Origin: Cellulosimicrobium sp. Marseille-Q4280
GTDB taxonomy: Bacteria; Actinomycetota; Actinomycetes; Actinomycetales; Cellulomonadaceae
Direction: 5' to 3'
Length of the DNA stretch: 64,000 bases
Assembly: GCF_943181405.1 (NCBI RefSeq)
Contig: NZ_CALPBY010000005.1
Location: 124,001 to 188,000 of the forward strand
Position numbers and translations under genes: made by a program. Within the stretch, counting starts at the first letter, position 1. Each line of letters begins with the position of its first letter. The notes beneath the pieces were generated by a model. The model was not told the origin of the DNA. It did no database searches and saw nothing but the letters and a program-made list of their open reading frames with translations. Below, in pieces: positions 1 to 64,000 of this stretch.

Positions 1-1
1 C

Positions 2-253
2 GCCGCGATGCTCGGACCGGACGGTGCCGAACCTCACGTCTACCTCGTCGAGCCGACCGGTGCCTTCGAAGACGACCCGAACGTGACCGACAAGAAGTTC
101 CCCGGCAACCCCACCCGCTCCTACCGGACGAGCTCGCCGCTGGCCGTCGTCGAGGAGGTGACGGACTGGGTCCGGCAGACACCCGAGGCGCTGGCGGCCT
201 GGCGGGAGCGAGTCACGGCCATGCGAGACAGCGGCGCCGAGATCATCAACTGA
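2..253 (+). CDS. arr: Rifampin ADP-ribosyltransferase, C-terminal part (left edge of window)
   Basis: Only the last 83 codons are present; the reading frame is open to the window edge, so the ATG at 8 is probably internal. The visible protein carries the hallmark blocks of the Arr family (VEPTG, FEDDPNVTDKKFPGNP, TRSYR) and ends with the expected short helical tail. Arr enzymes use NAD+ to ADP-ribosylate rifamycins in the cytoplasm and so inactivate them. They are about 140 residues long, so roughly 55-60 residues lie outside. The Asp in NVTDKK seems to be the catalytic Asp of the His-Tyr-Asp triad known from the mycobacterial enzyme (from memory). The substrate is inferred from family only. 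No partner gene follows on the same strand. Confidence 0.9.
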   Translation, partial: AAMLGPDGAEPHVYLVEPTGAFEDDPNVTDKKFPGNPTRSYRTSSPLAVVEEVTDWVRQTPEALAAWRERVTAMRDSGAEIIN

Positions 254-580
254 CGTGCCCAGGAACTCGCCCCTGACGAACGCGCACCTCTAGCAGCCGC
301 CTGGTGCGGGTTGCACCGGACGGGCCGCCGCGATTCGGCACGTCGGAACTGACCGATGCTGAGCCACGCCAGAATCGGTTTCCGGATGCTTGGAAACCCC
401 TCCTTCGGTGGGTTCCCGGCCGCGCGCCCTCCCGCGCTGGCCCTGGTCGACCATCCGCTACTCCGCCGTGTCGCCGGGCATGCCGATGCGCGTCGAGAGC
501 GCCGGGCAGGCGTGCGCGGTGGGTGCTGGTGCTGAGCCAGGTGCCTCCGTGATCGGTTGGATCGCGGAGGCACTCAGGAT
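254..580. other. Intergenic gap between convergent arr and ctaA
   Basis: This 327-base gap separates the stop of arr from the stop of the minus-strand heme A synthase. I see no credible coding frame: the overlapping frames are arginine/proline-rich shadows. The only structure is the strong hairpin at 541-573. Confidence 0.6.
541..573 (-). terminator. Hairpin terminator downstream of ctaA
   Basis: GTGCCTCCG at 541-549 pairs with CGGAGGCAC at 565-573, and the stem continues inward through GATC/GATC with one G-T pair around a five-base loop: 14 pairs in all. It starts 8 bases after the ctaA stop. No T-tract follows, which is usual in actinobacteria. It could also stop transcripts arriving from arr. 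Confidence 0.65.
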
Positions 581-1546
581 TCAGCCTCGGGTCCTGGATG
601 CGGTGGGCTGTGCCCCCGAGGTCGATACTGGTCCGTGCTCGACGTCGCCGCGTGCATCGAGCAGGACCCGAACGGCGCCGATCCAGACCAACGCAGACCC
701 GAGAAGGTGCAGCACGACGGCGAGCTCCGGCAGGCCGGACGCCACCTGGAAGACCCCGACCGCTGCCTGGGTGGCGAAGAGCACGAGGAACACCGTCGTG
801 CGCCAGTGCACCCTGGCGGTGACGGTGTGCCGGCTGGCGAACCACAGCGCGAGAGCGACAATCCCGGCGAGGGCAGCCACCGCGCCATGCAGGACGGTGA
901 CGACGGTCCAGTCGAACGGCATGCGCGGGACGTCCGCCGAGTCGCCGGCGTGAGGCCCGGTCCCGGTCACCAGCGCCCCCAGGAACACGAGCGCAGCCGT
1001 GGCAGTCAGCAGGACGCCCGCGAGCCGCCGGACCTTCGGGCCCGAAGCCTCCGGCGGGCGAGCGTCCTCACGCGCCCGCACCTTGTGCCATGTCACGGTG
1101 GCTGCGGTCACGAGCAGCATCGCGGCGAGGAAGTGGCCGGCGACGACGTACGGGCTGAGCCGGGTCCACACGGTGATCCCCCCGACGACCGCATTCAGCA
1201 CGATGACCCAGAACTGCGCCCAGGCCCATCGGGTGATGACCGAGTCCGCGTCCCGCTGCAGTCGGGCGACGACGATGAGCCATCCGACGATCACGCACAG
1301 AACGACCGCCAAGAGCCGGTTGCCGAACTCGATCAGGCCGTGCACGCCCATCTCGGCGGTGGGCGCCAGTGTTTCGGCGGTGCAGTTCGGCCAGGTGTCG
1401 CAGCCGAGACCAGACCCGGTGACGCGGACGATCGAGCCGGTGACGACGATCATCACGCTGGCCACCAGGGCCGTGCCGGCCGCGATCGTCAGGTTGGCGG
1501 GCCCGACCTGGACCCGTTCAGCGAGCCAGCTCAGGGGCGTCTTCAT
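581..1546 (-). CDS. ctaA: Heme A synthase (COX15/CtaA family)
   Basis: A 321-residue polytopic membrane protein that oxidises the C8 methyl of heme O to give heme A for aa3-type cytochrome oxidase. Eight hydrophobic segments are visible. The four heme-ligand histidines expected for the family are at about residues 69 (GVHGLIEFGNR), 138 (AGHFLAAM), 220 (VLHGAVAALAG) and 280 (VLHLLGSALVW). The extracytoplasmic loop has Cys49 and Cys55 (CDTWPNC), like the disulfide pair of bacterial CtaA. The ATG overlaps the stop of the upstream small ORF as TGATG, so translation is probably coupled. It is not next to ctaB or oxidase genes. Whether it is the only ctaA of the genome cannot be seen here. Confidence 0.93.
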   Translation of the reverse strand: MKTPLSWLAERVQVGPANLTIAAGTALVASVMIVVTGSIVRVTGSGLGCDTWPNCTAETLAPTAEMGVHGLIEFGNRLLAVVLCVIVGWLIVVARLQRDADSVITRWAWAQFWVIVLNAVVGGITVWTRLSPYVVAGHFLAAMLLVTAATVTWHKVRAREDARPPEASGPKVRRLAGVLLTATAALVFLGALVTGTGPHAGDSADVPRMPFDWTVVTVLHGAVAALAGIVALALWFASRHTVTARVHWRTTVFLVLFATQAAVGVFQVASGLPELAVVLHLLGSALVWIGAVRVLLDARGDVEHGPVSTSGAQPTASRTRG

Positions 1547-1848
1547 CAGTCAGGCTCCGTCGGGGTGATAAGCAGCCAGGTTCGCGGGTGCCCGGCGATG
1601 TCGGCCCCACGATATTCGGAGAGCACGAGATCGACGGCGTCTGCCTCGCCCGCCGGGATACCTCGAGGGTGGTGCAGGTCAGGATCGCGCTGAGCCCGGG
1701 GCCGCCACGCTCGCGCGCACGGATACCGATGCGGAGGGCGTTCCGGGCCCACACGGGTGCCCACGATCCCGTCCGCGGAGGTGCGCAGCTCGGCTGACCT
1801 ACCGGGCGACCCGGCGGGGCAGCGAGCCGTGCATCGGATCGTGGTCAC
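1546..1848 (-). CDS. Small hypothetical protein coupled between padR and ctaA, possibly frameshifted
   Basis: A 100-codon ORF starts with a GTG overlapping the padR stop (GTGA) and stops in a TGATG overlap with the ctaA start, so it is linked at both ends. I do not recognise it. The C-terminal third reads like a real protein (DAVDLVLSEYRGADIAG, PRTWLLITPTEPD). The middle third is arginine/proline-rich in this frame, whereas another minus-strand frame starting at the GTG at 1754 reads more naturally there (RNALRIGIRARERGGPG, LSAILTCTTLEVSRRA) and has higher third-position GC. This suggests two compensating frameshifts, either real decay or sequence errors. Function unknown. Confidence 0.4.
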   Translation of the reverse strand: MTTIRCTARCPAGSPGRSAELRTSADGIVGTRVGPERPPHRYPCARAWRPRAQRDPDLHHPRGIPAGEADAVDLVLSEYRGADIAGHPRTWLLITPTEPD

Positions 1849-2420
1849 GTGTCCGTCGGCGCGCTTCCCTCGCCGGCCATCTCGTACGCGCCCCCTTCGA
1901 GCCGCTCGATGAGGCCCTGGGTCCACTGGATCGCGGCGTCGGCGGTGTGCGCCCACAGGCGTACGGCCTCGACGTGGTGCTGCCAGTCGCCGTCGGGTTC
2001 CTGCTCGTACACGCTGACCACCCGGGCGCGACGCCGCTCGAACGCCTCCACCCGCATCCGCAGGAGCTCGACCGCTCGGGGCCTCGACAGCTCGGTGATG
2101 AAGCCGATACCGGCGATCGTCTCGGCGATCGGGCCCTCGTCGGAGGAGAGCGCATCCTCGAGCAGCTCGCGGAATGCGGCGTGCCCGGCGTCGGTGACGA
2201 CGTAGTCGGTGCGAGCCGGGCCGCCCACGGACGGCGACGCCTCCACCTCGACGAGGAGACCGTCGTCCCGTAGCCGCCGCAAGCCGTGGTAGATCGATCC
2301 CGGCTGGATGCTGGCCCACAGGTGCACCCCCCACGACTCGAGATCGCGCCGCACCTGGTACCCGTGCGCCCTCCCCCGCTCGCGCACCGCCCCCAGGATG
2401 AGCAGCCGTGTCGTCGTCAT
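1845..2420 (-). CDS. PadR-family transcriptional regulator
   Basis: A 191-residue protein with an N-terminal winged helix (residues about 1-80: TRLLILGAVRERG, SIQPGSIYHGLRRLRDDGLL, then the wing) and a C-terminal helical dimerisation part (PRAVELLRMRVEAFERRRA), as in PadR/AphA regulators. The ATG at 2420 was chosen because GGAGG lies just upstream; the frame extends 12 codons further without support. It is divergent from the SDR-like gene and is the first gene of a coupled unit ending in ctaA. It probably controls the intergenic region it shares with the SDR gene. Effector unknown. Confidence 0.88.
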   Translation of the reverse strand: MTTTRLLILGAVRERGRAHGYQVRRDLESWGVHLWASIQPGSIYHGLRRLRDDGLLVEVEASPSVGGPARTDYVVTDAGHAAFRELLEDALSSDEGPIAETIAGIGFITELSRPRAVELLRMRVEAFERRRARVVSVYEQEPDGDWQHHVEAVRLWAHTADAAIQWTQGLIERLEGGAYEMAGEGSAPTDT

Positions 2421-2458
2421 GCGTCCTCCGTTCGGCGCGCCGGCGAAGTTCGTCAAGT

Positions 2459-2506
2459 TTGACCAGTAACCCCACCACGGCGATGATTAGACAAATTGTA
2501 CTAGCG
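2459..2506 (+). promoter_or_regulatory. Promoter/operator region between padR and the SDR gene
   Basis: TTGACC at 2459-2464 is followed 17 bases later by GATGAT at 2482-2487, a plausible -35/-10 pair for the plus-strand gene. An AT-rich dyad, ACAA-A-TTGT at 2491-2499, follows at once and stands out in this GC-rich DNA. PadR regulators bind AT-rich dyads, so it is the best operator candidate. Inference only. Confidence 0.4.
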
Positions 2507-2548
2507 GCCCGGCTCCGGCCGGGCACCCCTCGCGGACCGGGAGGTCGG

Positions 2549-3226
2549 ATGCATCTCGTCGTGGCAGGCGCGTCAGGAGCAACAGGCACGCTGCTGATCC
2601 GGCAGGCGGTCGACGTCGGGCACAGGGTGACCGCCCTGGTTCGCGACGCATCCCGGTACCAGCGCCCGCACGGGGTCCATGTGCAAGAGGCCGAGGTCGT
2701 GACAGGCCGAGGCCTCGCGCTGCCCGACGACGTCGACGTCGTGGTGTCCGTCCTGGGCAAGCGGTCCTACCAGGACTCCACGCCCGTCTGCGCGGACGGC
2801 GTCACCAACCTCCTCGCGGCGATGGGCCGCCATCGGGTGCGCAGGATGGTGGCGGTGTCCGCCTCACCTGTGCTCCGCTCCGGCGCCGGCGAGCCATGGT
2901 GGTTCCGCAAGACCGTTCGGCCGTACGTGCGCCGGTCCGGACCGCTCGTCTACGCCGACCTCGAGGCGATGGAGGACGTGCTGCGCGGGACCGGTGACGA
3001 GATCGACTGGACGATCCTGCGGCCGGGCTACCTCGTCGACGAGCCGCCTGCCGGCTACCGGCTGGTTCCCGAACGGAACGCCATGGGCACCGTCCGTCGC
3101 GCAGACCTCGCGGCCGCACTGCTCGCCGTCGCGACGAACCCGGAGACCAGCAGGACCGCCTACGGCCTCGCGAGCCTGCCGAGCCGCAGACGCCGGGCCG
3201 GCCGACAGCCGGACGGACGAGCATGA
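2549..3226 (+). CDS. NAD(P)-binding atypical SDR (NmrA/NAD(P)H-binding family)
   Basis: A 225-residue Rossmann-fold protein. The dinucleotide-binding loop GASGATG is at residues 7-13 after the first beta strand. The YxxxK catalytic pair of classical SDRs is not evident, so this belongs with the atypical NAD(P)H-binding (NmrA-like, PF13460 type) proteins, which act as oxidoreductases or redox sensors. The ATG at 2549 is preceded by GGGAGG. The longer frame from 2408 would run through the promoter and antisense to padR and is unlikely. The stop overlaps the start of the next gene as ATGA, giving a two-gene operon. Substrate unknown. Confidence 0.85.
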   Translation: MHLVVAGASGATGTLLIRQAVDVGHRVTALVRDASRYQRPHGVHVQEAEVVTGRGLALPDDVDVVVSVLGKRSYQDSTPVCADGVTNLLAAMGRHRVRRMVAVSASPVLRSGAGEPWWFRKTVRPYVRRSGPLVYADLEAMEDVLRGTGDEIDWTILRPGYLVDEPPAGYRLVPERNAMGTVRRADLAAALLAVATNPETSRTAYGLASLPSRRRRAGRQPDGRA

Positions 3227-3612
3227 ACCGCGCGGCCGCGGACCGCCGACTGCGCCTGGGATTCGGCGCCGACGGGACCTTCAAGGTCATCACCGCAGTC
3301 GGCATCGTGGTCCTTCTCCCGCGCCTCACCGACGGTCTCGACGTCGCCCCATGGCTGGTGCTGGTCACCGCCGCAGCCCTCGTCGTGTGCGGAGCACGCG
3401 AAGTCGCGTTCTCGTCGAGGAGCCCCGACCTGCGACCACACATCAAGTACCTCGTCGCGTACGACGCCGGCTGGCTCATCGTGACGGCCTTGGCGGTCGG
3501 TCTCGGGCGGGGCGGTGCCGGCGAACTGTGGTTGGCCTACCAGGCACTCGGATCCGCGGCCCTCGCCGTGGTGTTCGCACGTGCGGGCACGTCAGCGACG
3601 CCACGCCGATGA
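3223..3612 (+). CDS. Small four-helix membrane protein, hypothetical
   Basis: A 129-residue protein with four hydrophobic segments (about 18-35, 42-58, 77-95, 103-118) separated by short charged loops; the N-terminus is rich in Arg/Ala. It starts in an ATGA overlap with the SDR gene and is surely cotranscribed with it. I do not recognise a named family. The pattern of a small membrane protein coupled to a PadR-controlled reductase is seen elsewhere, but no function can be assigned. Confidence 0.75.
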   Translation: MNRAAADRRLRLGFGADGTFKVITAVGIVVLLPRLTDGLDVAPWLVLVTAAALVVCGAREVAFSSRSPDLRPHIKYLVAYDAGWLIVTALAVGLGRGGAGELWLAYQALGSAALAVVFARAGTSATPRR

Positions 3613-3777
3613 CGACGCGTCACGACCCGCGGGACCACGACCGGTAGCTCGAGCGCTGTCGGAGAGCCATCGTCTGGTCGGTCTGCCGGCGGCCCGGCCG
3701 CGTACACCCGGACGGCCACCCGCACCTCTCCAGCACGCACCGCTACCAGCCCGGCTGGATCACCGGAGCCGCGGGGT

Positions 3778-5832
3778 TCAGGGCCGGTGCCCGGTTCTGC
3801 CAGGCAGACCGCGGAACGCGAACACGAGGACCCGCACACCGAGCACCGTCCCGGCGAAGCCGAGCGCTGCACCGAGCACGGGGAAGAGCGCGACGCCGCC
3901 GCCGAGCTGCGGGCCGGCGTCGGCCACCAGCAGGACGACGGCCGCCACGACCGCGGCCGCCGCGATCACGGTCGACACGACCTGCTGCACGAGCCCGGCG
4001 AGGAACGCGCGGTCCTCGGCGTGCGCGAAGGTCCGCACCGAGACCGTGAGCCGCCCGTTCTCGACGTCGCTCGTGATCTTCGCGAGGCGTCGCGGGAGCC
4101 GTTCGAGCTCGGGCGCGAGACCGAGGAAGAGGCTCGTCGCGCGGTTGCGCAGGCCCTCCGTCGTCACGACCCGCCGCACGAGCGGCTGCGCCGTCTCCCG
4201 CGCCGAGGCGACGAGGTCGAACCCCGGGTCGAGGAGGCGCAGCGTGCCCTCGAGCGACGTGAACGTGCGGAACGCGGCGGCGACCTGCGGCGGGACGGCG
4301 AGCCCGGCGTCGGTGACGAGACGGAAGAGCGCGGTGAACATCGCCCCGCTCGCACCGGCGGCGCGGAACCGCACGATCACCTGCCCGACGGCGCGCTCGA
4401 GGCGCCGCACGTCGAGGTCGGGGGGCGCGTCGAGCAGCTCGAGGAGGGCGTCGGTCGCGGCGACGGCGTCGTCGGCGTCGACGGCGAGCAGGACGGCGGC
4501 GAGCGCGAGCCGCTCGGGCTCGCCGAGCCGCCCGACGGAGCCCATGTCGAGCAGGCCGAGTCCACCGCCGGGCATCACGAGGACGTTCCCGGGGTGCAGG
4601 TCGGCATGGAACGTCCCGGCGACCAGCACCTGCTCGAGCGTCGCGGCGAGGAGCCGGGTCGCGAGCGCGGACCGCGTCGCGTCGTCCGTCCCGGCGAGCA
4701 GGCCGCCCGCGCGACCGACCGGCGTGCCGTCGAGGTGCTCGAGCACGAGGAGCGTCGGGCCCGAGAGCTCGAGCACGACGTCGGGCACGGTGACGACCGG
4801 GCCCGTCGACGTGCCGTCGTCCGGGTCCGTGCGGACCCGCAGGGCAGCGCGCAGCGCGAGCGTGTTCTCCGCCTCGGTCGTGTAGTCGAGCTCCTCGCGC
4901 AGGGACGCCGCGAAGCCCTCCGCGAGCGTCACGACCCCGAGCGAGCGCCCCCAGGCGGTGTCGCGCTCGATGCGTCGCGCGAGGCGGCCGAGGATCGCGA
5001 GGTCGACCTCGACCTGCTCGCGCGCGCCCGGGCGCTGGACCTTCACGACGACGGCCCTGCCGTCAGGGAGCCGCGCCGCGTGCACCTGACCCACCGACGC
5101 CGAGGCGAGCGGCTCGGCCGAGAACGCGGCGAAGACCTCGTCGACCGGGCGGCCGAGCGAGTCGACGAGCGCGGCCTCGACGTCCGCCCAGGGAGCCGGT
5201 GGGACGTCGCTCTGCAGGGTCGCGAGCGTGTCGGCGATCGTGGGCGTGAGCAGGTCGCGGCGTGTCGAGAGCACCTGGCCGAACTTCACGAACGTCACGC
5301 CGGCGTCGCTCAGGGCGTCGCGCAGCCCGGTCGCGAGCCGCTGCTCGTCGGTGCGGGACAGCCGCGACCCGTCGGGCTGCCGGGCGCCGCGGCTCAGCGC
5401 ACCCCCGAGGCCGTGCCGCACCCCGATCGCGAGGATCTGGGCGTAGCGCCGGGTCTCGCGCCGGCCCTGGCGCAGCCCGCGCACGGCACGCCACGGCGTC
5501 GGGACCGTGCCGGTGGGCACGAGGAGCTCGAGCACGAGCAGCACGCACAGGCCGAGCACGAACGCCCAGGCGAACGTGAGGGCGACGGCCGCGAGCGCCA
5601 CGAGCGGCTGGACGGTGAGGCGACCGTCCGGCGTCGCCCAGCCGGCGGTGCGCATGCCGTAGGTCAGCGCGGACGACGCCCCGGTCAGCGAGAGGAGGGA
5701 CACCACCCCGGCCCGCACCCACCCGACGGGGGCGCCCATGACGCGCCGCGACGTCGCGGCGAGCAGCGCGAGCATGACACCGGTCGCGAGGAGACCGAAG
5801 AGCGCGGTGAGGAATCCCGAGACCACCTGCAT
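3778..5832 (-). CDS. ABC1/UbiB (AarF) family atypical kinase-like membrane protein
   Basis: A 684-residue protein. The N-terminal ~120 residues contain three hydrophobic segments. The kinase-like core then shows all ABC1 motifs: FVKFGQVLSTRRDLL (KxGQ), ASASVGQVHAA (Ala-rich nucleotide loop), VVVKVQRPG (invariant Lys), HADLHPGNVLV and LLDMGSVG (metal-binding, DMG for DFG). Two further membrane helices sit near the C-terminus. UbiB proteins are ATPases linked to isoprenoid-lipid (quinone) metabolism; the role in actinobacteria is unsettled. I chose the ATG at 5832 because GGGAAGA lies about 9 bases upstream; a GTG at 5841 abuts that site and is less likely. Convergent with the upstream operon, divergent from the cupin gene. 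Confidence 0.9.
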   Translation of the reverse strand: MQVVSGFLTALFGLLATGVMLALLAATSRRVMGAPVGWVRAGVVSLLSLTGASSALTYGMRTAGWATPDGRLTVQPLVALAAVALTFAWAFVLGLCVLLVLELLVPTGTVPTPWRAVRGLRQGRRETRRYAQILAIGVRHGLGGALSRGARQPDGSRLSRTDEQRLATGLRDALSDAGVTFVKFGQVLSTRRDLLTPTIADTLATLQSDVPPAPWADVEAALVDSLGRPVDEVFAAFSAEPLASASVGQVHAARLPDGRAVVVKVQRPGAREQVEVDLAILGRLARRIERDTAWGRSLGVVTLAEGFAASLREELDYTTEAENTLALRAALRVRTDPDDGTSTGPVVTVPDVVLELSGPTLLVLEHLDGTPVGRAGGLLAGTDDATRSALATRLLAATLEQVLVAGTFHADLHPGNVLVMPGGGLGLLDMGSVGRLGEPERLALAAVLLAVDADDAVAATDALLELLDAPPDLDVRRLERAVGQVIVRFRAAGASGAMFTALFRLVTDAGLAVPPQVAAAFRTFTSLEGTLRLLDPGFDLVASARETAQPLVRRVVTTEGLRNRATSLFLGLAPELERLPRRLAKITSDVENGRLTVSVRTFAHAEDRAFLAGLVQQVVSTVIAAAAVVAAVVLLVADAGPQLGGGVALFPVLGAALGFAGTVLGVRVLVFAFRGLPGRTGHRP

Positions 5833-5915
5833 GACGCCCACTCTTCCCGACGGCCGCCCGCGCGGCGTCGCGCGCCACGCGGCAGGATGAGAAACCCCGA
5901 CCCTCGGAGCCCCCC

Positions 5916-6248
5916 ATGACGAACGTCGACCTCCTCACCGACGCCCACCTCACCGGCGCCCGATCCGCGGAGAACGGCCGCAGCGCCGAGGTCGTGCTGC
6001 ACGACGGCCCGCTGCGGCAGACGATCATCGCCCTGGTCGCGGGCGTCGAGCTGGGCGAGCACAACTCGCCGCCCGCCGCGTCGATCCAGGTGCTGCGCGG
6101 GAAGGTCCGCGTCACCGCGCTGGGCGAGGGCGACACCGAGCTGGGCGCGGGCGAGCTGCGCGTCCTCACGCACGAGCGGCACGCCGTGTCGGCGCTCGAG
6201 GACAGCGCGTTCCTGCTCACGACCGTGACCGGCGTCCCGACGCCGTAG
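5916..6248 (+). CDS. Small cupin-domain protein
   Basis: A 110-residue single-domain protein with cupin spacing: a Gly-rich turn (VAGVELGEHNSPPAASIQVLRGKV) and a second half with LRVLTHERHAVSALEDSAFLL. Only some of the usual metal-binding histidines are present, as in many small stress or quercetinase-like cupins of actinobacteria. The sequence GGAGC precedes the ATG. It is divergent from the UbiB-like gene. Its stop codon lies inside a 16-bp tandem repeat. Function unknown beyond fold. Confidence 0.8.
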   Translation: MTNVDLLTDAHLTGARSAENGRSAEVVLHDGPLRQTIIALVAGVELGEHNSPPAASIQVLRGKVRVTALGEGDTELGAGELRVLTHERHAVSALEDSAFLLTTVTGVPTP

Positions 6249-6279
6249 CGTCCCGACGCCGTAACGTCCCGACGCCGCC
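6232..6279 (+). repeat. 16-bp tandem repeat, three units
   Basis: Units at 6232-6247, 6248-6263 and 6264-6279; the first two are identical (GCGTCCCGACGCCGTA) and the third differs at three positions. The cupin stop codon TAG (6246-6248) spans the first unit boundary, so slippage would not alter the protein. Confidence 0.8.
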
Positions 6280-6333
6280 GTGCGGCGCCGACATGACGCG
6301 GGGCGGACGCGTCGGCGGCCCCGTCGCCCAAAG

Positions 6334-6816
6334 TCAGCGGCGCACGGCCCACGCGGCGAGCACGACGGCGACGACGTCCTCGGCCACGGCACCCGGCCAG
6401 TCCGGGCGCTTCCCGACGGCGAGCCGTCGCCACGCCGCACCGCCCCACGTCCCCGCGGCCCCACCGAGGGCGCCCGCGACGGCCGAGGCCACGACGGCCG
6501 GGGCTCCGGCGCCGCGGACCCGCGCGAGCCGTACACCTCCGAGCGCGCCGCTCGCCATCCGGAGCACGGGACCCGGCGGGTCGAGGCGGCTCGGTGCGCT
6601 CGGCAGCTTGTCGCCGACGACCTCGCCCGCCACGGCGAGCACGGCCGCAGCCCGGGCGACCGGACCGCTGCCCGGCGCGCCGTCGGGCCGCGCGGCGAGC
6701 ACCGGCCCCGCGACCCCGAGCGAAGAGCGCGACCCCGCGGCGACCCCCAGCGCGAGCGACCGGACGACGAGCGACGGTCCCGACGGTCCCGACGACCCGG
6801 GGTGCGTGCGTGCCAT
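6334..6816 (-). CDS. DUF4126-family membrane protein
   Basis: A 160-residue hydrophobic, Ala/Gly/Val-rich protein. The block GEVVGDKLPSAPSRLDPP followed by MASGALGG is the signature I know from DUF4126 proteins, and the C-terminal PDWPGAVAEDVVAVVLA also fits (small integral membrane proteins, sometimes near SDR or isoprenoid genes). Four to five short hydrophobic stretches are visible. The ATG at 6816 has GAGGACGAGC just upstream. It is transcribed away from the lacI gene. No function is established for the family. Confidence 0.75.
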   Translation of the reverse strand: MARTHPGSSGPSGPSLVVRSLALGVAAGSRSSLGVAGPVLAARPDGAPGSGPVARAAAVLAVAGEVVGDKLPSAPSRLDPPGPVLRMASGALGGVRLARVRGAGAPAVVASAVAGALGGAAGTWGGAAWRRLAVGKRPDWPGAVAEDVVAVVLAAWAVRR

Positions 6817-6906
6817 GCTCGTCCTCCTCGTTCGGTGGTGTCCGCCCGACCGTAGCCGGGACGAACCTCACCCGCGCCCCGGCGGCCGCCGACGTCGCGG
6901 CCCCGG

Positions 6907-6921
6907 TAGCCTGTGCGCGTG
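6907..6921 (+). promoter_or_regulatory. Leaderless promoter of the LacI gene
   Basis: TAGCCT (6907-6912), then GTGCGC, then the GTG start at 6919. The start codon lies where transcription would begin, with no ribosome-binding site. The same TANNNT-GTGCGC-GTG arrangement occurs at 45718 and 46440. Confidence 0.6.
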
Positions 6922-7989
6922 GCCGGACCGACCCTCAGCGAGGTAGCGCGCGCCGCGGGCGTCTCGCTCGCGACCGCCTCGCGCGCGATCAACGGGAGCG
7001 CGAACCGCACGGTGGGCGCGGACCTGCGCGAGCGCGTGCTCGCGACGGCCGCCCGGATGGGCTACACGCCCGACCCGAGCGCCCAGGCGATGGCGCGCGG
7101 ACGCACGACGACCGTCGGGCTGGTGGTCCACGACATCGCCGACCCGTACTTCTCGTCCCTCGCCGCGGGCGTCAGCGACGCCGCCGACCGCGAGGGCCTC
7201 CTGGTCACGCTCACGAGCACGCAGCACAGCCCCGCGCGCGAGCTCGCGTTCGTCGAGCTCATGGACCGGCAGCGCGCGCGTGCCCTGGTCCTGGGCGGCG
7301 GGCGCCTCTCGACCTCGGGCGACGGCGGCACGCCACCCGACGCGCTGCGCGACGCGCTCGTGCGGTACCGCGACGGCGGCGGGCGCGTCGCGCTCGTCGG
7401 GCAGGCGCTGGGCGACCTCCCGGCCGTCGAGATCGCGAACCGCCAGGGCGCGGCCGACCTCGCGACCGCGCTCCACGGCCTGGGCTATCGGTCGTTCGGC
7501 GTGCTCGCCGGGCCGACGGGGCACCGCACTGCGGTCGACCGCGCGGCAGGGTTCGCCGAGGCGCTGGCCGCGCTCGGCTCGCCCGTCGACGACACGGCGG
7601 TGGTGCCGTGCGAGTTCACGCGCGACGGCGGCTTCGCGGGCATGCAGGAGCTGCTCGCCCGCACGGGTCCCGGCGGGCCCCCGCGGGCCGTGCTCGCGGT
7701 GAACGACGTCATGGCCGTCGGGGCGATGGCCGCCGCACGCGACGCCGGCCTGGCCGTCCCGCGCGACGTGGCGGTCGCCGGCTTCGACGACATCGTCACG
7801 CTGCGCGACGTCGTCCCCGGCCTCACGACCGTGCGCATCCCCCTGGTCGAGGTCGGGCAGGTCGCCCTGCGCCTCGCTCTCGGGCTGCCCGTCGGGCTCG
7901 ACCTGCCCGGCGTCGTGCACGAGGTGTCCCCGGGCCGCGTCGAGGTGCGGGGCACCGTGGTCCTGCGCGAGTCCACGCCCTCTCTCTGA
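6919..7989 (+). CDS. LacI-family sugar-responsive repressor
   Basis: A 356-residue regulator. The N-terminal helix-turn-helix (LSEVARAAGVSLATASRAI) and hinge helix (PDPSAQAMARGRT) are followed by a periplasmic-binding-protein-like core beginning TVGLVVHDIADPYFSSL, with the usual AVLAVNDVMAVGAM and VAVAGFDDI motifs in the C-terminal subdomain. The GTG at 6919 sits 6 bases after a TAGCCT box, so the mRNA is probably leaderless; a GTG at 6913 is possible. It lies directly upstream of a three-gene sugar operon whose promoter holds a LacI-type operator, so it is the obvious repressor of that operon. Effector sugar unknown. Confidence 0.93.
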   Translation: MAGPTLSEVARAAGVSLATASRAINGSANRTVGADLRERVLATAARMGYTPDPSAQAMARGRTTTVGLVVHDIADPYFSSLAAGVSDAADREGLLVTLTSTQHSPARELAFVELMDRQRARALVLGGGRLSTSGDGGTPPDALRDALVRYRDGGGRVALVGQALGDLPAVEIANRQGAADLATALHGLGYRSFGVLAGPTGHRTAVDRAAGFAEALAALGSPVDDTAVVPCEFTRDGGFAGMQELLARTGPGGPPRAVLAVNDVMAVGAMAAARDAGLAVPRDVAVAGFDDIVTLRDVVPGLTTVRIPLVEVGQVALRLALGLPVGLDLPGVVHEVSPGRVEVRGTVVLRESTPSL

Positions 7990-8034
7990 CCACCTCCTCC
8001 CCTCCTGCCGCAGCGCGTGGCGCGACCTTCGTGG

Positions 8035-8063
8035 TTGACGTCGGAAAGCGCATTCCCTATGCT
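8035..8063 (+). promoter_or_regulatory. Strong sigma-70-type promoter of the sugar operon
   Basis: TTGACG at 8035-8040, a 17-base spacer, and TATGCT at 8058-8063: the best vegetative promoter match in the window. It lies 64 bases before the ATG of the Gfo/Idh gene. Confidence 0.75.
8043..8056. promoter_or_regulatory. LacI-family operator
   Basis: GGAAAGCGCATTCC matches the typical GGAAAGCGCTTTCC dyad of LacI-family sugar repressors at 13 of 14 positions. It fills the spacer between the -35 and -10 boxes, an ideal position for repression by the LacI protein encoded immediately upstream. Confidence 0.75.
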
Positions 8064-8126
8064 GGGTCGCACCAGCTTCTCTCGCCGACCTCGCCGTCGC
8101 GCGACTGACAGGACGGAGTCGTCCCG

Positions 8127-9293
8127 ATGACCACCACCCGCACCCTGCGCATCGCCATGAACGGCGTGACCGGCCGCATGGGCTACCGCCAGCACCTCGT
8201 GCGCTCGATCCTGCCGATCCGCGAGCAGGGCGGCGTCGAGCTCCCCGACGGCACGCGGCTGCAGGTCGAGCCGATCCTCGTCGGCCGCAACGAGTCGAAG
8301 ATCCGCGAGCTCGCCGCGCAGCACGACGTCGAGCACTGGACCACCGACCTCGACGGCGCGATCACCGACCCGACGGTCGACGTCGTGTTCGACGCCTCGA
8401 TGACCGCGCTGCGCGCGAAGACGCTGACGAAGGCGATGCAGGCGGGCAAGCACGTCTACACCGAGAAGCCGACGGCGGAGACCCTCGCCGAGGCGGTCGA
8501 GCTCGCGCGGCTGCGCGAGGAGACCGGAGTGACCGCGGGCGTCGTGCACGACAAGCTCTACCTGCCGGGCCTCGTCAAGCTGCGCCGCCTCGTCGACGAG
8601 GGCTTCTTCGGGCGCATCCTGTCGCTGCGCGGCGAGTTCGGCTACTGGGTGTTCGAGGGCGACCACCAGGCCGCGCAGCGCCCGTCGTGGAACTACCGCA
8701 AGGAGGACGGCGGTGGCATGACCACCGACATGTTCTGCCACTGGAACTACGTGCTCGAGGGCATCCTCGGCTCGGTGCGCACGGTCAACGCCCAGACCAC
8801 GACGCACATCCCGACCCGCTGGGACGAGCAGGGCAAGGAGTACGCGGCGACGGCCGACGACGCGGCCTACGGCATCTTCGAGATCGAGACCCCGGGCGGC
8901 GACCCCGTCGTCGCCCAGATCAACTCGTCGTGGGCCGTGCGCGTGTACCGCGACGAGCTCGTCGAGTTCCAGGTCGACGGCACGCACGGCTCCGCGGTGG
9001 CGGGCCTGCGCCGGTGCGTCGCGCAGCAGCGTGCCCACACGCCCAAGCCCGTGTGGAACCCGGACCTGCCCGTCACCGAGCCGTTCCGCGAGCAGTGGCT
9101 CGAGGTCCCCGCGAACGCCGACCTCGACAACGGGTTCAAGCTGCAGTGGGAGGAGTTCCTCCTCGACGTCCACGCCGGCCGCCCGCACCGCTTCGACCTC
9201 CTCTCCGCGGCCCGCGGCGTGCAGCTCGCCGAGCTCGGACTGCGCTCGTCCGCCGAGGGCCGCCGCCTCGACGTCCCCGAGATCACCCTGTGA
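8127..9293 (+). CDS. Gfo/Idh/MocA-family oxidoreductase
   Basis: A 388-residue NAD(P)-dependent sugar dehydrogenase. The N-terminal Rossmann domain begins RIAMNGVTGRMGYRQH; the family EKP motif is at 113-115 (YTEKPTAE). The C-terminal alpha/beta domain carries EDGGGMTTDMFCHWNYVLEG with the conserved active-site His. It is slightly longer than usual (about 330-380), with an insert near residues 38-48. A GGACGGAG site precedes the ATG. It is the first gene of the operon; its stop overlaps the next start (GTGA). Likely role: oxidation of a sugar, inositol or sugar acid. Substrate unknown. Confidence 0.9.
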   Translation: MTTTRTLRIAMNGVTGRMGYRQHLVRSILPIREQGGVELPDGTRLQVEPILVGRNESKIRELAAQHDVEHWTTDLDGAITDPTVDVVFDASMTALRAKTLTKAMQAGKHVYTEKPTAETLAEAVELARLREETGVTAGVVHDKLYLPGLVKLRRLVDEGFFGRILSLRGEFGYWVFEGDHQAAQRPSWNYRKEDGGGMTTDMFCHWNYVLEGILGSVRTVNAQTTTHIPTRWDEQGKEYAATADDAAYGIFEIETPGGDPVVAQINSSWAVRVYRDELVEFQVDGTHGSAVAGLRRCVAQQRAHTPKPVWNPDLPVTEPFREQWLEVPANADLDNGFKLQWEEFLLDVHAGRPHRFDLLSAARGVQLAELGLRSSAEGRRLDVPEITL

Positions 9294-10585
9294 GCGCCGC
9301 CACCCTCGCGGTCCCCGGCTCGCGCGAGCTGCGCGACCGGGACGGGTCGGGCGCCGTCGTGCACCTGCCCCGGTTCGCCGACGACGGCCGGGTCGCGGGC
9401 ACCGAGGTGCGCGAGCTCCTCGTGCCGGGCCCGTGGTCCCGGCCGACCGCCCCGATCACGTCGCGCGTCGCCTTCGCCGCGGCGCACGTCGTGCCGCAGG
9501 TCGGCGCCGAGAACGTGCCGGGCCACCCGGCTCTCGTCGACTGGGACGCCACGCTCGGCTTCCGGCACCGCATCTGGGAGCACGGTCTCGGCGTCGCCGA
9601 CGCGATGGACACCGCCCAGCGCGGCATGGGCCTCGACTGGGCCGCGACACAGGAGCTCGTGCGCCGCTCGGCTGCCGAGGCGCGCTCCGTCGGCGCCCGG
9701 ATCGCGTGCGGCGCGGGGACCGACCAGCTCGACCCCGCGGTCGTCGCCGGCTGGACGCCGGGCGACCCGGCGGCGCTCGACGCCGTCGTCGACGCGTACC
9801 GCGAGCAGGTCCGCGTCGTCCAGGACGCCGGCGCGCAGGTCGTCGTCATGGCGTCGCGCGCGCTCGCGCACGTCGCGCGGTCGCCCGAGGACTACGCGCG
9901 CGTCTACGACGCCGTGATCGCCGAGGCGGACAGGCCCGTGATCCTCCACTGGCTCGGGACGATGTTCGACCCGGAGCTCGAGGGCTACTGGGGCACGACC
10001 CGGACCGACGACGCGACCGACGTGTTCGTCGACCTGGTCCGCGCCCACCAGGGAGGGATCGACGGGGTCAAGGTGTCGCTGCTCGACGCCGACCACGAGA
10101 AGGGCCTCCGCGCACGCCTGGCGAGCCTCGACCCGGGCACCGGGCCGGACGCGCCCGGGCCCGTGCGCCTGTACACGGGCGACGACTTCAACTACCCGGA
10201 CCTCGTCGTGGGCGACGGGAAGCGGCACTCGGACGCGCTGCTCGGCGTCTTCGCGGCGATCTACCCGGCCGCGTCGACGGCGCTCCAGGCGCTCGACGCC
10301 GGTCACCCCGACCGCGCGCACGCCGTCCTCGCGGCGACGGAGGCGCTCGGGCGGCACCTGTTCACCGCGCCGACCTACCACTACAAGACCGGCATCGCGT
10401 TCCTCGCGTGGCTCAACGGCGCGCAGCCGGGCTTCCAGATGGTCGGCGGCCTCCACTCCGGCCGGTCGGTCGCCCACCTCGTCGCCCTCCTCCGCCTCGC
10501 GGACCGGGCCGGGCTCCTGCTCGACCCGGACCTCGCCGCGCGGCGCGCTCGCGTCTTCCTCGAGGCGAACGGGGTGACCCGATGA
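9290..10585 (+). CDS. DUF993-family protein (dihydrodipicolinate synthase-like TIM barrel)
   Basis: A 431-residue cytoplasmic protein matching the DUF993 family, which is built on a class I aldolase-like TIM barrel. Recognisable stretches include ENVPGHPALVDWDATLGFR, RIACGAGTDQL, YDAVIAEADRPVILHWLG, GIDGVKVSLLDADHE, LYTGDDFNYPDLVVGDG and HYKTGIAFLAWLNG. The Lys in VKVSLLD sits where Schiff-base lysines of the DapA superfamily lie, but that is inference. It starts in a GTGA overlap with the dehydrogenase and ends in an ATGA overlap with the isomerase gene. This trio recurs in sugar-catabolic clusters; the chemistry is not established to my knowledge. Confidence 0.88.
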   Translation: MSAATLAVPGSRELRDRDGSGAVVHLPRFADDGRVAGTEVRELLVPGPWSRPTAPITSRVAFAAAHVVPQVGAENVPGHPALVDWDATLGFRHRIWEHGLGVADAMDTAQRGMGLDWAATQELVRRSAAEARSVGARIACGAGTDQLDPAVVAGWTPGDPAALDAVVDAYREQVRVVQDAGAQVVVMASRALAHVARSPEDYARVYDAVIAEADRPVILHWLGTMFDPELEGYWGTTRTDDATDVFVDLVRAHQGGIDGVKVSLLDADHEKGLRARLASLDPGTGPDAPGPVRLYTGDDFNYPDLVVGDGKRHSDALLGVFAAIYPAASTALQALDAGHPDRAHAVLAATEALGRHLFTAPTYHYKTGIAFLAWLNGAQPGFQMVGGLHSGRSVAHLVALLRLADRAGLLLDPDLAARRARVFLEANGVTR

Positions 10586-11517
10586 CCGGCCCTGCACCGA
10601 CGAGCGCACCCGGACGCGCGTCGTCGGGCACCGGCTCCGCCGACCTGTCGCGCTGCTCGCTCAACACCGCGACCGTCAAGCGCGCGACGCTCGAGAAGGC
10701 CGTGGCCCTCGCCGCCGAGGCGGGGTACGGCGCCGTCGGGCTGTGGCGCGACCGCGTCCAGGAGATCGGCGCGGACCGCGCAGCCCGCGTCGTCGCGGAC
10801 GCCGGCCTGCGCGTGTCGTCGCTGTGCCGGGGCGGGTTCCTCACCGCCCCGGACGACGCCGGGATCGCCGCCGCGCTCGACGACAACCGGCGCGCCATCG
10901 AGGAGGCCGCGACGATCGGGACGAGCGAGCTCGTGTTCGTCGTCGGCGGCCTGCCCGCCAGCGGCACGCCCGGTCAGGGACCGCGTCCCGACGCCGGACC
11001 CGGGGACCGCGACGTCGTCGCCGCGCGCGCCCGCGTCGCGGACCGGATCGGCGACCTCGTCCCGTTCGCGACCGAGCACGGCGTGCGGATCGTCCTCGAG
11101 GCGCTGCACCCGATCTTCGCCGCCGACCGCGCCGTGATCTCCACGCTCGGCCAGGCGCTCGACCTCGCGGCGCCGTTCGACGCCGCGGCCGTGGGCGTCG
11201 TCGTGGACACCTACCACGTGTGGTGGGACCCGGCCCTGCGCGAGAGCATCGCACGCGCCGGTGCCGAAGGACGTGTGGCGGGCTACCAGGTCTGCGACTG
11301 GATCCTGCCGCTCGCGAGCGACCCCCTGCTGTCGCGCGGGTACGTCGGCGACGGGTACGTCGACTTCCCGACGATCACGCGGTGGGTCGCCGAGACCGGC
11401 TACGCGGGCGACGTCGAGACCGAGATCTTCCACCAGGAGATCTGGGACGCCGACCCGCGCGACGTCGTGGCGACCGTCGCGGAGCGCTACGCGCGTCACG
11501 TGCTGCCGCACCTGTAG
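10582..11517 (+). CDS. Sugar phosphate isomerase/epimerase (xylose isomerase-like TIM barrel)
   Basis: A 311-residue protein of the AP-endonuclease-2/xylose isomerase-like superfamily. Metal ligands expected for the fold are visible: Glu in VLEALHPIF, Asp/His in VVDTYHVWWDP, and Glu in VETEIFHQEIW; the start of the barrel is CSLNTATVKRATLEKAV. The first ~20 residues are a low-complexity Ala/Pro/Ser leader. It is the last gene of the operon (ATGA overlap with DUF993) and is followed by a very long hairpin. Likely role: isomerisation of a keto-sugar or inosose produced by the dehydrogenase upstream. No transporter is part of this operon. Confidence 0.88.
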   Translation: MTGPAPTSAPGRASSGTGSADLSRCSLNTATVKRATLEKAVALAAEAGYGAVGLWRDRVQEIGADRAARVVADAGLRVSSLCRGGFLTAPDDAGIAAALDDNRRAIEEAATIGTSELVFVVGGLPASGTPGQGPRPDAGPGDRDVVAARARVADRIGDLVPFATEHGVRIVLEALHPIFAADRAVISTLGQALDLAAPFDAAAVGVVVDTYHVWWDPALRESIARAGAEGRVAGYQVCDWILPLASDPLLSRGYVGDGYVDFPTITRWVAETGYAGDVETEIFHQEIWDADPRDVVATVAERYARHVLPHL

Positions 11518-11544
11518 CCCTCCTCTCGCCGCACCGCGGCACCT

Positions 11545-11612
11545 CGAGACCGGCAGTCCGGCCCGAGATCGGCACCCCTCCCTGCCGATCTCGGACCGGG
11601 CTGCCGGTCTCG
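11545..11612. terminator. Very long near-perfect hairpin after the sugar operon
   Basis: The 30-base arms 11545-11574 and 11583-11612 pair at 28 positions plus two G-T pairs around an 8-base C-rich loop. Left arm begins CGAGACCGGCAG; right arm ends CTGCCGGTCTCG. No T-tract. It is longer than needed for a terminator and may be a REP-like element. Confidence 0.75.
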
Positions 11613-11640
11613 TGCCGTCCCGGCTCGTCGCGGCCGCCTC

Positions 11641-11669
11641 TTGACGAACGTCGTGCGGAGGCGCATGAT
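11641..11669 (+). promoter_or_regulatory. Promoter of the copper ATPase gene
   Basis: TTGACG at 11641-11646, a 17-base spacer, CATGAT at 11664-11669. Transcription would start close to 11676, just before the CsoR-type operator. Confidence 0.65.
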
Positions 11670-11678
11670 CGGACGTAG

Positions 11679-11695
11679 ATACCCCCTGGGGGTAT
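11679..11695. promoter_or_regulatory. CsoR-type copper operator
   Basis: ATACCCCC-T-GGGGGTAT is a perfect 17-base dyad of the G/C-tract type bound by CsoR copper-sensing repressors. It lies over the expected transcription start of the copper ATPase gene, so copper should derepress the gene. No csoR gene is in the window. Confidence 0.8.
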
Positions 11696-11715
11696 AAATG
11701 AGCTCAGGAGGAACG

Positions 11716-13986
11716 ATGGGACAGCAGAACGAGCCCGGTCACCGGCACGAGGGCCACAGCGCCGCGGGCGTCGCTCCCGCGAACGGTCGCGGAGCCGGCG
11801 GCACCGTCGCGCACGACGCGTCCGGCGACGGGACGTCGGGGCACCAGATGGCGCAGCACGACATGACGGAGCACGGTGGGCACGACATGACGGAGCACGG
11901 CGGGCACGGCGGGCACGGTGGGCACGGCGACCATGTGGCGCAGTTCCGGCGGCTGTTCTGGGTCATGCTCGCGCTCGCGATCCCGACGGTCGCGCTGAGC
12001 CCCATGTTCGCGATGCTGCTGGGGTACGAGCTGCCCGACGCCGCGTGGGTGCCCTGGGTCTCCCCCGTGCTCGGCTCGGTGATCTTCCTGTGGGGCGGTC
12101 GCCCGTTCCTCTCCGGCGCCGTGAGCGAGCTGCGCGACCGCGCGCCCGGGATGATGACGCTCATCTCGCTCGCGATCACGGTCGCCTTCGTGTCGTCGCT
12201 CGGAGCGTCGCTCGGGCTGCTCGCGCACGAGCTCGACGTGTGGTGGGAGCTCGCGCTGCTCGTCGTCATCATGCTGCTCGGGCACTGGATCGAGATGCGC
12301 TCGCTCGCGCAGACGGCCTCCGCGCTCGACTCGCTCGCGGCGCTCCTGCCCGACGAGGCGGAGCGCGTCGCCGACGACGGGACCGTCACGACGGTCGCCC
12401 CGACCGACCTCGGCGTGGGCGACCTCGTGATCGTCCGCCCCGGCGGGCGGGTCCCCGCCGACGGCGAGGTGGCCGACGGCAGCGCCGACGTCGACGAGTC
12501 GATGATCACGGGCGAGTCGCGCCCGGTGCGCCGGTCGGTCGGCGACCCGGTCGTCGCCGGCACCGTCGCGACCGACGACGCGCTGCGCGTGCGCATCACC
12601 GCCGTCGGGGACGACACCGCGCTCGCCGGCATCCAGCGTCTGGTCGCCGACGCGCAGTCCTCCTCCACGAGGACGCAGCGCCTCGCCGACCGCGCCGCCG
12701 GGTGGCTGTTCTGGTACGCGCTCGGCGCCGCGGCGCTCACCGTGGCCCTCTGGCTCGTCTTCGGAACCCCCGAGCAGGCGCTGATCCGCGCGATCACGGT
12801 GCTGGTCATCGCGTGCCCCCACGCGCTGGGACTCGCGATCCCGCTCGTCGTGTCGATCTCGACCGAGCGGGCCGCGAAGGCCGGGGTCCTCGTGAAGGAC
12901 CGCCTCGCGCTCGAGCGGATGCGCACGGTCGACACCCTGCTCTTCGACAAGACCGGCACGCTCACCGCGGGCGAGCCCGTCGTCACCCACCTCGCCGTGG
13001 CCGGCGACCGCACCGAGGACGAGCTGCTCGCGCTCGCCGCCTCCGCGGAGGCCGACAGCCAGCACCCCCTCGCGCGGGCGATCGTCGCCGCGGCAGAGGG
13101 ACGCGGCGTCGACACCCCCCACGCTTCCGGCTTCCGGTCGCTCACGGCGGTCGGGGTCGAGGCGACGGTTCCCGGGCCGGAGGGCGGTCGACGGGTCGCC
13201 GTCGGCGGTCCCGCGCTGCTGCGCGAGCGTGGTCTCGAGCCGCTGCCCGACGCCGCGGCGTGGGAGCGCGACGGCGCGACCGTCCTGCACGTGGTCGTCT
13301 CGGACACGGCTGACCTCGCCGAGGGAGACCCTCGGACGACCGAGGGAGCACCCCGGTCGGCCGAGGGAGCACCCCGGTCGGGCCGGGTCGTGGGTGCGCT
13401 CGCGCTGGCGGACGCGGTCCGGCCGGAGTCGCGCGAGGCCGTCGACGCGCTGCACCGGCGTGGCGTCCGCGTCGTCATGATCACGGGCGACGCCGAGCCG
13501 GTCGCCCGGGCGGTCGCCCGCGAGCTCGGCATCGACCAGGTCTTCGCGGGCGTGCGCCCCGAGGACAAGGACGCGAAGGTCGCCGAGCTGCAGCACGAGG
13601 GCCGCGTCGTCGCGATGGTCGGTGACGGCGTGAACGACGCCCCGGCCCTCGCCCAGGCGGACGTCGGCATCGCGATCGGCGCGGGGACCGACGTCGCCAT
13701 CGCGTCCGCGGGCGTGATCCTCGCGAGCTCCGACCCGCGGGCCGTGCTCTCGATCATCGAGCTGTCCCACGCGTCCTACCGCAAGATGCAGCAGAACCTG
13801 TGGTGGGCGGCGGGCTACAACATCGCGGCCGTCCCCCTCGCGGCCGGCGTGCTCGCACCGGTCGGGTTCGTCCTGCCCATGGCCGTCGGCGCGATCCTCA
13901 TGTCCGTCTCGACCGTCGTGGTCGCCGCCAACGCGCAGCTCCTGCGCCGCGTCGACCTCGACCCGGCCCGCCTCGCGTCCCGCTGA
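11716..13986 (+). CDS. Copper-exporting P1B-type ATPase, CopB class
   Basis: A 756-residue heavy-metal pump. The first ~75 residues are an extreme His-rich cytoplasmic tail (HRHEGHS, HDMTEHGGHDMTEHGG, several GGH units) in place of CXXC domains. Core motifs: ITGES near 265, the CPH transmembrane triad (ACPHALG, Cys about 366) that marks the CopB subgroup, the phosphorylated Asp in DKTGT near 411, SQHPLARA, and GDGVNDAPALAQADVG. Eight membrane helices fit. The ATG at 11716 follows AGGAGG; the in-frame ATG at 11698 lacks a site. Residues about 535-557 are an expansion encoded by a 21-bp tandem repeat. Probable role: Cu(+/2+) efflux under the operator at 11679. Confidence 0.93.
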   Translation: MGQQNEPGHRHEGHSAAGVAPANGRGAGGTVAHDASGDGTSGHQMAQHDMTEHGGHDMTEHGGHGGHGGHGDHVAQFRRLFWVMLALAIPTVALSPMFAMLLGYELPDAAWVPWVSPVLGSVIFLWGGRPFLSGAVSELRDRAPGMMTLISLAITVAFVSSLGASLGLLAHELDVWWELALLVVIMLLGHWIEMRSLAQTASALDSLAALLPDEAERVADDGTVTTVAPTDLGVGDLVIVRPGGRVPADGEVADGSADVDESMITGESRPVRRSVGDPVVAGTVATDDALRVRITAVGDDTALAGIQRLVADAQSSSTRTQRLADRAAGWLFWYALGAAALTVALWLVFGTPEQALIRAITVLVIACPHALGLAIPLVVSISTERAAKAGVLVKDRLALERMRTVDTLLFDKTGTLTAGEPVVTHLAVAGDRTEDELLALAASAEADSQHPLARAIVAAAEGRGVDTPHASGFRSLTAVGVEATVPGPEGGRRVAVGGPALLRERGLEPLPDAAAWERDGATVLHVVVSDTADLAEGDPRTTEGAPRSAEGAPRSGRVVGALALADAVRPESREAVDALHRRGVRVVMITGDAEPVARAVARELGIDQVFAGVRPEDKDAKVAELQHEGRVVAMVGDGVNDAPALAQADVGIAIGAGTDVAIASAGVILASSDPRAVLSIIELSHASYRKMQQNLWWAAGYNIAAVPLAAGVLAPVGFVLPMAVGAILMSVSTVVVAANAQLLRRVDLDPARLASR
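13320..13382 (+). repeat. 21-bp coding tandem repeat in the copper ATPase
   Basis: Three 21-bp units: 13320-13340 (diverged), 13341-13361 and 13362-13382 (nearly identical, CGAGGGAGCACCCCGGTCGG plus one base). They encode EGAPRSA-type heptapeptides inserted in a loop of the cytoplasmic P/N domain just before VVGALALADAV. The phase is preserved, so length changes would stay in frame. Confidence 0.8.
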
Positions 13987-14051
13987 CCCTTCGCCCTCGA
14001 CCTGCGGGGGTCGGCGCACTGACCAGCCGCGCCGGTCCGTGCCGAACACGA

Positions 14052-14088
14052 CATGAAGGTCGTCTCGGGCCGTTTTTCGACCTTCATG
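14052..14088. terminator. Hairpin with perfect 11-bp arms
   Basis: CATGAAGGTCG (14052-14062) pairs with CGACCTTCATG (14078-14088) around a 15-base loop that contains TTTTT. It lies 66 bases after the copper ATPase stop and probably ends that transcript. Confidence 0.6.
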
Positions 14089-14201
14089 CCGGGTTCGACG
14101 GCGCGCGACGTCGTGGTCGGCGTCCCGCCGCGACGCGGGACAGGGCGCGGACCGGGGCAGCCGCGAGAGCCGGCGAGGCGGACCGCTGCGAGACTGGGGC
14201 C

Positions 14202-14825
14202 GTGAACACCCCGACTGCTCCGACCGCGCCCGTGGCCGGCGTGCTGCTCACGCCGGGCGCGGGAGCGAGCCGCGACCACCACTCCCTCGTCGCGGTCGAG
14301 GAGGCCCTCGCCGCGCTGCCCACGCCGGTCCCCGTGCGACGCGTGGACTTCCCCTACCGCCTCGCCGGCCGGCGGATGCCCGACCGGCCGCCGGTCGCCG
14401 TCGGGCACGTGCGCGCGGAGGCCGAGGCGTTCGCGCAGGAGCTGGGCACCACGACCGACCGGATCGTCCTCGGCGGCAGGTCCTACGGGGGCCGCATGTG
14501 CTCGATGGCCGTGGCCGAGGGGCTGCCTGCCGCCGGGCTCGTGCTCGTGAGCTACCCCCTGCACCCGCCGGGCAAGCCGGAGCGGCTGCGCACCGAGCAC
14601 CTTCCCGACCTGCACGTCCCGACGCTGGTCGTCTCGGGTCGGACCGACCCCTTCGCGACCCCGGACGAGCTCACGGAGCACCTCGCGTCGATCCCCGGCC
14701 CGGTGACGCGCGTGGAGCTGCCGGGCGCGCACGACCTGCGGAACCAGGACGGCGCGGTGTGCGAGGCGATCGTCGCGTGGCTGGGCGGTCTGGACGGCCC
14801 GAGGAGCGGTGCGCCGAGCAGGTGA
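14202..14825 (+). CDS. Alpha/beta hydrolase (TEX30/KANL3-like, dienelactone hydrolase superfamily)
   Basis: A 207-residue cytoplasmic hydrolase. The nucleophile elbow is GRSYGGR (Ser), the acid is probably Asp in SGRTDPFATPDEL, and the His is in ELPGAHDLR, giving a complete triad. The start VAGVLLTPGAGASRDH carries the oxyanion-hole region. Length and motifs fit the small dienelactone-hydrolase-like group with an unknown natural substrate. The GTG start at 14202 follows GAGACT plus 6 bases, a weaker version of the leaderless arrangement seen elsewhere in this window; there is no clear ribosome-binding site. Confidence 0.82.
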   Translation: MNTPTAPTAPVAGVLLTPGAGASRDHHSLVAVEEALAALPTPVPVRRVDFPYRLAGRRMPDRPPVAVGHVRAEAEAFAQELGTTTDRIVLGGRSYGGRMCSMAVAEGLPAAGLVLVSYPLHPPGKPERLRTEHLPDLHVPTLVVSGRTDPFATPDELTEHLASIPGPVTRVELPGAHDLRNQDGAVCEAIVAWLGGLDGPRSGAPSR

Positions 14826-14925
14826 CCACCGCGGGGTGGCGTCCGCCTGCGCACCCGCCGTCCAGGATGGTCGCCGGGGCTGCGTACGATGTGGCGCGAC
14901 CGTCCTGCTCGACCCGGAGGTACTC

Positions 14926-15711
14926 ATGCGCGCCGCAGCCCGAGCTGCCGCGACCGTCCCGCTGACGGCCCTCGTGCTCGCCGGCGCCGCGGGGCTCGCG
15001 GCGCCCGCCCTGGCCGCGGACGGTGACAGCGGCGGTGAGCTCAGCGTCACGACCGACGGCGTCGCGTTCGACGCCTCGCGTCTGGGCGACGAGCGCGGCT
15101 GGCTCAGCTACGCCGTGACCGCGCCGGACGGGTCCCGCCTGCGGCTGCTCGGCAACGCGTACTCGCCGGAGGAGACCGCGGACGGCCACCTCGCGCTCGA
15201 CGTCCCCGCACGTGGCGCGTACCGCGACGGGTGGTGCGTGACCTGGGTGCACCTCACCGGTATCCGGGACCAGTTTGCCGACTGGTCCGGCGACTCCCCG
15301 GTGTGCACGACGTCGCCCACCGCGACCCCGGCGCCGACGGCCACCCCCACGACCCAGCCCACCGCGGAGCCGACGCCGCCACCCGTGGTCGACGTCGCGC
15401 CGTCGGCGCCCGACGCCGCACCCGCGGCGCCCGTCGAGCCGGTCGCCGCCGAGCCGGAGCCCGCGGCCCCCACGCCCACCGAGACGCCGACCGAGGCCCC
15501 GGTCGAGTCGCCGACGCAGACCCCGTCCCCGAGCGCCGAGACCACGACCGACCGGCCCGAGCCCTCGCGGACGCCGCTCGTCACCGCGGGCGAGCGCAGC
15601 GCGCCCCCCGCCCCCGGGAGCACCTTCCCGACCCTCGTCGTCGCGGGTGTCGGCGGCCTCGTCGCAGCCGCCGCGGGCGGGGCGATCCTCCTGCTGCGTC
15701 GGGCGGGCTGA
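14926..15711 (+). CDS. Secreted cell-surface protein with Pro/Thr/Glu-rich stalk and C-terminal anchor
   Basis: A 261-residue protein. Residues 1-31 are a signal peptide with a likely cut after PALA. Residues about 32-127 form a small domain (LSVTTDGVAFDASRLGDERGW, WCVTWVHLTGIRDQF) with two Cys that may form a disulfide. Residues about 128-225 are a low-complexity stalk rich in Pro, Thr, Ala and Glu. The C-terminus is a membrane helix (VVAGVGGLVAAAAGGAILLL) ending RRAG, a sortase-like layout without a clear LPXTG. A CGGAGG site precedes the ATG, and TACGAT at 14885-14890 may be its -10 box. Not a named family to me; probably exposed at the cell wall. Confidence 0.78.
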   Translation: MRAAARAAATVPLTALVLAGAAGLAAPALAADGDSGGELSVTTDGVAFDASRLGDERGWLSYAVTAPDGSRLRLLGNAYSPEETADGHLALDVPARGAYRDGWCVTWVHLTGIRDQFADWSGDSPVCTTSPTATPAPTATPTTQPTAEPTPPPVVDVAPSAPDAAPAAPVEPVAAEPEPAAPTPTETPTEAPVESPTQTPSPSAETTTDRPEPSRTPLVTAGERSAPPAPGSTFPTLVVAGVGGLVAAAAGGAILLLRRAG

Positions 15712-15735
15712 ACGGCGCCGTGGCAGGGTGGCGCC

Positions 15736-15957
15736 ATGACGTGGACTGCACGCTTCGTGGGCGGCGACCTCGACGGTCAGGTGTCGACGCTCGACGACGA
15801 CGCCCTCGACTGGTCCGGCCACTACGTCCACGACCCGGCCGAGGGCACGACGACGCACATGCTGACCCAGTCCGACCCGCCGCGGCACGTCCAGCGGTAC
15901 GAGCGCCGTCCGGCGCCGGACGGGGAGACCGACTACCTGCTCGCGCTCGTCCCCTGA
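15736..15957 (+). CDS. Small hypothetical protein
   Basis: A 73-residue acidic soluble protein (RFVGGDLDGQVSTLDDDAL, then YVHDPAEGTTTHMLTQ, ending YLLALVP). It resembles short DUF-type proteins with a predicted beta-rich fold, but I cannot name a family. It starts 24 bases after the stalk-protein stop and is followed at once by a bidirectional hairpin, so it may be cotranscribed with the stalk protein. CAGGGT lies 6 bases before the ATG, a possible weak leaderless box. Confidence 0.6.
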   Translation: MTWTARFVGGDLDGQVSTLDDDALDWSGHYVHDPAEGTTTHMLTQSDPPRHVQRYERRPAPDGETDYLLALVP

Positions 15958-15961
15958 CGAC

Positions 15962-15993
15962 GAAGGCCCGGAACCGTGAGGTTCCGGGCCTTC
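15962..15993. terminator. Bidirectional hairpin between the small gene and tRNA-Thr
   Basis: GAAGGCCCGGAACC (15962-15975) pairs perfectly with GGTTCCGGGCCTTC (15980-15993) around GTGA: a 14-bp stem serving the plus-strand gene ending at 15957 and the minus-strand tRNA ending at 16001. Confidence 0.8.
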
Positions 15994-16000
15994 TGCCTGA

Positions 16001-16072
16001 GCCGCCTATCAGAATCGAACTGATGACCTATTCATTACGAGTGAATCGCTCTACCGACTGAGCTAAGGCGGC
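16001..16072 (-). tRNA. tRNA-Thr (anticodon CGT)
   Basis: Reading the minus strand, the 72-nt cloverleaf closes fully: acceptor GCCGCCT/AGGCGGC, D stem GCTC/GAGC, anticodon stem ATTCA/TGAAT with loop CTCGTAA (anticodon CGT), a 5-base variable region, T stem ATCAG/CTGAT with loop TTCGATT. It reads ACG threonine codons. CCA is not encoded. Confidence 0.95.
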
Positions 16073-16118
16073 GTGCTGCAGTGAGGCTCGCTCGCGCGAA
16101 CCGCCGCAACGATCGCCT

Positions 16119-16148
16119 ACTGTACCCGGCGATCGGCCCAGACTCCAA
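16119..16148 (-). promoter_or_regulatory. Possible promoter of tRNA-Thr
   Basis: On the minus strand TTGGAG (16148-16143), an 18-base spacer and TACAGT (16124-16119) lie about 45 bases upstream of the tRNA 5' end. Confidence 0.45.
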
Positions 16149-16217
16149 AGCGGCGCGAGAGCACCGGCCGGACCGGCCTCGCGGCGCCCTGGGAGAGGTC
16201 CGCGCCGCGTCCCGACG

Positions 16218-17759
16218 TCAGCAGGTCAGCCCGTCCTCGGGGACCGTCCCGTCGACGAGGTAGGCGTCGACGGCGTCCCCGACGCACGCGTTGGAACGGC
16301 CGTAGGCGGTGTGCCCCTCGCCCTCCCACGTGACGAGGACGGCGGAGTCGAGCGCCTTCGCGAGGCCCTCGGCCCAGACGTACGGCGTCGCGGGGTCGTT
16401 GGTGGTGCCGATGACGACGATCGGCGCGGCGCCGGCCGCGTGCACGTCGAACTCCTGCTCGACGACGGGGTACGGCCAGTCGGCGCACGTGAGCGCCCCG
16501 TAGGCGAAGAACGAGCCCATGGTCGGCGCCTCGGCCTCGAGGCGCTCGCGCTGCTCCTCCATCGTCGCGGGGTCGGGGTCCTGCCGGCCGTCGAGGCACC
16601 CGACGGCGCGGAACGCCTCGGTGGAGTTCGTCGCGAACGACCCGTCGGGGTTGCGGTCGTTGTAGAAGTCCGCGAGGTACAGGAGCGCCGTGCCGGTCCC
16701 CTCGTCAAGGGCCTCGGTGAGGGCCTGGGTGAGCACGGGCCAGCTCTGGTCGTTGTAGAGCGTCACGGCGATGCCGTAGAACGCGAGCGTGGACGTGAGC
16801 CGCCGGTCGGAGCTCGTGGGCAGCGGGTTCGCCTTCGCGGCGTCGAGCAGGGCGCGGACCTGGCGCATCCCCTCGTCGACGTCGCCGCCGAGCGGGCACG
16901 ACGCGCCCGCCTGGCAGTCCTCGACGTACGCACGCAGGGCGTTCTCGAACCCGACGGCCTGCTGCTCGCTGGTCTCCGCGGAGGACAGCGTGACGTCGAT
17001 CGCGCCGTCGAGCACGAGCCGGCCGACCTTGTCCGGGAACAGGCCCGCGTACGTCGCGCCGAGCTGCGTCCCGTAGGAGTAGCCCAGGTACGCGAGCGTC
17101 TCGTCCCCGAGCACGGCACGCAGCATGTCCATGTCGCGCGCCGCGCTCTGCGTGTCGACCTGACCCAGCAGGTCGCCGGTGTTCTCCGCGCACGCCTCGG
17201 CCCACTCGCGGTAGCCGGCCCGGCGCTCCTCGAGCCCGGCCTCGCCGTCGGGCACGTCGTACTCGGTGGACAGCGCCTCGTCCTTGCCCGCGTCGTCGAG
17301 GCACGCGACGGGGTCCGACTGCCCGACGCCACGCGGGTCGAACCCGACGAGGTCGTACGCCGCCTTGACCGGCTCCCCGATCATCTGCGCGGCGTCCCCG
17401 ACGAAGTCCACGCCGGACGCACCGGGGCCGCCCGGGTTGGTGAGCAGCGAGCCGATCCGTTCGCCGCTCGCCGGCAGACGCTTGAGCGCGAGCTCGATCT
17501 CCCCCGCCTCGGGGTCCGCCCAGGACAGGGGCGCACGCGCCGTCGTGCACTCCCACCCGCCCTCGCAGTCCTCCCAGGCGAGGCCCTGACCGTAGAAGTC
17601 CTCGAACCCCTCGGGGGCGGCCTCGCCGGTCCCCTCCGACGTGCCGGAGGTCGCGACGTCGTCAGCCGGGGTCTGCACCTTGGGCGGCACGGAGCAGGCC
17701 CCGACGACGAGGGCGAGCGCGAGCGACGAGGCGGCCAGGACGGCGCGGCGGGACTTCAC
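16218..17759 (-). CDS. TAP-like secreted tripeptidyl aminopeptidase lipoprotein
   Basis: A 513-residue exported alpha/beta hydrolase. The N-terminus SRRAVLAASSLALALVVGAC is a lipoprotein signal with the lipobox Cys near residue 25. The catalytic Ser is in YLGYSYGTQLGATYAG; NPGGPGASG supplies the oxyanion hole; the C-terminal TAP-like domain carries GTTNDPATPYVWAEGL (Asp) and WEGEGHTAYGR (His). This is the Streptomyces tripeptidyl aminopeptidase/SlpD-type family, which trims N-terminal tripeptides outside the cell. The GTG at 17759 follows TACCGT plus 6 bases (leaderless type). Upstream codons to 17945 are unsupported. It neighbours holB and tmk as in other actinobacteria. Confidence 0.92.
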   Translation of the reverse strand: MKSRRAVLAASSLALALVVGACSVPPKVQTPADDVATSGTSEGTGEAAPEGFEDFYGQGLAWEDCEGGWECTTARAPLSWADPEAGEIELALKRLPASGERIGSLLTNPGGPGASGVDFVGDAAQMIGEPVKAAYDLVGFDPRGVGQSDPVACLDDAGKDEALSTEYDVPDGEAGLEERRAGYREWAEACAENTGDLLGQVDTQSAARDMDMLRAVLGDETLAYLGYSYGTQLGATYAGLFPDKVGRLVLDGAIDVTLSSAETSEQQAVGFENALRAYVEDCQAGASCPLGGDVDEGMRQVRALLDAAKANPLPTSSDRRLTSTLAFYGIAVTLYNDQSWPVLTQALTEALDEGTGTALLYLADFYNDRNPDGSFATNSTEAFRAVGCLDGRQDPDPATMEEQRERLEAEAPTMGSFFAYGALTCADWPYPVVEQEFDVHAAGAAPIVVIGTTNDPATPYVWAEGLAKALDSAVLVTWEGEGHTAYGRSNACVGDAVDAYLVDGTVPEDGLTC

Positions 17760-17868
17760 CCGGACACGGTAGCCGCTCCGGTCACGGCCCCGGGCGGGGG
17801 TGTCGCCCGAGGGCCGTCCTTCCACAGGCTCTCCACCGCGCGCGCCGGGCGGGAAGGCTGCGGCAGGA

Positions 17869-18465
17869 CTACTGCGCCTCCACCCAGGCGACCTCTCCCG
17901 TCGCCCCGTCGACCGCGGGCGGCACGACGACGCTCCCCTGGTCACCGAGGACGGCGGTCACCTCGGCGGACGCGTCGACGTCGTCGGGCACGGCGACGAC
18001 CGACGTCGCCGGGACGAGGTCCATCGTGCAGACGGAGTCGTCGGGGATCTCGACGAACGTCACCACGACCTCCGTCCCCTGGACCGTGGCGTCAGGCTCC
18101 GCGACGAGGGGGCAGGTGCTCGACCCGTAGGTGATCACGTACAGCAGTCCCTGCTCGGCGCTCCACGCCGCCCCGGTGCCGCCCTCGGTCGGGCCGTCGA
18201 CGCCCGACGGCAGGCCCTTGCCGGTGGCGCCCGCCTCGATGGTCATGGTCGCGGCGTCGGGCGCCATCGACGGCGCGTCCGCCGTGGGCTCGGACGTCGT
18301 CTCGCCGCCCGTGCCGTCGTCCGACGGCGACTCCGACGCCGTCTCGTCGCCGCCGCCGTCGGTGGACGACGCGCACGCGGCGAGCGTCGACCCGGCGAGC
18401 GCCAGCCCGACGAGCATCGACAGGCGGACCGCGGGGTGCGGCGCGCGGCGGGTGGTGGTGGCCAT
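17869..18465 (-). CDS. Hypothetical lipoprotein
   Basis: A 198-residue putative lipoprotein: signal LSMLVGLALAGSTLAAC with the lipobox Cys at about 31, then an acidic Ser/Thr/Asp/Glu linker (about 32-75) and a C-terminal beta-rich domain with two Cys (SSTCPLVAEP, DSVCTMDLVPA) that may pair. GGAGAC lies upstream of the ATG at 18465. No family is recognised; conserved-looking lipoproteins of this form are common in Cellulomonadaceae-like genomes. It lies upstream of the TAP gene on the same strand, but that gene seems to have its own promoter. Confidence 0.8.
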   Translation of the reverse strand: MATTTRRAPHPAVRLSMLVGLALAGSTLAACASSTDGGGDETASESPSDDGTGGETTSEPTADAPSMAPDAATMTIEAGATGKGLPSGVDGPTEGGTGAAWSAEQGLLYVITYGSSTCPLVAEPDATVQGTEVVVTFVEIPDDSVCTMDLVPATSVVAVPDDVDASAEVTAVLGDQGSVVVPPAVDGATGEVAWVEAQ

Positions 18466-18714
18466 GGTGTCTCCTTCGTCGGGACGGTCCGGCTGACGCG
18501 CCCATCCTGGCGCAGGCCGCCCGGTACGGCACGTGCGAGGCGGCCCGCGGGCCGGGCCCGGCCGGGCGCCCTGAAGGGCCGGATCCGTCGAGTCCGGGCG
18601 ATTTCTCCCGCTCGCCGCGCGCGATCCGGTCGGTGTCGCTAGGTTCGGCGCTGCAAGCCCTCGCGCGGCGACCGTTCGCGCAGGATGCGGCACTCGTCGA
18701 GAAAGGGCGGAACC

Positions 18715-19089
18715 GTGGACTTCTGGGACTTTTTCTGGTTGCTCGTCTGGAGCTTCTTCTTCATCGCGTATCTGATCGTCCTCTTCCAGATCGTCGCGGA
18801 CCTGTTCCGCGACCGGGACCTCTCCGGCTGGTGGAAGGCGGTGTGGATCATCTTCCTCATCTTCCTGCCGGTGCTGACCGCGCTCGTCTACCTCATCGCG
18901 CGCGGACGCGGCATGGCGGAGCGCCAGGTCGAGGCCGTGACGCAGGCCAAGCAGGACACCGACTCGTACATCCGCAAGGTCGCCGGCTCCTCGCCGACGG
19001 ACGAGATCGCGAACGCGAAGGCTCTGCTCGACTCCGGCGCGATCACGCCGGAGGAGTTCGCGCACCTCAAGGCGAAGGCGCTCGCCTGA
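18715..19089 (+). CDS. PLDc_N + SHOCT domain membrane protein
   Basis: A 124-residue protein with two N-terminal membrane helices (about 3-28 and 43-62, with DLSGWWKAVWIIFLIFLP typical of the phospholipase D N-terminal-type module), a basic linker, and a C-terminal SHOCT motif (IANAKALLDSGAITPEEF). SHOCT units are short helical oligomerisation modules. The GTG at 18715 is preceded by AAAGGGCGG; the ATG at 18685 lacks such a site and would add ten polar residues before the helix. Such proteins are thought to act in envelope homeostasis; no precise function is known. Confidence 0.85.
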   Translation: MDFWDFFWLLVWSFFFIAYLIVLFQIVADLFRDRDLSGWWKAVWIIFLIFLPVLTALVYLIARGRGMAERQVEAVTQAKQDTDSYIRKVAGSSPTDEIANAKALLDSGAITPEEFAHLKAKALA

Positions 19090-19170
19090 GTCTCGCGTGA
19101 TCCTCGACGGACCGACGACGGCCCGGGCGCCCCGCGTGCGGGTGTGCCCGGGCCGTCCCACGATCGGGGT

Positions 19171-20160
19171 ATGACCCGATTCGGATACACCCTCATGACC
19201 GAGCAGTCCGGCCCCAAGGAGCTCGTGGGATACGCCGTCGACGCCGAACGGCTCGGCTTCGACTTCGAGGTCTCGAGCGACCACTACTTCCCGTGGCTCG
19301 ACACGCAGGGCCACTCCGGCTACGCGTGGTCGATGCTCGGCGCTGTCGCTCAGGCGACCGAGCGCGTCGACCTCATGACGTACGTGACGTGCCCCACCGT
19401 GCGCTACCACCCCGCCCTGGTGGCCCAGAAGGCGGCGACGCTCGGGATCCTGTCCGACGGCCGGTTCACGCTCGGCCTCGGCGCCGGGGAGAACCTCAAC
19501 GAGCACGTGGTCGGCAAGCGCTGGCCCGCCGTCGACGAGCGGCACGAGATGCTCGCCGAGGCGGTCGACATCATCACCGAGCTCTCGACCGGCGACTTCC
19601 TCACCTACGTCGGCCACCACTTCCGCGTCGACTCGGCGCGCGTCTGGGACGTCCCCGACGAGCCCGTGAAGATCGGCGTGGCCGTCTCGGGCGAGCAGTC
19701 CGTCGGGCAGTTCGCGACGGTGGCCGACCACCTCATCGCGACGGAGCCGAAGGCGGACCTCGTGCAGCAGTGGGACGCGCTGCGCGCCGACGCGTCGCTC
19801 GAGCCATCGCGCAAGATCGGCCAGATCCCCATCTCGTGGGACCCCGACACCGATGCCGCCGTGCAGCGCGCGCACGAGCAGTTCCGCTGGTTCGGCCTGG
19901 GCTGGCCCGTGAACGCGAACCTTCCCACGACCGAAGCGTTCACCAGGGCGTCGTCGTTCGTGCGCCCCGAGGACGTCGCGGGGTCGATCCCCTGCGGACC
20001 CGACCTCGACGCCGTCGTGGAGGCCGTGTCCGCCTACTGGGAGGCAGGCTTCACCGACATCGCGATCGTCCAGATCGGTGACGAGAAGCAGCAGCAGTTC
20101 CTCGACGAGGCCGCCGGCCCGCTCCTGGAGAAGCTGCGTGACGCGGCGCCCTCGTCGTAA
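19171..20160 (+). CDS. F420-dependent LLM-class oxidoreductase (TIGR03557-type)
   Basis: A 329-residue TIM-barrel flavin/F420 enzyme of the luciferase-like class. Diagnostic stretches: FGYTLMTEQSGPKELV, FDFEVSSDHYFPWLDTQGHSG, YVTCPTVRYHPALVAQKAAT, GRFTLGLGAGENLNEHVVG, VDERHEMLAEAVDII. These match the actinobacterial subfamily related to F420-dependent glucose-6-phosphate dehydrogenase, so hydride transfer to or from F420 is likely, but the substrate cannot be told. A CGGGG stretch is close to the ATG. It is convergent with holB. Its presence implies that the organism makes F420. Confidence 0.92.
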   Translation: MTRFGYTLMTEQSGPKELVGYAVDAERLGFDFEVSSDHYFPWLDTQGHSGYAWSMLGAVAQATERVDLMTYVTCPTVRYHPALVAQKAATLGILSDGRFTLGLGAGENLNEHVVGKRWPAVDERHEMLAEAVDIITELSTGDFLTYVGHHFRVDSARVWDVPDEPVKIGVAVSGEQSVGQFATVADHLIATEPKADLVQQWDALRADASLEPSRKIGQIPISWDPDTDAAVQRAHEQFRWFGLGWPVNANLPTTEAFTRASSFVRPEDVAGSIPCGPDLDAVVEAVSAYWEAGFTDIAIVQIGDEKQQQFLDEAAGPLLEKLRDAAPSS

Positions 20161-20188
20161 CCCAGGGCGGGGAGGATCGGCCCGTGAG

Positions 20189-20230
20189 CGGACGAGCCGC
20201 GCGCCGCGGGCAGCGCCCCACGCTCGTCCG
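20189..20230. terminator. Hairpin between convergent oxidoreductase and holB genes
   Basis: CGGACGAGC (20189-20197) pairs perfectly with GCTCGTCCG (20222-20230) around a 24-base GC-rich loop that can fold further. The position suits a shared terminator. Confidence 0.45.
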
Positions 20231-20238
20231 GTCGACGG

Positions 20239-21375
20239 TCAGCCCTGCGGGCGCAGCGCGACGGTCATGGCCTCGACCGCGAGCAGCGGTGCGACGTTGC
20301 CCTCGAGCCGCTCGCGCGCGACACCGATGGCGTCCATGCGCCGCACCGTCTGCTCGGGCGTCGAGTCCTCGGCGAGCGCCTGCACCGTCTCGGCGAGCCC
20401 GGTGTTGACGAGCTCGACCTCGGCACCGAGCTGGACCACGAGGACGTCGCGGTAGAGCGAGAGCAGGTCGACCATCGCGCGGTCGAGCACGTCGCGCTGG
20501 TGCCGGGTCGCGCGGCGCTTCTGGTCCGCCTCGAGGTCGCGCAGCTGGGACCGGAGCCGCGGCGGGAGCGTCTCGCCGTCGGCGACGCCGAGCGCTCGCA
20601 GCAGCTCCGCCTTCTCGCCCGCGTCACGCTCCTCGGTAGCGGCCTTCGCCTCGGCCTGCGCGAGCTCCACGAGCTCCCCGGCGGCGAGGACCGCGTCACC
20701 CACGCCTCGGATCCGGCGGGCGAGGGACAGCACCGAGCTCCGGCGGTCGCGCGCACCGGCGTCGCGCGCGAGCCGGCGCGCCAGACCGATGTGGCTCTGC
20801 GCCGCACGCGCCGACGCCTCGGCGACGGCCGGGTCGACCCCGTCCCGCGCGACGAGCAGCCGCGCCACGGCCTCGACGGGCGGGACCCGGAGCACGACGC
20901 CGCGGCAGCGCGACCGGATGGTGACGAGGACGTCCTGCGGGCTCGGGGCGCACAGGACCCAGACGGTGTGCGGGGCCGGCTCCTCGATCGCCTTGAGCAG
21001 CACGTTCGTGGTGCGCTCCGCCATGCGGTCCGCGTCCTCGATGACGATCACGCGCCGTCGGCCCTGCGACGGGCTGCGGCTCGCGACACCGACGAGGTCG
21101 CGGACCTCGTCGATCTTGATCGTCACGAGCTCCGTCGCGACGAGCGTGACGTCGGGGTGCGTGCCCGCGAGGACCGTGCGGCACGCCTGGCACCGGCCGC
21201 ACCCGCCCTGCTCGCACTGGAGCGCCGCGGCGAACGCCCGCGCGGCGTTCGAGCGGCCGGAGCCGGGCGGCCCGGTGAGCAGCCAGGCATGGGTCATCGC
21301 GGCCGGGTCCGCCACCGCGGCGCTCAGCGTCGCGACGGCCTGCTCCTGCCCGACGACGTCGTCCCAGACGCTCAC
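20239..21375 (-). CDS. holB: DNA polymerase III delta-prime subunit
   Basis: A 378-residue clamp-loader subunit. The AAA+ N-terminal domain has GPPGSGRS at 35-42 (Arg in place of the P-loop Lys, as expected for a non-hydrolysing delta-prime subunit), a zinc-binding Cys set at 54, 59, 62 and 65 (CEQGGCGRCQAC), VIVIEDADRM, and VLLKAIEEPAPHTVW with RSRC as the sensor region. The C-terminal helical part is long and Glu/Arg-rich. The GTG start overlaps the tmk stop as GTGA. With delta and DnaX it loads the sliding clamp onto primed DNA. The pairing with tmk is the standard actinobacterial order. Confidence 0.93.
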   Translation of the reverse strand: MSVWDDVVGQEQAVATLSAAVADPAAMTHAWLLTGPPGSGRSNAARAFAAALQCEQGGCGRCQACRTVLAGTHPDVTLVATELVTIKIDEVRDLVGVASRSPSQGRRRVIVIEDADRMAERTTNVLLKAIEEPAPHTVWVLCAPSPQDVLVTIRSRCRGVVLRVPPVEAVARLLVARDGVDPAVAEASARAAQSHIGLARRLARDAGARDRRSSVLSLARRIRGVGDAVLAAGELVELAQAEAKAATEERDAGEKAELLRALGVADGETLPPRLRSQLRDLEADQKRRATRHQRDVLDRAMVDLLSLYRDVLVVQLGAEVELVNTGLAETVQALAEDSTPEQTVRRMDAIGVARERLEGNVAPLLAVEAMTVALRPQG

Positions 21376-22127
21376 GCGCCCGCACCCCGCGTAGGGGCGG
21401 CGGGCCCGAACCCTGCGCCGGGCTCGTAGCCGAGCGCGCTGTCCGAGTCGTCGAACCCGTCGTCCGGACGCGCCTCGACGGTGTCCTCGGCCTCCTCGAC
21501 GACGGGTGTCAGCTCGAGCCGCGCGGCGACGTCGACGCGGATCTGCGCCTGGAGGTCGTCGACCGGCGCCGCGGCGTCGAGCACGACCCAGCGCTCCGGT
21601 GCGGCGGCCGCGCGGGCGAGGAACGCCTCGCGCGTGCGCCGGTGGAACTCCGCGCCGGCCCGCTCGAGGCGGTCGTGCGTGCGGCGGATCCGCGCCGAGG
21701 CGACGGTCGGGTCGAGGTCGAGCAGGATCGTCACGTCGGGCATGAGGTCCTGCACCGCCCAGCGCGAGATGAGCTCGACCTCGTCGGCACCGAGCTCTCG
21801 CCCGCCCGCCTGGTAGGCGACCGAGGAGTCGAGGTACCGGTCCGTGACGACGATCGCGCCGCGCTCGAGGGCCGGGCGCACGAGGCTCGCGACGTGGTGC
21901 GCGCGGTCGGCGGCGTAGATCAGCGCCTCGGTACGCGGGTCCATGTCCTCGCCGTGCAGGACCGCGGCGCGCAGCTCCTTGCCGAGCGTCGTGCCGCCCG
22001 GCTCGCGCGTGAGCACGACCTCGCGCCCCGTCAGCTCGCCGAGCCACTGCCCGAGCAGGCGTGACTGCGTGGACTTGCCGACGCCGTCGCCGCCCTCGAA
22101 CGAGACGAAGTACCCGGGTGCGCTCAC
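21372..22127 (-). CDS. tmk: Thymidylate kinase
   Basis: A 251-residue dTMP kinase. P-loop EGGDGVGKST at 11-20, the DR motif in DRYLDSSVAYQAGG, and the LID-type Arg segment ARIRRTHDRLERAG are all present. It carries an acidic C-terminal extension of about 45 residues (VEEAEDTVEARPDDGFDD...) beyond the usual 205-215, of unknown use. The GTG at 22127 was chosen because TAGGGT lies 7 bases upstream (leaderless type); the upstream codons to 22391 run through the promoter of the divergent HAD gene. It is coupled to holB downstream. Confidence 0.94.
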   Translation of the reverse strand: MSAPGYFVSFEGGDGVGKSTQSRLLGQWLGELTGREVVLTREPGGTTLGKELRAAVLHGEDMDPRTEALIYAADRAHHVASLVRPALERGAIVVTDRYLDSSVAYQAGGRELGADEVELISRWAVQDLMPDVTILLDLDPTVASARIRRTHDRLERAGAEFHRRTREAFLARAAAAPERWVVLDAAAPVDDLQAQIRVDVAARLELTPVVEEAEDTVEARPDDGFDDSDSALGYEPGAGFGPAAPTRGAGA

Positions 22128-22134
22128 GGCGTCC

Positions 22135-22140
22135 ACCCTA
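22135..22140 (-). promoter_or_regulatory. Leaderless promoter box of tmk-holB
   Basis: TAGGGT on the minus strand (22140-22135), 7 bases (GGACGCC), then the GTG start at 22127. Confidence 0.55.
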
Positions 22141-22184
22141 GCCGCGGGCACCGACCTCGACGCCGCCAGCCTCGCCCCGCGGGT

Positions 22185-22190
22185 TAGCCT
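22185..22190 (+). promoter_or_regulatory. Leaderless promoter box of the HAD gene
   Basis: TAGCCT at 22185-22190, 7 bases (CGGGGGC), then ATG at 22198. It is divergent from the tmk box 45 bases away. Confidence 0.55.
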
Positions 22191-22197
22191 CGGGGGC

Positions 22198-22887
22198 ATG
22201 CCCGTGATCCCCACGCCCGGTGCCGCGTTCGCGGACCGCACGTTCGACGCCGTCCTGTTCGACATGGACGGCACGCTCATCGACTCGGTCCCGGCGGTCG
22301 ACCGGAGCTGGAGGCGCTGGGCGGCGGAGCAGGGTCTCCCCGACCCCGAGGACTTCCAGATCCAGCACGGGACGCCGGCGCGGACGCTCATCGGGACCCT
22401 CCTCCCCGCGGACCGCGTCGAGGCCGCCTACGAGCGGATCCACGAGCTCGAGCTCGTCGACAACGAGGGCGTGACGGTCCTCGCGGGCACGCGTGAGGCG
22501 CTCACGACGCTCCCGCCGGAGCGGCAGGCGATCGTCACGTCGTGCACGACGCCGCTCGCGGCCGCCCGCATGGCGGCGTCCGGCCTCGTGGCCCCGTCCG
22601 TCGTCGTCACCGCCGACGACGTCGAGCGCGGCAAGCCCGACCCGGACCCGTTCCTGCTCGGCGCCGAGCGGCTCGGCGTGGACCCGGCGCGGTGCCTCGT
22701 CGTCGAGGACGCCCCGGCGGGCATCGCCGCGGCCCGCGCGGCCGGCTGCGCGGTCCTCGCCGTGACGGGGACGCACTCCGCCGACGAGCTCGCGGCCGCC
22801 GACCCCGCCCCTGACGCCGTCGCGCCGGGCCTGCGCGCCGTGCGGTTCGCCGTCGTGCCGGACGGGGTGCGCGTCACCGACGCGTGA
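22198..22887 (+). CDS. HAD-superfamily phosphatase (sugar-phosphatase type)
   Basis: A 229-residue hydrolase. Motif I is FDMDGTLIDS at 21-30 (nucleophile Asp22, acid Asp24); motif II is the Ser/Thr of IVTSCTTP; motif III Lys is in VERGKPDPDPF; motif IV is VVEDAPAGIAAARAAG. The helical cap between motifs I and II is the small type of phosphoglycolate/sugar-phosphate phosphatases related to GPP and YfbT. An extra C-terminal strand segment (RAVRFAVVPDGVRVT) follows. The start fits a leaderless transcript. Substrate not determinable. Confidence 0.9.
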   Translation: MPVIPTPGAAFADRTFDAVLFDMDGTLIDSVPAVDRSWRRWAAEQGLPDPEDFQIQHGTPARTLIGTLLPADRVEAAYERIHELELVDNEGVTVLAGTREALTTLPPERQAIVTSCTTPLAAARMAASGLVAPSVVVTADDVERGKPDPDPFLLGAERLGVDPARCLVVEDAPAGIAAARAAGCAVLAVTGTHSADELAAADPAPDAVAPGLRAVRFAVVPDGVRVTDA

Positions 22888-22930
22888 CCCGCCTCGCGCC
22901 GGGAACGCAGCAGGCGCTCGGTGCGCCGCG

Positions 22931-23416
22931 TCAGTACACGCCCGCGCGCAGAGCGGCCGCGACGACCTTCGACGCCGCGGCGTGCACCTCGGCGAGCTCG
23001 TCGAGCTCCAGGCCGGTCGCCGCCACGATCGCGGGCGGGATCCGCTCGGCCTCACGACGGCGCTCGCGCCCCTCGGTGGTGAGCGTCACGCGCACCTGGC
23101 GGCCGTCGTCGGGCGAACGCTCGCGCCGCACGTAGCCGAGCGTCTCGAGCCGCTTGAGCAGCGGCGAGAGCGTCCCGGCGTCGAGGTGCAGTCGCGTCGC
23201 GAGGTCCCCGACGGTCGAGGTCGTGCCGGCGGCGTCGTCCTGCCACAGCGCGAGCAGCACGAGGTACTGCGGGTGGGTGATGCCGAGCGGCTCGAGGAGC
23301 GGCCGGTAGAGCGCGACCATCCCGCGCGCCCCTGCCGACAGCGCGAAGCAGACCTGCGCCTCGAGCGCGAGAGGGTCGGCGAAGGTGTCGCTGCCGGGGT
23401 GCGCGGTGTCCGTCAC
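22931..23416 (-). CDS. MarR/OhrR-family regulator
   Basis: A 161-residue winged-helix regulator. QVCFALSAGARGMVALYRPLLEPLG and HPQYLVLLALW match OhrR proteins, and the Cys at about residue 22 is where OhrR has its peroxide-sensing cysteine. The DNA-binding helix is TVGDLATRLHLDAGTLSPLLKRLE, followed by the wing GYVRRERSPDDGRQV. The GTG at 23416 lies 6 bases after TACCCT on the minus strand (leaderless type). A clear dyad operator lies just upstream. No ohr peroxidase gene is adjacent, so its target may be itself and the divergent small gene. Confidence 0.88.
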   Translation of the reverse strand: MTDTAHPGSDTFADPLALEAQVCFALSAGARGMVALYRPLLEPLGITHPQYLVLLALWQDDAAGTTSTVGDLATRLHLDAGTLSPLLKRLETLGYVRRERSPDDGRQVRVTLTTEGRERRREAERIPPAIVAATGLELDELAEVHAAASKVVAAALRAGVY

Positions 23417-23448
23417 GTCGCCAGGGTAGCCCGGATCGCGCTATCGTG

Positions 23449-23473
23449 TGGTGCACCAATGATTGGCGCACCA
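23449..23473. promoter_or_regulatory. Dyad operator for the MarR/OhrR-type regulator
   Basis: TGGTGCACCAA (23449-23459), TGA, TTGGCGCACCA (23463-23473): arms match at 10 of 11 positions. It covers the -35 region of the marR promoter, and TATCGT at 23442-23447 may be the -10 box of the plus-strand gene, so one operator could control both directions. Confidence 0.65.
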
Positions 23474-23494
23474 AGCAATGACGGGCGGGCGAGG

Positions 23495-23725
23495 ATGACG
23501 AGACGGTCGGCGAGAAGCACGGGGAAGCGGGACGGACGCACGGTCGGCATGCGGATCACCGAGCGCTTCCTGCCGATCTTCGGCCCGGCACAGCTCGGCC
23601 GCCACGACGCGGACGGGCGCGGGGTGTCCGACGCCGAGCGCGAGCGCGACCGCGAGCTCCGCACCCGTTTCGAGCGGGTCACGGGCCCCGACGGCCGCAC
23701 CTACGTCGTCGAGCACACCGACTGA
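23495..23725 (+). CDS. Small basic hypothetical protein
   Basis: A 76-residue soluble protein: a basic N-terminus (TRRSARSTGKRDGR), MRITERFLPIFGPAQLG, a charged middle (SDAERERDRELRTRFERV) and a final TGPDGRTYVVEHTD. I recall similar short proteins in actinobacteria only as hypotheticals. A GAGG stretch precedes the ATG. It is divergent from the MarR/OhrR gene across the dyad operator and is therefore its likely target. Confidence 0.65.
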   Translation: MTRRSARSTGKRDGRTVGMRITERFLPIFGPAQLGRHDADGRGVSDAERERDRELRTRFERVTGPDGRTYVVEHTD

Positions 23726-23729
23726 CGCG

Positions 23730-24803
<1,074 letters not shown>

Positions 24804-24879
24804 GGCCACACCGTATCCCGGTGGGAGCGGTCCCCCACCGCGCCGACCGAGGACCGGTAGCGGGAGCAGCGGACGGGCG

Positions 24880-24901
24880 GCATCACCCGCCGGGGTGATG
24901 C
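24880..24901. promoter_or_regulatory. Perfect dyad between divergent oxidoreductase and ABC exporter genes
   Basis: GCATCACCC (24880-24888), GCCG, GGGTGATGC (24893-24901). It lies 31 bases before the ABC ATPase start and is not near a stop codon, so an operator is more likely than a terminator. No dedicated regulator gene is adjacent. Confidence 0.45.
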
Positions 24902-24931
24902 GCGCCGGCCGTCGTCACGTCACGATGAGGC

Positions 24932-25819
24932 ATGCCGCGCCACCCTGACCAGGCCCCCGGCCCGACGCCCGCGCCCGACGTCGCCCCACCGGCGACCCCC
25001 GAGCCGCGCGCGAGCGCACGCGGGCTCGTCAAGGTGTACGGCACGGGTGACACGTCGGTCCGCGCGCTGGACGGCGTCGACGTCGACTTCGCGCGCGGCC
25101 GGCTCACGGCGATCATGGGGCCGTCCGGGTCCGGCAAGTCCACCCTCATGCACTGCCTCGCCGGCCTCGACTCGCCGACGTCCGGCAGCGTCGTGGTCGA
25201 CGGGCAGGAGATCAGCCGCATGTCGCAGCGCCGGCTCACCGCGCTGCGCCGCACGCGCGTGGGCTTCGTCTTCCAGTCGTACAACCTCGTGCCGACGCTC
25301 ACCGCCGCCGAGAACATCACGCTCCCCCTCGACATCGCGCGGGCGCCGGTGGACCGGGCGTGGTTCGACGAGGTGGTCGACGCCGTGGGCCTGGGCGACC
25401 GCCTGCACCACCGGCCGTCCGAGCTGTCCGGCGGCCAGCAGCAGCGCGTCGCGTGCGCGCGGGCGCTCGTGTCCCGGCCGTCGATCGTGTTCGCCGACGA
25501 GCCCACGGGCAACCTCGACTCGCGCTCCGCCGGGGAGGTGCTCGCGTTCCTGCGCCGGTCCGTCGACGAGCTCGACCAGACGGTCGTCATGGTCACGCAC
25601 GACCCGCGCGCCGCGTCGTACGCGCACCGGGTGGTCTTCCTCGCCGACGGGAGGATCTCGGGCGAGCTCCACGACCCGAAGCAGCAGGACATCCTCGACG
25701 CCCTCGCCGCGTCCGCGGGCGAGGTGGACGACGGCGCGGCCCGTCCGTCCCCGGTGCCCGAGGGCGCCCGCGCGACCGGGGTGCACGGGCGCCACCTCGC
25801 GCCGTCGGACGGGCAGTGA
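24932..25819 (+). CDS. ABC transporter ATP-binding protein (MacB/LolD type)
   Basis: A 295-residue nucleotide-binding subunit. Walker A GPSGSGKST near residue 63, Q-loop in FVFQSYNLVPTLTAAENI, signature LSGGQQQRVACARAL, Walker B VFADEPTGNLDS and the switch His in VTHDPRAA are all intact. The sequence matches the LolD/MacB/FtsE-like group that energises FtsX-type permeases. A 30-residue Pro/Ala leader and a 40-residue C-terminal tail are extra. It overlaps the permease start (TGATG), so the two genes form one unit. Confidence 0.94.
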   Translation: MPRHPDQAPGPTPAPDVAPPATPEPRASARGLVKVYGTGDTSVRALDGVDVDFARGRLTAIMGPSGSGKSTLMHCLAGLDSPTSGSVVVDGQEISRMSQRRLTALRRTRVGFVFQSYNLVPTLTAAENITLPLDIARAPVDRAWFDEVVDAVGLGDRLHHRPSELSGGQQQRVACARALVSRPSIVFADEPTGNLDSRSAGEVLAFLRRSVDELDQTVVMVTHDPRAASYAHRVVFLADGRISGELHDPKQQDILDALAASAGEVDDGAARPSPVPEGARATGVHGRHLAPSDGQ

Positions 25820-28602
25820 TGCTCCGCGTCGCGCTGCGCGGGGTCCGCGCGCACCTCGTGCGCTTCGTGCTGTCGGTGCTCGCCGTGACGCTGGGCGTCG
25901 CGTTCGTCGTCGGGACGTTCGCGTTCCGGGGCATGCTGTCCTCGACGTTCGACGACATCATCGCGACGACGCTCGTGGCCGACGTCTACGTGCGCGGCTC
26001 CCAGGAGGTCACGGGTGCCGCCCCGCAGGAGGGCGGGGGCGGCGGCGGTGCGACCGGCGGCGGGTTCGCCGCGGAGCGCACGCTCGTCCCGGACGACCTC
26101 GTGACCAGCATCGAGGAGGTCGACGGCGTGGACCGGGCCGTCGCCGACGTCTCGGGTCCCGCGGTCCTCGTCGCCGCGGACGGCACGGCCGTCGTGACGA
26201 ACGGCCCGCCGAGCGTGGCGCTCGCCGTCGACGAGGAGGACCCGAGCCTCACGCTGCTCGAGGGTGCCTGGCCGGGGCCGGGCGAGATCGTGCTCGAGGA
26301 GAGCGCCGCGGAGGCCGCCGGGCTGAGCACCGGGGACGAGACGACGATCGTGCTCGGCGACGAGCCGAGGCCGGTCACCGTCTCGGGCGTGTTCGGGATC
26401 GAGGCGGCCGCCGCCGGGGCAGTCCTGATCGGTCTCGACGACGCGACGGCGCGCGAGGTCTACGCGCCCGACGGCCAGGTCGCGCAGATCGCGGTCTGGG
26501 CCTCGGGGAGCGACGCAGGCGGCGGGTCGGACGACGGCGGCACCGGCGGCACGGATGGCACGGCAGCGGCCGACGAGGAGGCGCTCGCCGAGCGCGTGGA
26601 GGCCGTGCTGCCCGACGGCGCGCAGGCGGTGTCCGGGACGCAGGCGCGCGAGGAGGCGAGCGAGGCGGTCGAGGAGGTCCTCGGGTTCGTCGAGACGTTC
26701 CTCCTCGTCTTCGCCGCGATCGCGCTGTTCGTGGGGGCGTTCATCATCGCCAACACGTTCCAGATGTCGGTGCGCGAGCGGCTGCGCGAGCTCGCCCTGC
26801 TGCGCGCGCTCGGCGCGTCGCCGGGCCAGGTGTTCTCGTCGGTGCTGGCCCAGGCGCTCGTGGTGGGGCTCGTCGGCGGGGCGCTCGGCGTCGCGGGCGG
26901 AGCGGCGCTCGTGCGGGTCATCCGCTGGGGCCTGGCCGCCGCCGGGATGGAGTTCTCGGGCCGTGTCCCGCTCGGCGGCACGCAGCTCGCGGCGGCGGTC
27001 GGGCTCGGCGCCGCGGTGAGCGTCCTCGCGGCCGTGCTCCCCGCGCGCCGGGCTGCGGCGATCCCGCCCGTCCAGGCGATGCGCGATGACGTCGCCCCCG
27101 AGCGCGGCACCCTCGCCCGGGCGGTCGGCGGGACCGCGCTCGTCGCGGTGGGCGCCGGGACCCTGTGGCTCGCCGCGCACCTCGGGTCGTCGGTCGCCGA
27201 CGACCCGACCGGGTGGACGTGGGTCGACGACCTCAGCCCGCGCGTGCTGCTCGGCGTGGGCGCCGGGCTCGTCCTCGTCGGCGTGCTCGTGGGCTCCCCC
27301 GCGGTCGCGCGCGGCGTGCTCACGGTGCTCGCCTGGCCCCTCGTGGCCGCTCTCCGGCCGCTCGGGCGGCTCGCGCGCGGCAACGTCACCCGCAACCCGC
27401 GGCGGACCGCGAGCACCGCGGGCGCGCTCCTCATCGGCATGGCGCTGGTCTCCGTCACGGGGGTCATCGCCGCCTCCACGCAGGCGTCGGTGCGGAGCAT
27501 CGTCGAGACCGAGGTGCGCGCGGACCTCGTCGTGGACTCGGCGACCCAGACGATCCCCGGAGGTGCGGTCGACGCGGTGCGCGCGGTACCGGGGGCCGAG
27601 ACGGTCGACACGGTCCGGCTCGGGCTCGCGCCGGTCGCGACCGTCGATGCGCCGGAGGACGGGGCCGGCGGGACCGGAGGATCCGACGGGACCGGAGGTT
27701 CGGGCGGCTCCGGCGAGGAGGCGCGCGGGACCGACGTCGCGGGCGTCCCGGCGACGTTCTTCGAGACGGCGCTCGACCCCGTGACGCTCCAGGGAAACCC
27801 GACGTCGACGCTCGAGGACGGGGACGTCGTCGTGCACCGGCGGACCGCGCGCGAGCGCGGCTGGGAGGTGGGCGACACGGTGCTGCTCGGTGGCGAGGGC
27901 GGCACCGGGAACGGCACCGGGGGCAGCGAGACCACCGGTGCGCCGGTCGAGGCGACCGTGGGCGCGGTCATCGACAGCCAGCTCGTCGGCACAGGGATCC
28001 TCGTGCGCGACGACGTGTTCGACGCCGTCGTCCCGCCCGCCCAGGCGAGCGTGCGGATCGTCTACGTGAGCGCCGCGGACGACGCGAGCCCCGCGCAGCT
28101 CGACGAGCTCCGGGAGGGCCTGACCGACGCCGTCGCGCCGTACCTCGTGCTGACGGTCCTGGACCGCGAGGAGACGGCGTCGGCGTTCGCGGACCAGGTG
28201 GACCAGGTGCTCGTGATCCTCTACGCGCTCCTCGCGCTGTCGATCGTCATCGCGCTGCTCGGCATCGTCAACACGCTCGCGCTCTCGGTCATCGAGCGCA
28301 CGCGCGAGATCGGGCTCCTGCGCGCCGTCGGGCTCGGACGCCTCCAGCTCGCCGGGATCATCGCGATCGAGTCCGTGCTCACGGCCGTGTACGGGACGGT
28401 GCTGGGTGTCGCGACGGGCATCGGCATCGGCGCGGCGCTGCCCGGCGTGCTCGCGGACGAGGGCCTGAGCACGCTCGCGATCCCCTGGGGCCAGGTGCTC
28501 GCGATCCTCGGCACGGCGGTGGTCATCGGGCTGGTCGCGAGCGTCTGGCCCGCGATCCGCGCCGCCCGACTGCCGGTCCTCGACGCGGTGACCGTCGACT
28601 GA
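25819..28602 (+). CDS. MacB/FtsX-type ABC transporter permease
   Basis: A 927-residue permease with two FtsX domains. Helix 1 (FVLSVLAVTLGVAFVVGTFAF) and the first large extracytoplasmic domain (about 45-270, with Gly-rich linkers) are followed by an FtsX helix trio (LLVFAAIALFVGAFIIANTF, RELALLRALGASPGQV). Then comes a second anchor (TAGALLIGMALVSVTGVI), a second extracytoplasmic domain with Gly/Thr-rich loops and the terminal FtsX trio (VIERTREIGLLRAVGLGR to the end). This is the duplicated layout of MacB-like exporters in Gram-positive bacteria. Likely role: export of a lipid, peptide or drug, or mechanotransmission. Substrate unknown. Confidence 0.92.
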   Translation: MLRVALRGVRAHLVRFVLSVLAVTLGVAFVVGTFAFRGMLSSTFDDIIATTLVADVYVRGSQEVTGAAPQEGGGGGGATGGGFAAERTLVPDDLVTSIEEVDGVDRAVADVSGPAVLVAADGTAVVTNGPPSVALAVDEEDPSLTLLEGAWPGPGEIVLEESAAEAAGLSTGDETTIVLGDEPRPVTVSGVFGIEAAAAGAVLIGLDDATAREVYAPDGQVAQIAVWASGSDAGGGSDDGGTGGTDGTAAADEEALAERVEAVLPDGAQAVSGTQAREEASEAVEEVLGFVETFLLVFAAIALFVGAFIIANTFQMSVRERLRELALLRALGASPGQVFSSVLAQALVVGLVGGALGVAGGAALVRVIRWGLAAAGMEFSGRVPLGGTQLAAAVGLGAAVSVLAAVLPARRAAAIPPVQAMRDDVAPERGTLARAVGGTALVAVGAGTLWLAAHLGSSVADDPTGWTWVDDLSPRVLLGVGAGLVLVGVLVGSPAVARGVLTVLAWPLVAALRPLGRLARGNVTRNPRRTASTAGALLIGMALVSVTGVIAASTQASVRSIVETEVRADLVVDSATQTIPGGAVDAVRAVPGAETVDTVRLGLAPVATVDAPEDGAGGTGGSDGTGGSGGSGEEARGTDVAGVPATFFETALDPVTLQGNPTSTLEDGDVVVHRRTARERGWEVGDTVLLGGEGGTGNGTGGSETTGAPVEATVGAVIDSQLVGTGILVRDDVFDAVVPPAQASVRIVYVSAADDASPAQLDELREGLTDAVAPYLVLTVLDREETASAFADQVDQVLVILYALLALSIVIALLGIVNTLALSVIERTREIGLLRAVGLGRLQLAGIIAIESVLTAVYGTVLGVATGIGIGAALPGVLADEGLSTLAIPWGQVLAILGTAVVIGLVASVWPAIRAARLPVLDAVTVD

Positions 28603-28640
28603 CCGCTCGCGCGTCGGGGGCCGACGTCCCCGACGTCGCA

Positions 28641-28750
28641 CCGCGGTACTACCTCGCGAGGTAGTACCGCGGTCGATGTGGAAGGACCTCGGTACTGCTT
28701 CGCGAGGTAGTACCGCGGTCGATGTCGAGGGACCTCGGTACTACTTCGCC
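28641..28750. repeat. 46-bp tandem repeat carrying a 32-bp palindrome, at the 3' end of topA
   Basis: Unit 1 (28641-28686) begins with a perfect 32-base palindrome at 28641-28672 (left half CCGCGGTACTACCTCG) followed by a 14-base tail TCGATGTGGAAGGA. Unit 2 (28687-28732) repeats both with a few changes (tail TCGATGTCGAGGGA). A truncated third unit (28733-28750) runs into the topA stop codon. The GAGGTAGTACC core reappears at 33620 and in the array at 33732. It may act as terminator for topA and for the convergent permease gene. Confidence 0.85.
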
Positions 28751-31557
28751 GACCTGGCAGCAGGCTTCTTCGCGGGAGCCTTCTTCGCGGCGGGCTTCTT
28801 GGCCGGCGTGCGCTTCTTCGCCGGGCCCTGCGCGCGCTTCTCCGCGAGGAGCTCGATCGCGCGCTCGGGCGTGATCGACTCCGGGGTGACGTCGCGCGGC
28901 AGGGTGCGGTTGGTCTCGCCGTCGGTCACGTAGGCCCCGAAGCGGCCGTCCTTGACGACGATCGGCGTGCCCGTGGTCGGGTCGTCGCCGAGCTCGCGCA
29001 ACGGCGGGGTCGCGGCGCCGCGCCCGCGCCCGCGCTTCGGCTGCTTGTAGAGCTCGAGCGCCTCGTCGAGCGTGACGGTGAACATCGCCTCCTCGCTCGG
29101 GAGGGTGCGCGAGTCCGTGCCCTTCTTGAGGTAGGGACCGTAGCGGCCGTTCTGCGCCGTGATCTCCTCGCCCGACTCGGGGTCCGTCCCGACCACCCGG
29201 GGCAGCGACAGGAGCTGCAGGGCGTCCTCGAGCGTGACCGACTCGAGCGTCTGCGTCTTGAGCAGCGACCCGGTGCGGGGCTTGGGCTGCGCGGCCTTCG
29301 CGCGCTTCTGGGCCGCGGCCGACAGGCTCGTGTCGATCGGCGGGAGGTCGAGCACCTCGGTGACGTACGGGCCGTAGCGCCCGGCCTTCGCGATGATCTC
29401 GTTCCCCGAGACCGGGTCGGTCCCGAGCACCCTGCCGTCGTCCGCCCCGGCGGCGAGCAGCTCGCGCGCCTTGGCGACGGTCAGCTCGTCGGGGGCGACG
29501 TCGTCGGGCACGGAGGCGCGCGGCGGGTTCTCGCCCTCCTTCACCTCGGCGGCGAGGTCCTCGACGTAGGGGCCGTAGCGCCCGACGCGCAGCTGCAGAC
29601 CCTCGCCGATCGGCACGGAGTTGATCCCCCGTGCGTCGATGTCGCCGAGGTTCTCCACGAGCTCACGCAGGCCCTCGCCCGCCTCGCCCTTCGCGGCGTC
29701 CCCGAAGTAGAAGTGCGTGAGCCACTCGACGCGGTCGCGGCGGCCGGCCGCGATCTCGTCGAGGTCCGCCTCCATCGCCGCCGTGAACCGGTAGTCCACG
29801 AGCCGGTCGAAGTGCTCCTCGAGGAGGCGCACGACGGCGAACGCGAGCCAGCTCGGCACCATCGCCTGGCCGCGCGTGAGCACGTAGCCGCGGTCCTGGA
29901 TGGTCGAGATCGTCGACGCGTACGTGGACGGACGGCCGATGCCGAGCTCCTCGAGCGCCTTGACGAGGCTCGCCTCGGTGTAGCGCGGCGGGGCCGACGT
30001 CGAGTGGCCGGCCGCCTCGAGGTCCTCGCCGCGCAGCGCGTCGCCCTGCGCCATCTGCGGCAGGCGCGCCTCGCCGTCCGTGTCGCCGCCCTTGCCTGTG
30101 GCGCCGAGCGAGTCCTCGGCGTACCGGTCGACGTCCGAGCTCTCCTCGTACGCCGCGAGGAAGCCGCGGAACGTGATGACCGTGCCCGACGCCGCGAACA
30201 CCGCGTCGCGGCCGGCGACCCCGGCCTCCTCGGTCCCCTGCACGGTGGCGAGCGGCGCGCCCAGGCGCACCGACGCGGTCGAGCCCTTGGCGTCCGCCAT
30301 CTGTGACGCGACCGTGCGCTTCCACACGAGCTCGTAGAGCTTGAACTGGTCGCCGCTCAGCTCCTTCGCGACCTGCGCGGGCGTGCGGAACGAGTCCCCC
30401 GCGGGGCGGATGGCCTCGTGCGCCTCCTGCGCGCCCGCGTTCTTCGACGCGTACACGCGCGGCTTCTCCGGCACGAAGTCCGCGCCGTAGAGCTCGGCGG
30501 CCTGACGCCGCGCGGCGCTCGTCGCCTCGCTCGACAGCGACGGCGAGTCGGTGCGCATATAGGTGATGTAGCCGTTCTCGTACAGCGACTGCGCGGTGCG
30601 CATCGTCTGGCGCGACGACATGCGCAGCTTGCGGCTGGCCTCCTGCTGGAGCGTCGACGTCGTGAACGGCGCGGCCGGACGACGCGTGTACGGCTTGGTC
30701 TCGAGCGAGCGCACGACGAAGTCCGCGTCCGCCAGACCGGCGACGACCGCCCCGGCCGTCGCCTCGTCGAGCTGCCGCACGCCGTCGCGCTGCGCCGCCG
30801 GCTTGAGCTGGCCACGGTCGTCGAAGTCGCGCCCGGACGCGACCCGCGCGTCGCCGAGCTGCACGAGACGGGCGCCGAACGCCTTGCCGGCGTCGTCGGG
30901 GGCGGCGGCCGCGGCCGCGCCCGCAAGGCCGAACGTCCCGGAGACGTCCCAGTACTCGGCCGCGACGAACGCCATGCGCTCGCGCTCACGCTCGACGACG
31001 AGGCGCGTCGCGACGGACTGCACGCGGCCCGCCGACAGGCCCTGACGGACCTTGCGCCACAGCACCGGGGAGACCTCGTAGCCGTAGAGACGGTCGAGGA
31101 TGCGGCGAGTCTCCTGCGCGTCGACGAGGCTCGTGTCCAGGTCGCGCGTGTTCTGCAGCGCCCGCTGGATCGCCTCGCGCGTGATCTCGTGGAACACCAT
31201 GCGCTTGACCGGGACCTTGGGCTTGAGCGCCTCGAGCAGGTGCCACGCGATGGCCTCGCCCTCGCGGTCCTCGTCCGTCGCGAGGTAGAGCTCGTCGGCG
31301 TCCTTGAGGGCGCGCTTGAGCTCGGCGACCTTCTTCTTCTTGTCCGCGTAGACCTCGTAGTACGGGTCGAAGCCGTTGTCGACGTCGACCGCGAACTTCC
31401 CGTACGGGCCCTTCTTCATGTCCGCGGGCAGCTCCGACGGCTGCGGCAGGTCCCGGATGTGCCCGACGCTCGCCTCGACCTCGTAGTCGTCGCCGAGGTA
31501 GCCCTGGATCTTGCGAGCCTTGGCGGGCGACTCGACGATCACGAGCTTGCGTGGCAT
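28741..31557 (-). CDS. topA: DNA topoisomerase I
   Basis: A 938-residue type IA topoisomerase that relaxes negative supercoils. The TOPRIM domain begins RKLVIVESPAKARKIQGYL with the acidic ATDEDREGEAIAWH; the catalytic Tyr333 is in YITYMRTDSPSLS. The C-terminal part holds repeated toprim-C elements seen as GRYGPYV units (for example RVGRYGPYVEDL, AKAGRYGPYVTEV, GRYGPYLKKG, GRFGAYVTDG) and ends in a Lys/Ala/Pro tail (KKPAAKKAPAKKPAAR) typical of actinobacterial TopA. The stop lies inside the repeat at 28733-28750. GGATGGG precedes the ATG. In many actinobacteria tmk and holB follow directly; here other genes lie between. Confidence 0.97.
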   Translation of the reverse strand: MPRKLVIVESPAKARKIQGYLGDDYEVEASVGHIRDLPQPSELPADMKKGPYGKFAVDVDNGFDPYYEVYADKKKKVAELKRALKDADELYLATDEDREGEAIAWHLLEALKPKVPVKRMVFHEITREAIQRALQNTRDLDTSLVDAQETRRILDRLYGYEVSPVLWRKVRQGLSAGRVQSVATRLVVERERERMAFVAAEYWDVSGTFGLAGAAAAAAPDDAGKAFGARLVQLGDARVASGRDFDDRGQLKPAAQRDGVRQLDEATAGAVVAGLADADFVVRSLETKPYTRRPAAPFTTSTLQQEASRKLRMSSRQTMRTAQSLYENGYITYMRTDSPSLSSEATSAARRQAAELYGADFVPEKPRVYASKNAGAQEAHEAIRPAGDSFRTPAQVAKELSGDQFKLYELVWKRTVASQMADAKGSTASVRLGAPLATVQGTEEAGVAGRDAVFAASGTVITFRGFLAAYEESSDVDRYAEDSLGATGKGGDTDGEARLPQMAQGDALRGEDLEAAGHSTSAPPRYTEASLVKALEELGIGRPSTYASTISTIQDRGYVLTRGQAMVPSWLAFAVVRLLEEHFDRLVDYRFTAAMEADLDEIAAGRRDRVEWLTHFYFGDAAKGEAGEGLRELVENLGDIDARGINSVPIGEGLQLRVGRYGPYVEDLAAEVKEGENPPRASVPDDVAPDELTVAKARELLAAGADDGRVLGTDPVSGNEIIAKAGRYGPYVTEVLDLPPIDTSLSAAAQKRAKAAQPKPRTGSLLKTQTLESVTLEDALQLLSLPRVVGTDPESGEEITAQNGRYGPYLKKGTDSRTLPSEEAMFTVTLDEALELYKQPKRGRGRGAATPPLRELGDDPTTGTPIVVKDGRFGAYVTDGETNRTLPRDVTPESITPERAIELLAEKRAQGPAKKRTPAKKPAAKKAPAKKPAARSAK

Positions 31558-31693
31558 CCCATCCTGCTTTCGTCGGTACGAAGTCTGTTCCGTGCGCCGG
31601 TCTCTCGCGGGTTCCCGTCGGCGCCCTGCGGCGCACGACCCCGGCCGCGGACCGGGCAGCCTACGACGTTACGCCATCCGCGCCAGCGGCACC

Positions 31694-32773
31694 CTACTCC
31701 TGAACCCCGACGGCGTCCGGACGAGCCGTGGACTGGCGGACGAGCAGGAGCAGCGCGAAGGCACCGGCCGTCACCCCGGCCACGCCGGCGACGCCGCCGA
31801 GGTACGCGGTCGCCTCCTGCGCGGTCGTCGTGTCCCACGTGGCCGGCGTCGCGCGCATCGTCCACAGGGCGACGACGCCCGACGCCGCCGCCCCCAGGAG
31901 CAGGAGCACCGCCGTCACGACGGATCCCGGCGAGGCGCCGGCGCGCGGGTCGAGCGACGAGCGCGGCGTGAACGCGCACACGAGCGCGCCCCACGCGAGC
32001 ACCACGAGGACTGCAGCGACGACGTCGCTCGGCCGGTGCCACTGCCCGACGAGCGTCGAGACACCGATCGCGGCCGTGTACGCGCCGCCGAGGACGGCCA
32101 CGAGGGGCCGCGCCGCCCGGGGCACCACGAGGAGCAGCGCCGCCGCGACCGACGCCGCGACGGTCGTGTGCCCGCTCGGCAGCGAGTTCTCCGCCGTCCA
32201 GCCACCGATGAGGTTCTCGCGCCCGAGCAGGACGTGCTTGACCGCCTGGGTCGTCACGTTGGCCCCCACGACGACGAACCCGACCTGGACCGCGAGCCCC
32301 CAGCGCCGCCGCACGACGGCGATCGCCATCGCTGCGGCGAGACCGACGACGACGAACGTCACCGACACCGTGTCCAGCACGGGCTCGCCCAGCGTCCACA
32401 GCGGGCCCTGCCCGTTCACCGCGCCGTCGAACGCCGCGCGCTCGAGCATCTGGCCCGCGTACGTGTCGACGAAGAACCGCCACACGGCCCAGGCGAGGGC
32501 GGCCGCGGCGACCGCGACCAGCCCGGCGACGACACGCGGGGCGACCCGCGCCGTCGGGCCGGGCTGCGCCGTCGGGCCTGGCCGCTCGGACGGGCCGGAC
32601 GTGCCGGACGTGCCGACCGGGCGCTGCGGGCCTGCGGACGGACGAGCCGACGGTGCGGCGGGAGTCCCGGAGTGCGGTCCGACGGTCGGCCCTGCCGGCG
32701 CCGCGACCGGCAGCGGGCGCGTCCCGGTCCCGCCACCGGTCGGCAGCGGTCGGGTCGGCGCGTGGTCGGACAT
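31694..32773 (-). CDS. PAP2-superfamily membrane phosphatase
   Basis: A 359-residue protein. The first ~85 residues are a Pro/Gly/Ser-rich cytoplasmic tail. Seven to eight membrane helices follow. The acid-phosphatase motifs are KHVLLGRENLIGG (motif 1, slightly diverged), NSLPSGHTTVAAS (motif 2) and STLVGQWHRPSDVVAA (motif 3), the pattern of undecaprenyl-pyrophosphate or lipid phosphate phosphatases. The ATG at 32773 follows TACGGT plus GGGAGG: the start may be leaderless, although GGGAGG also resembles a ribosome-binding site placed too close. Located upstream of topA on the same strand. Confidence 0.87.
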   Translation of the reverse strand: MSDHAPTRPLPTGGGTGTRPLPVAAPAGPTVGPHSGTPAAPSARPSAGPQRPVGTSGTSGPSERPGPTAQPGPTARVAPRVVAGLVAVAAAALAWAVWRFFVDTYAGQMLERAAFDGAVNGQGPLWTLGEPVLDTVSVTFVVVGLAAAMAIAVVRRRWGLAVQVGFVVVGANVTTQAVKHVLLGRENLIGGWTAENSLPSGHTTVAASVAAALLLVVPRAARPLVAVLGGAYTAAIGVSTLVGQWHRPSDVVAAVLVVLAWGALVCAFTPRSSLDPRAGASPGSVVTAVLLLLGAAASGVVALWTMRATPATWDTTTAQEATAYLGGVAGVAGVTAGAFALLLLVRQSTARPDAVGVQE

Positions 32774-32911
32774 CCTCCCACCGTAAGCGACGTCTGTGGG
32801 AGTTCGGGAAAGACGTCGAGCAGAAGTGGTCCCGCAGGACGGCGGACCCGACCGGTCCGCGGCGGCGGGCAGAGCCGGGCCGACGGCGCGGGCAGCAGTA
32901 AGGTGGCACGC

Positions 32912-33616
32912 ATGACCGACGTCTCCTCGCGGCCGCTCCCCGCGGACGGCGACGCGCGCGTCCGCCGGGCGCGCCGCCCCCGCCCCGAGACGCTCGCGCG
33001 GCGCGAGGAGATCCTCCGTGCCGCCATGAACGTGTTCGGCTCCCGGGGGTACCACCAGGGGTCGCTGGCCGAGGTCGCGGAGCAGGTCGGCATCACGCAC
33101 GCGGGCGTGCTGCACCACTTCGGGTCGAAGGACCGGCTGCTCACCGCCGTCCTCGAGTTCCGCGACCGGGAGGACGTCGCGCACCTCGAGGGACGGCACA
33201 TCCCCGGTGGACTCGACCTGTTCCGGCACCTCGTGCTGACCGCCGCCATGAACGCCGAGCGCCCGGGCATCGTCCAGGCGTACACCGTCATCGCGGGCGA
33301 GGCCGTGACCGACGGCCACCCCGCGAGCGCGTGGGTCACCGCGCGGTTCGCCGGGCTCCGCGCCGACATCGCCGGTGCGCTGCGCGAGGTCGTCGAGGAG
33401 CGCCGCGCCGCGGGGGCGGACGTCGTCGACCTCGAGCTCGACGACGCGGCGCTCGACCGTGCGGCGTCGTCGATCATCGGCGTCATGGACGGCCTGCAGA
33501 CGCAGTGGCTCCTCGACCCGGACGCCGTCGACCTCGCCGAGGCGACGGCCTTCGCGATCGAGGCGATCCTGGCGGCCACCCTTGCGGGCGCACAGCGACC
33601 GCGCCCGCTGGCCTGA
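32912..33616 (+). CDS. TetR-family transcriptional regulator
   Basis: A 234-residue regulator. The HTH domain spans about residues 28-75 (RREEILRAAMNVFGSRGY, SLAEVAEQVGITHAGVLHHFGSKDRLL), and the C-terminal part is an all-helical ligand-binding domain. A basic N-terminal arm (RVRRARRPRPETLARR) precedes the HTH. The ATG lies 7 bases after TAAGGT (leaderless type). It is divergent from the PAP2 phosphatase gene, which it may control, and convergent with jetC across the repeat region. Effector unknown. Confidence 0.92.
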   Translation: MTDVSSRPLPADGDARVRRARRPRPETLARREEILRAAMNVFGSRGYHQGSLAEVAEQVGITHAGVLHHFGSKDRLLTAVLEFRDREDVAHLEGRHIPGGLDLFRHLVLTAAMNAERPGIVQAYTVIAGEAVTDGHPASAWVTARFAGLRADIAGALREVVEERRAAGADVVDLELDDAALDRAASSIIGVMDGLQTQWLLDPDAVDLAEATAFAIEAILAATLAGAQRPRPLA

Positions 33617-33619
33617 CCG

Positions 33620-33660
33620 CCGAGGTAGTACCCCGGTCCGTTGAAGTAGGACCTGGGGTC
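33620..33660. repeat. Single copy of the GAGGTAGTACC repeat element after tetR
   Basis: This stretch (CGAGGTAGTACCCCGGTC, then GTAGGACCTGGGGT) matches the right half plus tail and next left end of the 46-bp unit at 28657-28694 with a handful of substitutions and a short insertion. It begins right after the tetR stop codon. Confidence 0.7.
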
Positions 33661-33673
33661 ACCCGCTCCCGGA

Positions 33674-33713
33674 CCCGACGCCGAACGGGGGAAGGCCCCC
33701 ACGCGTCGTCGGG
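33674..33713. terminator. Hairpin terminator between tetR and jetC
   Basis: CCCGACG (33674-33680) pairs with CGTCGGG (33707-33713), and inside it GGGGG (33687-33691) pairs with CCCCC (33696-33700) around AAGG. It probably ends the tetR transcript and could end the jet operon. Confidence 0.6.
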
Positions 33714-33731
33714 CAGGGGCCGACCGCCGTC

Positions 33732-33845
33732 CTACCTCGCGCTACTGAGGTACTACCTCGCGCTGCTGCCGTACTACCTCGCGCTACTGAGGTACTACCT
33801 CGCGCTGCTGCCGTACTACCTCGCGCTACTGAGGTACTACCTCGG
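33732..33845. repeat. 21-bp tandem array at the 3' end of jetC
   Basis: Alternating 21-base units A (TACTACCTCGCGCTACTGAG plus G) and B (same, ending CTGCTGCCG): partial A from 33732, B 33751-33771, A 33772-33792, B 33793-33813, A 33814-33834 and a final partial unit to 33845. So the true period is 42 bases. The last unit contains the jetC stop codon and final codons. In the plus direction the phase is open and would encode [14 protein letters not shown] heptads. The core GGTACTACCTCG is shared with the palindrome at 28641. Confidence 0.9.
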
Positions 33846-36800
33846 CCAGGGCGACGTCGCGCGTGCCACCGGAGTCCGCGCGGTCGCGCCCGTCACGGCC
33901 GTCCCGGTCGTCGCGGCGGTCCCGGTCGTCGCGGCCGTCGCGGTAGGCGTCGATCGTCAGTGTCCGCAGGCGCGACGAGCGCCCGCTCGGGTTGTCCACG
34001 AACCCGACGGCGGAGATGTACGGCTCGATGACGTGGATCTTCTGCAGCGGCGTGACGATGAGCAGCTGGAGGCCGAGGCGCCGGAACAGCTCGAGCGCGA
34101 ACCGCGTCGACTCGTCCGATCCGCGCCCGAACGCCTCGTCGATGACGACGAACCGGAACGCCGTCGAGCGCACCGCGCCCCAGTCGAGCTTGAACTGGTA
34201 GGCGAGCGACGCCGCGAGGATCGTGTAGGCGAGCTTCTCCTTCTGCCCGCCGGACTTCCCGCCGGAGTCGGAGTAGTGCTCGTGCTCGGAGTCGTCGGCG
34301 CGCGACCGCTCCGAGGCCGACAGCACGAACCAGTTGCGCACGTCCGTCACGCGCCGGCGCCACGCGTCGTCGAGGTCGGACATCCCCTCGCGCCCGCGGA
34401 ACCGCTCGACGAGCGCCTTGACGCGCAGGAAGCGGTCCTCCGAGTACGACAGCGCGCCGTCGACCGCCGAACCGTCCCCCTCGGCCAGCGCGCGGTCGTC
34501 CTCGGCGAGGATCCCGTCGCCGTCGGTGCACGCGCGCAGGTCCTGCTGGAACTCGCGCACCTCGACGTTCGGCGTGCGCGACACCTCGAGGCGGATGTAG
34601 CGACCCGGGTTGTAGTCGATCGCGCGCAGCGAGTCGTTGATCGTGTCGATGCGGTCCCGGATGAGGTCGGCCTGCTTGGCCAGCTCCGCGGCGAACCCGG
34701 CGATGTCGCGGATCGCGTTGGTGTTGAGGTACGCCTTGAAGTCGGCCTCGAAGCGCGGCAGGTCGTCGCGCACGAGCCGGTCGTGGATCTCGCGGTAGCC
34801 GCCGGCGGAGCGCACGTCGGCGTCGAGCTCCGCGGTCTCCACGGGGTAGGCGGACCGGAACGCCGCCATCTGGCCAGCGATGCGCGTGCCGAGGTCCGCG
34901 CGCTCGCGCTGTGCCTGCTCGGCCTCGGCCGTGAGCCGCGAGCGCACCGCGTTCTCGACGGCGTCCAGGTCGGCCGCACGGGTCGGCCCACCCGGCGGCA
35001 CTCCCGGCGGCTCAGCCGCCACGCCCCCCGCTCGCGCAGCACCTGTCGTCGGCCCGGCCGACGCGAGCTCGCGGTCGAACTCCTCGGCGAGCGCCGCCGT
35101 CGTCTCCTCGTCGAGCGCCTCGCCGGCGGTGTCGAGCACCGCGCGGGCCCGGTCGCGCGCGGTCCGCGCCTCGTCGAGCGCGTGCCGGTCGGCGCCGAGC
35201 GTCGCGACGACGCGGTCGCGCTCGGCCTCGAGCCCGGCCTGGCGGCGCGCGATGCCCGCGAGCGCGCCGGCGATGCGGCCGAGCTCGTCGCTCGCCTCCT
35301 CGAGGCGGCGCTTCTCGGCGTCGAGCTCGGCGATGCGCGCGACCTCCGCGCGCCAGTCGAGCTCGTCCCAGTCGCGGTACACGTCGGCCCTGCCGAGGGC
35401 CGCCGACCGCTCCTGGAGGTCCGCGCGCCGTGCGGCCGCCGCGTCCCGACGCCGGGCCAGCGCGTCCCGGCGCGCGGTCACCTCGGCCGCCTGCTCCAGC
35501 AGCGCGTCGACCTTCGCCTGCGTCGACCAGCCGAGCACGTACCCGCGGCGGTCGTCGACGGCGCGCACGTCGTTCTTCTCGTGGTGGTCCGGCGAGTGCT
35601 TGACCTGACCGGAGCGGGTGACGGCCCGCGGCAGCCGGCGGAACGCGGCGAGGTCGTCGGCGCACGCGTGGTCGGCGCGACGCTCGATCTCGGCCTCGAC
35701 CCACGCCGTGAGCGCGGGCGCGTCGTGGAGCGTGCGGACGTCCAGCAGGTCGGCGAGCAGGAGCGCGCCGTCGGGCCGGTCGGCACGCCGGGGTGCGCCG
35801 ACCCGCTCGGGCACCCGGTGGTAGACGAGGCGCAGGCCCAGGTGCTCGCGGTCCACCCACGCGGCGACGGCCTCGTAGTGCGCCGCCGGGACGAGCAGCG
35901 ACAGCGCGAAGCCGCGCAGCACGCGCTCGGCCGCGCCCTCCCACGCCTCGTGCTCGGGGCGGACGGCGAGCAGCTCGCCCACGAACGGCAGGTCGTCGGG
36001 CGTCAGACCCACGCCCGCGCACAGGCGGTCGCGGACGTCGAGGTGGGTGCGCGGCAGGTTGGAGCGGCGGTCGGCGAGGCTCGCGAGCTCGGCCTTGACG
36101 TCCGAGGTCTCCTGCTCGACGACGCGCAGCTCGGCCGCGACCCCGGCCGCGTCCTCCTCGGCCCGGGCGAGGTCCTCGCGCACGCCCGACGCCGCGGCGT
36201 CGGCCTCGCGGCGGAGCGCCGCGAACGCCTCGGCGTCGACGAGCGCGTCCGCGAGCGCCCGGACGGCGTCGCCGTGACCTGCAACCCGGGGTTCGGCACC
36301 CGAGGTGAGCGTGAGCCCTGCACGGACCGCGTAGCCCGCGAGCTGCGTCGCGCGTCGTTCGCGGGCCGCGCGCTCGACCTCGCGCCGCGCGATCTCGCCC
36401 TCGATCGCGGCGAGCCGGTCACCGCCGTGCCCTGCGCGCTCGAGCTCGAGCCGCTGCCGCTCCGCGCCGAGGATCCCGAGCTCTTCCCCGGCCCGCGCCC
36501 GACGCGACTCGCCGTCCGCGACCCGCTCGTCGAGCGCGGCGATGAGCCCGTCGAGGTCCGCCACGCGTCGCGACGCGGTGAACGCGCGCAACGCGTCGCG
36601 ACGCGCCGTCACGGCGTCGGCACGCCGCCCGAGCGCGTCGTGGGCGTCGACGTCCGCGAGCAGCGGTGCGAGGCGGTCGATCTGCGCCGTCGCGCGGACG
36701 ACCGCGTCGTGCGCGGACGTCAGGTCGTCGAAGTGCGCGACGAGCCGGTCGGTCCAGCGGTCGGCGTCGAAGGGCTCGAGCATGTGCTCGCGCACGAACT

Positions 36801-37494
36801 CCCCGAGGTCCCCGACGGACTTCATCGACACCGTCTGGTGGAACAGGTCCATCGCCTGGTCCGACGGGATGCCCAGGAGCCGGCGGAAGTCCCGCCCGTA
36901 CTCGGGGAAGTGGTCGCGCACCTGCGCGCCCGACTCCCGCAGCCGACGGCGCAGCGCCGCGACGTCGCCCCCGAACCCGGCGAAGTCCTCGGTGATGGTC
37001 AGCGGCCGGTCGGTCGTGACGAAGAACCGGTCGGGCTGCCCCGACTGCCCTTGCGCGAGCCAGAACACCTGCGCGAGCGTCACCTGCTGGTCGAAGCCGC
37101 GGTTCGCGAACCGACCGAGCACGACCGAGTAGGTGCCCCGCTCGCGCAGCCCGACGTGCCGCGTGGTGCCCGTCGCCTCGTCGCGCTCCGACTTGAAGTG
37201 GCCCGCGACGTACGAGCGCAGCGACCGCTCGCGCGCCCCCGCTCCCGCGGCCTTGTTGTAGGAGATGCGGTGCGACGGCACGAGGAGCGTCGTCACGGCG
37301 TCGACGATCGTCGACTTGCCCGACCCGATGTCGCCCGTGAGCAGCGCGTTGCGCCCGTCGAGGTCGAACGCCCACACGCGCTGGTCGAACGTGCCCCAGT
37401 TGAGGACCTCGAGGCGCTCGAGCCGGAAGCCGGCGCGGGCGTCGAGGTCGGTCGCCGGGTCGTGCAGCTCGACCGGGCTGAACAGGCCCTCCAT
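33826..37494 (-). CDS. jetC: Wadjet/MksB-type SMC-like ATPase JetC
   Basis: A 1222-residue SMC-like ATPase. Walker [10 protein letters not shown] is at 54-62 after the head start [19 protein letters not shown]. Two long Arg/Glu/Ala coiled-coil arms flank a hinge-like domain (about 500-600, [19 protein letters not shown]). The C-terminal head has the signature [16 protein letters not shown] near 1080 and Walker [21 protein letters not shown] near 1115. This is the MukB/MksB-like subunit of JetABCD, which senses and extrudes circular plasmid DNA. The start overlaps the jetB stop (TGATG). The last ~35 residues are an Asp/Arg-rich low-complexity tail ([19 protein letters not shown]) encoded by repeats. 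No jetD follows. Confidence 0.93.
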
Positions 37495-38240
37495 CAGTCC
37501 ACCGTCACCTTCGTCGAAGCGGTCGTGCCCTGCCGGCCGGCGTCGCCCCGCCCGGCGGCCACCTCCAGGTACTGCGCGAGCCGTGCGTCGAGGTCCGCGA
37601 GCCACTGCGCGTCCACGAACGCCTTGAGGATGCGACGGACCTCGAACCGCCGGACGTCGCCCTCGCCCTCCCCGGCCGGACCGGCCGTACCGTCCGGGTC
37701 GGCGGTCCCGGGTCCGGGCGCGTCGTCGGGCAGCGTCTGACGGCCCGCGGGACGCAGGAACCCCAGCTCGACGACGCGCCGCACGAGGCCGTCGACCCGG
37801 TCGACGAGGCGCGCCTCGTTCGCCACCGCACCGGCGTCCTGCACGAGGAAGACGCGCAGCAGCTCGACGATCTCGGCGCGCGTGAGCACGAGCCGCGTGT
37901 CCCCGCCCTCGGAGTCGGACTGCGCGAGCCGCTTGCGCAGCAGCGCGAGGAGCAGGCTCACGTCGAACGGCAGCTCGCGCCGCGGGATCAGGCGCGGCAC
38001 GCGCTCGTCGCGCTCGTGCTCCGGCTGGGACCGCAGGTACGCGTACCCGTCGCCCGCGTCGACGACCAGCTGGAGCCCGAGCAGCGCGACGGCGTCGCGC
38101 ACCTGCGCGTCCAGCGCGAGCAGGTCGCGCCAGGTCTCCTCGCCCGACTCGCGGTACACGACACCTTTGAGCAGGGACGTGACGACGACGGACAGCTCCG
38201 GGCTGCGCGCGGGACGGGTCGTGCTCGTCGGTGTGCTCAC
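37494..38240 (-). CDS. jetB: Wadjet subunit JetB (DUF4194, MksE/kleisin-associated)
   Basis: A 248-residue winged-helix protein of the DUF4194 family: [65 protein letters not shown] and [21 protein letters not shown] are characteristic. It corresponds to the KITE-type subunit (MksE) that bridges kleisin JetA and ATPase JetC. A Pro/Gly/Asp-rich insert lies at about 175-200. The GTG start is in a GTGA overlap with the jetA stop, with GAGGAG just upstream. Translation of all three genes is therefore coupled. Confidence 0.92.
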
Positions 38241-39904
38241 TGCTCCTCCTCGGGGCGGTTCGTGACGGGCGCGCCCGTCGCGGTGGCGGGCGCGCGCCGT
38301 GCGAAGGTCACGCGCGGCAGGCGCGCGACGCGCACCACCGGGTCGGGTGCGGGCGCGTCCTCGGGCAGGGCGTCCGCGTGCCCGACGGCAGGCGGCGGCT
38401 CCCCGAGCCAGCTCACCTCGTCGGTCGCCTCGTCGTCGTGCACGACGGCGAAGCGCGGGTCGTCGAGCGACAGGTAGGACACGAGCTCCGCGAGCCCGTG
38501 CTCGAGCGGGACGTCGCGGACCAGCTGGCCGAGCGAGACGTGGCCGCGACCGCCACGGCCGTCGGGACCCGACAGCGCGTCACGCACCGTCCGGGCGAGA
38601 CGCTCGGGGTCGACGTGCACCTGCTCGTAGAGCGCGGCGACCTCGAAGTCCTCGTCGCCCTCCTCGACGTGGTCGGAGTCGAGCCGGGCACCGGGCCGCG
38701 GCGTGAACAGCGGTCGCTCGGTCGGGAGCACGACCTCGGGCGCGACCGCGTCGATCACCGTCCCGGGCGGGCCGCCGGCGCCGGTGCGTGCGTCGTGCCG
38801 CGCGACGTCGCGGGCCGCGAGCGCCTTCGCCTCGATCCCACGCAGGATGTCCATGACCCGGCGGTTCTCGAGCCACACCTGGTCGTCGAGGAAGCGGCGC
38901 AGCTGCTCGGACAGCGTGCGGACCGTGGCCTGCGTGCGCTCTCCGGCGTCGAGCCAGTCGTAGTGGATGCGCCGGAGCCGTCGGTGCTCTGCACCGTGAG
39001 CGGCACCGTCCGCGGCCGCGTCCGCGGCGTCCCGCCCGACGAGCGGCACCGCGTCGACGGCGATCGCCTCGAGCGACTGCACCTGGTCGACGAGGGCGGC
39101 GAACTCCTCCTGCCGCCGACGGTCGAGGAGGAAGTCGTAGAACGCGTGGAACGAGCGACCCTGGTCCGACTCGGCGATCGCCGTGCGCGAGCGCACGACC
39201 TCCTCGAGCAGCTCGCCCTTGGCACCGTCCCAGCCGGTGATCCGCTCGCGCAGCGCGCGGTCGAGGGACCGGAAGTTGGCCTCGACCTCGCGGAAGTCGG
39301 ACAGCAGGTCGGCCGCGGTCTGCGTGAGCTGCTGGTAGCGGTCGCGCTGTGCGGCGGCGTCGAGCACGGCGACGCGGCCCGCGCGGACCTGCGCGATCTC
39401 GTCGTCGATCCGGTCGCGACGCTCCTCGAGCTCGCGCAGGCGCTCCGCCGGGTCGGTCTGGGCGCCGACCGTGAGCTGGCGCAGCAGCTCGAACACGGTG
39501 TTGAGCCGCGACTCCGTGCCGACGAACGCGCGTCCGCGCAGTGACGCGACCCAGCGCACGGCCTGCTCGACGGCGGGCGTCGCGTCGTAGTGCGGCTCCG
39601 TCGAACCCGGCGGGTACCACGCCCGCAGCCAGCCCTGGTCGGGGTGCGCCCAGTGGTCGACGTAGGCCTGAGGGGTGCGCGGGTAGCGCGGTTCGGGACC
39701 GCCCGCCCCGACGTCGGCCGGGCGGCGCAGCGCCCAGAGGTGGTCGTCGAGACGCGCGACGAGCTCGGTCTCGGGGATGGCCCGCACGTTCTCCTCGACG
39801 AACACCGTGCCGAGGAAGGACAGCACGAGCGGCGCCGTGTCCGCGCGGAGCAGCCGCCAGGCCGCGTTCGACCGTCGCAGGGTGTCGACGTCGTCGTGCA
39901 GCAC
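38237..39904 (-). CDS. jetA: Wadjet subunit JetA (DUF3375, kleisin/MksF)
   Basis: A 555-residue DUF3375 protein, first gene of the operon. Family marks: [23 protein letters not shown] at the N-terminus, [22 protein letters not shown], the helical [21 protein letters not shown], and the middle coiled region with [12 protein letters not shown] and [15 protein letters not shown]. As the kleisin it links the two JetC heads. I chose the GTG at 39904 because GAGAGGA lies 5 bases upstream and the family starts there; the longer frame to 40072 is Arg-rich and unsupported. The C-terminal ~60 residues are Pro/Ala-rich. Confidence 0.92.
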
Positions 39905-40227
39905 GCAGGTCCTCTCGGTCGTCGGGTCGTTCTCGGCGGGGCCGCGTCGGCGGGTTCGGGAGCGGCCGCACGCCGGGGCGCCCCGTGATCCTAGGTCGCC
40001 GGACCGCCCGCGTGCGGCAGCGGCACGAGAGGTCCGGCGGTCGAGCGATGCCCGCGTCGAGGACGGGACCATGGTCCCTGTCGCCGGACGACACCCGCTC
40101 CCTACGCTGGAGCCCGGCGCCTGGCCGGCAGCGCGCCCACCCTGCCGGCCGGTCGCCGCTCTCGCGCACCGGAGGACCGGTGCGCGCCGTCATCCCGCGG
40201 CACGGGCCGCGACGCGGAGGACCGCCC
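39905..40227. other. Intergenic region between divergent jetA and VKOR genes
   Basis: A 323-base region with no convincing gene. On the minus strand TAGGAT (39993-39988) could be the -10 box of the jet operon, giving a leader of about 80 bases, but no -35 match precedes it. On the plus strand TACGCT near 40103-40108 could serve the VKOR gene. No repeats or operator dyads stand out. Confidence 0.4.
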
Positions 40228-40977
40228 ATGAGCGACCCGACCACCGCCCTCGCCGACGACCGGCGCCTCGGCTCCGGGAGCGCGAGCGGCCGGTCGCCGT
40301 CGGGCACGCGGCCCGGACCGGGTGATGCGTCGGCGTCGGTCGAGCGAGGCGTGGCGGGGTTCGACCCGTTCGAGCGCCCCACCGGGTGGTCGCACTCCCG
40401 TCGGGTGCTGTTCGGCGAGATGCTCGTCTTCGCGCTCCTCAGCCTCGTCGCTGCCTTCGTGCTGTCCTACGACGCCGTCCTGCTCGCCGCGAACCCGACC
40501 GCCACGCTGTCGTGCGACGTCAACACCGTCCTGTCCTGCGGGACGGTCGCGCAGTCGTGGCAGGCCCAGGTGTTCGGCTTCCCCAACGCGTTCCTCGGGA
40601 TGATCGCCGAGCCGGTCGTCATCACGACGGCGGTCGCGGCGCTCGGCGGGACACGGTTCCCCCGCTGGTTCCTCTTCTCGGCGCAGTGCGTCTACCTCCT
40701 CGGCGTCGTGTTCGCCTACTGGCTCTTCTACCAGTCGATGGTCGTCATCGGTGCGCTGTGCCCGTGGTGCCTGCTCATCACCGTCTCGACGACGCTCGTC
40801 TTCGCGTCCCTCCTGCACTGGAACGTGCTCGAGGACAACCTCTACCTCCCGCGTCGCGCGCAGGCGCGGCTGCTCGGCTTCGTGCGGTCGGGCGCGTACG
40901 GCTACCTCGTCGCGGCGTGGCTCGTGGGCCTCGCGATCCTCGTCGTGCTGAAGTACGGGCCCGCGCTCTTCGCGTAG
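40228..40977 (+). CDS. Vitamin K epoxide reductase family protein (VKOR)
   Basis: A 249-residue membrane protein of the VKOR family, which in actinobacteria reoxidises DsbA-like thioredoxins by passing electrons to menaquinone. The first 55 residues are a disordered Ser/Pro/Gly leader. Membrane helices follow from about 58, the loop cysteines are Cys96 and Cys104 (LSCDVNTVLSC), and the active CXXC is Cys178-Cys181 (GALCPWCLL) next to the quinone site. GCGGAGG lies 7 bases before the ATG. There is no adjacent DsbA-like gene, so the partner is encoded elsewhere. Confidence 0.92.
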   Translation: MSDPTTALADDRRLGSGSASGRSPSGTRPGPGDASASVERGVAGFDPFERPTGWSHSRRVLFGEMLVFALLSLVAAFVLSYDAVLLAANPTATLSCDVNTVLSCGTVAQSWQAQVFGFPNAFLGMIAEPVVITTAVAALGGTRFPRWFLFSAQCVYLLGVVFAYWLFYQSMVVIGALCPWCLLITVSTTLVFASLLHWNVLEDNLYLPRRAQARLLGFVRSGAYGYLVAAWLVGLAILVVLKYGPALFA

Positions 40978-41057
40978 CCGCCTCGGGGAGTCGGCGGGAC
41001 GCCGGACCGCCCCTGCGGGAGGACGATATCCGTGCCCGGTCGACGGGACGGACTCGC

Positions 41058-41072
41058 TAGGGTGCCGGGATG
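41058..41072 (+). promoter_or_regulatory. Leaderless promoter of the serine hydrolase gene
   Basis: TAGGGT (41058-41063), GCCGGG, then ATG at 41070. Confidence 0.55.
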
Positions 41073-42503
41073 CCTGCTCGACACGACCTGCTGCCACGGT
41101 CGACGCCTGCCGCCTCGACGGTGTCCTCCCGGGCGGTCGCGGCGCTGCTGGACCGGCTCGAGGCGGACCGCGTCGAGTGCCACTCGATCATGGTCGTGCG
41201 CCACGGTCACGTCGTCGCCGAGGGGTGGTGGTCGCCCTACTCGGCCGGGCGCCCGCACCTGCTCTACTCGCTGACGAAGTCGTTCACGTCGGTCGCCGTG
41301 GGCCTCGCGGTCGCCGACGGGCTGCTCTCGCTCGACGACCGGGTGGTCGACGTGCTGCCCGACCACGTCCCGGCCGACATCTGCGACCAGGCGCGCCGCC
41401 TCACCGTCCACCACCTGCTGTCGATGACGACCGGGCACGACGGGGACAGCCTCGGCGAGGCGTGGCGGCTGGAGCCGGGCGACCTGACCAAGGGCTTCCT
41501 CCGCGTGCCGTTCCCCGAGGTGGAGGGCACCCGGCACGCGTACGACAACGCGACCACCTACGTGCTCGCCCGGATGGTCGAGCGCGTCACGGGACGCGGC
41601 CTGCCCGAGCTGCTCGACGAGCGTCTCTTCACCCCGATGGGTGTCGACCACGCCGAGTGGGACCGGGTGGCGAGCGGTGCCTCCTTCGGGTTCCACGGGC
41701 TGCACCTCACGACCGAGGCCGTCGCCGCGTTCGGCGAGCTGCTGCTGCGCGGCGGCCGGTGGGGCGACGCGCAGCTCGTCCCCCGCGAGTGGGTGGAGCT
41801 CGCGACCAGCCGCCACGTCGAGACGCAGCAGGTCGAGGGATGGTCGGACAACCCCGACACGCGATGCGGCTACGGCTACCAGTTCTGGATGTCGCGCCAC
41901 GGGTACCGCGGGGAGGGCTCCTTCGGCCAGACGTGCGTGGTCGTCCCGGCGCACGACCTCGTGGTCGTCATGACCAGCGCCGTCAGCGAGGGCGGCGAGA
42001 CGCTGCTCGGCCCCGTCTGGGAGTGCCTGCTGCCCGGCCTGGACCGCGCCGACGCCCCGGCGGACGACGCAGCTCTCGCCGAGCGCCTGCGGCACCTGGA
42101 GCTCGCGCCGCCGACGGGCACCGCCGACCCGGGGCGCGCCGTCACGGCGCGGGTCGACGCCTCCGCGGAGGCCTCTCCGCTGCCTGAGGGATCCCCGGTG
42201 GTCGTCGAACCTGCGAGCGGCGGATGGGTCGTCCGTCTCGGCGGGTCGCTCGACGTCGAGGTAGGGCACGGCGAGTGGCGGGAGAGCGCACCGCTCGGCC
42301 GTCCCGTCGTCGCTGCCGGCGCCTGGCAGGGCGGCACGTTCGTCGCCGACCTGTACGTCGTCACCACCCCGCACCGGGTCCGGCTGGTGGTCGACGCCCG
42401 CGCCGGCACCGCGGTCGCGGTGTGGAACGTCGTGCCGCTGACCGGCCCCGGGCTGGAGCGCCACGTGCGCTCACCGCTGATGACGCGCCCGGACGTCTCC
42501 TAG
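41070..42503 (+). CDS. Serine hydrolase, beta-lactamase/class C family (EstB/PBP4*-like)
   Basis: A 477-residue protein without a signal peptide, so probably cytoplasmic. The class C motifs are SLTK at 67-70 (nucleophile Ser67, Lys70) and YDN at 158-160; the third motif region is weak (EGSFGQTCVVVPAHDLVVV). The family includes esterases, aminohydrolases and D-peptidases rather than true resistance enzymes, and antibiotic hydrolysis should not be assumed. About 120 C-terminal residues form a separate beta-rich domain. The ATG fits a leaderless mRNA. The stop codon overlaps that of the convergent methyltransferase gene within CTAG. Confidence 0.88.
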   Translation: MPARHDLLPRSTPAASTVSSRAVAALLDRLEADRVECHSIMVVRHGHVVAEGWWSPYSAGRPHLLYSLTKSFTSVAVGLAVADGLLSLDDRVVDVLPDHVPADICDQARRLTVHHLLSMTTGHDGDSLGEAWRLEPGDLTKGFLRVPFPEVEGTRHAYDNATTYVLARMVERVTGRGLPELLDERLFTPMGVDHAEWDRVASGASFGFHGLHLTTEAVAAFGELLLRGGRWGDAQLVPREWVELATSRHVETQQVEGWSDNPDTRCGYGYQFWMSRHGYRGEGSFGQTCVVVPAHDLVVVMTSAVSEGGETLLGPVWECLLPGLDRADAPADDAALAERLRHLELAPPTGTADPGRAVTARVDASAEASPLPEGSPVVVEPASGGWVVRLGGSLDVEVGHGEWRESAPLGRPVVAAGAWQGGTFVADLYVVTTPHRVRLVVDARAGTAVAVWNVVPLTGPGLERHVRSPLMTRPDVS

Positions 42504-44170
42504 CCGCCCGGGCGGAGGAAGCCGTCACGGACCAGGCCGCGCACCCCCGGGAGGAGCTCGGCGGCCAGGTCCGCGGCCGGGACCTCGAACAGCGCCGCGA
42601 TCGCGCCCACGAGCTGCCCGACGCTCAGCTCGCCGTCGCTCGCGCCGACGAGCGCGGCGAGGCCCGTCGAGGCGTGGACCGCGCGGCCGAGCCCGCCGCC
42701 CTGGCGCAGGAGCACGACGCTCGGGTCTGCGGCGCCCGGGGTGTGGAACCGCTCCTCGGTGACGTCCTGCGCGACGGTCAGCCGCTCGCTCGCGAGGGCC
42801 GCGTCGTCGTGCGCCTCGAGCCAGTCGTGCGCCGCGAGCGACGCCGCGAGGTGGCTGCCGAGCGGCTGGTGGACGGAGCCCGTGTGCTCCTCGAGCCGGC
42901 GCAGGGTGGGCACACCGGCGACCGGGCGCCGCAGCGTGACGATCCCGAACCCGACCGCCTCGACGTCGCGCGACGCGAAGTCGTCGAGCCACGCGTCGTA
43001 GGCGGAGGACCAGGCCCGTGGCTCGCGGTCCGACGTGGTGCCGCCGTCGCGGATCCACGTCTCGGCGTACTCGGCGGGGTCCAGGACCTCGCGCTGGATC
43101 ACCCAGCCGTCCAGCCCCGCGGCGTCGAGCCACGCACCGACACGCTCGGTCCACGGCTCGCCGCGACGGTGCTCCCAGTTGCCGAGGAGCTGCGCGACGC
43201 CGCCCGGGGCGAGCACGGCGCCGACCCCGGTGACGAGGTCGCGCACGACGTCGTCCCCGGCGCGACCGCCGTCCCGGTACTCGTACTCGGTGACGCCCGC
43301 GCCGCCCGCGGTCGCCCGCGGCGTGATGACGAACGGCGGGTTGGACACGACGAGGTCGAACGTCTCCCCCACGACCGGCTCGAGCATCGATCCGGACCGC
43401 AGGTGGATCGTGCCCGCCCCCGTGCCGGGCTCCCCGGGCGTCAGGTCGAGCGCGGCGTTGAACGCGGTGAACCCGAGCGCGCGCGCCGAGATGTCCGTCG
43501 CGACGACGTGGCGCGCGTGCCGGGCCGCGTGCAGCGCCTGGATGCCGCACCCGGTGCCGAGGTCGAGCACCCGGCCGACGGGCGTGCGCGTCGTGACCTG
43601 GGCGAGCGTCAGCGACGCTCCGCCGGCACCGAGGACGTGGTCGGCGGCGAGGCGCCGGTCGGTCGCGAGCTCGCCGAGGTCGGACGAGAGCCACCACGAG
43701 ACCGGTCCGGCGGCGTCCGACGACGCGTAGGGCCGCAGGTCGACGAGCGCGCGCACCGCGTCGTCGGACGCTCCCCCGGCCGCCTCCACGAGGCCGAGGC
43801 GCACCGCGCCGTCCGCCCCGGTCCGCGCGAGCGCCGCGTCGAGAGCGCGGCGAGGGACGTCGTCGCCGAGGAGGAACAGCGACGTGAGCGTCGCCACGGC
43901 GTCGTCCGTGCCCGACGCCGCGTCCCGCCCGCGCTCGTCGCTGCCCACGGTCCTGGGGCCGGCACCTCGCAGCACGCGCCGCGCGGGGACCGCCTGCTCG
44001 CGGTGGAGCGCCGCGGCGGCGACCGGGCCGAGCCGCCGCTCGACACCGTCGACGGTGAAGTCGGCCGCGCCGAGGTCGGCGCGCAGGTCGTCGGCAGCGC
44101 GCTGGAGCACGTCCGGGGCGAGGCCCGTCCCGGGCGGAGGCGGGCTCGACGGGGCGTGGGGTGCAGGCAT
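42500..44170 (-). CDS. HemK/PrmC-like class I methyltransferase with N-terminal DUF7059-type domain
   Basis: A 556-residue SAM-dependent methyltransferase. The N-terminal ~190 residues are a winged-helix-like substrate module (ALHREQAVPARRVL, VRLGLVEAAGG). The catalytic domain has motif I DLGTGCG at 203-209, ATDISARALGFTAFNAALD, and NPPF at 277-280, the signature of N-methylation of Gln/Asn/adenine amides or amines. The last ~180 residues are an extra domain. In actinobacteria this long methyltransferase sits near topA/hppA, as here. Target unknown. It converges with the serine hydrolase with a 4-base overlap. Confidence 0.87.
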   Translation of the reverse strand: MPAPHAPSSPPPPGTGLAPDVLQRAADDLRADLGAADFTVDGVERRLGPVAAAALHREQAVPARRVLRGAGPRTVGSDERGRDAASGTDDAVATLTSLFLLGDDVPRRALDAALARTGADGAVRLGLVEAAGGASDDAVRALVDLRPYASSDAAGPVSWWLSSDLGELATDRRLAADHVLGAGGASLTLAQVTTRTPVGRVLDLGTGCGIQALHAARHARHVVATDISARALGFTAFNAALDLTPGEPGTGAGTIHLRSGSMLEPVVGETFDLVVSNPPFVITPRATAGGAGVTEYEYRDGGRAGDDVVRDLVTGVGAVLAPGGVAQLLGNWEHRRGEPWTERVGAWLDAAGLDGWVIQREVLDPAEYAETWIRDGGTTSDREPRAWSSAYDAWLDDFASRDVEAVGFGIVTLRRPVAGVPTLRRLEEHTGSVHQPLGSHLAASLAAHDWLEAHDDAALASERLTVAQDVTEERFHTPGAADPSVVLLRQGGGLGRAVHASTGLAALVGASDGELSVGQLVGAIAALFEVPAADLAAELLPGVRGLVRDGFLRPGG

Positions 44171-44224
44171 GGGTCCATCCTGCGGGATCCGGGCGGAGAC
44201 GCTCGCACGCGGTCCGCCGCGAAC

Positions 44225-44310
44225 GACGGACCCGGGAGCGACGGACCCCGGGCACGACGGACCCCGGGCCGCGCGGGACGACGTGGAGTCGTGCCCGGCG
44301 ACCCGGGGTC
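44225..44310 (-). terminator. Repeat-rich hairpin downstream of the lipoprotein gene
   Basis: Three degenerate copies of CGACGGACCCCGGG lie at about 44224-44268. CCGGGCACGAC (44248-44258) pairs with GTCGTGCCCGG (44288-44298), with further CCCGGGG pairing possible. It follows the minus-strand lipoprotein stop and precedes the methyltransferase start. Confidence 0.5.
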
Positions 44311-44322
44311 GGGTCGGTCAGG

Positions 44323-44853
44323 TCAGCAGTTCTGCGTCGCGTAGGTGGCGACGTTCTGCGTCGACGTCTGGAACGACTCGTCGCCCAGGATGCTCGTCAT
44401 CGCCGACATGTCGGCGCTGGCAGGGTCCTCGACCGCGGCCGTGAGCGTGTCGGTGATCGTGCGGAAGGCGCCGGCGACGTTGTCCCAGTCGGCGCTGATC
44501 TCCGCGGGCGCCTCGGCGGCCTCGAGCGTCGAGGTGAGGTCCTCGAAGGCCGTCACGGCGGCGCTCGGGTCGCTCGGGTCGACGGAGGAGAGCTCGCTCT
44601 GGGCGGACATCAGCGTGTCGTACGCGCCGCAGAAGTCGCCCGACGCGGCCTCGGTGTCCTCCGCCGGCTCCTCCTCCGTGGTCTCCTCGGTCGTCTCCTC
44701 CTCCGTGGGGGCCGACTCCTCGGACGTCGCGGTCTCCTCGGTGGTCGTCTCCTCGTCGCTGCCGGAGCCGCCGCACGCGGCGAGGCCGAGGACGAGGAGG
44801 GCGCTCGTCGCGAGCGCGGTCGTGGTCTTGGTGATCGTCAGTCGGGTGCGCAT
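44323..44853 (-). CDS. Small lipoprotein, paralogue of the next gene upstream
   Basis: A 176-residue lipoprotein: signal TALATSALLVLGLAAC with the lipobox Cys near 27, an acidic Thr/Glu linker (EETTTEETATSEES, about 30-70), then a helical domain (about 72-176) that opens with FCGAYDTL and closes with a terminal Cys (YATQNC), suggesting one disulfide. The motif PAEISADWDNVAGAFRTITD aligns with the neighbouring gene product. Start chosen at 44853; 44862 is also possible. Function unknown; the domain looks like a small extracellular four-helix unit. Confidence 0.82.
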   Translation of the reverse strand: MRTRLTITKTTTALATSALLVLGLAACGGSGSDEETTTEETATSEESAPTEEETTEETTEEEPAEDTEAASGDFCGAYDTLMSAQSELSSVDPSDPSAAVTAFEDLTSTLEAAEAPAEISADWDNVAGAFRTITDTLTAAVEDPASADMSAMTSILGDESFQTSTQNVATYATQNC

Positions 44854-44961
44854 GGGCACCATGCTGTCGCACCCGGAGCGGGAGGGCGTGCCGGAACTGC
44901 CGTACCGGGGAGTCCTCCCCATGTGGCGAACGCCATGGGGTGAATAGTCCGGAACGGGTTG

Positions 44962-45621
44962 TCAGGCGGCGGTGCAACCTGCCTGGAAGAACTCGGTGAC
45001 GCGCTGCGACGACCGGGTCAGCGCGCTCGTGTCGATCCTGCGTCCGACGCGGTCGATCGACCGGGCGAGCTCGCCCGGGTCGTCGGCCCCGGCGGCCTCC
45101 ACCGCGTCGGCGATCATCGTGAGGTAGGTCGTCACGACGTTCCAGTCCTGCGCGATCGCACTCGGCGGCTCGGCCGCCGCGAGGGTGTCGCGGGCGCTCG
45201 TGAAGCCGGCGACGAGCGTCGCGGGGTGCTCGACGCTGAGGTTCACCTGAGCCTTCGCAGCGTCGCCCCACGCGACCTCGGCGTCACGGCACGCCGGGTC
45301 GGTGGTGGTCGCCGGGGCGTCGCCGGCTGCCTGGTCACCGCCGTCGGACCCCTCGGGCGGCGCCCCCTCCTCGGCCGCGGCACCGCCGTCGGCGTCGGCG
45401 TCGGCGTCGGCGTCCGGGGCGGCGTCGGTGCCTGCACCACCGACCGGGCCCACGTCGTCGGCCCCGCCTGCGGCGGCAGGCGGCACGGCGGCCGGCGCGG
45501 CTCCCGGCAACGAGACGACGTCGAAGGAGCCGCTCGCGACCGTCACGAAGCACAGCGCCGCCACGGCGACGAGCACGGCGCCGTGGGCCACGGTGCGCAC
45601 CGGAGATCGCATGGCCACCAT
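44962..45621 (-). CDS. Secreted protein, paralogue of the adjacent lipoprotein
   Basis: A 219-residue exported protein. An N-terminal hydrophobic segment (TVAHGAVLVAVAALCFVTVA) acts as signal or anchor. A Pro/Ala/Asp-rich linker with a DADADADADG run follows, then the same helical domain as in the downstream gene: ACRDAEVAWG opening, PPSAIAQDWNVVTTYLTMI, and FFQAGC near the end, with the two Cys conserved. GGAGG lies 7 bases before the ATG at 45621. The two genes are about 100 bases apart and look like a tandem duplication. Divergent from a TetR regulator. Confidence 0.82.
   Translation of the reverse strand: MVAMRSPVRTVAHGAVLVAVAALCFVTVASGSFDVVSLPGAAPAAVPPAAAGGADDVGPVGGAGTDAAPDADADADADGGAAAEEGAPPEGSDGGDQAAGDAPATTTDPACRDAEVAWGDAAKAQVNLSVEHPATLVAGFTSARDTLAAAEPPSAIAQDWNVVTTYLTMIADAVEAAGADDPGELARSIDRVGRRIDTSALTRSSQRVTEFFQAGCTAA
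45388..45411 (-). repeat. Hexanucleotide microsatellite encoding the Asp-Ala run
   Basis: Four perfect GTCGGC units (plus-strand view) plus partial neighbours. On the minus strand they encode alternating Asp-Ala in the linker of the secreted protein, and length changes keep the frame. Confidence 0.7.
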
Positions 45622-45693
45622 GATGACGCCTCCGATGCCGTGGACGAACCCCCCTGACGGTACATCTGGGACATCCACGGCCGAGGCGTCCCC

Positions 45694-45705
45694 ATACGCC
45701 CGTAT
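45694..45705. promoter_or_regulatory. Dyad near the tetR promoter
   Basis: ATACG-CC-CGTAT is a perfect 12-base dyad centred about 21 bases upstream of the TAGGAT box (45718-45723) of the tetR gene, that is over its -35 region, in the divergent intergenic region. Autoregulation by the TetR protein is a reasonable inference. Confidence 0.45.
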
Positions 45706-45717
45706 CGGTCGGAGCCC

Positions 45718-45732
45718 TAGGATGTGCGCGTG
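45718..45732 (+). promoter_or_regulatory. Leaderless promoter of the tetR gene
   Basis: TAGGAT (45718-45723), GTGCGC, then the GTG start at 45730, identical in layout to the lacI and beta-glucosidase genes. Confidence 0.6.
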
Positions 45733-46362
45733 GAGACCCCCGACCAGCCCGACGAGCCGCTGGCGCGAGCGCTCACGGGCGCGCGGACCACCGTCCAGGG
45801 CCGCAGCACCGAGCGGCAGCGCGCGATGGTCGACGCCGCAGCCCGGCTCCTCGTCGAGCAGGGGTTCGGCGCGGTGACGCACCGGCAGGTGGCCCGCGCG
45901 GCCGGGCTGCCCCCGGGCTCGGCGTCGTACTACTTCCCGACGAGCGCGTCGCTCGTCGCCGCGGCGGTGGAGGCGGCCGAGGACCTGCGCGCGACGGCCG
46001 CGCAGGCGCACGCCGACGGGCTGCCACGTCGCGCCCGCTCGTCCGCAGCGACGGCCCGCGAGCTCATCGAGACCCTCTACGCGCCGCACGTGGACGACAC
46101 CGTCGTCGACGTGCGCCTCGACCCCATGATCACCGCGATGCGCGACCCGGCGCTGCGCCCGATCATGCGCGCGTCGCGGCCCCGGCTGCTCGCCGCGCTG
46201 CGGACGGTGCTCGACGCCTCGGGGTACGAGGACGTCGAGGAGGTCGACCTGCTCGGGCACGTCATCGACGCCGCGCTCGTCGCCGCGGCGGCGGAGGACG
46301 ACGGGAAGGTGCTCGACCACGGCGCCGCGACCGTCGCCCGGCTGCTCGACCGCTGGCGCTGA
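45730..46362 (+). CDS. TetR-family transcriptional regulator
   Basis: A 210-residue regulator. The HTH lies at about 28-74 (RQRAMVDAAARLLVEQGFGAVTHRQ, VARAAGLPPGSASYYFPTSASL), followed by a helical C-terminal domain of the TetR_C_17/YcdC-like kind. GTG start with a leaderless promoter. It stands immediately upstream of the GH3 beta-glucosidase gene on the same strand and divergent from the secreted paralogue pair. Dyads lie in both flanking intergenic regions, so it may regulate either or both. Effector unknown. Confidence 0.9.
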   Translation: METPDQPDEPLARALTGARTTVQGRSTERQRAMVDAAARLLVEQGFGAVTHRQVARAAGLPPGSASYYFPTSASLVAAAVEAAEDLRATAAQAHADGLPRRARSSAATARELIETLYAPHVDDTVVDVRLDPMITAMRDPALRPIMRASRPRLLAALRTVLDASGYEDVEEVDLLGHVIDAALVAAAAEDDGKVLDHGAATVARLLDRWR

Positions 46363-46404
46363 CACGCGGCTCGCGACCGCCGTGGGGTGCCACAGCGAGG
46401 CGTC

Positions 46405-46445
46405 GAAACGTTTTACTTACTGACCTGTCAGTCCTGCAGTACGAT
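46405..46445 (+). promoter_or_regulatory. Promoter/operator region of the beta-glucosidase gene
   Basis: ACTGAC-CT-GTCAGT (46419-46432) is a perfect 14-base dyad of TetR style over the -35 region (TTACTG, 46417-46422). The -10 box TACGAT is at 46440-46445 after a 17-base spacer, then GTGCGC and the GTG start at 46452. Just upstream, CGAAACGTTTT is close to the CGAAACGTTTCG dyad used by LacI-family glycoside regulators, so a second regulator may act here. Confidence 0.6.
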
Positions 46446-46451
46446 GTGCGC

Positions 46452-48740
46452 GTGAGCACAGCCGCCTACCTCGACCCGTCCCTGCCCGTCCCCGAGCGCG
46501 TCGAGGACCTGCTCGGTCGCATGACGCTGCCCGAGAAGGTGGGGCAGATGCTCCAGCTCGACGCGCGCGACGGCGTCGGGCCGCTGATCGAGGACAAGCA
46601 CGTCGGCTCGATCCTGCACGCCTCCCCCGAGAACGTCCGCGAGGCGCACGCGCTCACCGAGACCACGCGGCTGCGCATCCCCCTGCTCGTCGCCGAGGAC
46701 GCGATCCACGGCCACTCGTTCTGGGTCGGCGCCACGATCTTCCCGACCCAGCTCGGCATGGCGGCGACGTGGGACCCGGAGCTCGTCGAGCGCGTCGCGC
46801 GCGCGACCGCGGTCGAGGTCGCCGCCACGGGCATCCACTGGACCTTCTCCCCCGTCCTGTGCATCGCGCGCGACCTGCGCTGGGGCCGCGTCGACGAGAC
46901 GTTCGGCGAGGACCCGTACCTCATCGGCGAGCTCGCCTCCGCGATGGTCCGCGGCTACCAGGGCGACGGCGCGAGCGACCCGACCGGGGTCCTCGCGACC
47001 GCCAAGCACTTCGCGGGCTACTCCGAGACCCAGGGCGGTCGCGACGCGAGCGAGGCCGACATCTCGCGGCGCAAGCTCCGGTCGTGGTTCCTCCCACCGT
47101 TCGAGCGCGTCGCGCGCGAGGGCTGCGCGTCGTTCATGCTCGGCTACCAGTCGATGGACGGCGTCCCGGTGACGGTGAACGGCTGGCTCCTCGACGAGGT
47201 GCTGCGCGGGGAGTGGGGCTACACGGGCACGCTCGTCACCGACTGGGACAACGTCGGGCGCATGGTCTGGGAGCAGAAGATCCAGCCCGACCACGTGCAC
47301 GCCGCCGCCGCGGCGGTCCGCGCCGGCAACGACGTGATCATGACGACGCCGCAGTTCTTCGAGGGCGCGCTGGAGGCGGTCTCACGGGGTCTCGTCACCG
47401 AGCCCGCGATCGACGACGCCGTGCGCCGCATCCTCACGCTCAAGGTGCGCCTCGGCCTGTTCGAGGACCCGCGCCGGCCCGACGTCGCACGCCAGCAGGC
47501 CGTCATCGCGTCCGGCGAGCACACGGCCGTCAACCTCGACGTCGCCCGGCGCTCGCTCGTCCTCCTCACCAACGACGGCACGCTGCCGCTCGACGGTGGT
47601 CTCACGGCCGGCGACGACGTCCGTGCGGTCGCGCGTGCCGGCTCGCCGGCCCGGACGGTCGCCGTCGTCGGTCCCAACGCCGACGACGACCACACCCAGC
47701 TCGGCGACTGGGCCGGCGCGTCCGGCCAGGCCGACTGGCTCCCGACGGGGCACCCGCGCGAGATGACCAGCACCGTCCTCGACGGGTTCCGCGACCACGT
47801 GCCCGCGGGCTGGACCGTGACGCACGCACGCGGCGCCGACATCCTCACGCTCGAGCCCGACCCCGAGGGCGCGTTCTTCCCCGACGGCCAGCCGCGTCCT
47901 CAGGTGGTGGTGCCCGCGTCGCCCGACGACGTGCTGATCGCCGAGGCCGTCGCGGCCGCCCGGGACGCCGACTACGTCGTGGCGGTCGTCGGCGACCGGA
48001 TCGAGCTCGTCGGCGAAGGACGGTCCACGGCGACGCTCGAGCTCGTCGGCGGTCAGGTCGCGCTCCTCGACGCGCTCGCCGCGACGGGCACCCCGCTGGT
48101 CGTGGTGGTCGTGGCGTCCAAGCCGCTCGTCCTGCCGCCGTCGGCGCGCGACGCGGCCGCGATCGTCTGGGCCGCGAACCCGGGGATGCGCGGCGGGCAG
48201 GCCGTCGCCGAGCTGCTGCTGGGGCTGGTCGAGCCGGAGGGCCGGCTCCCGATCTCCTTCGCCGAGCACGCCGGCCAGCAGCCGACGTTCTACAACCAGG
48301 TGCGCGGCCAGCACGGCGACCGGTACGCCGACCTCACGCAGCGCACGGCCTTCGCGTTCGGCGAGGGGCTGAGCTACACGACCGTCGAGTACGCGGACCT
48401 GCACCTGCAGGAGCCGGTCGTCGGGGTCGACGACGTCGTGCGCGCCCAGGTCACGCTCCGCAACGTCGGCACGCGGCCGGTACGCGAGACCGTCCAGGTG
48501 TACGTGAGCGACGTCGTGACGTCCGTGACCTGGACCGACAAGGAGCTCAAGGCGTACCGCAAGGTCGAGCTCGCGCCGGGCGGGACGGCGGTCGTCGACC
48601 TCGAGGTGCCCGTCGCCGACTGCACGCTCGTCGACGCCGCGGGCCGGCGGGTCGTCGAGGCCGGCGACTTCGAGCTGCTCGTCGGACCGTCGTCGCGCGA
48701 CGAGGTGCTCCTGCGCGCCGGCTTCACCGTCAAGGTCTGA
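46452..48740 (+). CDS. Glycoside hydrolase family 3 beta-glucosidase
   Basis: A 762-residue cytoplasmic GH3 enzyme (no signal peptide). The N-terminal TIM-barrel part has LLVAEDAIHGHSFW, LRWGRVDETFGEDPYL, ATAKHFAGYSETQGGRD and the nucleophile Asp264 in GTLVTDWDNVG. The alpha/beta sandwich has VAVVGPNADDDHTQLGDWAG and the segment with the likely acid/base Glu; a C-terminal fibronectin-III-like domain starts near QVTLRNVGTRPV. It should release glucose or xylose from short beta-linked oligosaccharides. GTG start with a leaderless promoter. TetR regulator upstream. Confidence 0.93.
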   Translation: MSTAAYLDPSLPVPERVEDLLGRMTLPEKVGQMLQLDARDGVGPLIEDKHVGSILHASPENVREAHALTETTRLRIPLLVAEDAIHGHSFWVGATIFPTQLGMAATWDPELVERVARATAVEVAATGIHWTFSPVLCIARDLRWGRVDETFGEDPYLIGELASAMVRGYQGDGASDPTGVLATAKHFAGYSETQGGRDASEADISRRKLRSWFLPPFERVAREGCASFMLGYQSMDGVPVTVNGWLLDEVLRGEWGYTGTLVTDWDNVGRMVWEQKIQPDHVHAAAAAVRAGNDVIMTTPQFFEGALEAVSRGLVTEPAIDDAVRRILTLKVRLGLFEDPRRPDVARQQAVIASGEHTAVNLDVARRSLVLLTNDGTLPLDGGLTAGDDVRAVARAGSPARTVAVVGPNADDDHTQLGDWAGASGQADWLPTGHPREMTSTVLDGFRDHVPAGWTVTHARGADILTLEPDPEGAFFPDGQPRPQVVVPASPDDVLIAEAVAAARDADYVVAVVGDRIELVGEGRSTATLELVGGQVALLDALAATGTPLVVVVVASKPLVLPPSARDAAAIVWAANPGMRGGQAVAELLLGLVEPEGRLPISFAEHAGQQPTFYNQVRGQHGDRYADLTQRTAFAFGEGLSYTTVEYADLHLQEPVVGVDDVVRAQVTLRNVGTRPVRETVQVYVSDVVTSVTWTDKELKAYRKVELAPGGTAVVDLEVPVADCTLVDAAGRRVVEAGDFELLVGPSSRDEVLLRAGFTVKV

Positions 48741-48749
48741 CGGTCCGTC

Positions 48750-48792
48750 CGGTCGCCGAGGAAGAGCCTGCCGGGCTCTCCCTCGGCGACCG
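48750..48792. terminator. Bidirectional hairpin between beta-glucosidase and hppA
   Basis: Arms 48750-48768 and 48774-48792 (CGGTCGCCGAGG.AGAGCC) pair at 18 of 19 positions around TGCCG. It lies 10 bases from both convergent stop codons, so it serves both genes. Confidence 0.8.
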
Positions 48793-48801
48793 TCGTGGCG
48801 G

Positions 48802-51120
48802 TCAGGCGCCGCTCGTCACCTGCTCGCGGACCTCGGCGATCTGCTCGCGGTCCACCCGGGCCGCGCGCAGGCGGGACGCGATGACCGCGCCGAAGGCGAT
48901 CCCGGCCGCGACGACGGCGATGCCGATGCGCAGCACCTGGTTCGCGTCCTCCGGCACGCTGAGCAGGACGACCGCCGGTGCGATGAGCACCGACACGAGG
49001 TTCATGACCTTGATGAGCGGGTTGATCGCGGGGCCCGCGGTGTCCTTGAACGGGTCGCCGACGGTGTCGCCGATGACCGTCGCGGCGTGCGCCTCCGACC
49101 CCTTGCCGCCGTACGCGCCGTCCTCGACGATCTTCTTCGCGTTGTCCCAGGCGCCACCGGAGTTGGCGAGGAACACCGCCATGAGCACGCCGGCGCTGAT
49201 CGCCCCGGCGAGGAAGCCGGCGAGCGGCCCGACGCCGAGGCCGAAGCCGACGGCGATCGGCGCGAACGCCGCGAGGAGGCCGGGGGTCGCGAGCTCGCGC
49301 AGCGAGTCGCGGGTGCAGATGTCGACGACCTTGCCGTACTCCGGGCGCTCCTCGTACGTCATGATCCCGGGGTGCTCGCGGAACTGGCGGCGCACCTCGA
49401 AGACGATCGCACCGGCCGCGCGCGTCACGGCGTCGATGGCGAGGCCCGAGAAGAGGAAGACCGTCGCCGCACCGAGGATCAGGCCGACGAGCGTGACGGG
49501 CGAGATGATCTCGTAGTCGAGCATCGACGTGACGAGACCCGTGCCGACCCCCTCGATGTCCCGCAGCGCGTGGTCGACGGCGTCCGCGTAGGAGCCGAAG
49601 AGGGCCGTCGCCGCGAGCACCGCCGTCGTGATGGCGATGCCCTTGGTGATCGCCTTCGTCGTGTTCCCGACGGCGTCGAGGTCGGTGAGGATCTGCGCGG
49701 CGTCCGACTCGTCCGCCTCCGAGGCCTCGCCGAGCGACATCTCGTAGATGCCCTGGGCGTTGTCGGAGACGGGCCCGAACGTGTCCATCGCAACGATGAC
49801 GCCGACCGTCGTGAGCAGGCCGCACCCGGCGAGCGCGACGAGGAACAGCGCGAGCCACACCGAGCCGCCCGCGAGCAGGAAGAGCCCGCAGATCGCGGCC
49901 GCGATGACGCCCGCCGTGTAGACGGCGGACTCGAACCCGACGCCGATGCCCGACAGGACGACCGTCGCGGCACCGGTGCGCGAGGTGGCGGCCACGTGGA
50001 GGGTGGGCTTCGACGTCGTGCCCGTGAAGTAGCCCGTGATCCACAGGATGATCCCGGCGAGGACCACACCGATGACGACCGCGAGGCTCGCGACGACGCG
50101 CGGGTCGGCGGCGATCCCCGAGAGGTCGCCCAGGTCCGCGGTCCCGTCCATCTCGCCGAACGAGGACGGGAGGTAGACGAAGGCGGCGACGGCGGCGAGC
50201 ACCGCACCGACGAGCGCCGAGAGGTAGAAGCCGCGGTAGATCGCCTTGAGGCCGCTCTCCTCGCCCCGCACGCGCGTGATGAACACGCCGAGCACGGCGA
50301 CGAGCGCGCCCATCGCGGTGACGATCAGCGGGAAGACGAGGCCCTCCTCGCCCATCGCGGCCTTGCCGAGGATCAGCGCCGCGACGAGCGTCACCGCGTA
50401 GGACTCGAACAGGTCGGCGGCCATGCCCGCGCAGTCGCCGACGTTGTCGCCGACGTTGTCCGCGATCGTCGCGGCGTTGCGCGGGTCATCCTCGGGTATG
50501 CCCTGCTCGACCTTGCCGACGAGGTCGGCACCCACGTCCGCCGCCTTCGTGAAGATGCCGCCGCCCACGCGCATGAACATCGCGAGCAGCGCCGCCCCGA
50601 AGCCGAAGCCCTCCAGCACAGCGGGCGCGTCCCCTCGGTACAGCAGGACGACCCCCGCCGCACCGAGCAGACCTAAACCCACGACCGACATCCCCACCGC
50701 GCCGCCGGTGCGGAACGCGATGCGCGCACCCTCCGACCGGCCGCCCGGCCGGGTCGCGGCGGCCGCGACGCGGACGTTCGCGCGCACGGCGAGCCACATG
50801 CCGAGGTAGCCGATCGCGGCCGAGAAGCCCGCGCCGACGAGGAACGCGATCGAGCGGCCGACGCGCACCCCGCCCTCGCCGGGCAGGAGGAACAGCAGGC
50901 CGAAGACGATCACGGCGAACAGGGCGAGCGTGCGGAACTGCCGGTTGAGGTAGGCGGCCGCACCCTCCTGCACCGCCTGCGCGACGTCGCGCATCGCGTC
51001 GTTGCCCTCCCGCGCGGCGAGGACCTGTCTGCGCAGGACGACGGCGAAACCGAGGGCGACGAGCGCGATCAGCGCGATCACCCCGACGATGGTGAGACTT
51101 TCGGAACCGAGGGTGGGCAT
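48802..51120 (-). CDS. hppA: Membrane-bound H+-translocating pyrophosphatase
   Basis: A 772-residue protein with about 16 membrane helices that couples PPi hydrolysis to proton export. The catalytic loop EDDPRNAATIADNVGDNVGD is intact, as are the acidic TVGDPFKDTAGPAINPLIKV and the GGAWDNAKK loop near the C-terminus. In GNTTKAITKG the position that separates K+-dependent from K+-independent enzymes is Lys489, which points to a K+-independent proton pump. AGGAGG precedes the ATG at 51120. In actinobacteria hppA is commonly near topA and the helicase/tad genes, as here. Confidence 0.96.
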   Translation of the reverse strand: MPTLGSESLTIVGVIALIALVALGFAVVLRRQVLAAREGNDAMRDVAQAVQEGAAAYLNRQFRTLALFAVIVFGLLFLLPGEGGVRVGRSIAFLVGAGFSAAIGYLGMWLAVRANVRVAAAATRPGGRSEGARIAFRTGGAVGMSVVGLGLLGAAGVVLLYRGDAPAVLEGFGFGAALLAMFMRVGGGIFTKAADVGADLVGKVEQGIPEDDPRNAATIADNVGDNVGDCAGMAADLFESYAVTLVAALILGKAAMGEEGLVFPLIVTAMGALVAVLGVFITRVRGEESGLKAIYRGFYLSALVGAVLAAVAAFVYLPSSFGEMDGTADLGDLSGIAADPRVVASLAVVIGVVLAGIILWITGYFTGTTSKPTLHVAATSRTGAATVVLSGIGVGFESAVYTAGVIAAAICGLFLLAGGSVWLALFLVALAGCGLLTTVGVIVAMDTFGPVSDNAQGIYEMSLGEASEADESDAAQILTDLDAVGNTTKAITKGIAITTAVLAATALFGSYADAVDHALRDIEGVGTGLVTSMLDYEIISPVTLVGLILGAATVFLFSGLAIDAVTRAAGAIVFEVRRQFREHPGIMTYEERPEYGKVVDICTRDSLRELATPGLLAAFAPIAVGFGLGVGPLAGFLAGAISAGVLMAVFLANSGGAWDNAKKIVEDGAYGGKGSEAHAATVIGDTVGDPFKDTAGPAINPLIKVMNLVSVLIAPAVVLLSVPEDANQVLRIGIAVVAAGIAFGAVIASRLRAARVDREQIAEVREQVTSGA

Positions 51121-51269
51121 CCGTCCTCCTTGACGACTGCGGCCGAGCCGGTCCCCTACCGGCACGATGGGGAGGAGTCTACGCACGTGTGTCGTACGTC
51201 ACGACCACTCGTGCAGCCCGTCACAAGCGCGCCCCTCACCTGGGCCGCGCCCCGGCACCCCGCGCCGCG

Positions 51270-51806
51270 TCAGTCCGCGAGGCGGAACGCGAGCTCGTGG
51301 TCCCACTCGGCCATGTCGGGCTCGTCGGCCGGGTCGGTGAGGTAGGACTCGACGCGCGCGCCCCAGGACCGCTGCTCGTCGTCGGCGTCCCAGACCAGCC
51401 CCTGCGCCGCGGCCCAGGCGAGAAGCTCACCGGTCGCGCGTTCCAGGTCGTCGGGATGCCCGTGGTGCTGGACGACGACGTAGCGTCCGGCCGGCAGGAC
51501 GCCGCCGTGCGGTCGGGACGCCGAGTCCTGGTCGGCGGACATGGCGTCGGTGCCGAGGTCGGGGATCGCGTCGAGCGACTCGACCGGGACGCCCGCCTCG
51601 ACCACGAGCTCGCGCTCCATGTCGATCTCCCGGTAGCGGAGGAAGGGCGCGCCTGCCGGGGTCACGCCGCGCTCGCCGAGCCAGGTGAAGAGCTCGGGAA
51701 GGCGGTCCGCCACCTCAGAGATGGTCGTCATGGTCACGGTCCGGGTCACGCCCACGTAGGGCTGCGCGGCGCGGTCCTGGATCTGGGGGGTCTGCTGCTG
51801 AGCCAT
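51270..51806 (-). CDS. GyrI-like / AraC effector-binding-domain protein
   Basis: A 178-residue soluble protein of the bacterial transcription-activator effector-binding (GyrI-like) fold: IQDRAAQPYVGVTRTVTM at the start, PFLRYREIDMERELVVEAGVPV, GGVLPAGRYVVVQHHGHPDDL, and the closing YLTDPADEPDMAEWDHELAFRL all fit. Such stand-alone domains bind small hydrophobic ligands. Start set at 51806 (GGGA upstream); the ATG at 51839 is only 3 bases after the stop of the hydrolase gene and is an alternative. The two genes form an operon. Confidence 0.87.
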   Translation of the reverse strand: MAQQQTPQIQDRAAQPYVGVTRTVTMTTISEVADRLPELFTWLGERGVTPAGAPFLRYREIDMERELVVEAGVPVESLDAIPDLGTDAMSADQDSASRPHGGVLPAGRYVVVQHHGHPDDLERATGELLAWAAAQGLVWDADDEQRSWGARVESYLTDPADEPDMAEWDHELAFRLAD

Positions 51807-51842
51807 GCCGTCCCGACCGGGCTCGTGCCCCGGACTCATCGC

Positions 51843-52574
51843 TCAGGTCGTGCGGACCAGCCGCGCGACCTCGTCCGGCCGGGTCAGGGGGAACAGGTGA
51901 CCCTGCTTCGCGACCCCGACCCGAGGCAGGTCCAGCCGCTCGGCGAGCTCGCGCTGCTCGCGCAGGAACCGGGCGCTCGCACGCGTCCCGGTGACGAGCA
52001 GCGGGCGGGCGGACGCGGGCAGGCGCCGCCCGTCGTCGAGCAGCCCGCGCACACGGGGCGCCTGCGCCCAGCTCGCCGCCCACTGGTCCGCGATCTCGAG
52101 CCACCCGGGGCGGCCGCCGTAACGTTCGGCCGCGACGTCGCGGGCGAGAAGGTCGGGCCGGCGCGCGACGGCGCGGACGGCGACCCGGCGCAGCGCCGGT
52201 CCGCTCGGTGCGAGGACGTCGGCGACGGCGCCGACGACCGCTCGTCCGGCGCGTGTCACACCCGTCCCCGGGTGCAGGGCGGGGCGATGCCGCTCGAACG
52301 GGCTGGAGGGGTCCAGGAGGACGAGGCGCCGCACCTCGCCGGGGTGGAGCAGCGCCCACTCGAGCGCGGCGAGACCGCCCGCGGAGTGCCCGACGAGCGC
52401 GACGTCGTCGGACCCGTCGACACCGAGCGCGGAACGGAGCGCGTCCGCCGGGTCGGTGACCGGTGTGCGCCACGCGTCGAGGACGCGGACGTCGCCGTCC
52501 GGACCGATCGCCCGGGCGAGTGGGGCGTAGTCCTCCGCCGTCAGGGCGAGCCCCGGCAGCACGACCCAGATCAT
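51843..52574 (-). CDS. Alpha/beta hydrolase
   Basis: A 243-residue cytoplasmic hydrolase. The nucleophile elbow is LVGHSAGGLAALEWAL, the oxyanion region is VVLPGLALTAEDYAP, the acid may be Asp in LDLPRVG or the loop before it, and the His is in VAKQGHLFPLTRPDEV. The ATG at 52574 has AGGAGAG upstream; the frame to 52697 overlaps the divergent aminopeptidase gene and is rejected. The downstream GyrI-like gene is probably cotranslated. Substrate unknown. Confidence 0.87.
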   Translation of the reverse strand: MIWVVLPGLALTAEDYAPLARAIGPDGDVRVLDAWRTPVTDPADALRSALGVDGSDDVALVGHSAGGLAALEWALLHPGEVRRLVLLDPSSPFERHRPALHPGTGVTRAGRAVVGAVADVLAPSGPALRRVAVRAVARRPDLLARDVAAERYGGRPGWLEIADQWAASWAQAPRVRGLLDDGRRLPASARPLLVTGTRASARFLREQRELAERLDLPRVGVAKQGHLFPLTRPDEVARLVRTT

Positions 52575-52687
52575 CGCGCTCTCCTCTCGCTGCCCGGCGA
52601 CGCCGTCACGACGGTACGCGGTCGACCTGGACGCTTCCCGGACGTCGGCCGAGGAGGGACCGTGCGGCCCGGTGCGAGACTGGCACC

Positions 52688-54091
52688 ATGCCCGCACCGA
52701 CCGCTGCCGCGCACGAGCACGCCCTCGACCTCATGTCCTTCGTCCAGGCCTCGCCGTCGTCGTTCCACGCGGCGCACGAGGTCGCACGCCGCCTCGTCGC
52801 CGCGGGCTTCACCCAGCTCACGGAGTCGGACGCGTGGCCGTCGCACGCGCCGGCGACCGGTCCCCACCGCGAGCCGGAGCGCGTGCACGAGGCGGGCGGG
52901 CGGTACGTCGTCGTGCGCGACGGCGCGGTGATCGCCTGGGTCGTGCCACGGGGCGCGACCGCGACGATGCCGTTCGCGATCCTCGGCGCCCACACGGACT
53001 CGCCGGGGTTCAAGCTCAAGCCGCGGCCGAGCCTCGTGCGCGAGGGCTGGTGGCAGGCCGGCGTCGAGATCTACGGCGGGCCGCTGCTCAACTCGTGGCT
53101 CGACCGCGAGCTCGAGCTCGCCGGGCGGGTCGTGGTGGGTGACGGCACGCGACCGGGCGACGTGCACCTCGTGCGCACCGGTCCGCTGCTGCGCATCCCG
53201 CAGCTCGCGATCCACCTGGACCGCCAGGTGAACGAGGGCCTCGCCCTCGACAAGCAGCAGCACACCCAGCCGGTCTGGGGGTTGTCGTCGACGGCGGGGG
53301 CCGCCGGCTCCGACCGAGCCGGGACGCACGACGGACCGGCGGAGGCCGACGTCCTCGCCGAGCTCGCGCACCACGCGGGGGTCCGCGCGAGCGAGGTCAC
53401 GGGCTACGACGTCGTCGTCGCCGACACCCAGGAGCCGCGGGTCTTCGGGGCGCGCGACGCGTTCCTCGCGTCGGGGCGGCTCGACAACCTGATCTCCGTC
53501 CACGCCGGGCTCACGGCGCTGCTCGAGGTCGCCGACGGGTTCGGCGGGGACGACGCGGCGACCACGATCCCCGTGCTCGCCGCGTTCGACCACGAGGAGA
53601 TCGGGTCGGAGTCCCGCTCGGGGGCGTCGGGACCGTTCCTCGCCGACGTGCTCGCGCGGATCGACGCGATGCAGGGCGTGACCACGGAGGAGCGTCACCG
53701 CCGGCTCGCCGGGTCGCTGTGCGTGTCGAGCGACGTCGGGCACTCGGTGCACCCCAACTACCCCGAGCGCCACGACCCCGCGAACCGCCCGCTCGCGGGC
53801 GGCGGCCCGATCCTCAAGATCAACGCCAACCAGCGGTACACGACCGACGCGCTCGGCGCCGCGGCGTGGGCGCGCGCGTGCGCGGCGGCGGGGGTGCCGA
53901 GCCAGGAGTTCGTGTCGCGCAACACGGTCCCGTGCGGCTCGACGATCGGGCCGCTCACCGCGACGCGCCTCGGTATCCGGACCGTCGACGTCGGCGTGCC
54001 GATCCTCTCGATGCACTCCGCGCGCGAGCTCACGGCCGTCGTCGACCCGTGGTACCTCGCGCGGGCCGTCGTCGAGGTGTTCCGCGGCTGA
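52688..54091 (+). CDS. M18-family aspartyl aminopeptidase
   Basis: A 467-residue zinc peptidase of the M18 (aspartyl aminopeptidase) family. Metal ligands and catalytic residues: His102 in ILGAHTDSPGFKLKP, Asp in GRLDNLISVHAG, the Glu pair in FDHEEIGSESRSGA, Asp in CVSSDVGHSVHPNYPERH and the final His in PILSMHSARE. TLPFAILGAHTD-type and PVWGLSS motifs also match. It removes N-terminal acidic residues from peptides in the cytoplasm. Leaderless-like start (GAGACT plus 6 bases). Its 3' end overlaps the convergent SRPBCC gene by 62 bases. Confidence 0.94.
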   Translation: MPAPTAAAHEHALDLMSFVQASPSSFHAAHEVARRLVAAGFTQLTESDAWPSHAPATGPHREPERVHEAGGRYVVVRDGAVIAWVVPRGATATMPFAILGAHTDSPGFKLKPRPSLVREGWWQAGVEIYGGPLLNSWLDRELELAGRVVVGDGTRPGDVHLVRTGPLLRIPQLAIHLDRQVNEGLALDKQQHTQPVWGLSSTAGAAGSDRAGTHDGPAEADVLAELAHHAGVRASEVTGYDVVVADTQEPRVFGARDAFLASGRLDNLISVHAGLTALLEVADGFGGDDAATTIPVLAAFDHEEIGSESRSGASGPFLADVLARIDAMQGVTTEERHRRLAGSLCVSSDVGHSVHPNYPERHDPANRPLAGGGPILKINANQRYTTDALGAAAWARACAAAGVPSQEFVSRNTVPCGSTIGPLTATRLGIRTVDVGVPILSMHSARELTAVVDPWYLARAVVEVFRG

Positions 54092-54728
54092 CCCGCTCCG
54101 CTCGGTCCCTCACCCCGCGCAGCATCTTCTGCGTCATGAGGAAGCTCACGGGTTGCACGGCCTCGACGACGGCTCGCCCCGGCCGGCTCGTGGGACGGTA
54201 GCGCTCGCGCACGAGGAGCCGCGTGCGCGCGCCGCCCCCGTCTCCCGGCGGGAGTGCGCGGAGGACGAACGCCCACGAGAACGCGAACGGCATCACGTCG
54301 GGCTCAGCCGGACCCGGTACGCCGAGCAGCACGAGGTGGTCCTCCGGCTCGAGCAGCGCGACACGCAGGGCGGCCTGCGCTGCGAGACGGACGTCGTCGC
54401 CGACGGCGAGCGACTGCCACCGCTCCCCGATCGTTCCCGCGCTGCGGATGCCGAGGCCGGCGAGGTTCTCCAGCAGGTCATAGGAGTAGAAGCCGCCGCG
54501 CCCCTGGCCGAGCTGCACGAGCCACGGCCAGACGTCGCCCGGCGGGGCGTCGATCGTCACGCCGCGCGTCGCGACGACGCGCGCGTGCGGCACGAGGTCG
54601 TCGCCGGGCAGTCGCGCGGCGTGCTCGTCGTCGCGCGTGCCCCACGTCTGCGTCAGGCGACGCGTGAGCAGCAGCACGCCGACGCCCGCCGCCACGGCTC
54701 CGAGCACCCCGCGTCCCGTCCTCGCCAT
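54030..54728 (-). CDS. SRPBCC/START-like protein
   Basis: A 232-residue protein with an N-terminal membrane-anchor-like segment (GVLGAVAAGVGVLLL), then a START-like domain: TIDAPPGDVWPWLVQLGQGRGGFYSYDLLENL, SLAVGDDVRL, EPEDHLVLLG, AFSWAFVLRALPPG, TRLLVRERYRP. It ends with VEAVQPVSFLMTQKMLRGV and an Arg-rich tail that reads across the aminopeptidase stop. Polyketide-cyclase-like proteins of this kind bind hydrophobic ligands. ATG at 54728 chosen; GTG at 54743 is possible. Function unknown. Confidence 0.85.
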   Translation of the reverse strand: MARTGRGVLGAVAAGVGVLLLTRRLTQTWGTRDDEHAARLPGDDLVPHARVVATRGVTIDAPPGDVWPWLVQLGQGRGGFYSYDLLENLAGLGIRSAGTIGERWQSLAVGDDVRLAAQAALRVALLEPEDHLVLLGVPGPAEPDVMPFAFSWAFVLRALPPGDGGGARTRLLVRERYRPTSRPGRAVVEAVQPVSFLMTQKMLRGVRDRAERVSRGTPRRRPARGTTGRRRP

Positions 54729-54815
54729 ACCTCGATGGTCCACCCCCGAGCCCGGCCCGCGCGAGGGCCGCAGGTCCCGACCTCAGGGTGGGCGCGGGGT
54801 GGAAGACTCGTGGGC

Positions 54816-57317
54816 GTGCACCACGCTCCCGCCCCGCCGACGAACGCGCTGCTCCGCGTGCTCCTCGCGGGCGGCCGCCGCGCGGACCGGCTGACGCACG
54901 TGCGGGAGCTGCCGGCGCGCGACGGCGTGCACGGCGACTGGCCCGCGTGGTCGGACGCCGCGCTCGTGGCCGGGTACCGCGCGCTGGGCGTGCAGCGGCC
55001 GTGGGTGCACCAGACCGTCGCCGCCGACGCCGCGTGGTCGGGCCGGCACGTCGCGCTCGCGACGTCGACGGGGTCGGGCAAGTCCCTCGCGTTCTGGCTC
55101 CCGGCGCTGACGTCGGTCCGGGCCGACGTCGCGGCCCGCACGCTCGACCCCGGACGCATCGAGTCCGTCGCGCGCCGCGGGTCCGTGCTGTACCTCTCGC
55201 CGACCAAGGCTCTGGCGGCCGACCAGCTCGCCGGCCTCCAGCGCCTCCTCGACGCGGTCGGGACCCAGGACGTGCGGGTCTCGACGTGCGACGGCGACAC
55301 GTCGCCCGACGAGCGGCGGTGGGTGCGCGAGCACGCGGACGTCGTGCTCACCAACCCGGACTTCCTGCACTTCGCGCTGCTGCCGAACCACCGCCGCTGG
55401 TCGCGGCTCCTGCGCGACCTGCGCTACGTCGTCGTGGACGAGGGCCACGCCTACCGCGGCGTCTTCGGCGCGCACGTGTCGCTCGTGCTGCGGCGGCTGC
55501 GTCGTCTCGCCGCGCACTACGCCCGCGAGGGGGACCCCGCGCCGACGTTCGTCGTGGCCTCGGCGACGACGGCGGACCCCGCGGTGAGCGCGGCACGGCT
55601 CGTCGGGGTGGAGCCGGCGGACGTCGTGACGGTCGCGGGCGACACGTCACCGTCCGGGCACCGGACGTTCGCGCTCTGGGAGCCGCCCGTCGTGGCCGGC
55701 TTCGGCGCGGCGGCGGGGTCGCAGCAACCGGAGGAGCACGTCGACGACCCGGCAGTGCCCACGGTGCCGACCGAGGTCCAGGAGGCCCCCGAGCACCCGC
55801 GGCGCAGTGCGACGTCGGAGGCGGCGGACCTGCTCGCCGACCTCGTCCTCGCCGGCGCGCGCACGCTCGCGTTCACGCGCTCGCGCCGGGGCGCCGAGGC
55901 GGTCGCGACGCAGACCCAGGACTACCTGCGCCCCGTCGACGCCGACCTCGCGCGCCGCGTCGCCGCGTACCGGGGCGGGTACCTGCCCGAGGAGCGCCGC
56001 GAGCTCGAGGAGGCGGTGCGCTCCGGCGCGGTCCGGGCGCTGGCCACGACGAACGCCCTCGAGCTCGGCGTCGACATCTCCGGCCTCGACGCGGTGCTCG
56101 TGGCGGGCTGGCCGGGCACGCGGATGTCCGTCTGGCAGCAGGCCGGCCGCGCGGGACGTGCGGGCGCGGACGGGCTCGTGGCGTTCGTCGCGCGCGAGGA
56201 CCCGCTCGACACGTACCTCGTGCACCACCCCGAGGCGATCTTCGACGCCCCGCTCGAGGCGACGGTCTTCGACCCCGCCAACCCGTACGTCCTCGCACCG
56301 CACCTGTGCGCCGCGGCCGCGGAGGTCCCCCTCCGCTCGGAGGACCTCGCCGCGTTCGGCGACCCGGCCGCCGTGACCGACCTGCTCGGCGTGCTCGTCG
56401 CGCGGGGAGCGCTGCGGCGTCGTGCGTCGGGCTGGTACTGGACGCACGCGCAGCCCGCCGCGGGGATGACGGACCTGCGCGGCTCCGGCGGCTCTCCCGT
56501 CCGCGTGGCCGAGGCGCGCACGGGCCGCCTCCTCGGGACGGTGGACGCCGCGTCGGCCGACGGGACCGTGCACGACGGCGCGGTGTACGTCCACCAGGGC
56601 GCCACCTACGTGGTCGAGCACCTCGACCTGACCGACGGCGTCGCGCTCGTGCGACGCACCGACGTCGACTTCGGCACCTGGTCCCGTTCCGTCACCTCGA
56701 TCACGATCGCCGACGACCCGGGGCCCGGTGACGCGGCCGCCGGGCGCGAGGTCGTCGAGCGGCGCTGGGGGCCCGTCGGCTGGGGGTACGGGCCCGTCGA
56801 CGTGAGCTCGCAGGTCGTGAGCTTCCAGCGCCGCCGTCTGCCCGACCTGCAGATCCTGGGGTCCGAGCCCCTCGACCTGCCCGAGCACACGCTGCCGACC
56901 ATGGCCGTGTGGTGGACGGTGCCCGAGTCGGTGCTCGAGGAGGCCGGGGTCGACGCGGACACCGCGCCCGGCGCGCTGCACGCCGCCGAGCACGCGTCGA
57001 TCGGGCTGCTCCCCCTCCTCGCGACGTGCGACCGCTGGGACCTCGGCGGTGTGTCCACGGCGCTGCACGTCGACACCGAGCAGGCGACGGTGTTCGTCTA
57101 CGACGCCTACCCGGGCGGCGCGGGCTTCGCCGAGCGCGGGTTCGAGCTGGGCGCGACCTGGCTGCGCGCGACGCGCGACGCGATCGTGCGGTGCCCGTGC
57201 CACGACGGGTGCCCCGCGTGCGTCCAGTCGCCCAAGTGCGGGTCGTACAACGCGCCGCTGGACAAGGACGCCGCCGTGCGGCTGCTCGACGCCGTGCTCG
57301 CGTACTCTCCCGACTGA
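54816..57317 (+). CDS. DEAH-type helicase with DUF1998/MZB C-terminus (helicase/secretion neighbourhood, YprA/MrfA-like)
   Basis: An 833-residue superfamily 2 helicase. Walker A is STGSGKSLAFWLP near 84-92, motif II is DEGH near 208-211, motif III is VVASATTAD, the second RecA domain has LAFTRSRRGAEAVATQ and TTNALELGVDISGLDAVLV, and motif VI is WQQAGRAGRAGADG. The C-terminal DUF1998/MZB part has a Cys cluster (CPCHDGCPACVQSPKCGSYN) near 793-811 that likely binds a metal. In Bacillus the homologue MrfA works in mitomycin-damage repair (from memory). This family lies beside tad secretion genes in actinobacteria, as here. GTG at 54816 is the probable start; 54810 is possible. Confidence 0.92.
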   Translation: MHHAPAPPTNALLRVLLAGGRRADRLTHVRELPARDGVHGDWPAWSDAALVAGYRALGVQRPWVHQTVAADAAWSGRHVALATSTGSGKSLAFWLPALTSVRADVAARTLDPGRIESVARRGSVLYLSPTKALAADQLAGLQRLLDAVGTQDVRVSTCDGDTSPDERRWVREHADVVLTNPDFLHFALLPNHRRWSRLLRDLRYVVVDEGHAYRGVFGAHVSLVLRRLRRLAAHYAREGDPAPTFVVASATTADPAVSAARLVGVEPADVVTVAGDTSPSGHRTFALWEPPVVAGFGAAAGSQQPEEHVDDPAVPTVPTEVQEAPEHPRRSATSEAADLLADLVLAGARTLAFTRSRRGAEAVATQTQDYLRPVDADLARRVAAYRGGYLPEERRELEEAVRSGAVRALATTNALELGVDISGLDAVLVAGWPGTRMSVWQQAGRAGRAGADGLVAFVAREDPLDTYLVHHPEAIFDAPLEATVFDPANPYVLAPHLCAAAAEVPLRSEDLAAFGDPAAVTDLLGVLVARGALRRRASGWYWTHAQPAAGMTDLRGSGGSPVRVAEARTGRLLGTVDAASADGTVHDGAVYVHQGATYVVEHLDLTDGVALVRRTDVDFGTWSRSVTSITIADDPGPGDAAAGREVVERRWGPVGWGYGPVDVSSQVVSFQRRRLPDLQILGSEPLDLPEHTLPTMAVWWTVPESVLEEAGVDADTAPGALHAAEHASIGLLPLLATCDRWDLGGVSTALHVDTEQATVFVYDAYPGGAGFAERGFELGATWLRATRDAIVRCPCHDGCPACVQSPKCGSYNAPLDKDAAVRLLDAVLAYSPD

Positions 57318-57496
57318 CCGGGCCGTGGCGTGACCACCGCCCGACCACGACGGCGCCCTGCGCCTGAGTGGGCACGCGGCGCCGACGTCCGCCGAGGACG
57401 TGTCTGCCCATTGTCGGGCGCGCGACGGGGCGGCGTGATGCACGTGGGCAGCTGCCGTGTTCGTCTGCGCCAGGGCGGTGGGTGAAACACTGGGCC

Positions 57497-58369
57497 ATGT
57501 CTTCCGCCAGGCCCAGCGTGCTCTTCGTGACCGATCTGTCGTACGAAGCGCGAGGGCGCCGGTACGGCGATGAGGACCTCTACCTGTCCTCTCGATTGCG
57601 CGAGACCTTCGACGTGGCCCTCTGTCACCCCGTGGACGCCCGGGCGCTGATGGACCGGTTCGATGTCGTGCTCGTCCGCAACAGCGGTCCGGTCATCTAC
57701 TACCCGCAGCAGTACCAGGCGTTCCGCGAGCATGCCCTGGCGACCGGAGCACGGGTCTTCAACGACCTGACGGGGAAAGCCGACATGGCAGGCAAGCAGT
57801 ACCTCGTGGACCTGTCTCAGGCCGGATACCCGGTGATCCCCACCGTGGATGGCATCGAGGGCTTGGACCGGCTCCCGGACTGCGAGTCCTACGTGGTCAA
57901 ACCCAAGTTCGGCGCCGATTCGGTGGGCCTGAGGATCCTGGACCCGACGCAGGTCCGAGGTATCGACGATGACGACGTGCTGATCCAGCCGCACGTGGAG
58001 ATCGACTATGAAGTCTCGTTCTACTTCATCGACCGAACCTTCGAGTACGCGTTGTACGCACCCGATTCCGCGCAACGGTGGCGCCTGAGGGCGTATGAGC
58101 CGACCGAGACCGACCTGAGTTTCGCCCGGCGCTTCGTCGACTGGAACGGGATCGCTCACGGCATCCAGCGCGTCGACGCGTGCCGCACTTCCGAAGGGAC
58201 GTTGTTGCTGGTCGAGCTGGAAGACCTCAACCCTTACCTGTCGCTGGACAGCATCAGCGACGAACGCCGTCGGACCTTCGTGCGGCACCTCACCGGCGCG
58301 CTGTCGGAACTTGCCTCCACCGACCCCGGCGCGGTCGGTGATGACGCCGTCGACCTGCCGACCCGGTAA
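57497..58369 (+). CDS. ATP-grasp-like protein of unknown function
   Basis: A 290-residue soluble protein. The layout is that of RimK/glutathione-synthetase-like ATP-grasp enzymes: an N-terminal pre-ATP-grasp part (SVLFVTDLSYEARGRRYG, FDVVLVRNSGPVIYYP), then FNDLTGKADMAGKQYLVDLS, a Lys in ESYVVKPKFGADSVGLRIL, QPHVEIDYEVSFYFID (hinge and second strand) and EGTLLLVELEDLNPYLSL where the metal-binding Glu/Asn would be. The product would be an amide or ester ligase; substrate unknown. Codons ending in T or A and TTG/GAT are more frequent than in its neighbours, and an IS481 remnant follows, which suggests horizontal transfer. Confidence 0.7.
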   Translation: MSSARPSVLFVTDLSYEARGRRYGDEDLYLSSRLRETFDVALCHPVDARALMDRFDVVLVRNSGPVIYYPQQYQAFREHALATGARVFNDLTGKADMAGKQYLVDLSQAGYPVIPTVDGIEGLDRLPDCESYVVKPKFGADSVGLRILDPTQVRGIDDDDVLIQPHVEIDYEVSFYFIDRTFEYALYAPDSAQRWRLRAYEPTETDLSFARRFVDWNGIAHGIQRVDACRTSEGTLLLVELEDLNPYLSLDSISDERRRTFVRHLTGALSELASTDPGAVGDDAVDLPTR

Positions 58370-58395
58370 CCAGGATGCCCTTCCTCGGGACCTTG

Positions 58396-58575
58396 GATCA
58401 GCGCTCCGAGGTGCGGATGCCCATTGCGGCGCAGCGGTTCGCCAGTAACCCGGTCGATGTGGGAGAGCCGGTTGGTCCGGCAGCGCGCCGCTGCACAGGT
58501 CCAGCCGCGATCTACAGCGACTTGCGCGAGCCACAACCGGTCGCGGGGCGTCAAGACAACGTCAGCGTGGGACAC
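58396..58575 (-). pseudogene. IS481-family transposase remnant (internal deletion)
   Basis: Reading from a GTG at 58575, the first 30 codons (SHADVVLTPRDRLWLAQVAV, DRGWTCAAA) match the N-terminus of IS481-type transposases, and codons about 36-60 (RLSHIDRVTGEPLRRNGHP, HLGALI) match a segment that normally lies about 100 residues further in. The HTH and DDE parts between and after are gone, and the sequence then becomes unrelated. It is therefore a deletion relic. An inverted repeat abuts its start. Confidence 0.75.
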
Positions 58576-58637
58576 GAAGGCCTCCGGTCAGTGAAGCGGT
58601 GAACGAGACAGCTCCACTTCGCATCCGGAGGCCTTCG
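58575..58637. repeat. Inverted repeat at the 5' side of the IS481 remnant
   Basis: CGAAGGCCTCCGG (58575-58587) and CCGGAGGCCTTCG (58625-58637) are perfect 13-base inverted arms 37 bases apart. They may be what is left of the IS end and its upstream region, or a hairpin that protects the transposase from read-through. Confidence 0.55.
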
Positions 58638-58688
58638 TCTGTCAGGCAGACTCACCGATGCCGGGCGGCGGTACGACCTCCCTGGGCA

Positions 58689-59969
58689 TCACACCTGGTC
58701 GTCGAGCGACTGCTGCGCCGTCCACTCCCAGAGGCTGAGGCCCTCCGGCGTGGTCGGAGCGTTGCGTGCCTGGTAGATCCACGACCAGTGCCCGGGGTAG
58801 GTCACCCCGTCCCACGTCACGTCGTCGTACAGCGACAGGATCGAGCCGGGCAGCTGCTCGTGCGCCCACACGCTGGTCTCGGCGTACGGGACGGTGGGGT
58901 CGTTGCGCGCGTGGACGAACCACGTCGGCGTGCCCTCGAGCGCGGCGATCTCGGCTGCGTCGATGCGGTAGGTGCCGCCCGTGTAGTACGCCGGCGCCGA
59001 GACGGCGAGGGACGCGAAGTCGTCCGGGTAGGCAGCCACCAGGCGGGTCGCCATGTACCCGCCGGCCGAGGCGCCGGCGACGTGGATGCGGTCCGTGTCG
59101 ACCTTGTACCGGCCGGCGATCTCGTCGACCAGGGCGCGCAGCCGCTCCTGGTAGCCCGCGGAGTCCGCGTTGTACCAGGTGTCCGGGACCTGCGGCACGA
59201 GCACGTACGCGCCGCCGAGGATCTTCTGCGCCTCCGGCGTCGCGAAGCCGAGCGCGCCGCGGTTGGCGCGCAGCGGCGGCTCGTTGTCGTAGTAGCCGCC
59301 CAGCCCGCCCTCACCGTTGCCGTGCAGCCAGACGACGAGGGCACGGTCACCGCCGCCGCGCCGGTCCGGCGTGAACAGGCGGTAGTTGAGGCCGGTGCCC
59401 GAGACCCCCGCGCGGAACGCGTCGACCTCCGGGTCGACGAGGTCGCCCTGGACGAAGCCCCGGATCGTCACGTCGCGGCCGTTGCGCAGCTCGAGCGGGG
59501 CGTTCTGCACCATCGTGTAGGTCAGGTCGAGCAGCACGTTGCGCCCACCCACGGGCTGGTAGGTGAGCGTGTCCGCGCCGGGCGTGCCGAACCCGGACGC
59601 GAGCTCCAGGTGGATGTCGCCCGAGCGGGTCAGCTCCACCCCCGTGAGGGTCCGCTCGACGTCGAACACCTGCTGCGGCCGGCCGCCGCGGTCGACGTCG
59701 TCCGGGTAGGCGCCGACGGCCCGCACGGTGAACGTGCCGGTGCTCAGCGACGCCGGGTCGATCGTGCGCAGCCGGTGCGCGTCGATCGTGATGCCCGTGA
59801 CCTGCTCCCCGGAGTCGAGCACCTCGGCGTCGAGCGTGAACGTGGTCTCGGCGACGCGGCCCGGCGGGTCGTCGCGGGGAGCGGCGACGCCCGGGGCGGC
59901 GACGGCGGTGAGGGCGAGCGACGCGACGGCGGCCGCCGCGATGCGCCAGCGGTGCGGCAGGACGTGCAT
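58689..59969 (-). CDS. Secreted PHB-depolymerase/feruloyl-esterase-like hydrolase
   Basis: A 426-residue exported esterase. Signal peptide WRIAAAAVASLALTAVAAPGVAA (cut near 30). An Ig-like N-terminal domain (about 35-175, ending with DVTIRGFVQGDL) precedes an alpha/beta hydrolase: VVWLHGNGEGGLGGYYDN (oxyanion), nucleophile Ser in HVAGASAGGYMATRL, Asp in HARNDPTVPYAETS and His in GVTYPGHWSWIY. This resembles LpqC/feruloyl-esterase and peptidase-like esterases acting on plant polymers or acylated glycans. CTGGAGG precedes the ATG. It interrupts the usual helicase-tad neighbourhood. Confidence 0.9.
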   Translation of the reverse strand: MHVLPHRWRIAAAAVASLALTAVAAPGVAAPRDDPPGRVAETTFTLDAEVLDSGEQVTGITIDAHRLRTIDPASLSTGTFTVRAVGAYPDDVDRGGRPQQVFDVERTLTGVELTRSGDIHLELASGFGTPGADTLTYQPVGGRNVLLDLTYTMVQNAPLELRNGRDVTIRGFVQGDLVDPEVDAFRAGVSGTGLNYRLFTPDRRGGGDRALVVWLHGNGEGGLGGYYDNEPPLRANRGALGFATPEAQKILGGAYVLVPQVPDTWYNADSAGYQERLRALVDEIAGRYKVDTDRIHVAGASAGGYMATRLVAAYPDDFASLAVSAPAYYTGGTYRIDAAEIAALEGTPTWFVHARNDPTVPYAETSVWAHEQLPGSILSLYDDVTWDGVTYPGHWSWIYQARNAPTTPEGLSLWEWTAQQSLDDQV

Positions 59970-60120
59970 GGTGCCTCCAGATCATCGTTGACCACGCCCG
60001 GCTCCGGGCGCGAGGACCTTCCGAACGCTACCGACTTCACCCGGGCTCGCCCGGGGGCAGGGCGTCACGAGGTCGGACGCGTCCGCCTGACGAAGCCCTG
60101 CGGCAGCGCCGACCTCGTGC

Positions 60121-60639
60121 TCACCCTGCCCGGGCCGTCGCCGGTCCGGCCCGCGCGGCCCCTGCCGCCTCGCCGAGCGTGACGCCGAGCACCGAGACCG
60201 TCGGCCCGGACACGACGTCGACGCGGACGGCGCCCGCGCCCGTCTCGGTGCACGCGACGACCCGCACGCCGTTGCGGCTCGCCGTCTCGCGGGCGCGTCC
60301 GCACGGCTCCCATCCATCGCGCAGCGCCGCGGCGGCAGCGAGCGCGGCGAGGTCGGCACCGGCCTGAGCCCGACCCCGCGCGGCCTGTGCCTGCGCGAGC
60401 CCTCCGAGCCCGACGAGCACGACGAGCAGGGCGGCGACGATCCCGAGCACGAGCACCGTGCCCGCCCCGTGCTCGCCGTCCGACGACCGCTCCGCGGCCG
60501 ACCCGACGCCCGGGAGGCCCGGCCCGCGTCCTCCTCGCCGCCCGGTCACGGCTCGCCACCCGGCCACGACTCGCCGCCCGGTCACGGCTCGCCGCTTGGC
60601 CACGGCTCGCCGGTTGGTCACGACTCGCCGCCCGGTCAT
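60121..60639 (-). CDS. TadE-like pseudopilin (Rv3654c-like, helicase/secretion neighbourhood)
   Basis: A 172-residue protein with a Tad pseudopilin-like region, GEHGAGTVLVLGIVAALLVVLVGLGGL (membrane helix after the cut-site-like GAGT), followed by QAQAARGRAQAGADLAALAAAAAL and a small extracytoplasmic domain with two Cys (WEPCGRARE, VVACTETG). This is the TIGR03816-type protein usual in actinobacterial tad loci. The first ~45 residues are an Arg/Val/Ala repeat (TGRRVVTNRRAVAKRRAV) encoded by an 18-bp minisatellite, so the true start could be further in. The ATG overlaps the tadE stop as ATGA. Confidence 0.85.
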   Translation of the reverse strand: MTGRRVVTNRRAVAKRRAVTGRRVVAGWRAVTGRRGGRGPGLPGVGSAAERSSDGEHGAGTVLVLGIVAALLVVLVGLGGLAQAQAARGRAQAGADLAALAAAAALRDGWEPCGRARETASRNGVRVVACTETGAGAVRVDVVSGPTVSVLGVTLGEAAGAARAGPATARAG

Positions 60640-60648
60640 GGCTCGACG
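60541..60648 (-). repeat. 18-bp minisatellite, six units, at the start of the TadE-like gene
   Basis: Six consecutive 18-base units in the plus-strand view (consensus CCCGGTCACGGCTCGCCG) at 60541-60558, 60559-60576, 60577-60594, 60595-60612, 60613-60630 and 60631-60648, each with 1-5 changes. The last unit contains the start codon of the TadE-like gene and the stop of tadE. Units encode RAVTGR-type hexapeptides; copy-number change stays in frame. Confidence 0.85.
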
Positions 60649-61037
60649 CGCGCCACGGCGTGCCCGCTCGCGCGCAGCGGCGCCGCCGAGAGCCAGCCCC
60701 CGACGACCGGGCAGCTCACGGTGACCTCGACCCACGGCTCGCCGCGCACGACGGTCACCTGCGCGCCGTCGCCCGCGACGTGCTGAGCCGTGGAGCGCAC
60801 GGTCGCGTCGTCCTCCCCGATCGCCGCTGCCCGCGCTCCCGCCCTCGCCGCGTCCGCGGAGCGCATCTGGGCGCCCGCGGCCGCGGCGAGGGTGAGCACG
60901 GCGACGAGGACGAGCACGACCGCCGGCAACGCGACCGCGAGCTCTGCGGTGACGGCACCTCGCTCGCGCGCTGCAGGGCCGGGACCCCACGGTCCGCGGA
61001 GGGTCGCGACCGACCGCCGTGACCGCTCTCGTCGCAC
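60636..61037 (-). CDS. tadE: TadE-family pilus assembly protein
   Basis: A 133-residue TadE pseudopilin: after a basic leader, RERGAVTAELAVALPAVVLVLVAVLTLAA is the classic Gly-Ala-x-x-x-Glu cleavage region and membrane helix; the extracytoplasmic part ends VEVTVSCPVVGGWL. TadE proteins assemble with the Flp pilin in type IVc (tad) pili or related actinobacterial secretion systems. The GTG start lies 2 bases after the stop of the pilin gene. It is coupled to the TadE-like gene downstream. Confidence 0.88.
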   Translation of the reverse strand: MRRERSRRSVATLRGPWGPGPAARERGAVTAELAVALPAVVLVLVAVLTLAAAAGAQMRSADAARAGARAAAIGEDDATVRSTAQHVAGDGAQVTVVRGEPWVEVTVSCPVVGGWLSAAPLRASGHAVARVEP

Positions 61038-61039
61038 GA

Positions 61040-61360
61040 TCAGCCCAGCGAGAGCGCGCTACGGACGATGCCGAGCAGCAGCTCACGCACCTCGCCGCTC
61101 CGGAGCACGACGATCAGCAGCCCGGCGAACCCCGCCGCGGCGACCGTCGCGATCGCGTACTCCGCGGTCGCGAGGCCCGCCTCCCGGTCGTGCGCGCCGT
61201 CGGCTCCGGTGAGCCGCGCAAGCACGCGGCCGGCAGCCTTCTCCGGCCTCCGGGGCCGGCCCTCTCCTGCCGTCTCCTCCGTCGCCGGGGCTCCGCCCCA
61301 CGTCACCGACCCCTTCGACGCCACGTGTCCCGCCGACCTCTCGGTCCTCGTCCTGGTCAT
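61040..61360 (-). CDS. DUF4244 family Flp-like pilin
   Basis: A 106-residue protein: a variable N-terminal ~60 residues, then DREAGLATAEYAIATVAAAGFAGLLIVVL, the pilin-like cleavage site (Gly-Leu-Ala-Thr-Ala-Glu-Tyr) and single membrane helix shared by DUF4244 proteins of actinobacterial tad clusters, and a short tail VRELLLGIVRSALSLG. It likely takes the place of Flp, the major pilin. AAGGAGAGGG precedes the ATG at 61360. It lies upstream of tadE and downstream of the expected tadA/B/C genes, the last of which appears at the window edge. Confidence 0.88.
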   Translation of the reverse strand: MTRTRTERSAGHVASKGSVTWGGAPATEETAGEGRPRRPEKAAGRVLARLTGADGAHDREAGLATAEYAIATVAAAGFAGLLIVVLRSGEVRELLLGIVRSALSLG

Positions 61361-61658
61361 GACCCTCTCCTTCTCGCGGCCCGCGGTCGCGGGCGGTCCG
61401 GCCACTCTGGCGAGAGCAGGACGGACGGCGCAGGCGTCGCCGGGCGCGCGGTGGACGGGACACCTGTCGGCCGGGCCTGTGGACGGCCAGGACCGGCGCA
61501 CTCTCCCGGGCCCCGTCGCGCCGGTTCCGAGAGCGGCTGCGCATTCTCTGCCAGAGTGGTGTCGATCTGCGCCGGTCTCGCGCGTCATCGTCACGAGACC
61601 TCGACCGAGGTCCTTCGTCCGGGCCGACCGGACGGCGGCACGACGTCAGGAGACGACC

Positions 61659-62075
61659 ATGAGCACCGAGTACGTCATCCTCATCCACGACGACGAGAGC
61701 GCGTGGGTGGACCCCTCACCCGAGCTCCGCGCAGCCACCTACGCACGGCACGACGAGTTCGCCCGCCTCTCCGCGGCCGGTGGCCACGAGGTCACGGGTG
61801 GCGGCGAGCTGCGCAAGACGTTCACCGCGCGGGTCGTGCGGCCCGGCGCCACGCCGGACCAGGCGCTCGTCACCGACGGACCGTTCGCCGAGCTCGCCGA
61901 GCAGGTCGGTGGGTACTACGTCGTCCAGACCGCGGACCTCGACGGCCTCGTGCGCGTCCTCGCGACCGCGTTCGCGGGCAGCCCCGAGACGTTCGAGGTC
62001 CGCCCCGTGGTGTCCGAGGAGGAGCACGCGGCCGGGCACGACGCGAGCGCCGACGTGGCCGAGGTCGGCGCATGA
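61659..62075 (+). CDS. YCII/DGPF-domain protein
   Basis: A 138-residue protein of the YCII-related (DGPF) family: EYVILIHDDESAW at the start, LRKTFTARVVRPG, VTDGPFAELAEQVGGYYVVQ with the namesake DGPF, and FEVRPVV. CAGGAGA precedes the ATG. Members accompany ECF42-group sigma factors, as here: the stop overlaps the next YCII gene (ATGA), which overlaps the sigma factor gene (GTGA). Precise function unknown; a ligand or regulatory role in the sigma pathway is proposed for such pairs. Confidence 0.9.
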   Translation: MSTEYVILIHDDESAWVDPSPELRAATYARHDEFARLSAAGGHEVTGGGELRKTFTARVVRPGATPDQALVTDGPFAELAEQVGGYYVVQTADLDGLVRVLATAFAGSPETFEVRPVVSEEEHAAGHDASADVAEVGA

Positions 62076-62419
62076 GGTTCATGGTGCTGCTGTACGAGGA
62101 CGAGCAGGTCTGGGCACGGATGCGTGACGCGCACCGCGACGAGTACCTCCGGCGCCACGACGACTTCGCCGCCGCGGTGCGCGCGCGGGGGACGATCGTG
62201 GCCGCCGAGGCGCTAACCCCCGTCGCCGCCGCCACGACCCTGCGCCGTGCCGACCAGCGCGTCACGGTGACCGAGGGCCCCTTCGCGGAGACCGTGGAGC
62301 ACCTCGGCGGCTTCTACCTGGTCGACCTGCCCGACCTCGACGCCGTGGTGGACGCCGTCGCCCTCCTGCCGCCCTACACGGTCGAGGTCCGCCCCGTGGT
62401 GGACGTCGACGACCTGTGA
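62072..62419 (+). CDS. YCII/DGPF-domain protein
   Basis: A 115-residue second DGPF protein: RFMVLLYEDEQVW, VAAEALTPVAAATTLRR, VTEGPFAETVEHLGGFYLVDL (EGPF for DGPF) and YTVEVRPVVDVDDL. It is compact and close to the family core length. Start in an ATGA overlap with the first copy and stop in a GTGA overlap with the sigma factor, so the three are made together. The two copies are clearly paralogous. Confidence 0.9.
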   Translation: MRFMVLLYEDEQVWARMRDAHRDEYLRRHDDFAAAVRARGTIVAAEALTPVAAATTLRRADQRVTVTEGPFAETVEHLGGFYLVDLPDLDAVVDAVALLPPYTVEVRPVVDVDDL

Positions 62420-63690
62420 GCCCCGAGGAGACTGGGCACACCGCCGACGACGCGCTCGCCGCTGCCTGGCGCGAGCACTGGGCACGGCTCCTCGGTGCCC
62501 TCGTGGCCCGCTACCGCCGACCGGACCTCGCCGAGGACGCGCTCGCCGACGCGTTCGCGGCGGCCGCCCGGACCTGGCCGGCGGACGGCGTCCCCGCCAA
62601 CCCCGCCGGCTGGCTGCGCACCGCTGCCGGCCGGCGGGTCCTGGACCGTCTCCGGGCGGAGGCGGTCGCCCTCCGGAAGGAACCCCTGATGGTCGTCGAG
62701 GAGCGTGGTCGGCCCGGATCACCCGATCCTGGCGACGACCGCGACGAGGGCGCGCACGTCCCCGACGAACGTCTGCGGCTCGTCTTCGCGTGCTCCCACC
62801 CCGCGCTGGCCCCCGAGGCCCGCGCGGCGCTCACGCTCCGGTTCGTCGCCGGTCTCGGGGTACCCGACATCGCGCGGCTGTTCCTCGTGCCCGAGGCGAC
62901 CATGGCGGCGCGCATCACGCGGGCCAAGAAGCGCCTCGCGGCGTCGGGCATCCCGTTCGCGGTGCCTGCGCCCGAGCACCTCGACGAACGGCTCGACGTC
63001 GTCGCGACGGTGCTCTACCTCGTCTTCACCGCCGGCTACGCGCCCGGGACGGGGCCCGACCTGGTCCGCGTCGAGCTCGCGGGCGAGGCGATCCGCCTGG
63101 TCCGTCTCCTCGACGAGCTGCTCCCGGGCCGCCCCGTCGTCCGCGCCCTCCTCGCGCTCCTCGTGCTGCAGCATGCGCGTCGCGACGCGAGGACCGGCCC
63201 CGACGGCGCCCTGGTCCTGCTCGCGGACCAGGACCGTTCGCGGTGGCACGCCGACGAGATCGTCGTCGGGCTCGAGGTCCTCTCCTCCGTGCCCGACGAC
63301 GCTGCCGGGCTCGCGCAGGACTACCTCCTCCAGGCGCGGGTCGCCGCGGAGCACGCCGTCGCACGCACCGCGGGCGACACCGACTGGGCCGCGATCGCGA
63401 CCCTCTACGCCGCTCTCGAGGACCACACCGGCTCGCCCGTCGTCCGCCTCGCGCGCGCCGTCGCGGTCGCCGAGTCCTCGGGTCCGGAGGCCGGGCTCGC
63501 CCTGCTCGACGGGCTCGACGCCGCCCTGCCTCACCACCACCGGCTCCTGGCCGTGCGCGGCGAGCTCCTCGCGCGCTCCGGGCAGGCCGACGCCGCGGTC
63601 GCCGCGCTGGAGCTCGCCATCGAGCGGTGCGCCAACGACGTCGAGCGCGCGCACCTCGAGCGCCGTCGCCGGGAGGTCGCCGGCGGGTGA
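62416..63690 (+). CDS. ECF RNA polymerase sigma factor, ECF42-like, with TPR-type C-terminal extension
   Basis: A 424-residue sigma factor. Region 2 spans about 15-85 (WREHWARLLGALVARYRRPDLAEDALADAF, PAGWLRTAAGRRVLDRLR), region 4 about 125-180 (LRLVFACSHPALAPEARAALTLRFVAGL, FLVPEATMAARITRAKKRL). A further ~240 residues (DUF6596/TPR-like; ALYAALEDHTGSPVVRLARAVAVAE) replace an anti-sigma partner, as in ECF42. GTG start overlapping the YCII stop. It sits within the tad neighbourhood but on the other strand. Target promoters unknown. Confidence 0.92.
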   Translation: MSPEETGHTADDALAAAWREHWARLLGALVARYRRPDLAEDALADAFAAAARTWPADGVPANPAGWLRTAAGRRVLDRLRAEAVALRKEPLMVVEERGRPGSPDPGDDRDEGAHVPDERLRLVFACSHPALAPEARAALTLRFVAGLGVPDIARLFLVPEATMAARITRAKKRLAASGIPFAVPAPEHLDERLDVVATVLYLVFTAGYAPGTGPDLVRVELAGEAIRLVRLLDELLPGRPVVRALLALLVLQHARRDARTGPDGALVLLADQDRSRWHADEIVVGLEVLSSVPDDAAGLAQDYLLQARVAAEHAVARTAGDTDWAAIATLYAALEDHTGSPVVRLARAVAVAESSGPEAGLALLDGLDAALPHHHRLLAVRGELLARSGQADAAVAALELAIERCANDVERAHLERRRREVAGG

Positions 63691-63698
63691 GCCGTGGT

Positions 63699-64000
63699 TC
63701 AGCCGCCGAGGAGACCCGAACCGAGCGAGAGCAGCACGGGCAGCAGGCCCACGAGGACGAACGCCGGCAGGAAGCACGCGCCGAGCGGCAGGACGAGGTG
63801 GACGCCGAGCCGGGCCGCGGCGCTCCGCGCGGCCGCCGCACGGTCCTGCCGCAGCGCGTCCCCCGCCGCCCGCAGCGAGCCGACCGGTCCCGCGCCGTGC
63901 ACCCAGGACGGCCGCAGGGCACGGCGCACCACGTCGAGGCGTCGGGGGACGTCGTCCCACGCGCCGTCCCAGGCCGACCCGAGCACGAGCGCGGCGCTCG
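63699..64000 (-). CDS. Type II secretion F / TadC-like membrane protein, C-terminal part (right edge)
   Basis: The last ~100 codons of a minus-strand gene that continues beyond the window. GSAWDGAWDDVPRRLDVVRRAL and the terminal helices (ARLGVHLVLPLGACFLPAFVLVGLLPVLLSL) are the usual C-terminus of actinobacterial T2SSF/TadC-like proteins. With the pilin and TadE genes downstream on the same strand it belongs to the tad locus, now separated from them by the ECF/YCII module. The rest of the protein and tadA/tadB should lie to the right. Confidence 0.8.
   Translation of the reverse strand, partial: SAALVLGSAWDGAWDDVPRRLDVVRRALRPSWVHGAGPVGSLRAAGDALRQDRAAAARSAAARLGVHLVLPLGACFLPAFVLVGLLPVLLSLGSGLLGG

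Follow-up and report, generated by a model that had tools for sequence, protein, structure and literature searches.

Type I Wadjet (JetABCD) is the system known as MksFEBG in Corynebacterium glutamicum and as EptABCD in Mycobacterium smegmatis. It has been proposed that MukBEF and MksBEF passed from defence complexes to chromosome organisers, and MksBEF of Pseudomonas aeruginosa works without MksG. PMC7083940 likewise implies MksG-independent action of P. aeruginosa MksBEF, which according to PMC7485682 organises or maintains the chromosome; strain PA14 carries an mksFEBG operon as well (PMC10123090). For C. glutamicum MksBEFG, which includes MksG, PMC7083940 reports no role in chromosome folding, and in Bacillus subtilis the suppression of plasmid transformation required all four Wadjet subunits (PMC10586767). 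JetD-less complexes of the Wadjet group, Escherichia coli MukBEF among them, are already known (PMC7617805), and MukBEF apparently took over from Smc-ScpAB (PMC10586767). In the open-licence literature we found no account of the Cellulosimicrobium and Oerskovia operon described here, although the Data S1 list of PMC7617805 may include these genera; PMC11706625, which concerns Cellulosimicrobium, a plasmid and Wadjet, does not treat the operon in its available text.

The window, by which we mean the whole 64,000-nucleotide stretch of Cellulosimicrobium DNA analysed, carries jetA, jetB and jetC as one minus-strand operon running from 39904 to 33826. JetA, a kleisin of the DUF3375 family (38237..39904, minus strand, 555 aa, GTG start), matches PF11855 with 450 bits and the PADLOC model JetA1 with 613 bits; its start, VLHDDV, is common to three Cellulosimicrobium orthologues (L061-L063). 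JetB, a KITE protein of the DUF4194 family (37494..38240, minus strand, 248 aa, GTG start), matches PF13835 with 122 bits and JetB1 with 258 bits, and its match to the MksE family PF21980 (47 bits) is weaker than that to DUF4194. JetC, the SMC ATPase (33826..37494, minus strand, 1222 aa), matches AAA_29 (PF13555), SbcC_Walker_B (PF13558) and JetC1 (1373 bits); its match to the MukB N-terminal family is below the cut-off. The mechanical reading frame of jetC extends to 37605, and we read the gene as starting at the ATG at 37494. The best PADLOC models for the operon are thus JetA1, JetB1 and JetC1. The genes overlap by GTGA at the jetA/jetB junction and by TGATG at the jetB/jetC junction.

Gene order, overlapping genes and protein families are those of type I Wadjet, and jetABC is an intact type I Wadjet-like operon. 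Unlike type I Wadjet, it has no jetD, the gene for the DUF3322 and JetD_C Toprim nuclease. An SMC, kleisin and KITE operon without MksG/JetD has the make-up of a nuclease-free complex of the Wadjet group, as E. coli MukBEF does. The place that jetD takes in JetD-bearing relatives is here a gap (33617..33825), which houses most of a 42-bp tandem repeat; the 2.8 copies of this repeat span 33726-33844 and reach into the final bases of jetC. Beyond the gap lies a convergent tetR regulator gene (32912-33616, plus strand, PF00440), a neighbour conserved across the genus, whose product is not thought to be a component of the JetABC complex. The sequence-only reading had described the operon at exactly these coordinates, with its overlapping junctions and with the repeat and tetR after jetC, and all of this was borne out.

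That reading had also found no jetD beside the operon and no JetD in the 64 kb. The absence extends to the entire genome (4.86 Mb in 12 contigs, 99.99% complete), in which JetD_C (PF09983) and DUF3322 (PF11795) gave 0 matches at E≤0.001, C. glutamicum being the positive control, and a profile built from 18 JetD rows gave none at E≤1. Six-frame translation of window positions 20001-50000 yielded no JetD fragment of 20 aa or more. A JetD match at 33896-35011 was an artefact of untrimmed JetD ORF queries and was gone with trimmed profiles. Among 31 operon-carrying genomes from Cellulosimicrobium, Oerskovia and two related genera (g16 and g22), the 18-row profile at E≤1 matched a single one, G116, where the match belongs to an additional JetABCD, separate from this operon and with a JetC of 33% identity. 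In a six-frame search of 26 JetD-less stretches the only hit (L114) was part of an upstream operon, and the other 25 stretches held no JetD fragment. Of the explanations raised by the sequence-only reading or its refuting cases, a jetD elsewhere in the genome and a jetD rearranged away in relatives thus found no support, and loss gained it.

A JetD that has diverged beyond the reach of the profiles, or one hidden in an assembly gap, could in principle produce the same picture, given that the assembly is in 12 contigs and that extreme divergence can escape profiles. We consider this very improbable: 30 of the 31 genomes lack a match even at E≤1, among them the single-contig Cellulosimicrobium genomes G113 and G117, and the same profile recovers JetDs outside its 18 rows (L179, L180 and L181, two of them from a second JetC branch of the family).

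The window's JetC shares its subfamily with JetABCD systems from several phyla. Of 80 named loci in that subfamily, the best 80 of at least 519 confirmed, 67 have jetD after the matched jetC. In a 70-row JetC tree the 24 rows of the four genera (21 genomes, three of them entered twice) formed one clade, all JetD-less, with an SH-aLRT support of 100, nested among systems in which jetC is followed by jetD. That tree holds only four proteobacterial rows and omits the second JetC branch, the JetD-less proteobacterial loci L137, L155 and L158, and the clade loci L162, L164, L165 and L167. A 99-row tree gave the same clade, again with a support of 100; both values come from quick searches with hand-chosen rows. 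The jetD presence label needed two changes on the 70-row tree, compared with a mean of 21.7 after shuffling, and the second change was Gordonia, whose loci have no jetD after jetC. Since the JetD-less rows of the clade form one group amid JetD-bearing JetCs, jetD was probably lost once, in the common ancestor of the four genera.

The sequence-only reading implied that a missing jetD is rare, which did not hold. In the GTDB family 167 of 221 genomes bear JetA, and 136 of these 167 have no JetD_C match; PMC7617805 also points to such systems. Several genomes of the second JetC branch have a missing or decaying jetD, and in another branch than that of the window a 106-aa C-terminal JetD piece remains after jetC (G081) and an orphan JetD piece carries one stop (G030). 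What is new is a JetD-less lineage nested among JetABCD systems with its motor almost unchanged.

A JetC orthologue was present in 17/17 Cellulosimicrobium genomes, in 12 of them as one uninterrupted frame, and this genus-wide presence is a further difference from type I Wadjet. Walker A, signature and Walker B patterns were all found in the window's JetC and in each of the 24 clade rows from four genera; G123, apparently identical with L086, was dropped from the tree and from this count because its jetC lies in two frames. In six pairs among four genomes dN/dS was 0.17-0.22 for jetA, 0.23-0.37 for jetB and 0.18-0.21 for jetC. The same pairs gave 0.12-0.20 for topA, and the neighbours encoding the PAP2-family protein and TetR gave 0.15-0.34, so that a value near 0.2 is ordinary. 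Between genera the picture differs: the identity of Oerskovia JetC is 67% over the alignment (L077) and that of its TopA 81-83%, and for g16 the values are 65% (best segment) and 87%. JetABC thus diverges faster between genera than TopA, unlike a strict housekeeping gene.

We then considered the columns conserved to at least 90% in JetD-bearing relatives. Identical in all 12 clade rows were 140 of 149 such columns in JetA, 49 of 61 in JetB and 301 of 338 in JetC, and 1, 3 and 5, respectively, were fully replaced. These counts show no excess and fall inside the spread of eight JetD-bearing clades, the grouping being hand-made and "fully replaced" being stricter for 12 clade rows than for control clades with 3 to 7 rows. 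They speak against a relaxed JetD interface. Gordonia, likewise JetD-less, had more replaced conserved columns. In a first comparison the clade's JetB lacked an N-terminal stretch seen in other JetBs of the family, and a review places JetD contacts at a motif in the JetB N-terminus; loss of a JetD-docking N-terminus was rejected because JetB is about as short at this end in those members of the subfamily that do carry JetD. JetABC is under purifying selection and appears not to have decayed after the loss of jetD, and its unrelaxed columns could mean that something still binds at JetD's place.

Slow decay, with jetABC a functionless remnant awaiting loss, would fit the visible decay of jetD in G081 and G030 and the G123 jetC, whose pieces lie in different frames. 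However, G123 is a draft only 83% complete, and the dN/dS values, the orthologue in every Cellulosimicrobium genome and the unbroken series of ATPase motifs already disfavour decay, to which we give hardly any weight.

The genes around jetABC bear on whether another nuclease has stepped in. Beyond tetR, as seen from jetC, the window encodes a PAP2-family protein (31694..32773, minus strand, PF01569), conserved as a neighbour, and topA, the gene for DNA topoisomerase I (28741..31557, minus strand, PF01131 and PF01751). Upstream of jetA lies a divergent gene for a VKOR-family protein (40228..40977, plus strand, with PF07884 on 40351-40977), which occupies this position at 13 of the 14 Cellulosimicrobium loci, counting that of the window. 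In three genera topA lies downstream of jetABC: at 14/14 Cellulosimicrobium loci (13 genomes), in five of seven Oerskovia genomes at a distance of about 4 to 15 kb, and in the sole g16 genome. It was not near jetABC in Oerskovia G171 or in the five genomes of genus g22 (about 15 kb or more on each side, one of them on a 17-kb contig), and therefore not every step need be vertical.

A nuclease encoded elsewhere and acting in trans with JetABC would account for conserved columns that were not relaxed after the loss, and topA, the neighbour in three genera, does encode a Toprim domain. TopA nevertheless resembles an ordinary topoisomerase I, and no tested reference neighbour (references: window, L077, L076 and L078 only) adjoins jetABC in all four genera. 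The five proteins tested after JetD-less jetC genes of the second branch, namely carbohydrate phosphorylases (L072, L079), a PQQ_2 protein (L065), a protein with a weak MazG match (L080) and one without a family (L071), include no recognised nuclease. On the neighbours tested, a replacement nuclease within the operon was rejected, and we consider a trans-acting one improbable.

Somewhat less improbable, though still unlikely, is plasmid control without a nuclease, in which JetABC would measure small circles by total extrusion and then silence, sequester or mis-segregate the plasmid without cutting it. A motor almost unchanged in its conserved columns is what the same sensing task would lead one to expect, and Smc5/6, which silences some viral genomes according to PMC7617805, offers a rough parallel. 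Against it stands the need for all four subunits in B. subtilis. To our knowledge a defence gene at one locus in every genome of a genus is unusual, and here 17/17 genomes have it at one locus. Mobility of the operon was rejected on the rarity of JetC matches on mobile elements: 17 of 72,556 plasmid records matched (best identity 57%), with no Cellulosimicrobium or Oerskovia plasmid among them, as did a single one of 50,697 phage records (32%), in a searched set that possibly did not hold the records nearest to the window's genome.

We favour, with a probability of about 0.57, the reading that jetD was lost once and that JetABC was kept as a core operon encoding an accessory, non-cutting loop extruder. 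A complete type I JetABCD would have lost jetD in the ancestor of Cellulosimicrobium, Oerskovia and the two related genera, and the JetABC motor would have been retained as a core chromosomal operon. By analogy with known family members, JetABC most likely still works as a dimer of SMC motors that loads on DNA and uses ATP hydrolysis to extrude loops; without JetD, extrusion would end with the DNA being held or released, not cut. Its likeliest role is that of an accessory loop extruder acting on the chromosome or on circular DNA. On the chromosome, JetABC would be a second SMC complex beside the canonical one, shaping or segregating DNA like P. aeruginosa MksBEF.

Directly computed are the lack of a JetD match, one supported JetD-less clade, a constrained JetABC and the presence of SMC hinge and ScpB genes. 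ScpB was found in 17/17 and the SMC hinge in 16/17 genomes of the genus, which argues against JetABC as a replacement of canonical SMC and sets the lineage apart from the MukBEF case. P. aeruginosa MksBEF is likewise an SMC, kleisin and KITE operon alongside SMC, the difference being that the Cellulosimicrobium lineage groups inside the JetABCD systems, in trees built without MksB or MukB rows. The sequence-only reading had proposed a JetABC-only machine with a changed role. Its retention is supported; the changed role we infer from fixation, synteny and purifying selection, and a motor left largely intact despite the lost nuclease suggests a new, non-cutting use.

We advance only tentatively, at somewhat less than even odds, the more specific view that a single loss of the nuclease made a plasmid-cutting Wadjet into a core SMC motor of the chromosome, working alongside canonical SMC. 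If this is true, the Cellulosimicrobium lineage would repeat, in a traceable way, the defence-to-chromosome step proposed for MukBEF and MksBEF. The presence of jetABC alone should not count as plasmid defence. Because the branch on which the nuclease was lost can be identified, the motor has hardly changed, and JetD-bearing as well as JetD-less relatives exist, the action of a nuclease-free Wadjet motor is directly testable in these bacteria.

The sequence-only reading had described a jetA-jetB-jetC operon with no adjacent jetD, the nuclease gene of complete JetABCD systems. The operon was borne out: the three genes lie on the minus strand (window 39904-33826) with overlapping junctions, and on its 3′ side jetC is separated from a convergent tetR by a short gap that contains a tandem repeat. 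The 3′ end of jetC (33883-33944) carries 9- and 18-bp repeats coding for an Arg/Asp-rich tail, and an adjoining 42-bp repeat overlaps the jetC stop.

The lack of jetD held for the whole genome, which gave no match to PF09983 (JetD_C) or PF11795 (DUF3322); Corynebacterium glutamicum, the positive control, gave matches. A profile built from 18 JetDs (16 belonging to the JetC subfamily of the window) was run at E<=1 on 31 genomes of four genera with an operon of the window type (17 Cellulosimicrobium, 7 Oerskovia, 1 g16 and 6 g22; hereafter the clade). A match was obtained in one genome only, G116, where the JetD is part of a separate JetABCD; the JetC of that system shares 33% identity with the window JetC. 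Six-frame searches for fragments of at least 20 aa, covering 26 stretches without JetD (25 loci and window 20001-50000), yielded only the JetD of an upstream operon in L114.

The JetC subfamily of the window spans Actinomycetota, Pseudomonadota and other phyla. Among 80 named loci, the best of at least 519 confirmed ones, jetD lies 3′ of the matched jetC in 67, no JetD was found within the examined stretch in 12, and in one, L114, JetD is present but is part of the upstream operon. The 12 loci comprise six from Cellulosimicrobium/Oerskovia, two from Gordonia, L097 (whose examined stretch stops at jetC), L137, L155 and L158. The last three, from Accumulibacter, Rhodoferax and a beta-proteobacterium, have a JetC of the window subfamily with no JetD in the examined flanks; L158, with about 740 bases examined 3′ of jetC, is the neighbour of L155 in the tree. 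In the examined stretches neither L137 nor L158 yielded a jetA; that of L155 lies ~650 bases from jetB. L114 (Gordonia hydrophobica, 234-12417) has two Wadjet operons in tandem. The first consists of jetA, jetB, jetC (divided between two open frames) and jetD; directly after it come jetA, jetB and a jetC of the window subfamily, without jetD.

In a 70-row JetC tree, which lacks the JetD-less L137, L155 and L158, the 24 JetD-less clade rows (21 genomes, three present twice) are monophyletic with SH-aLRT support of 100. The JetD-less label requires two changes on this tree, for the clade and for Gordonia (judged from its locus stretches), against a shuffled mean of 21.7. In a 99-row tree including these three loci and a second JetC branch of the same GTDB family the label needs 10 changes, and the clade (12 rows there) again has a support of 100.

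JetC was present in 17/17 Cellulosimicrobium genomes searched, as one uninterrupted frame in 12. It is in pieces in G112, G119 and G124, at least one piece lying at a contig end in each, and on two contigs in G118; in G123 (83% complete) jetC appears as overlapping pieces in different frames. Over six pairs from four genomes dN/dS was 0.17-0.22 for jetA, 0.23-0.37 for jetB and 0.18-0.21 for jetC. These values show purifying selection, of unexceptional strength since PAP2 (0.15-0.28) and TetR (0.19-0.34) are similar in the same analysis; topA gave 0.12-0.20. JetC diverges faster than TopA between genera. Walker A, signature and Walker B patterns were found in all 24 clade JetC rows, and in 79, 79 and 84, respectively, of 109 non-clade rows, many from other branches.

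Full replacement in 12 clade rows was scored for those columns whose conservation in JetD-bearing relatives is 90% or more. One of 149 JetA columns (0.7%), 3/61 in JetB (4.9%) and 5/338 in JetC (1.5%) were replaced. Eight JetD-bearing clades gave 0 to 5.0%, 0 to 10.8% and 0 to 4.6%, and Gordonia, also JetD-less, 4.0%, 14.8% and 6.8%. By this measure, somewhat lenient for a 12-row group, conserved JetABC columns showed no relaxation in the clade. The absence of JetD, the JetD-less clade and the constraint on JetABC are computational results.

In the GTDB family JetA occurs in 167 of 221 genomes and JetD_C in 31, all among the 167, leaving 136 JetA genomes without JetD_C; in G030 and G081 the JetD is no more than a remnant. 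In a class sample of 393 genomes JetA was found in 71 (a few fragment-only) and JetD_C in 44 (some weak); 30 have both, so 41/71 JetA genomes lack JetD_C. Some genomes of the second JetC branch have jetD, and close relatives sharing the flanks lack it at the corresponding site (L067 versus L066; L074 versus L075). Downstream of a second-branch jetABC in G081, an open frame of 106 aa (L178, 3815-4132, minus strand) matches the C-terminal part of JetD_C only, apparently a jetD in decay. These counts, the pairs and the G081 remnant indicate that loss of JetD with jetABC kept is recurrent. G030 has a partial JetD whose family match contains one in-frame stop (L070, contig C15, 8606-9163); the surrounding 16 kb yielded no jetA, jetB or jetC, and a jetABC lacking jetD is on a different contig of this genome (L069). 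In two further actinobacterial genera, g75 (f30) and g46 (f11), many genomes have JetA but gave no match to JetD_C, so a JetABC without JetD may be common in these genera too.

We examined 14 Cellulosimicrobium loci (window, L061-L063, L162-L169, L081, L086), representing 13 genomes because L081 (C. cellulans PW) and L166 come from one; the JetC of L081 is identical to that of G116, and L086 is apparently the same contig as in G123. topA lies downstream of jetABC in all 14, tetR and PAP2 in all except L086. In Oerskovia PAP2 and topA are downstream in 5/7 genomes, the distance from jetC being ~4 kb in G166 and G172 and ~14-15 kb in G168, G169 and G170; the contig of G167 finishes short of the latter distance, and G171 has neither gene within ~20 kb. 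The single g16 genome (L177) has the order jetABC-PAP2-topA. Neither gene was found in g22, where the search covered ~15 kb or more to either side in five genomes and a 17-kb contig in the sixth. The 74 other subfamily loci (L087-L160) had no topA, PAP2 or window-type tetR at E<=1e-10 in the examined flanks, some of them short. For three genera, vertical descent at the topA locus is the simplest reading, one that we do not extend to g22.

Wadjet-group complexes without MksG/JetD are already known from PMC7617805, which also describes a search that used AlphaFold2 to check neighbours of MksG-less operons. As far as literature searches show, the new elements are the nesting of a JetD-less clade among JetABCD systems, a JetD-less operon in every searched genome of one genus, and the nearly unchanged motor of the clade.

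According to PMC12647877 and PMC10586767, JetABC extrudes plasmid DNA and JetD is activated after extrusion completes. Without JetD the final step of this pathway is absent. Chromosome organisation by MksBEF of Pseudomonas aeruginosa is described in PMC7485682. We infer both that the clade JetABC would extrude DNA and what its role would be: with a probability of about 0.57, it is an accessory loop extruder that works without a nuclease, beside the canonical SMC, on the chromosome or on circular DNA. The main rival explanation, plasmid silencing by the clade JetABC, we regard as unlikely. That this role is specifically chromosomal and a core one is a tentative proposal, to which we give somewhat less than even odds.
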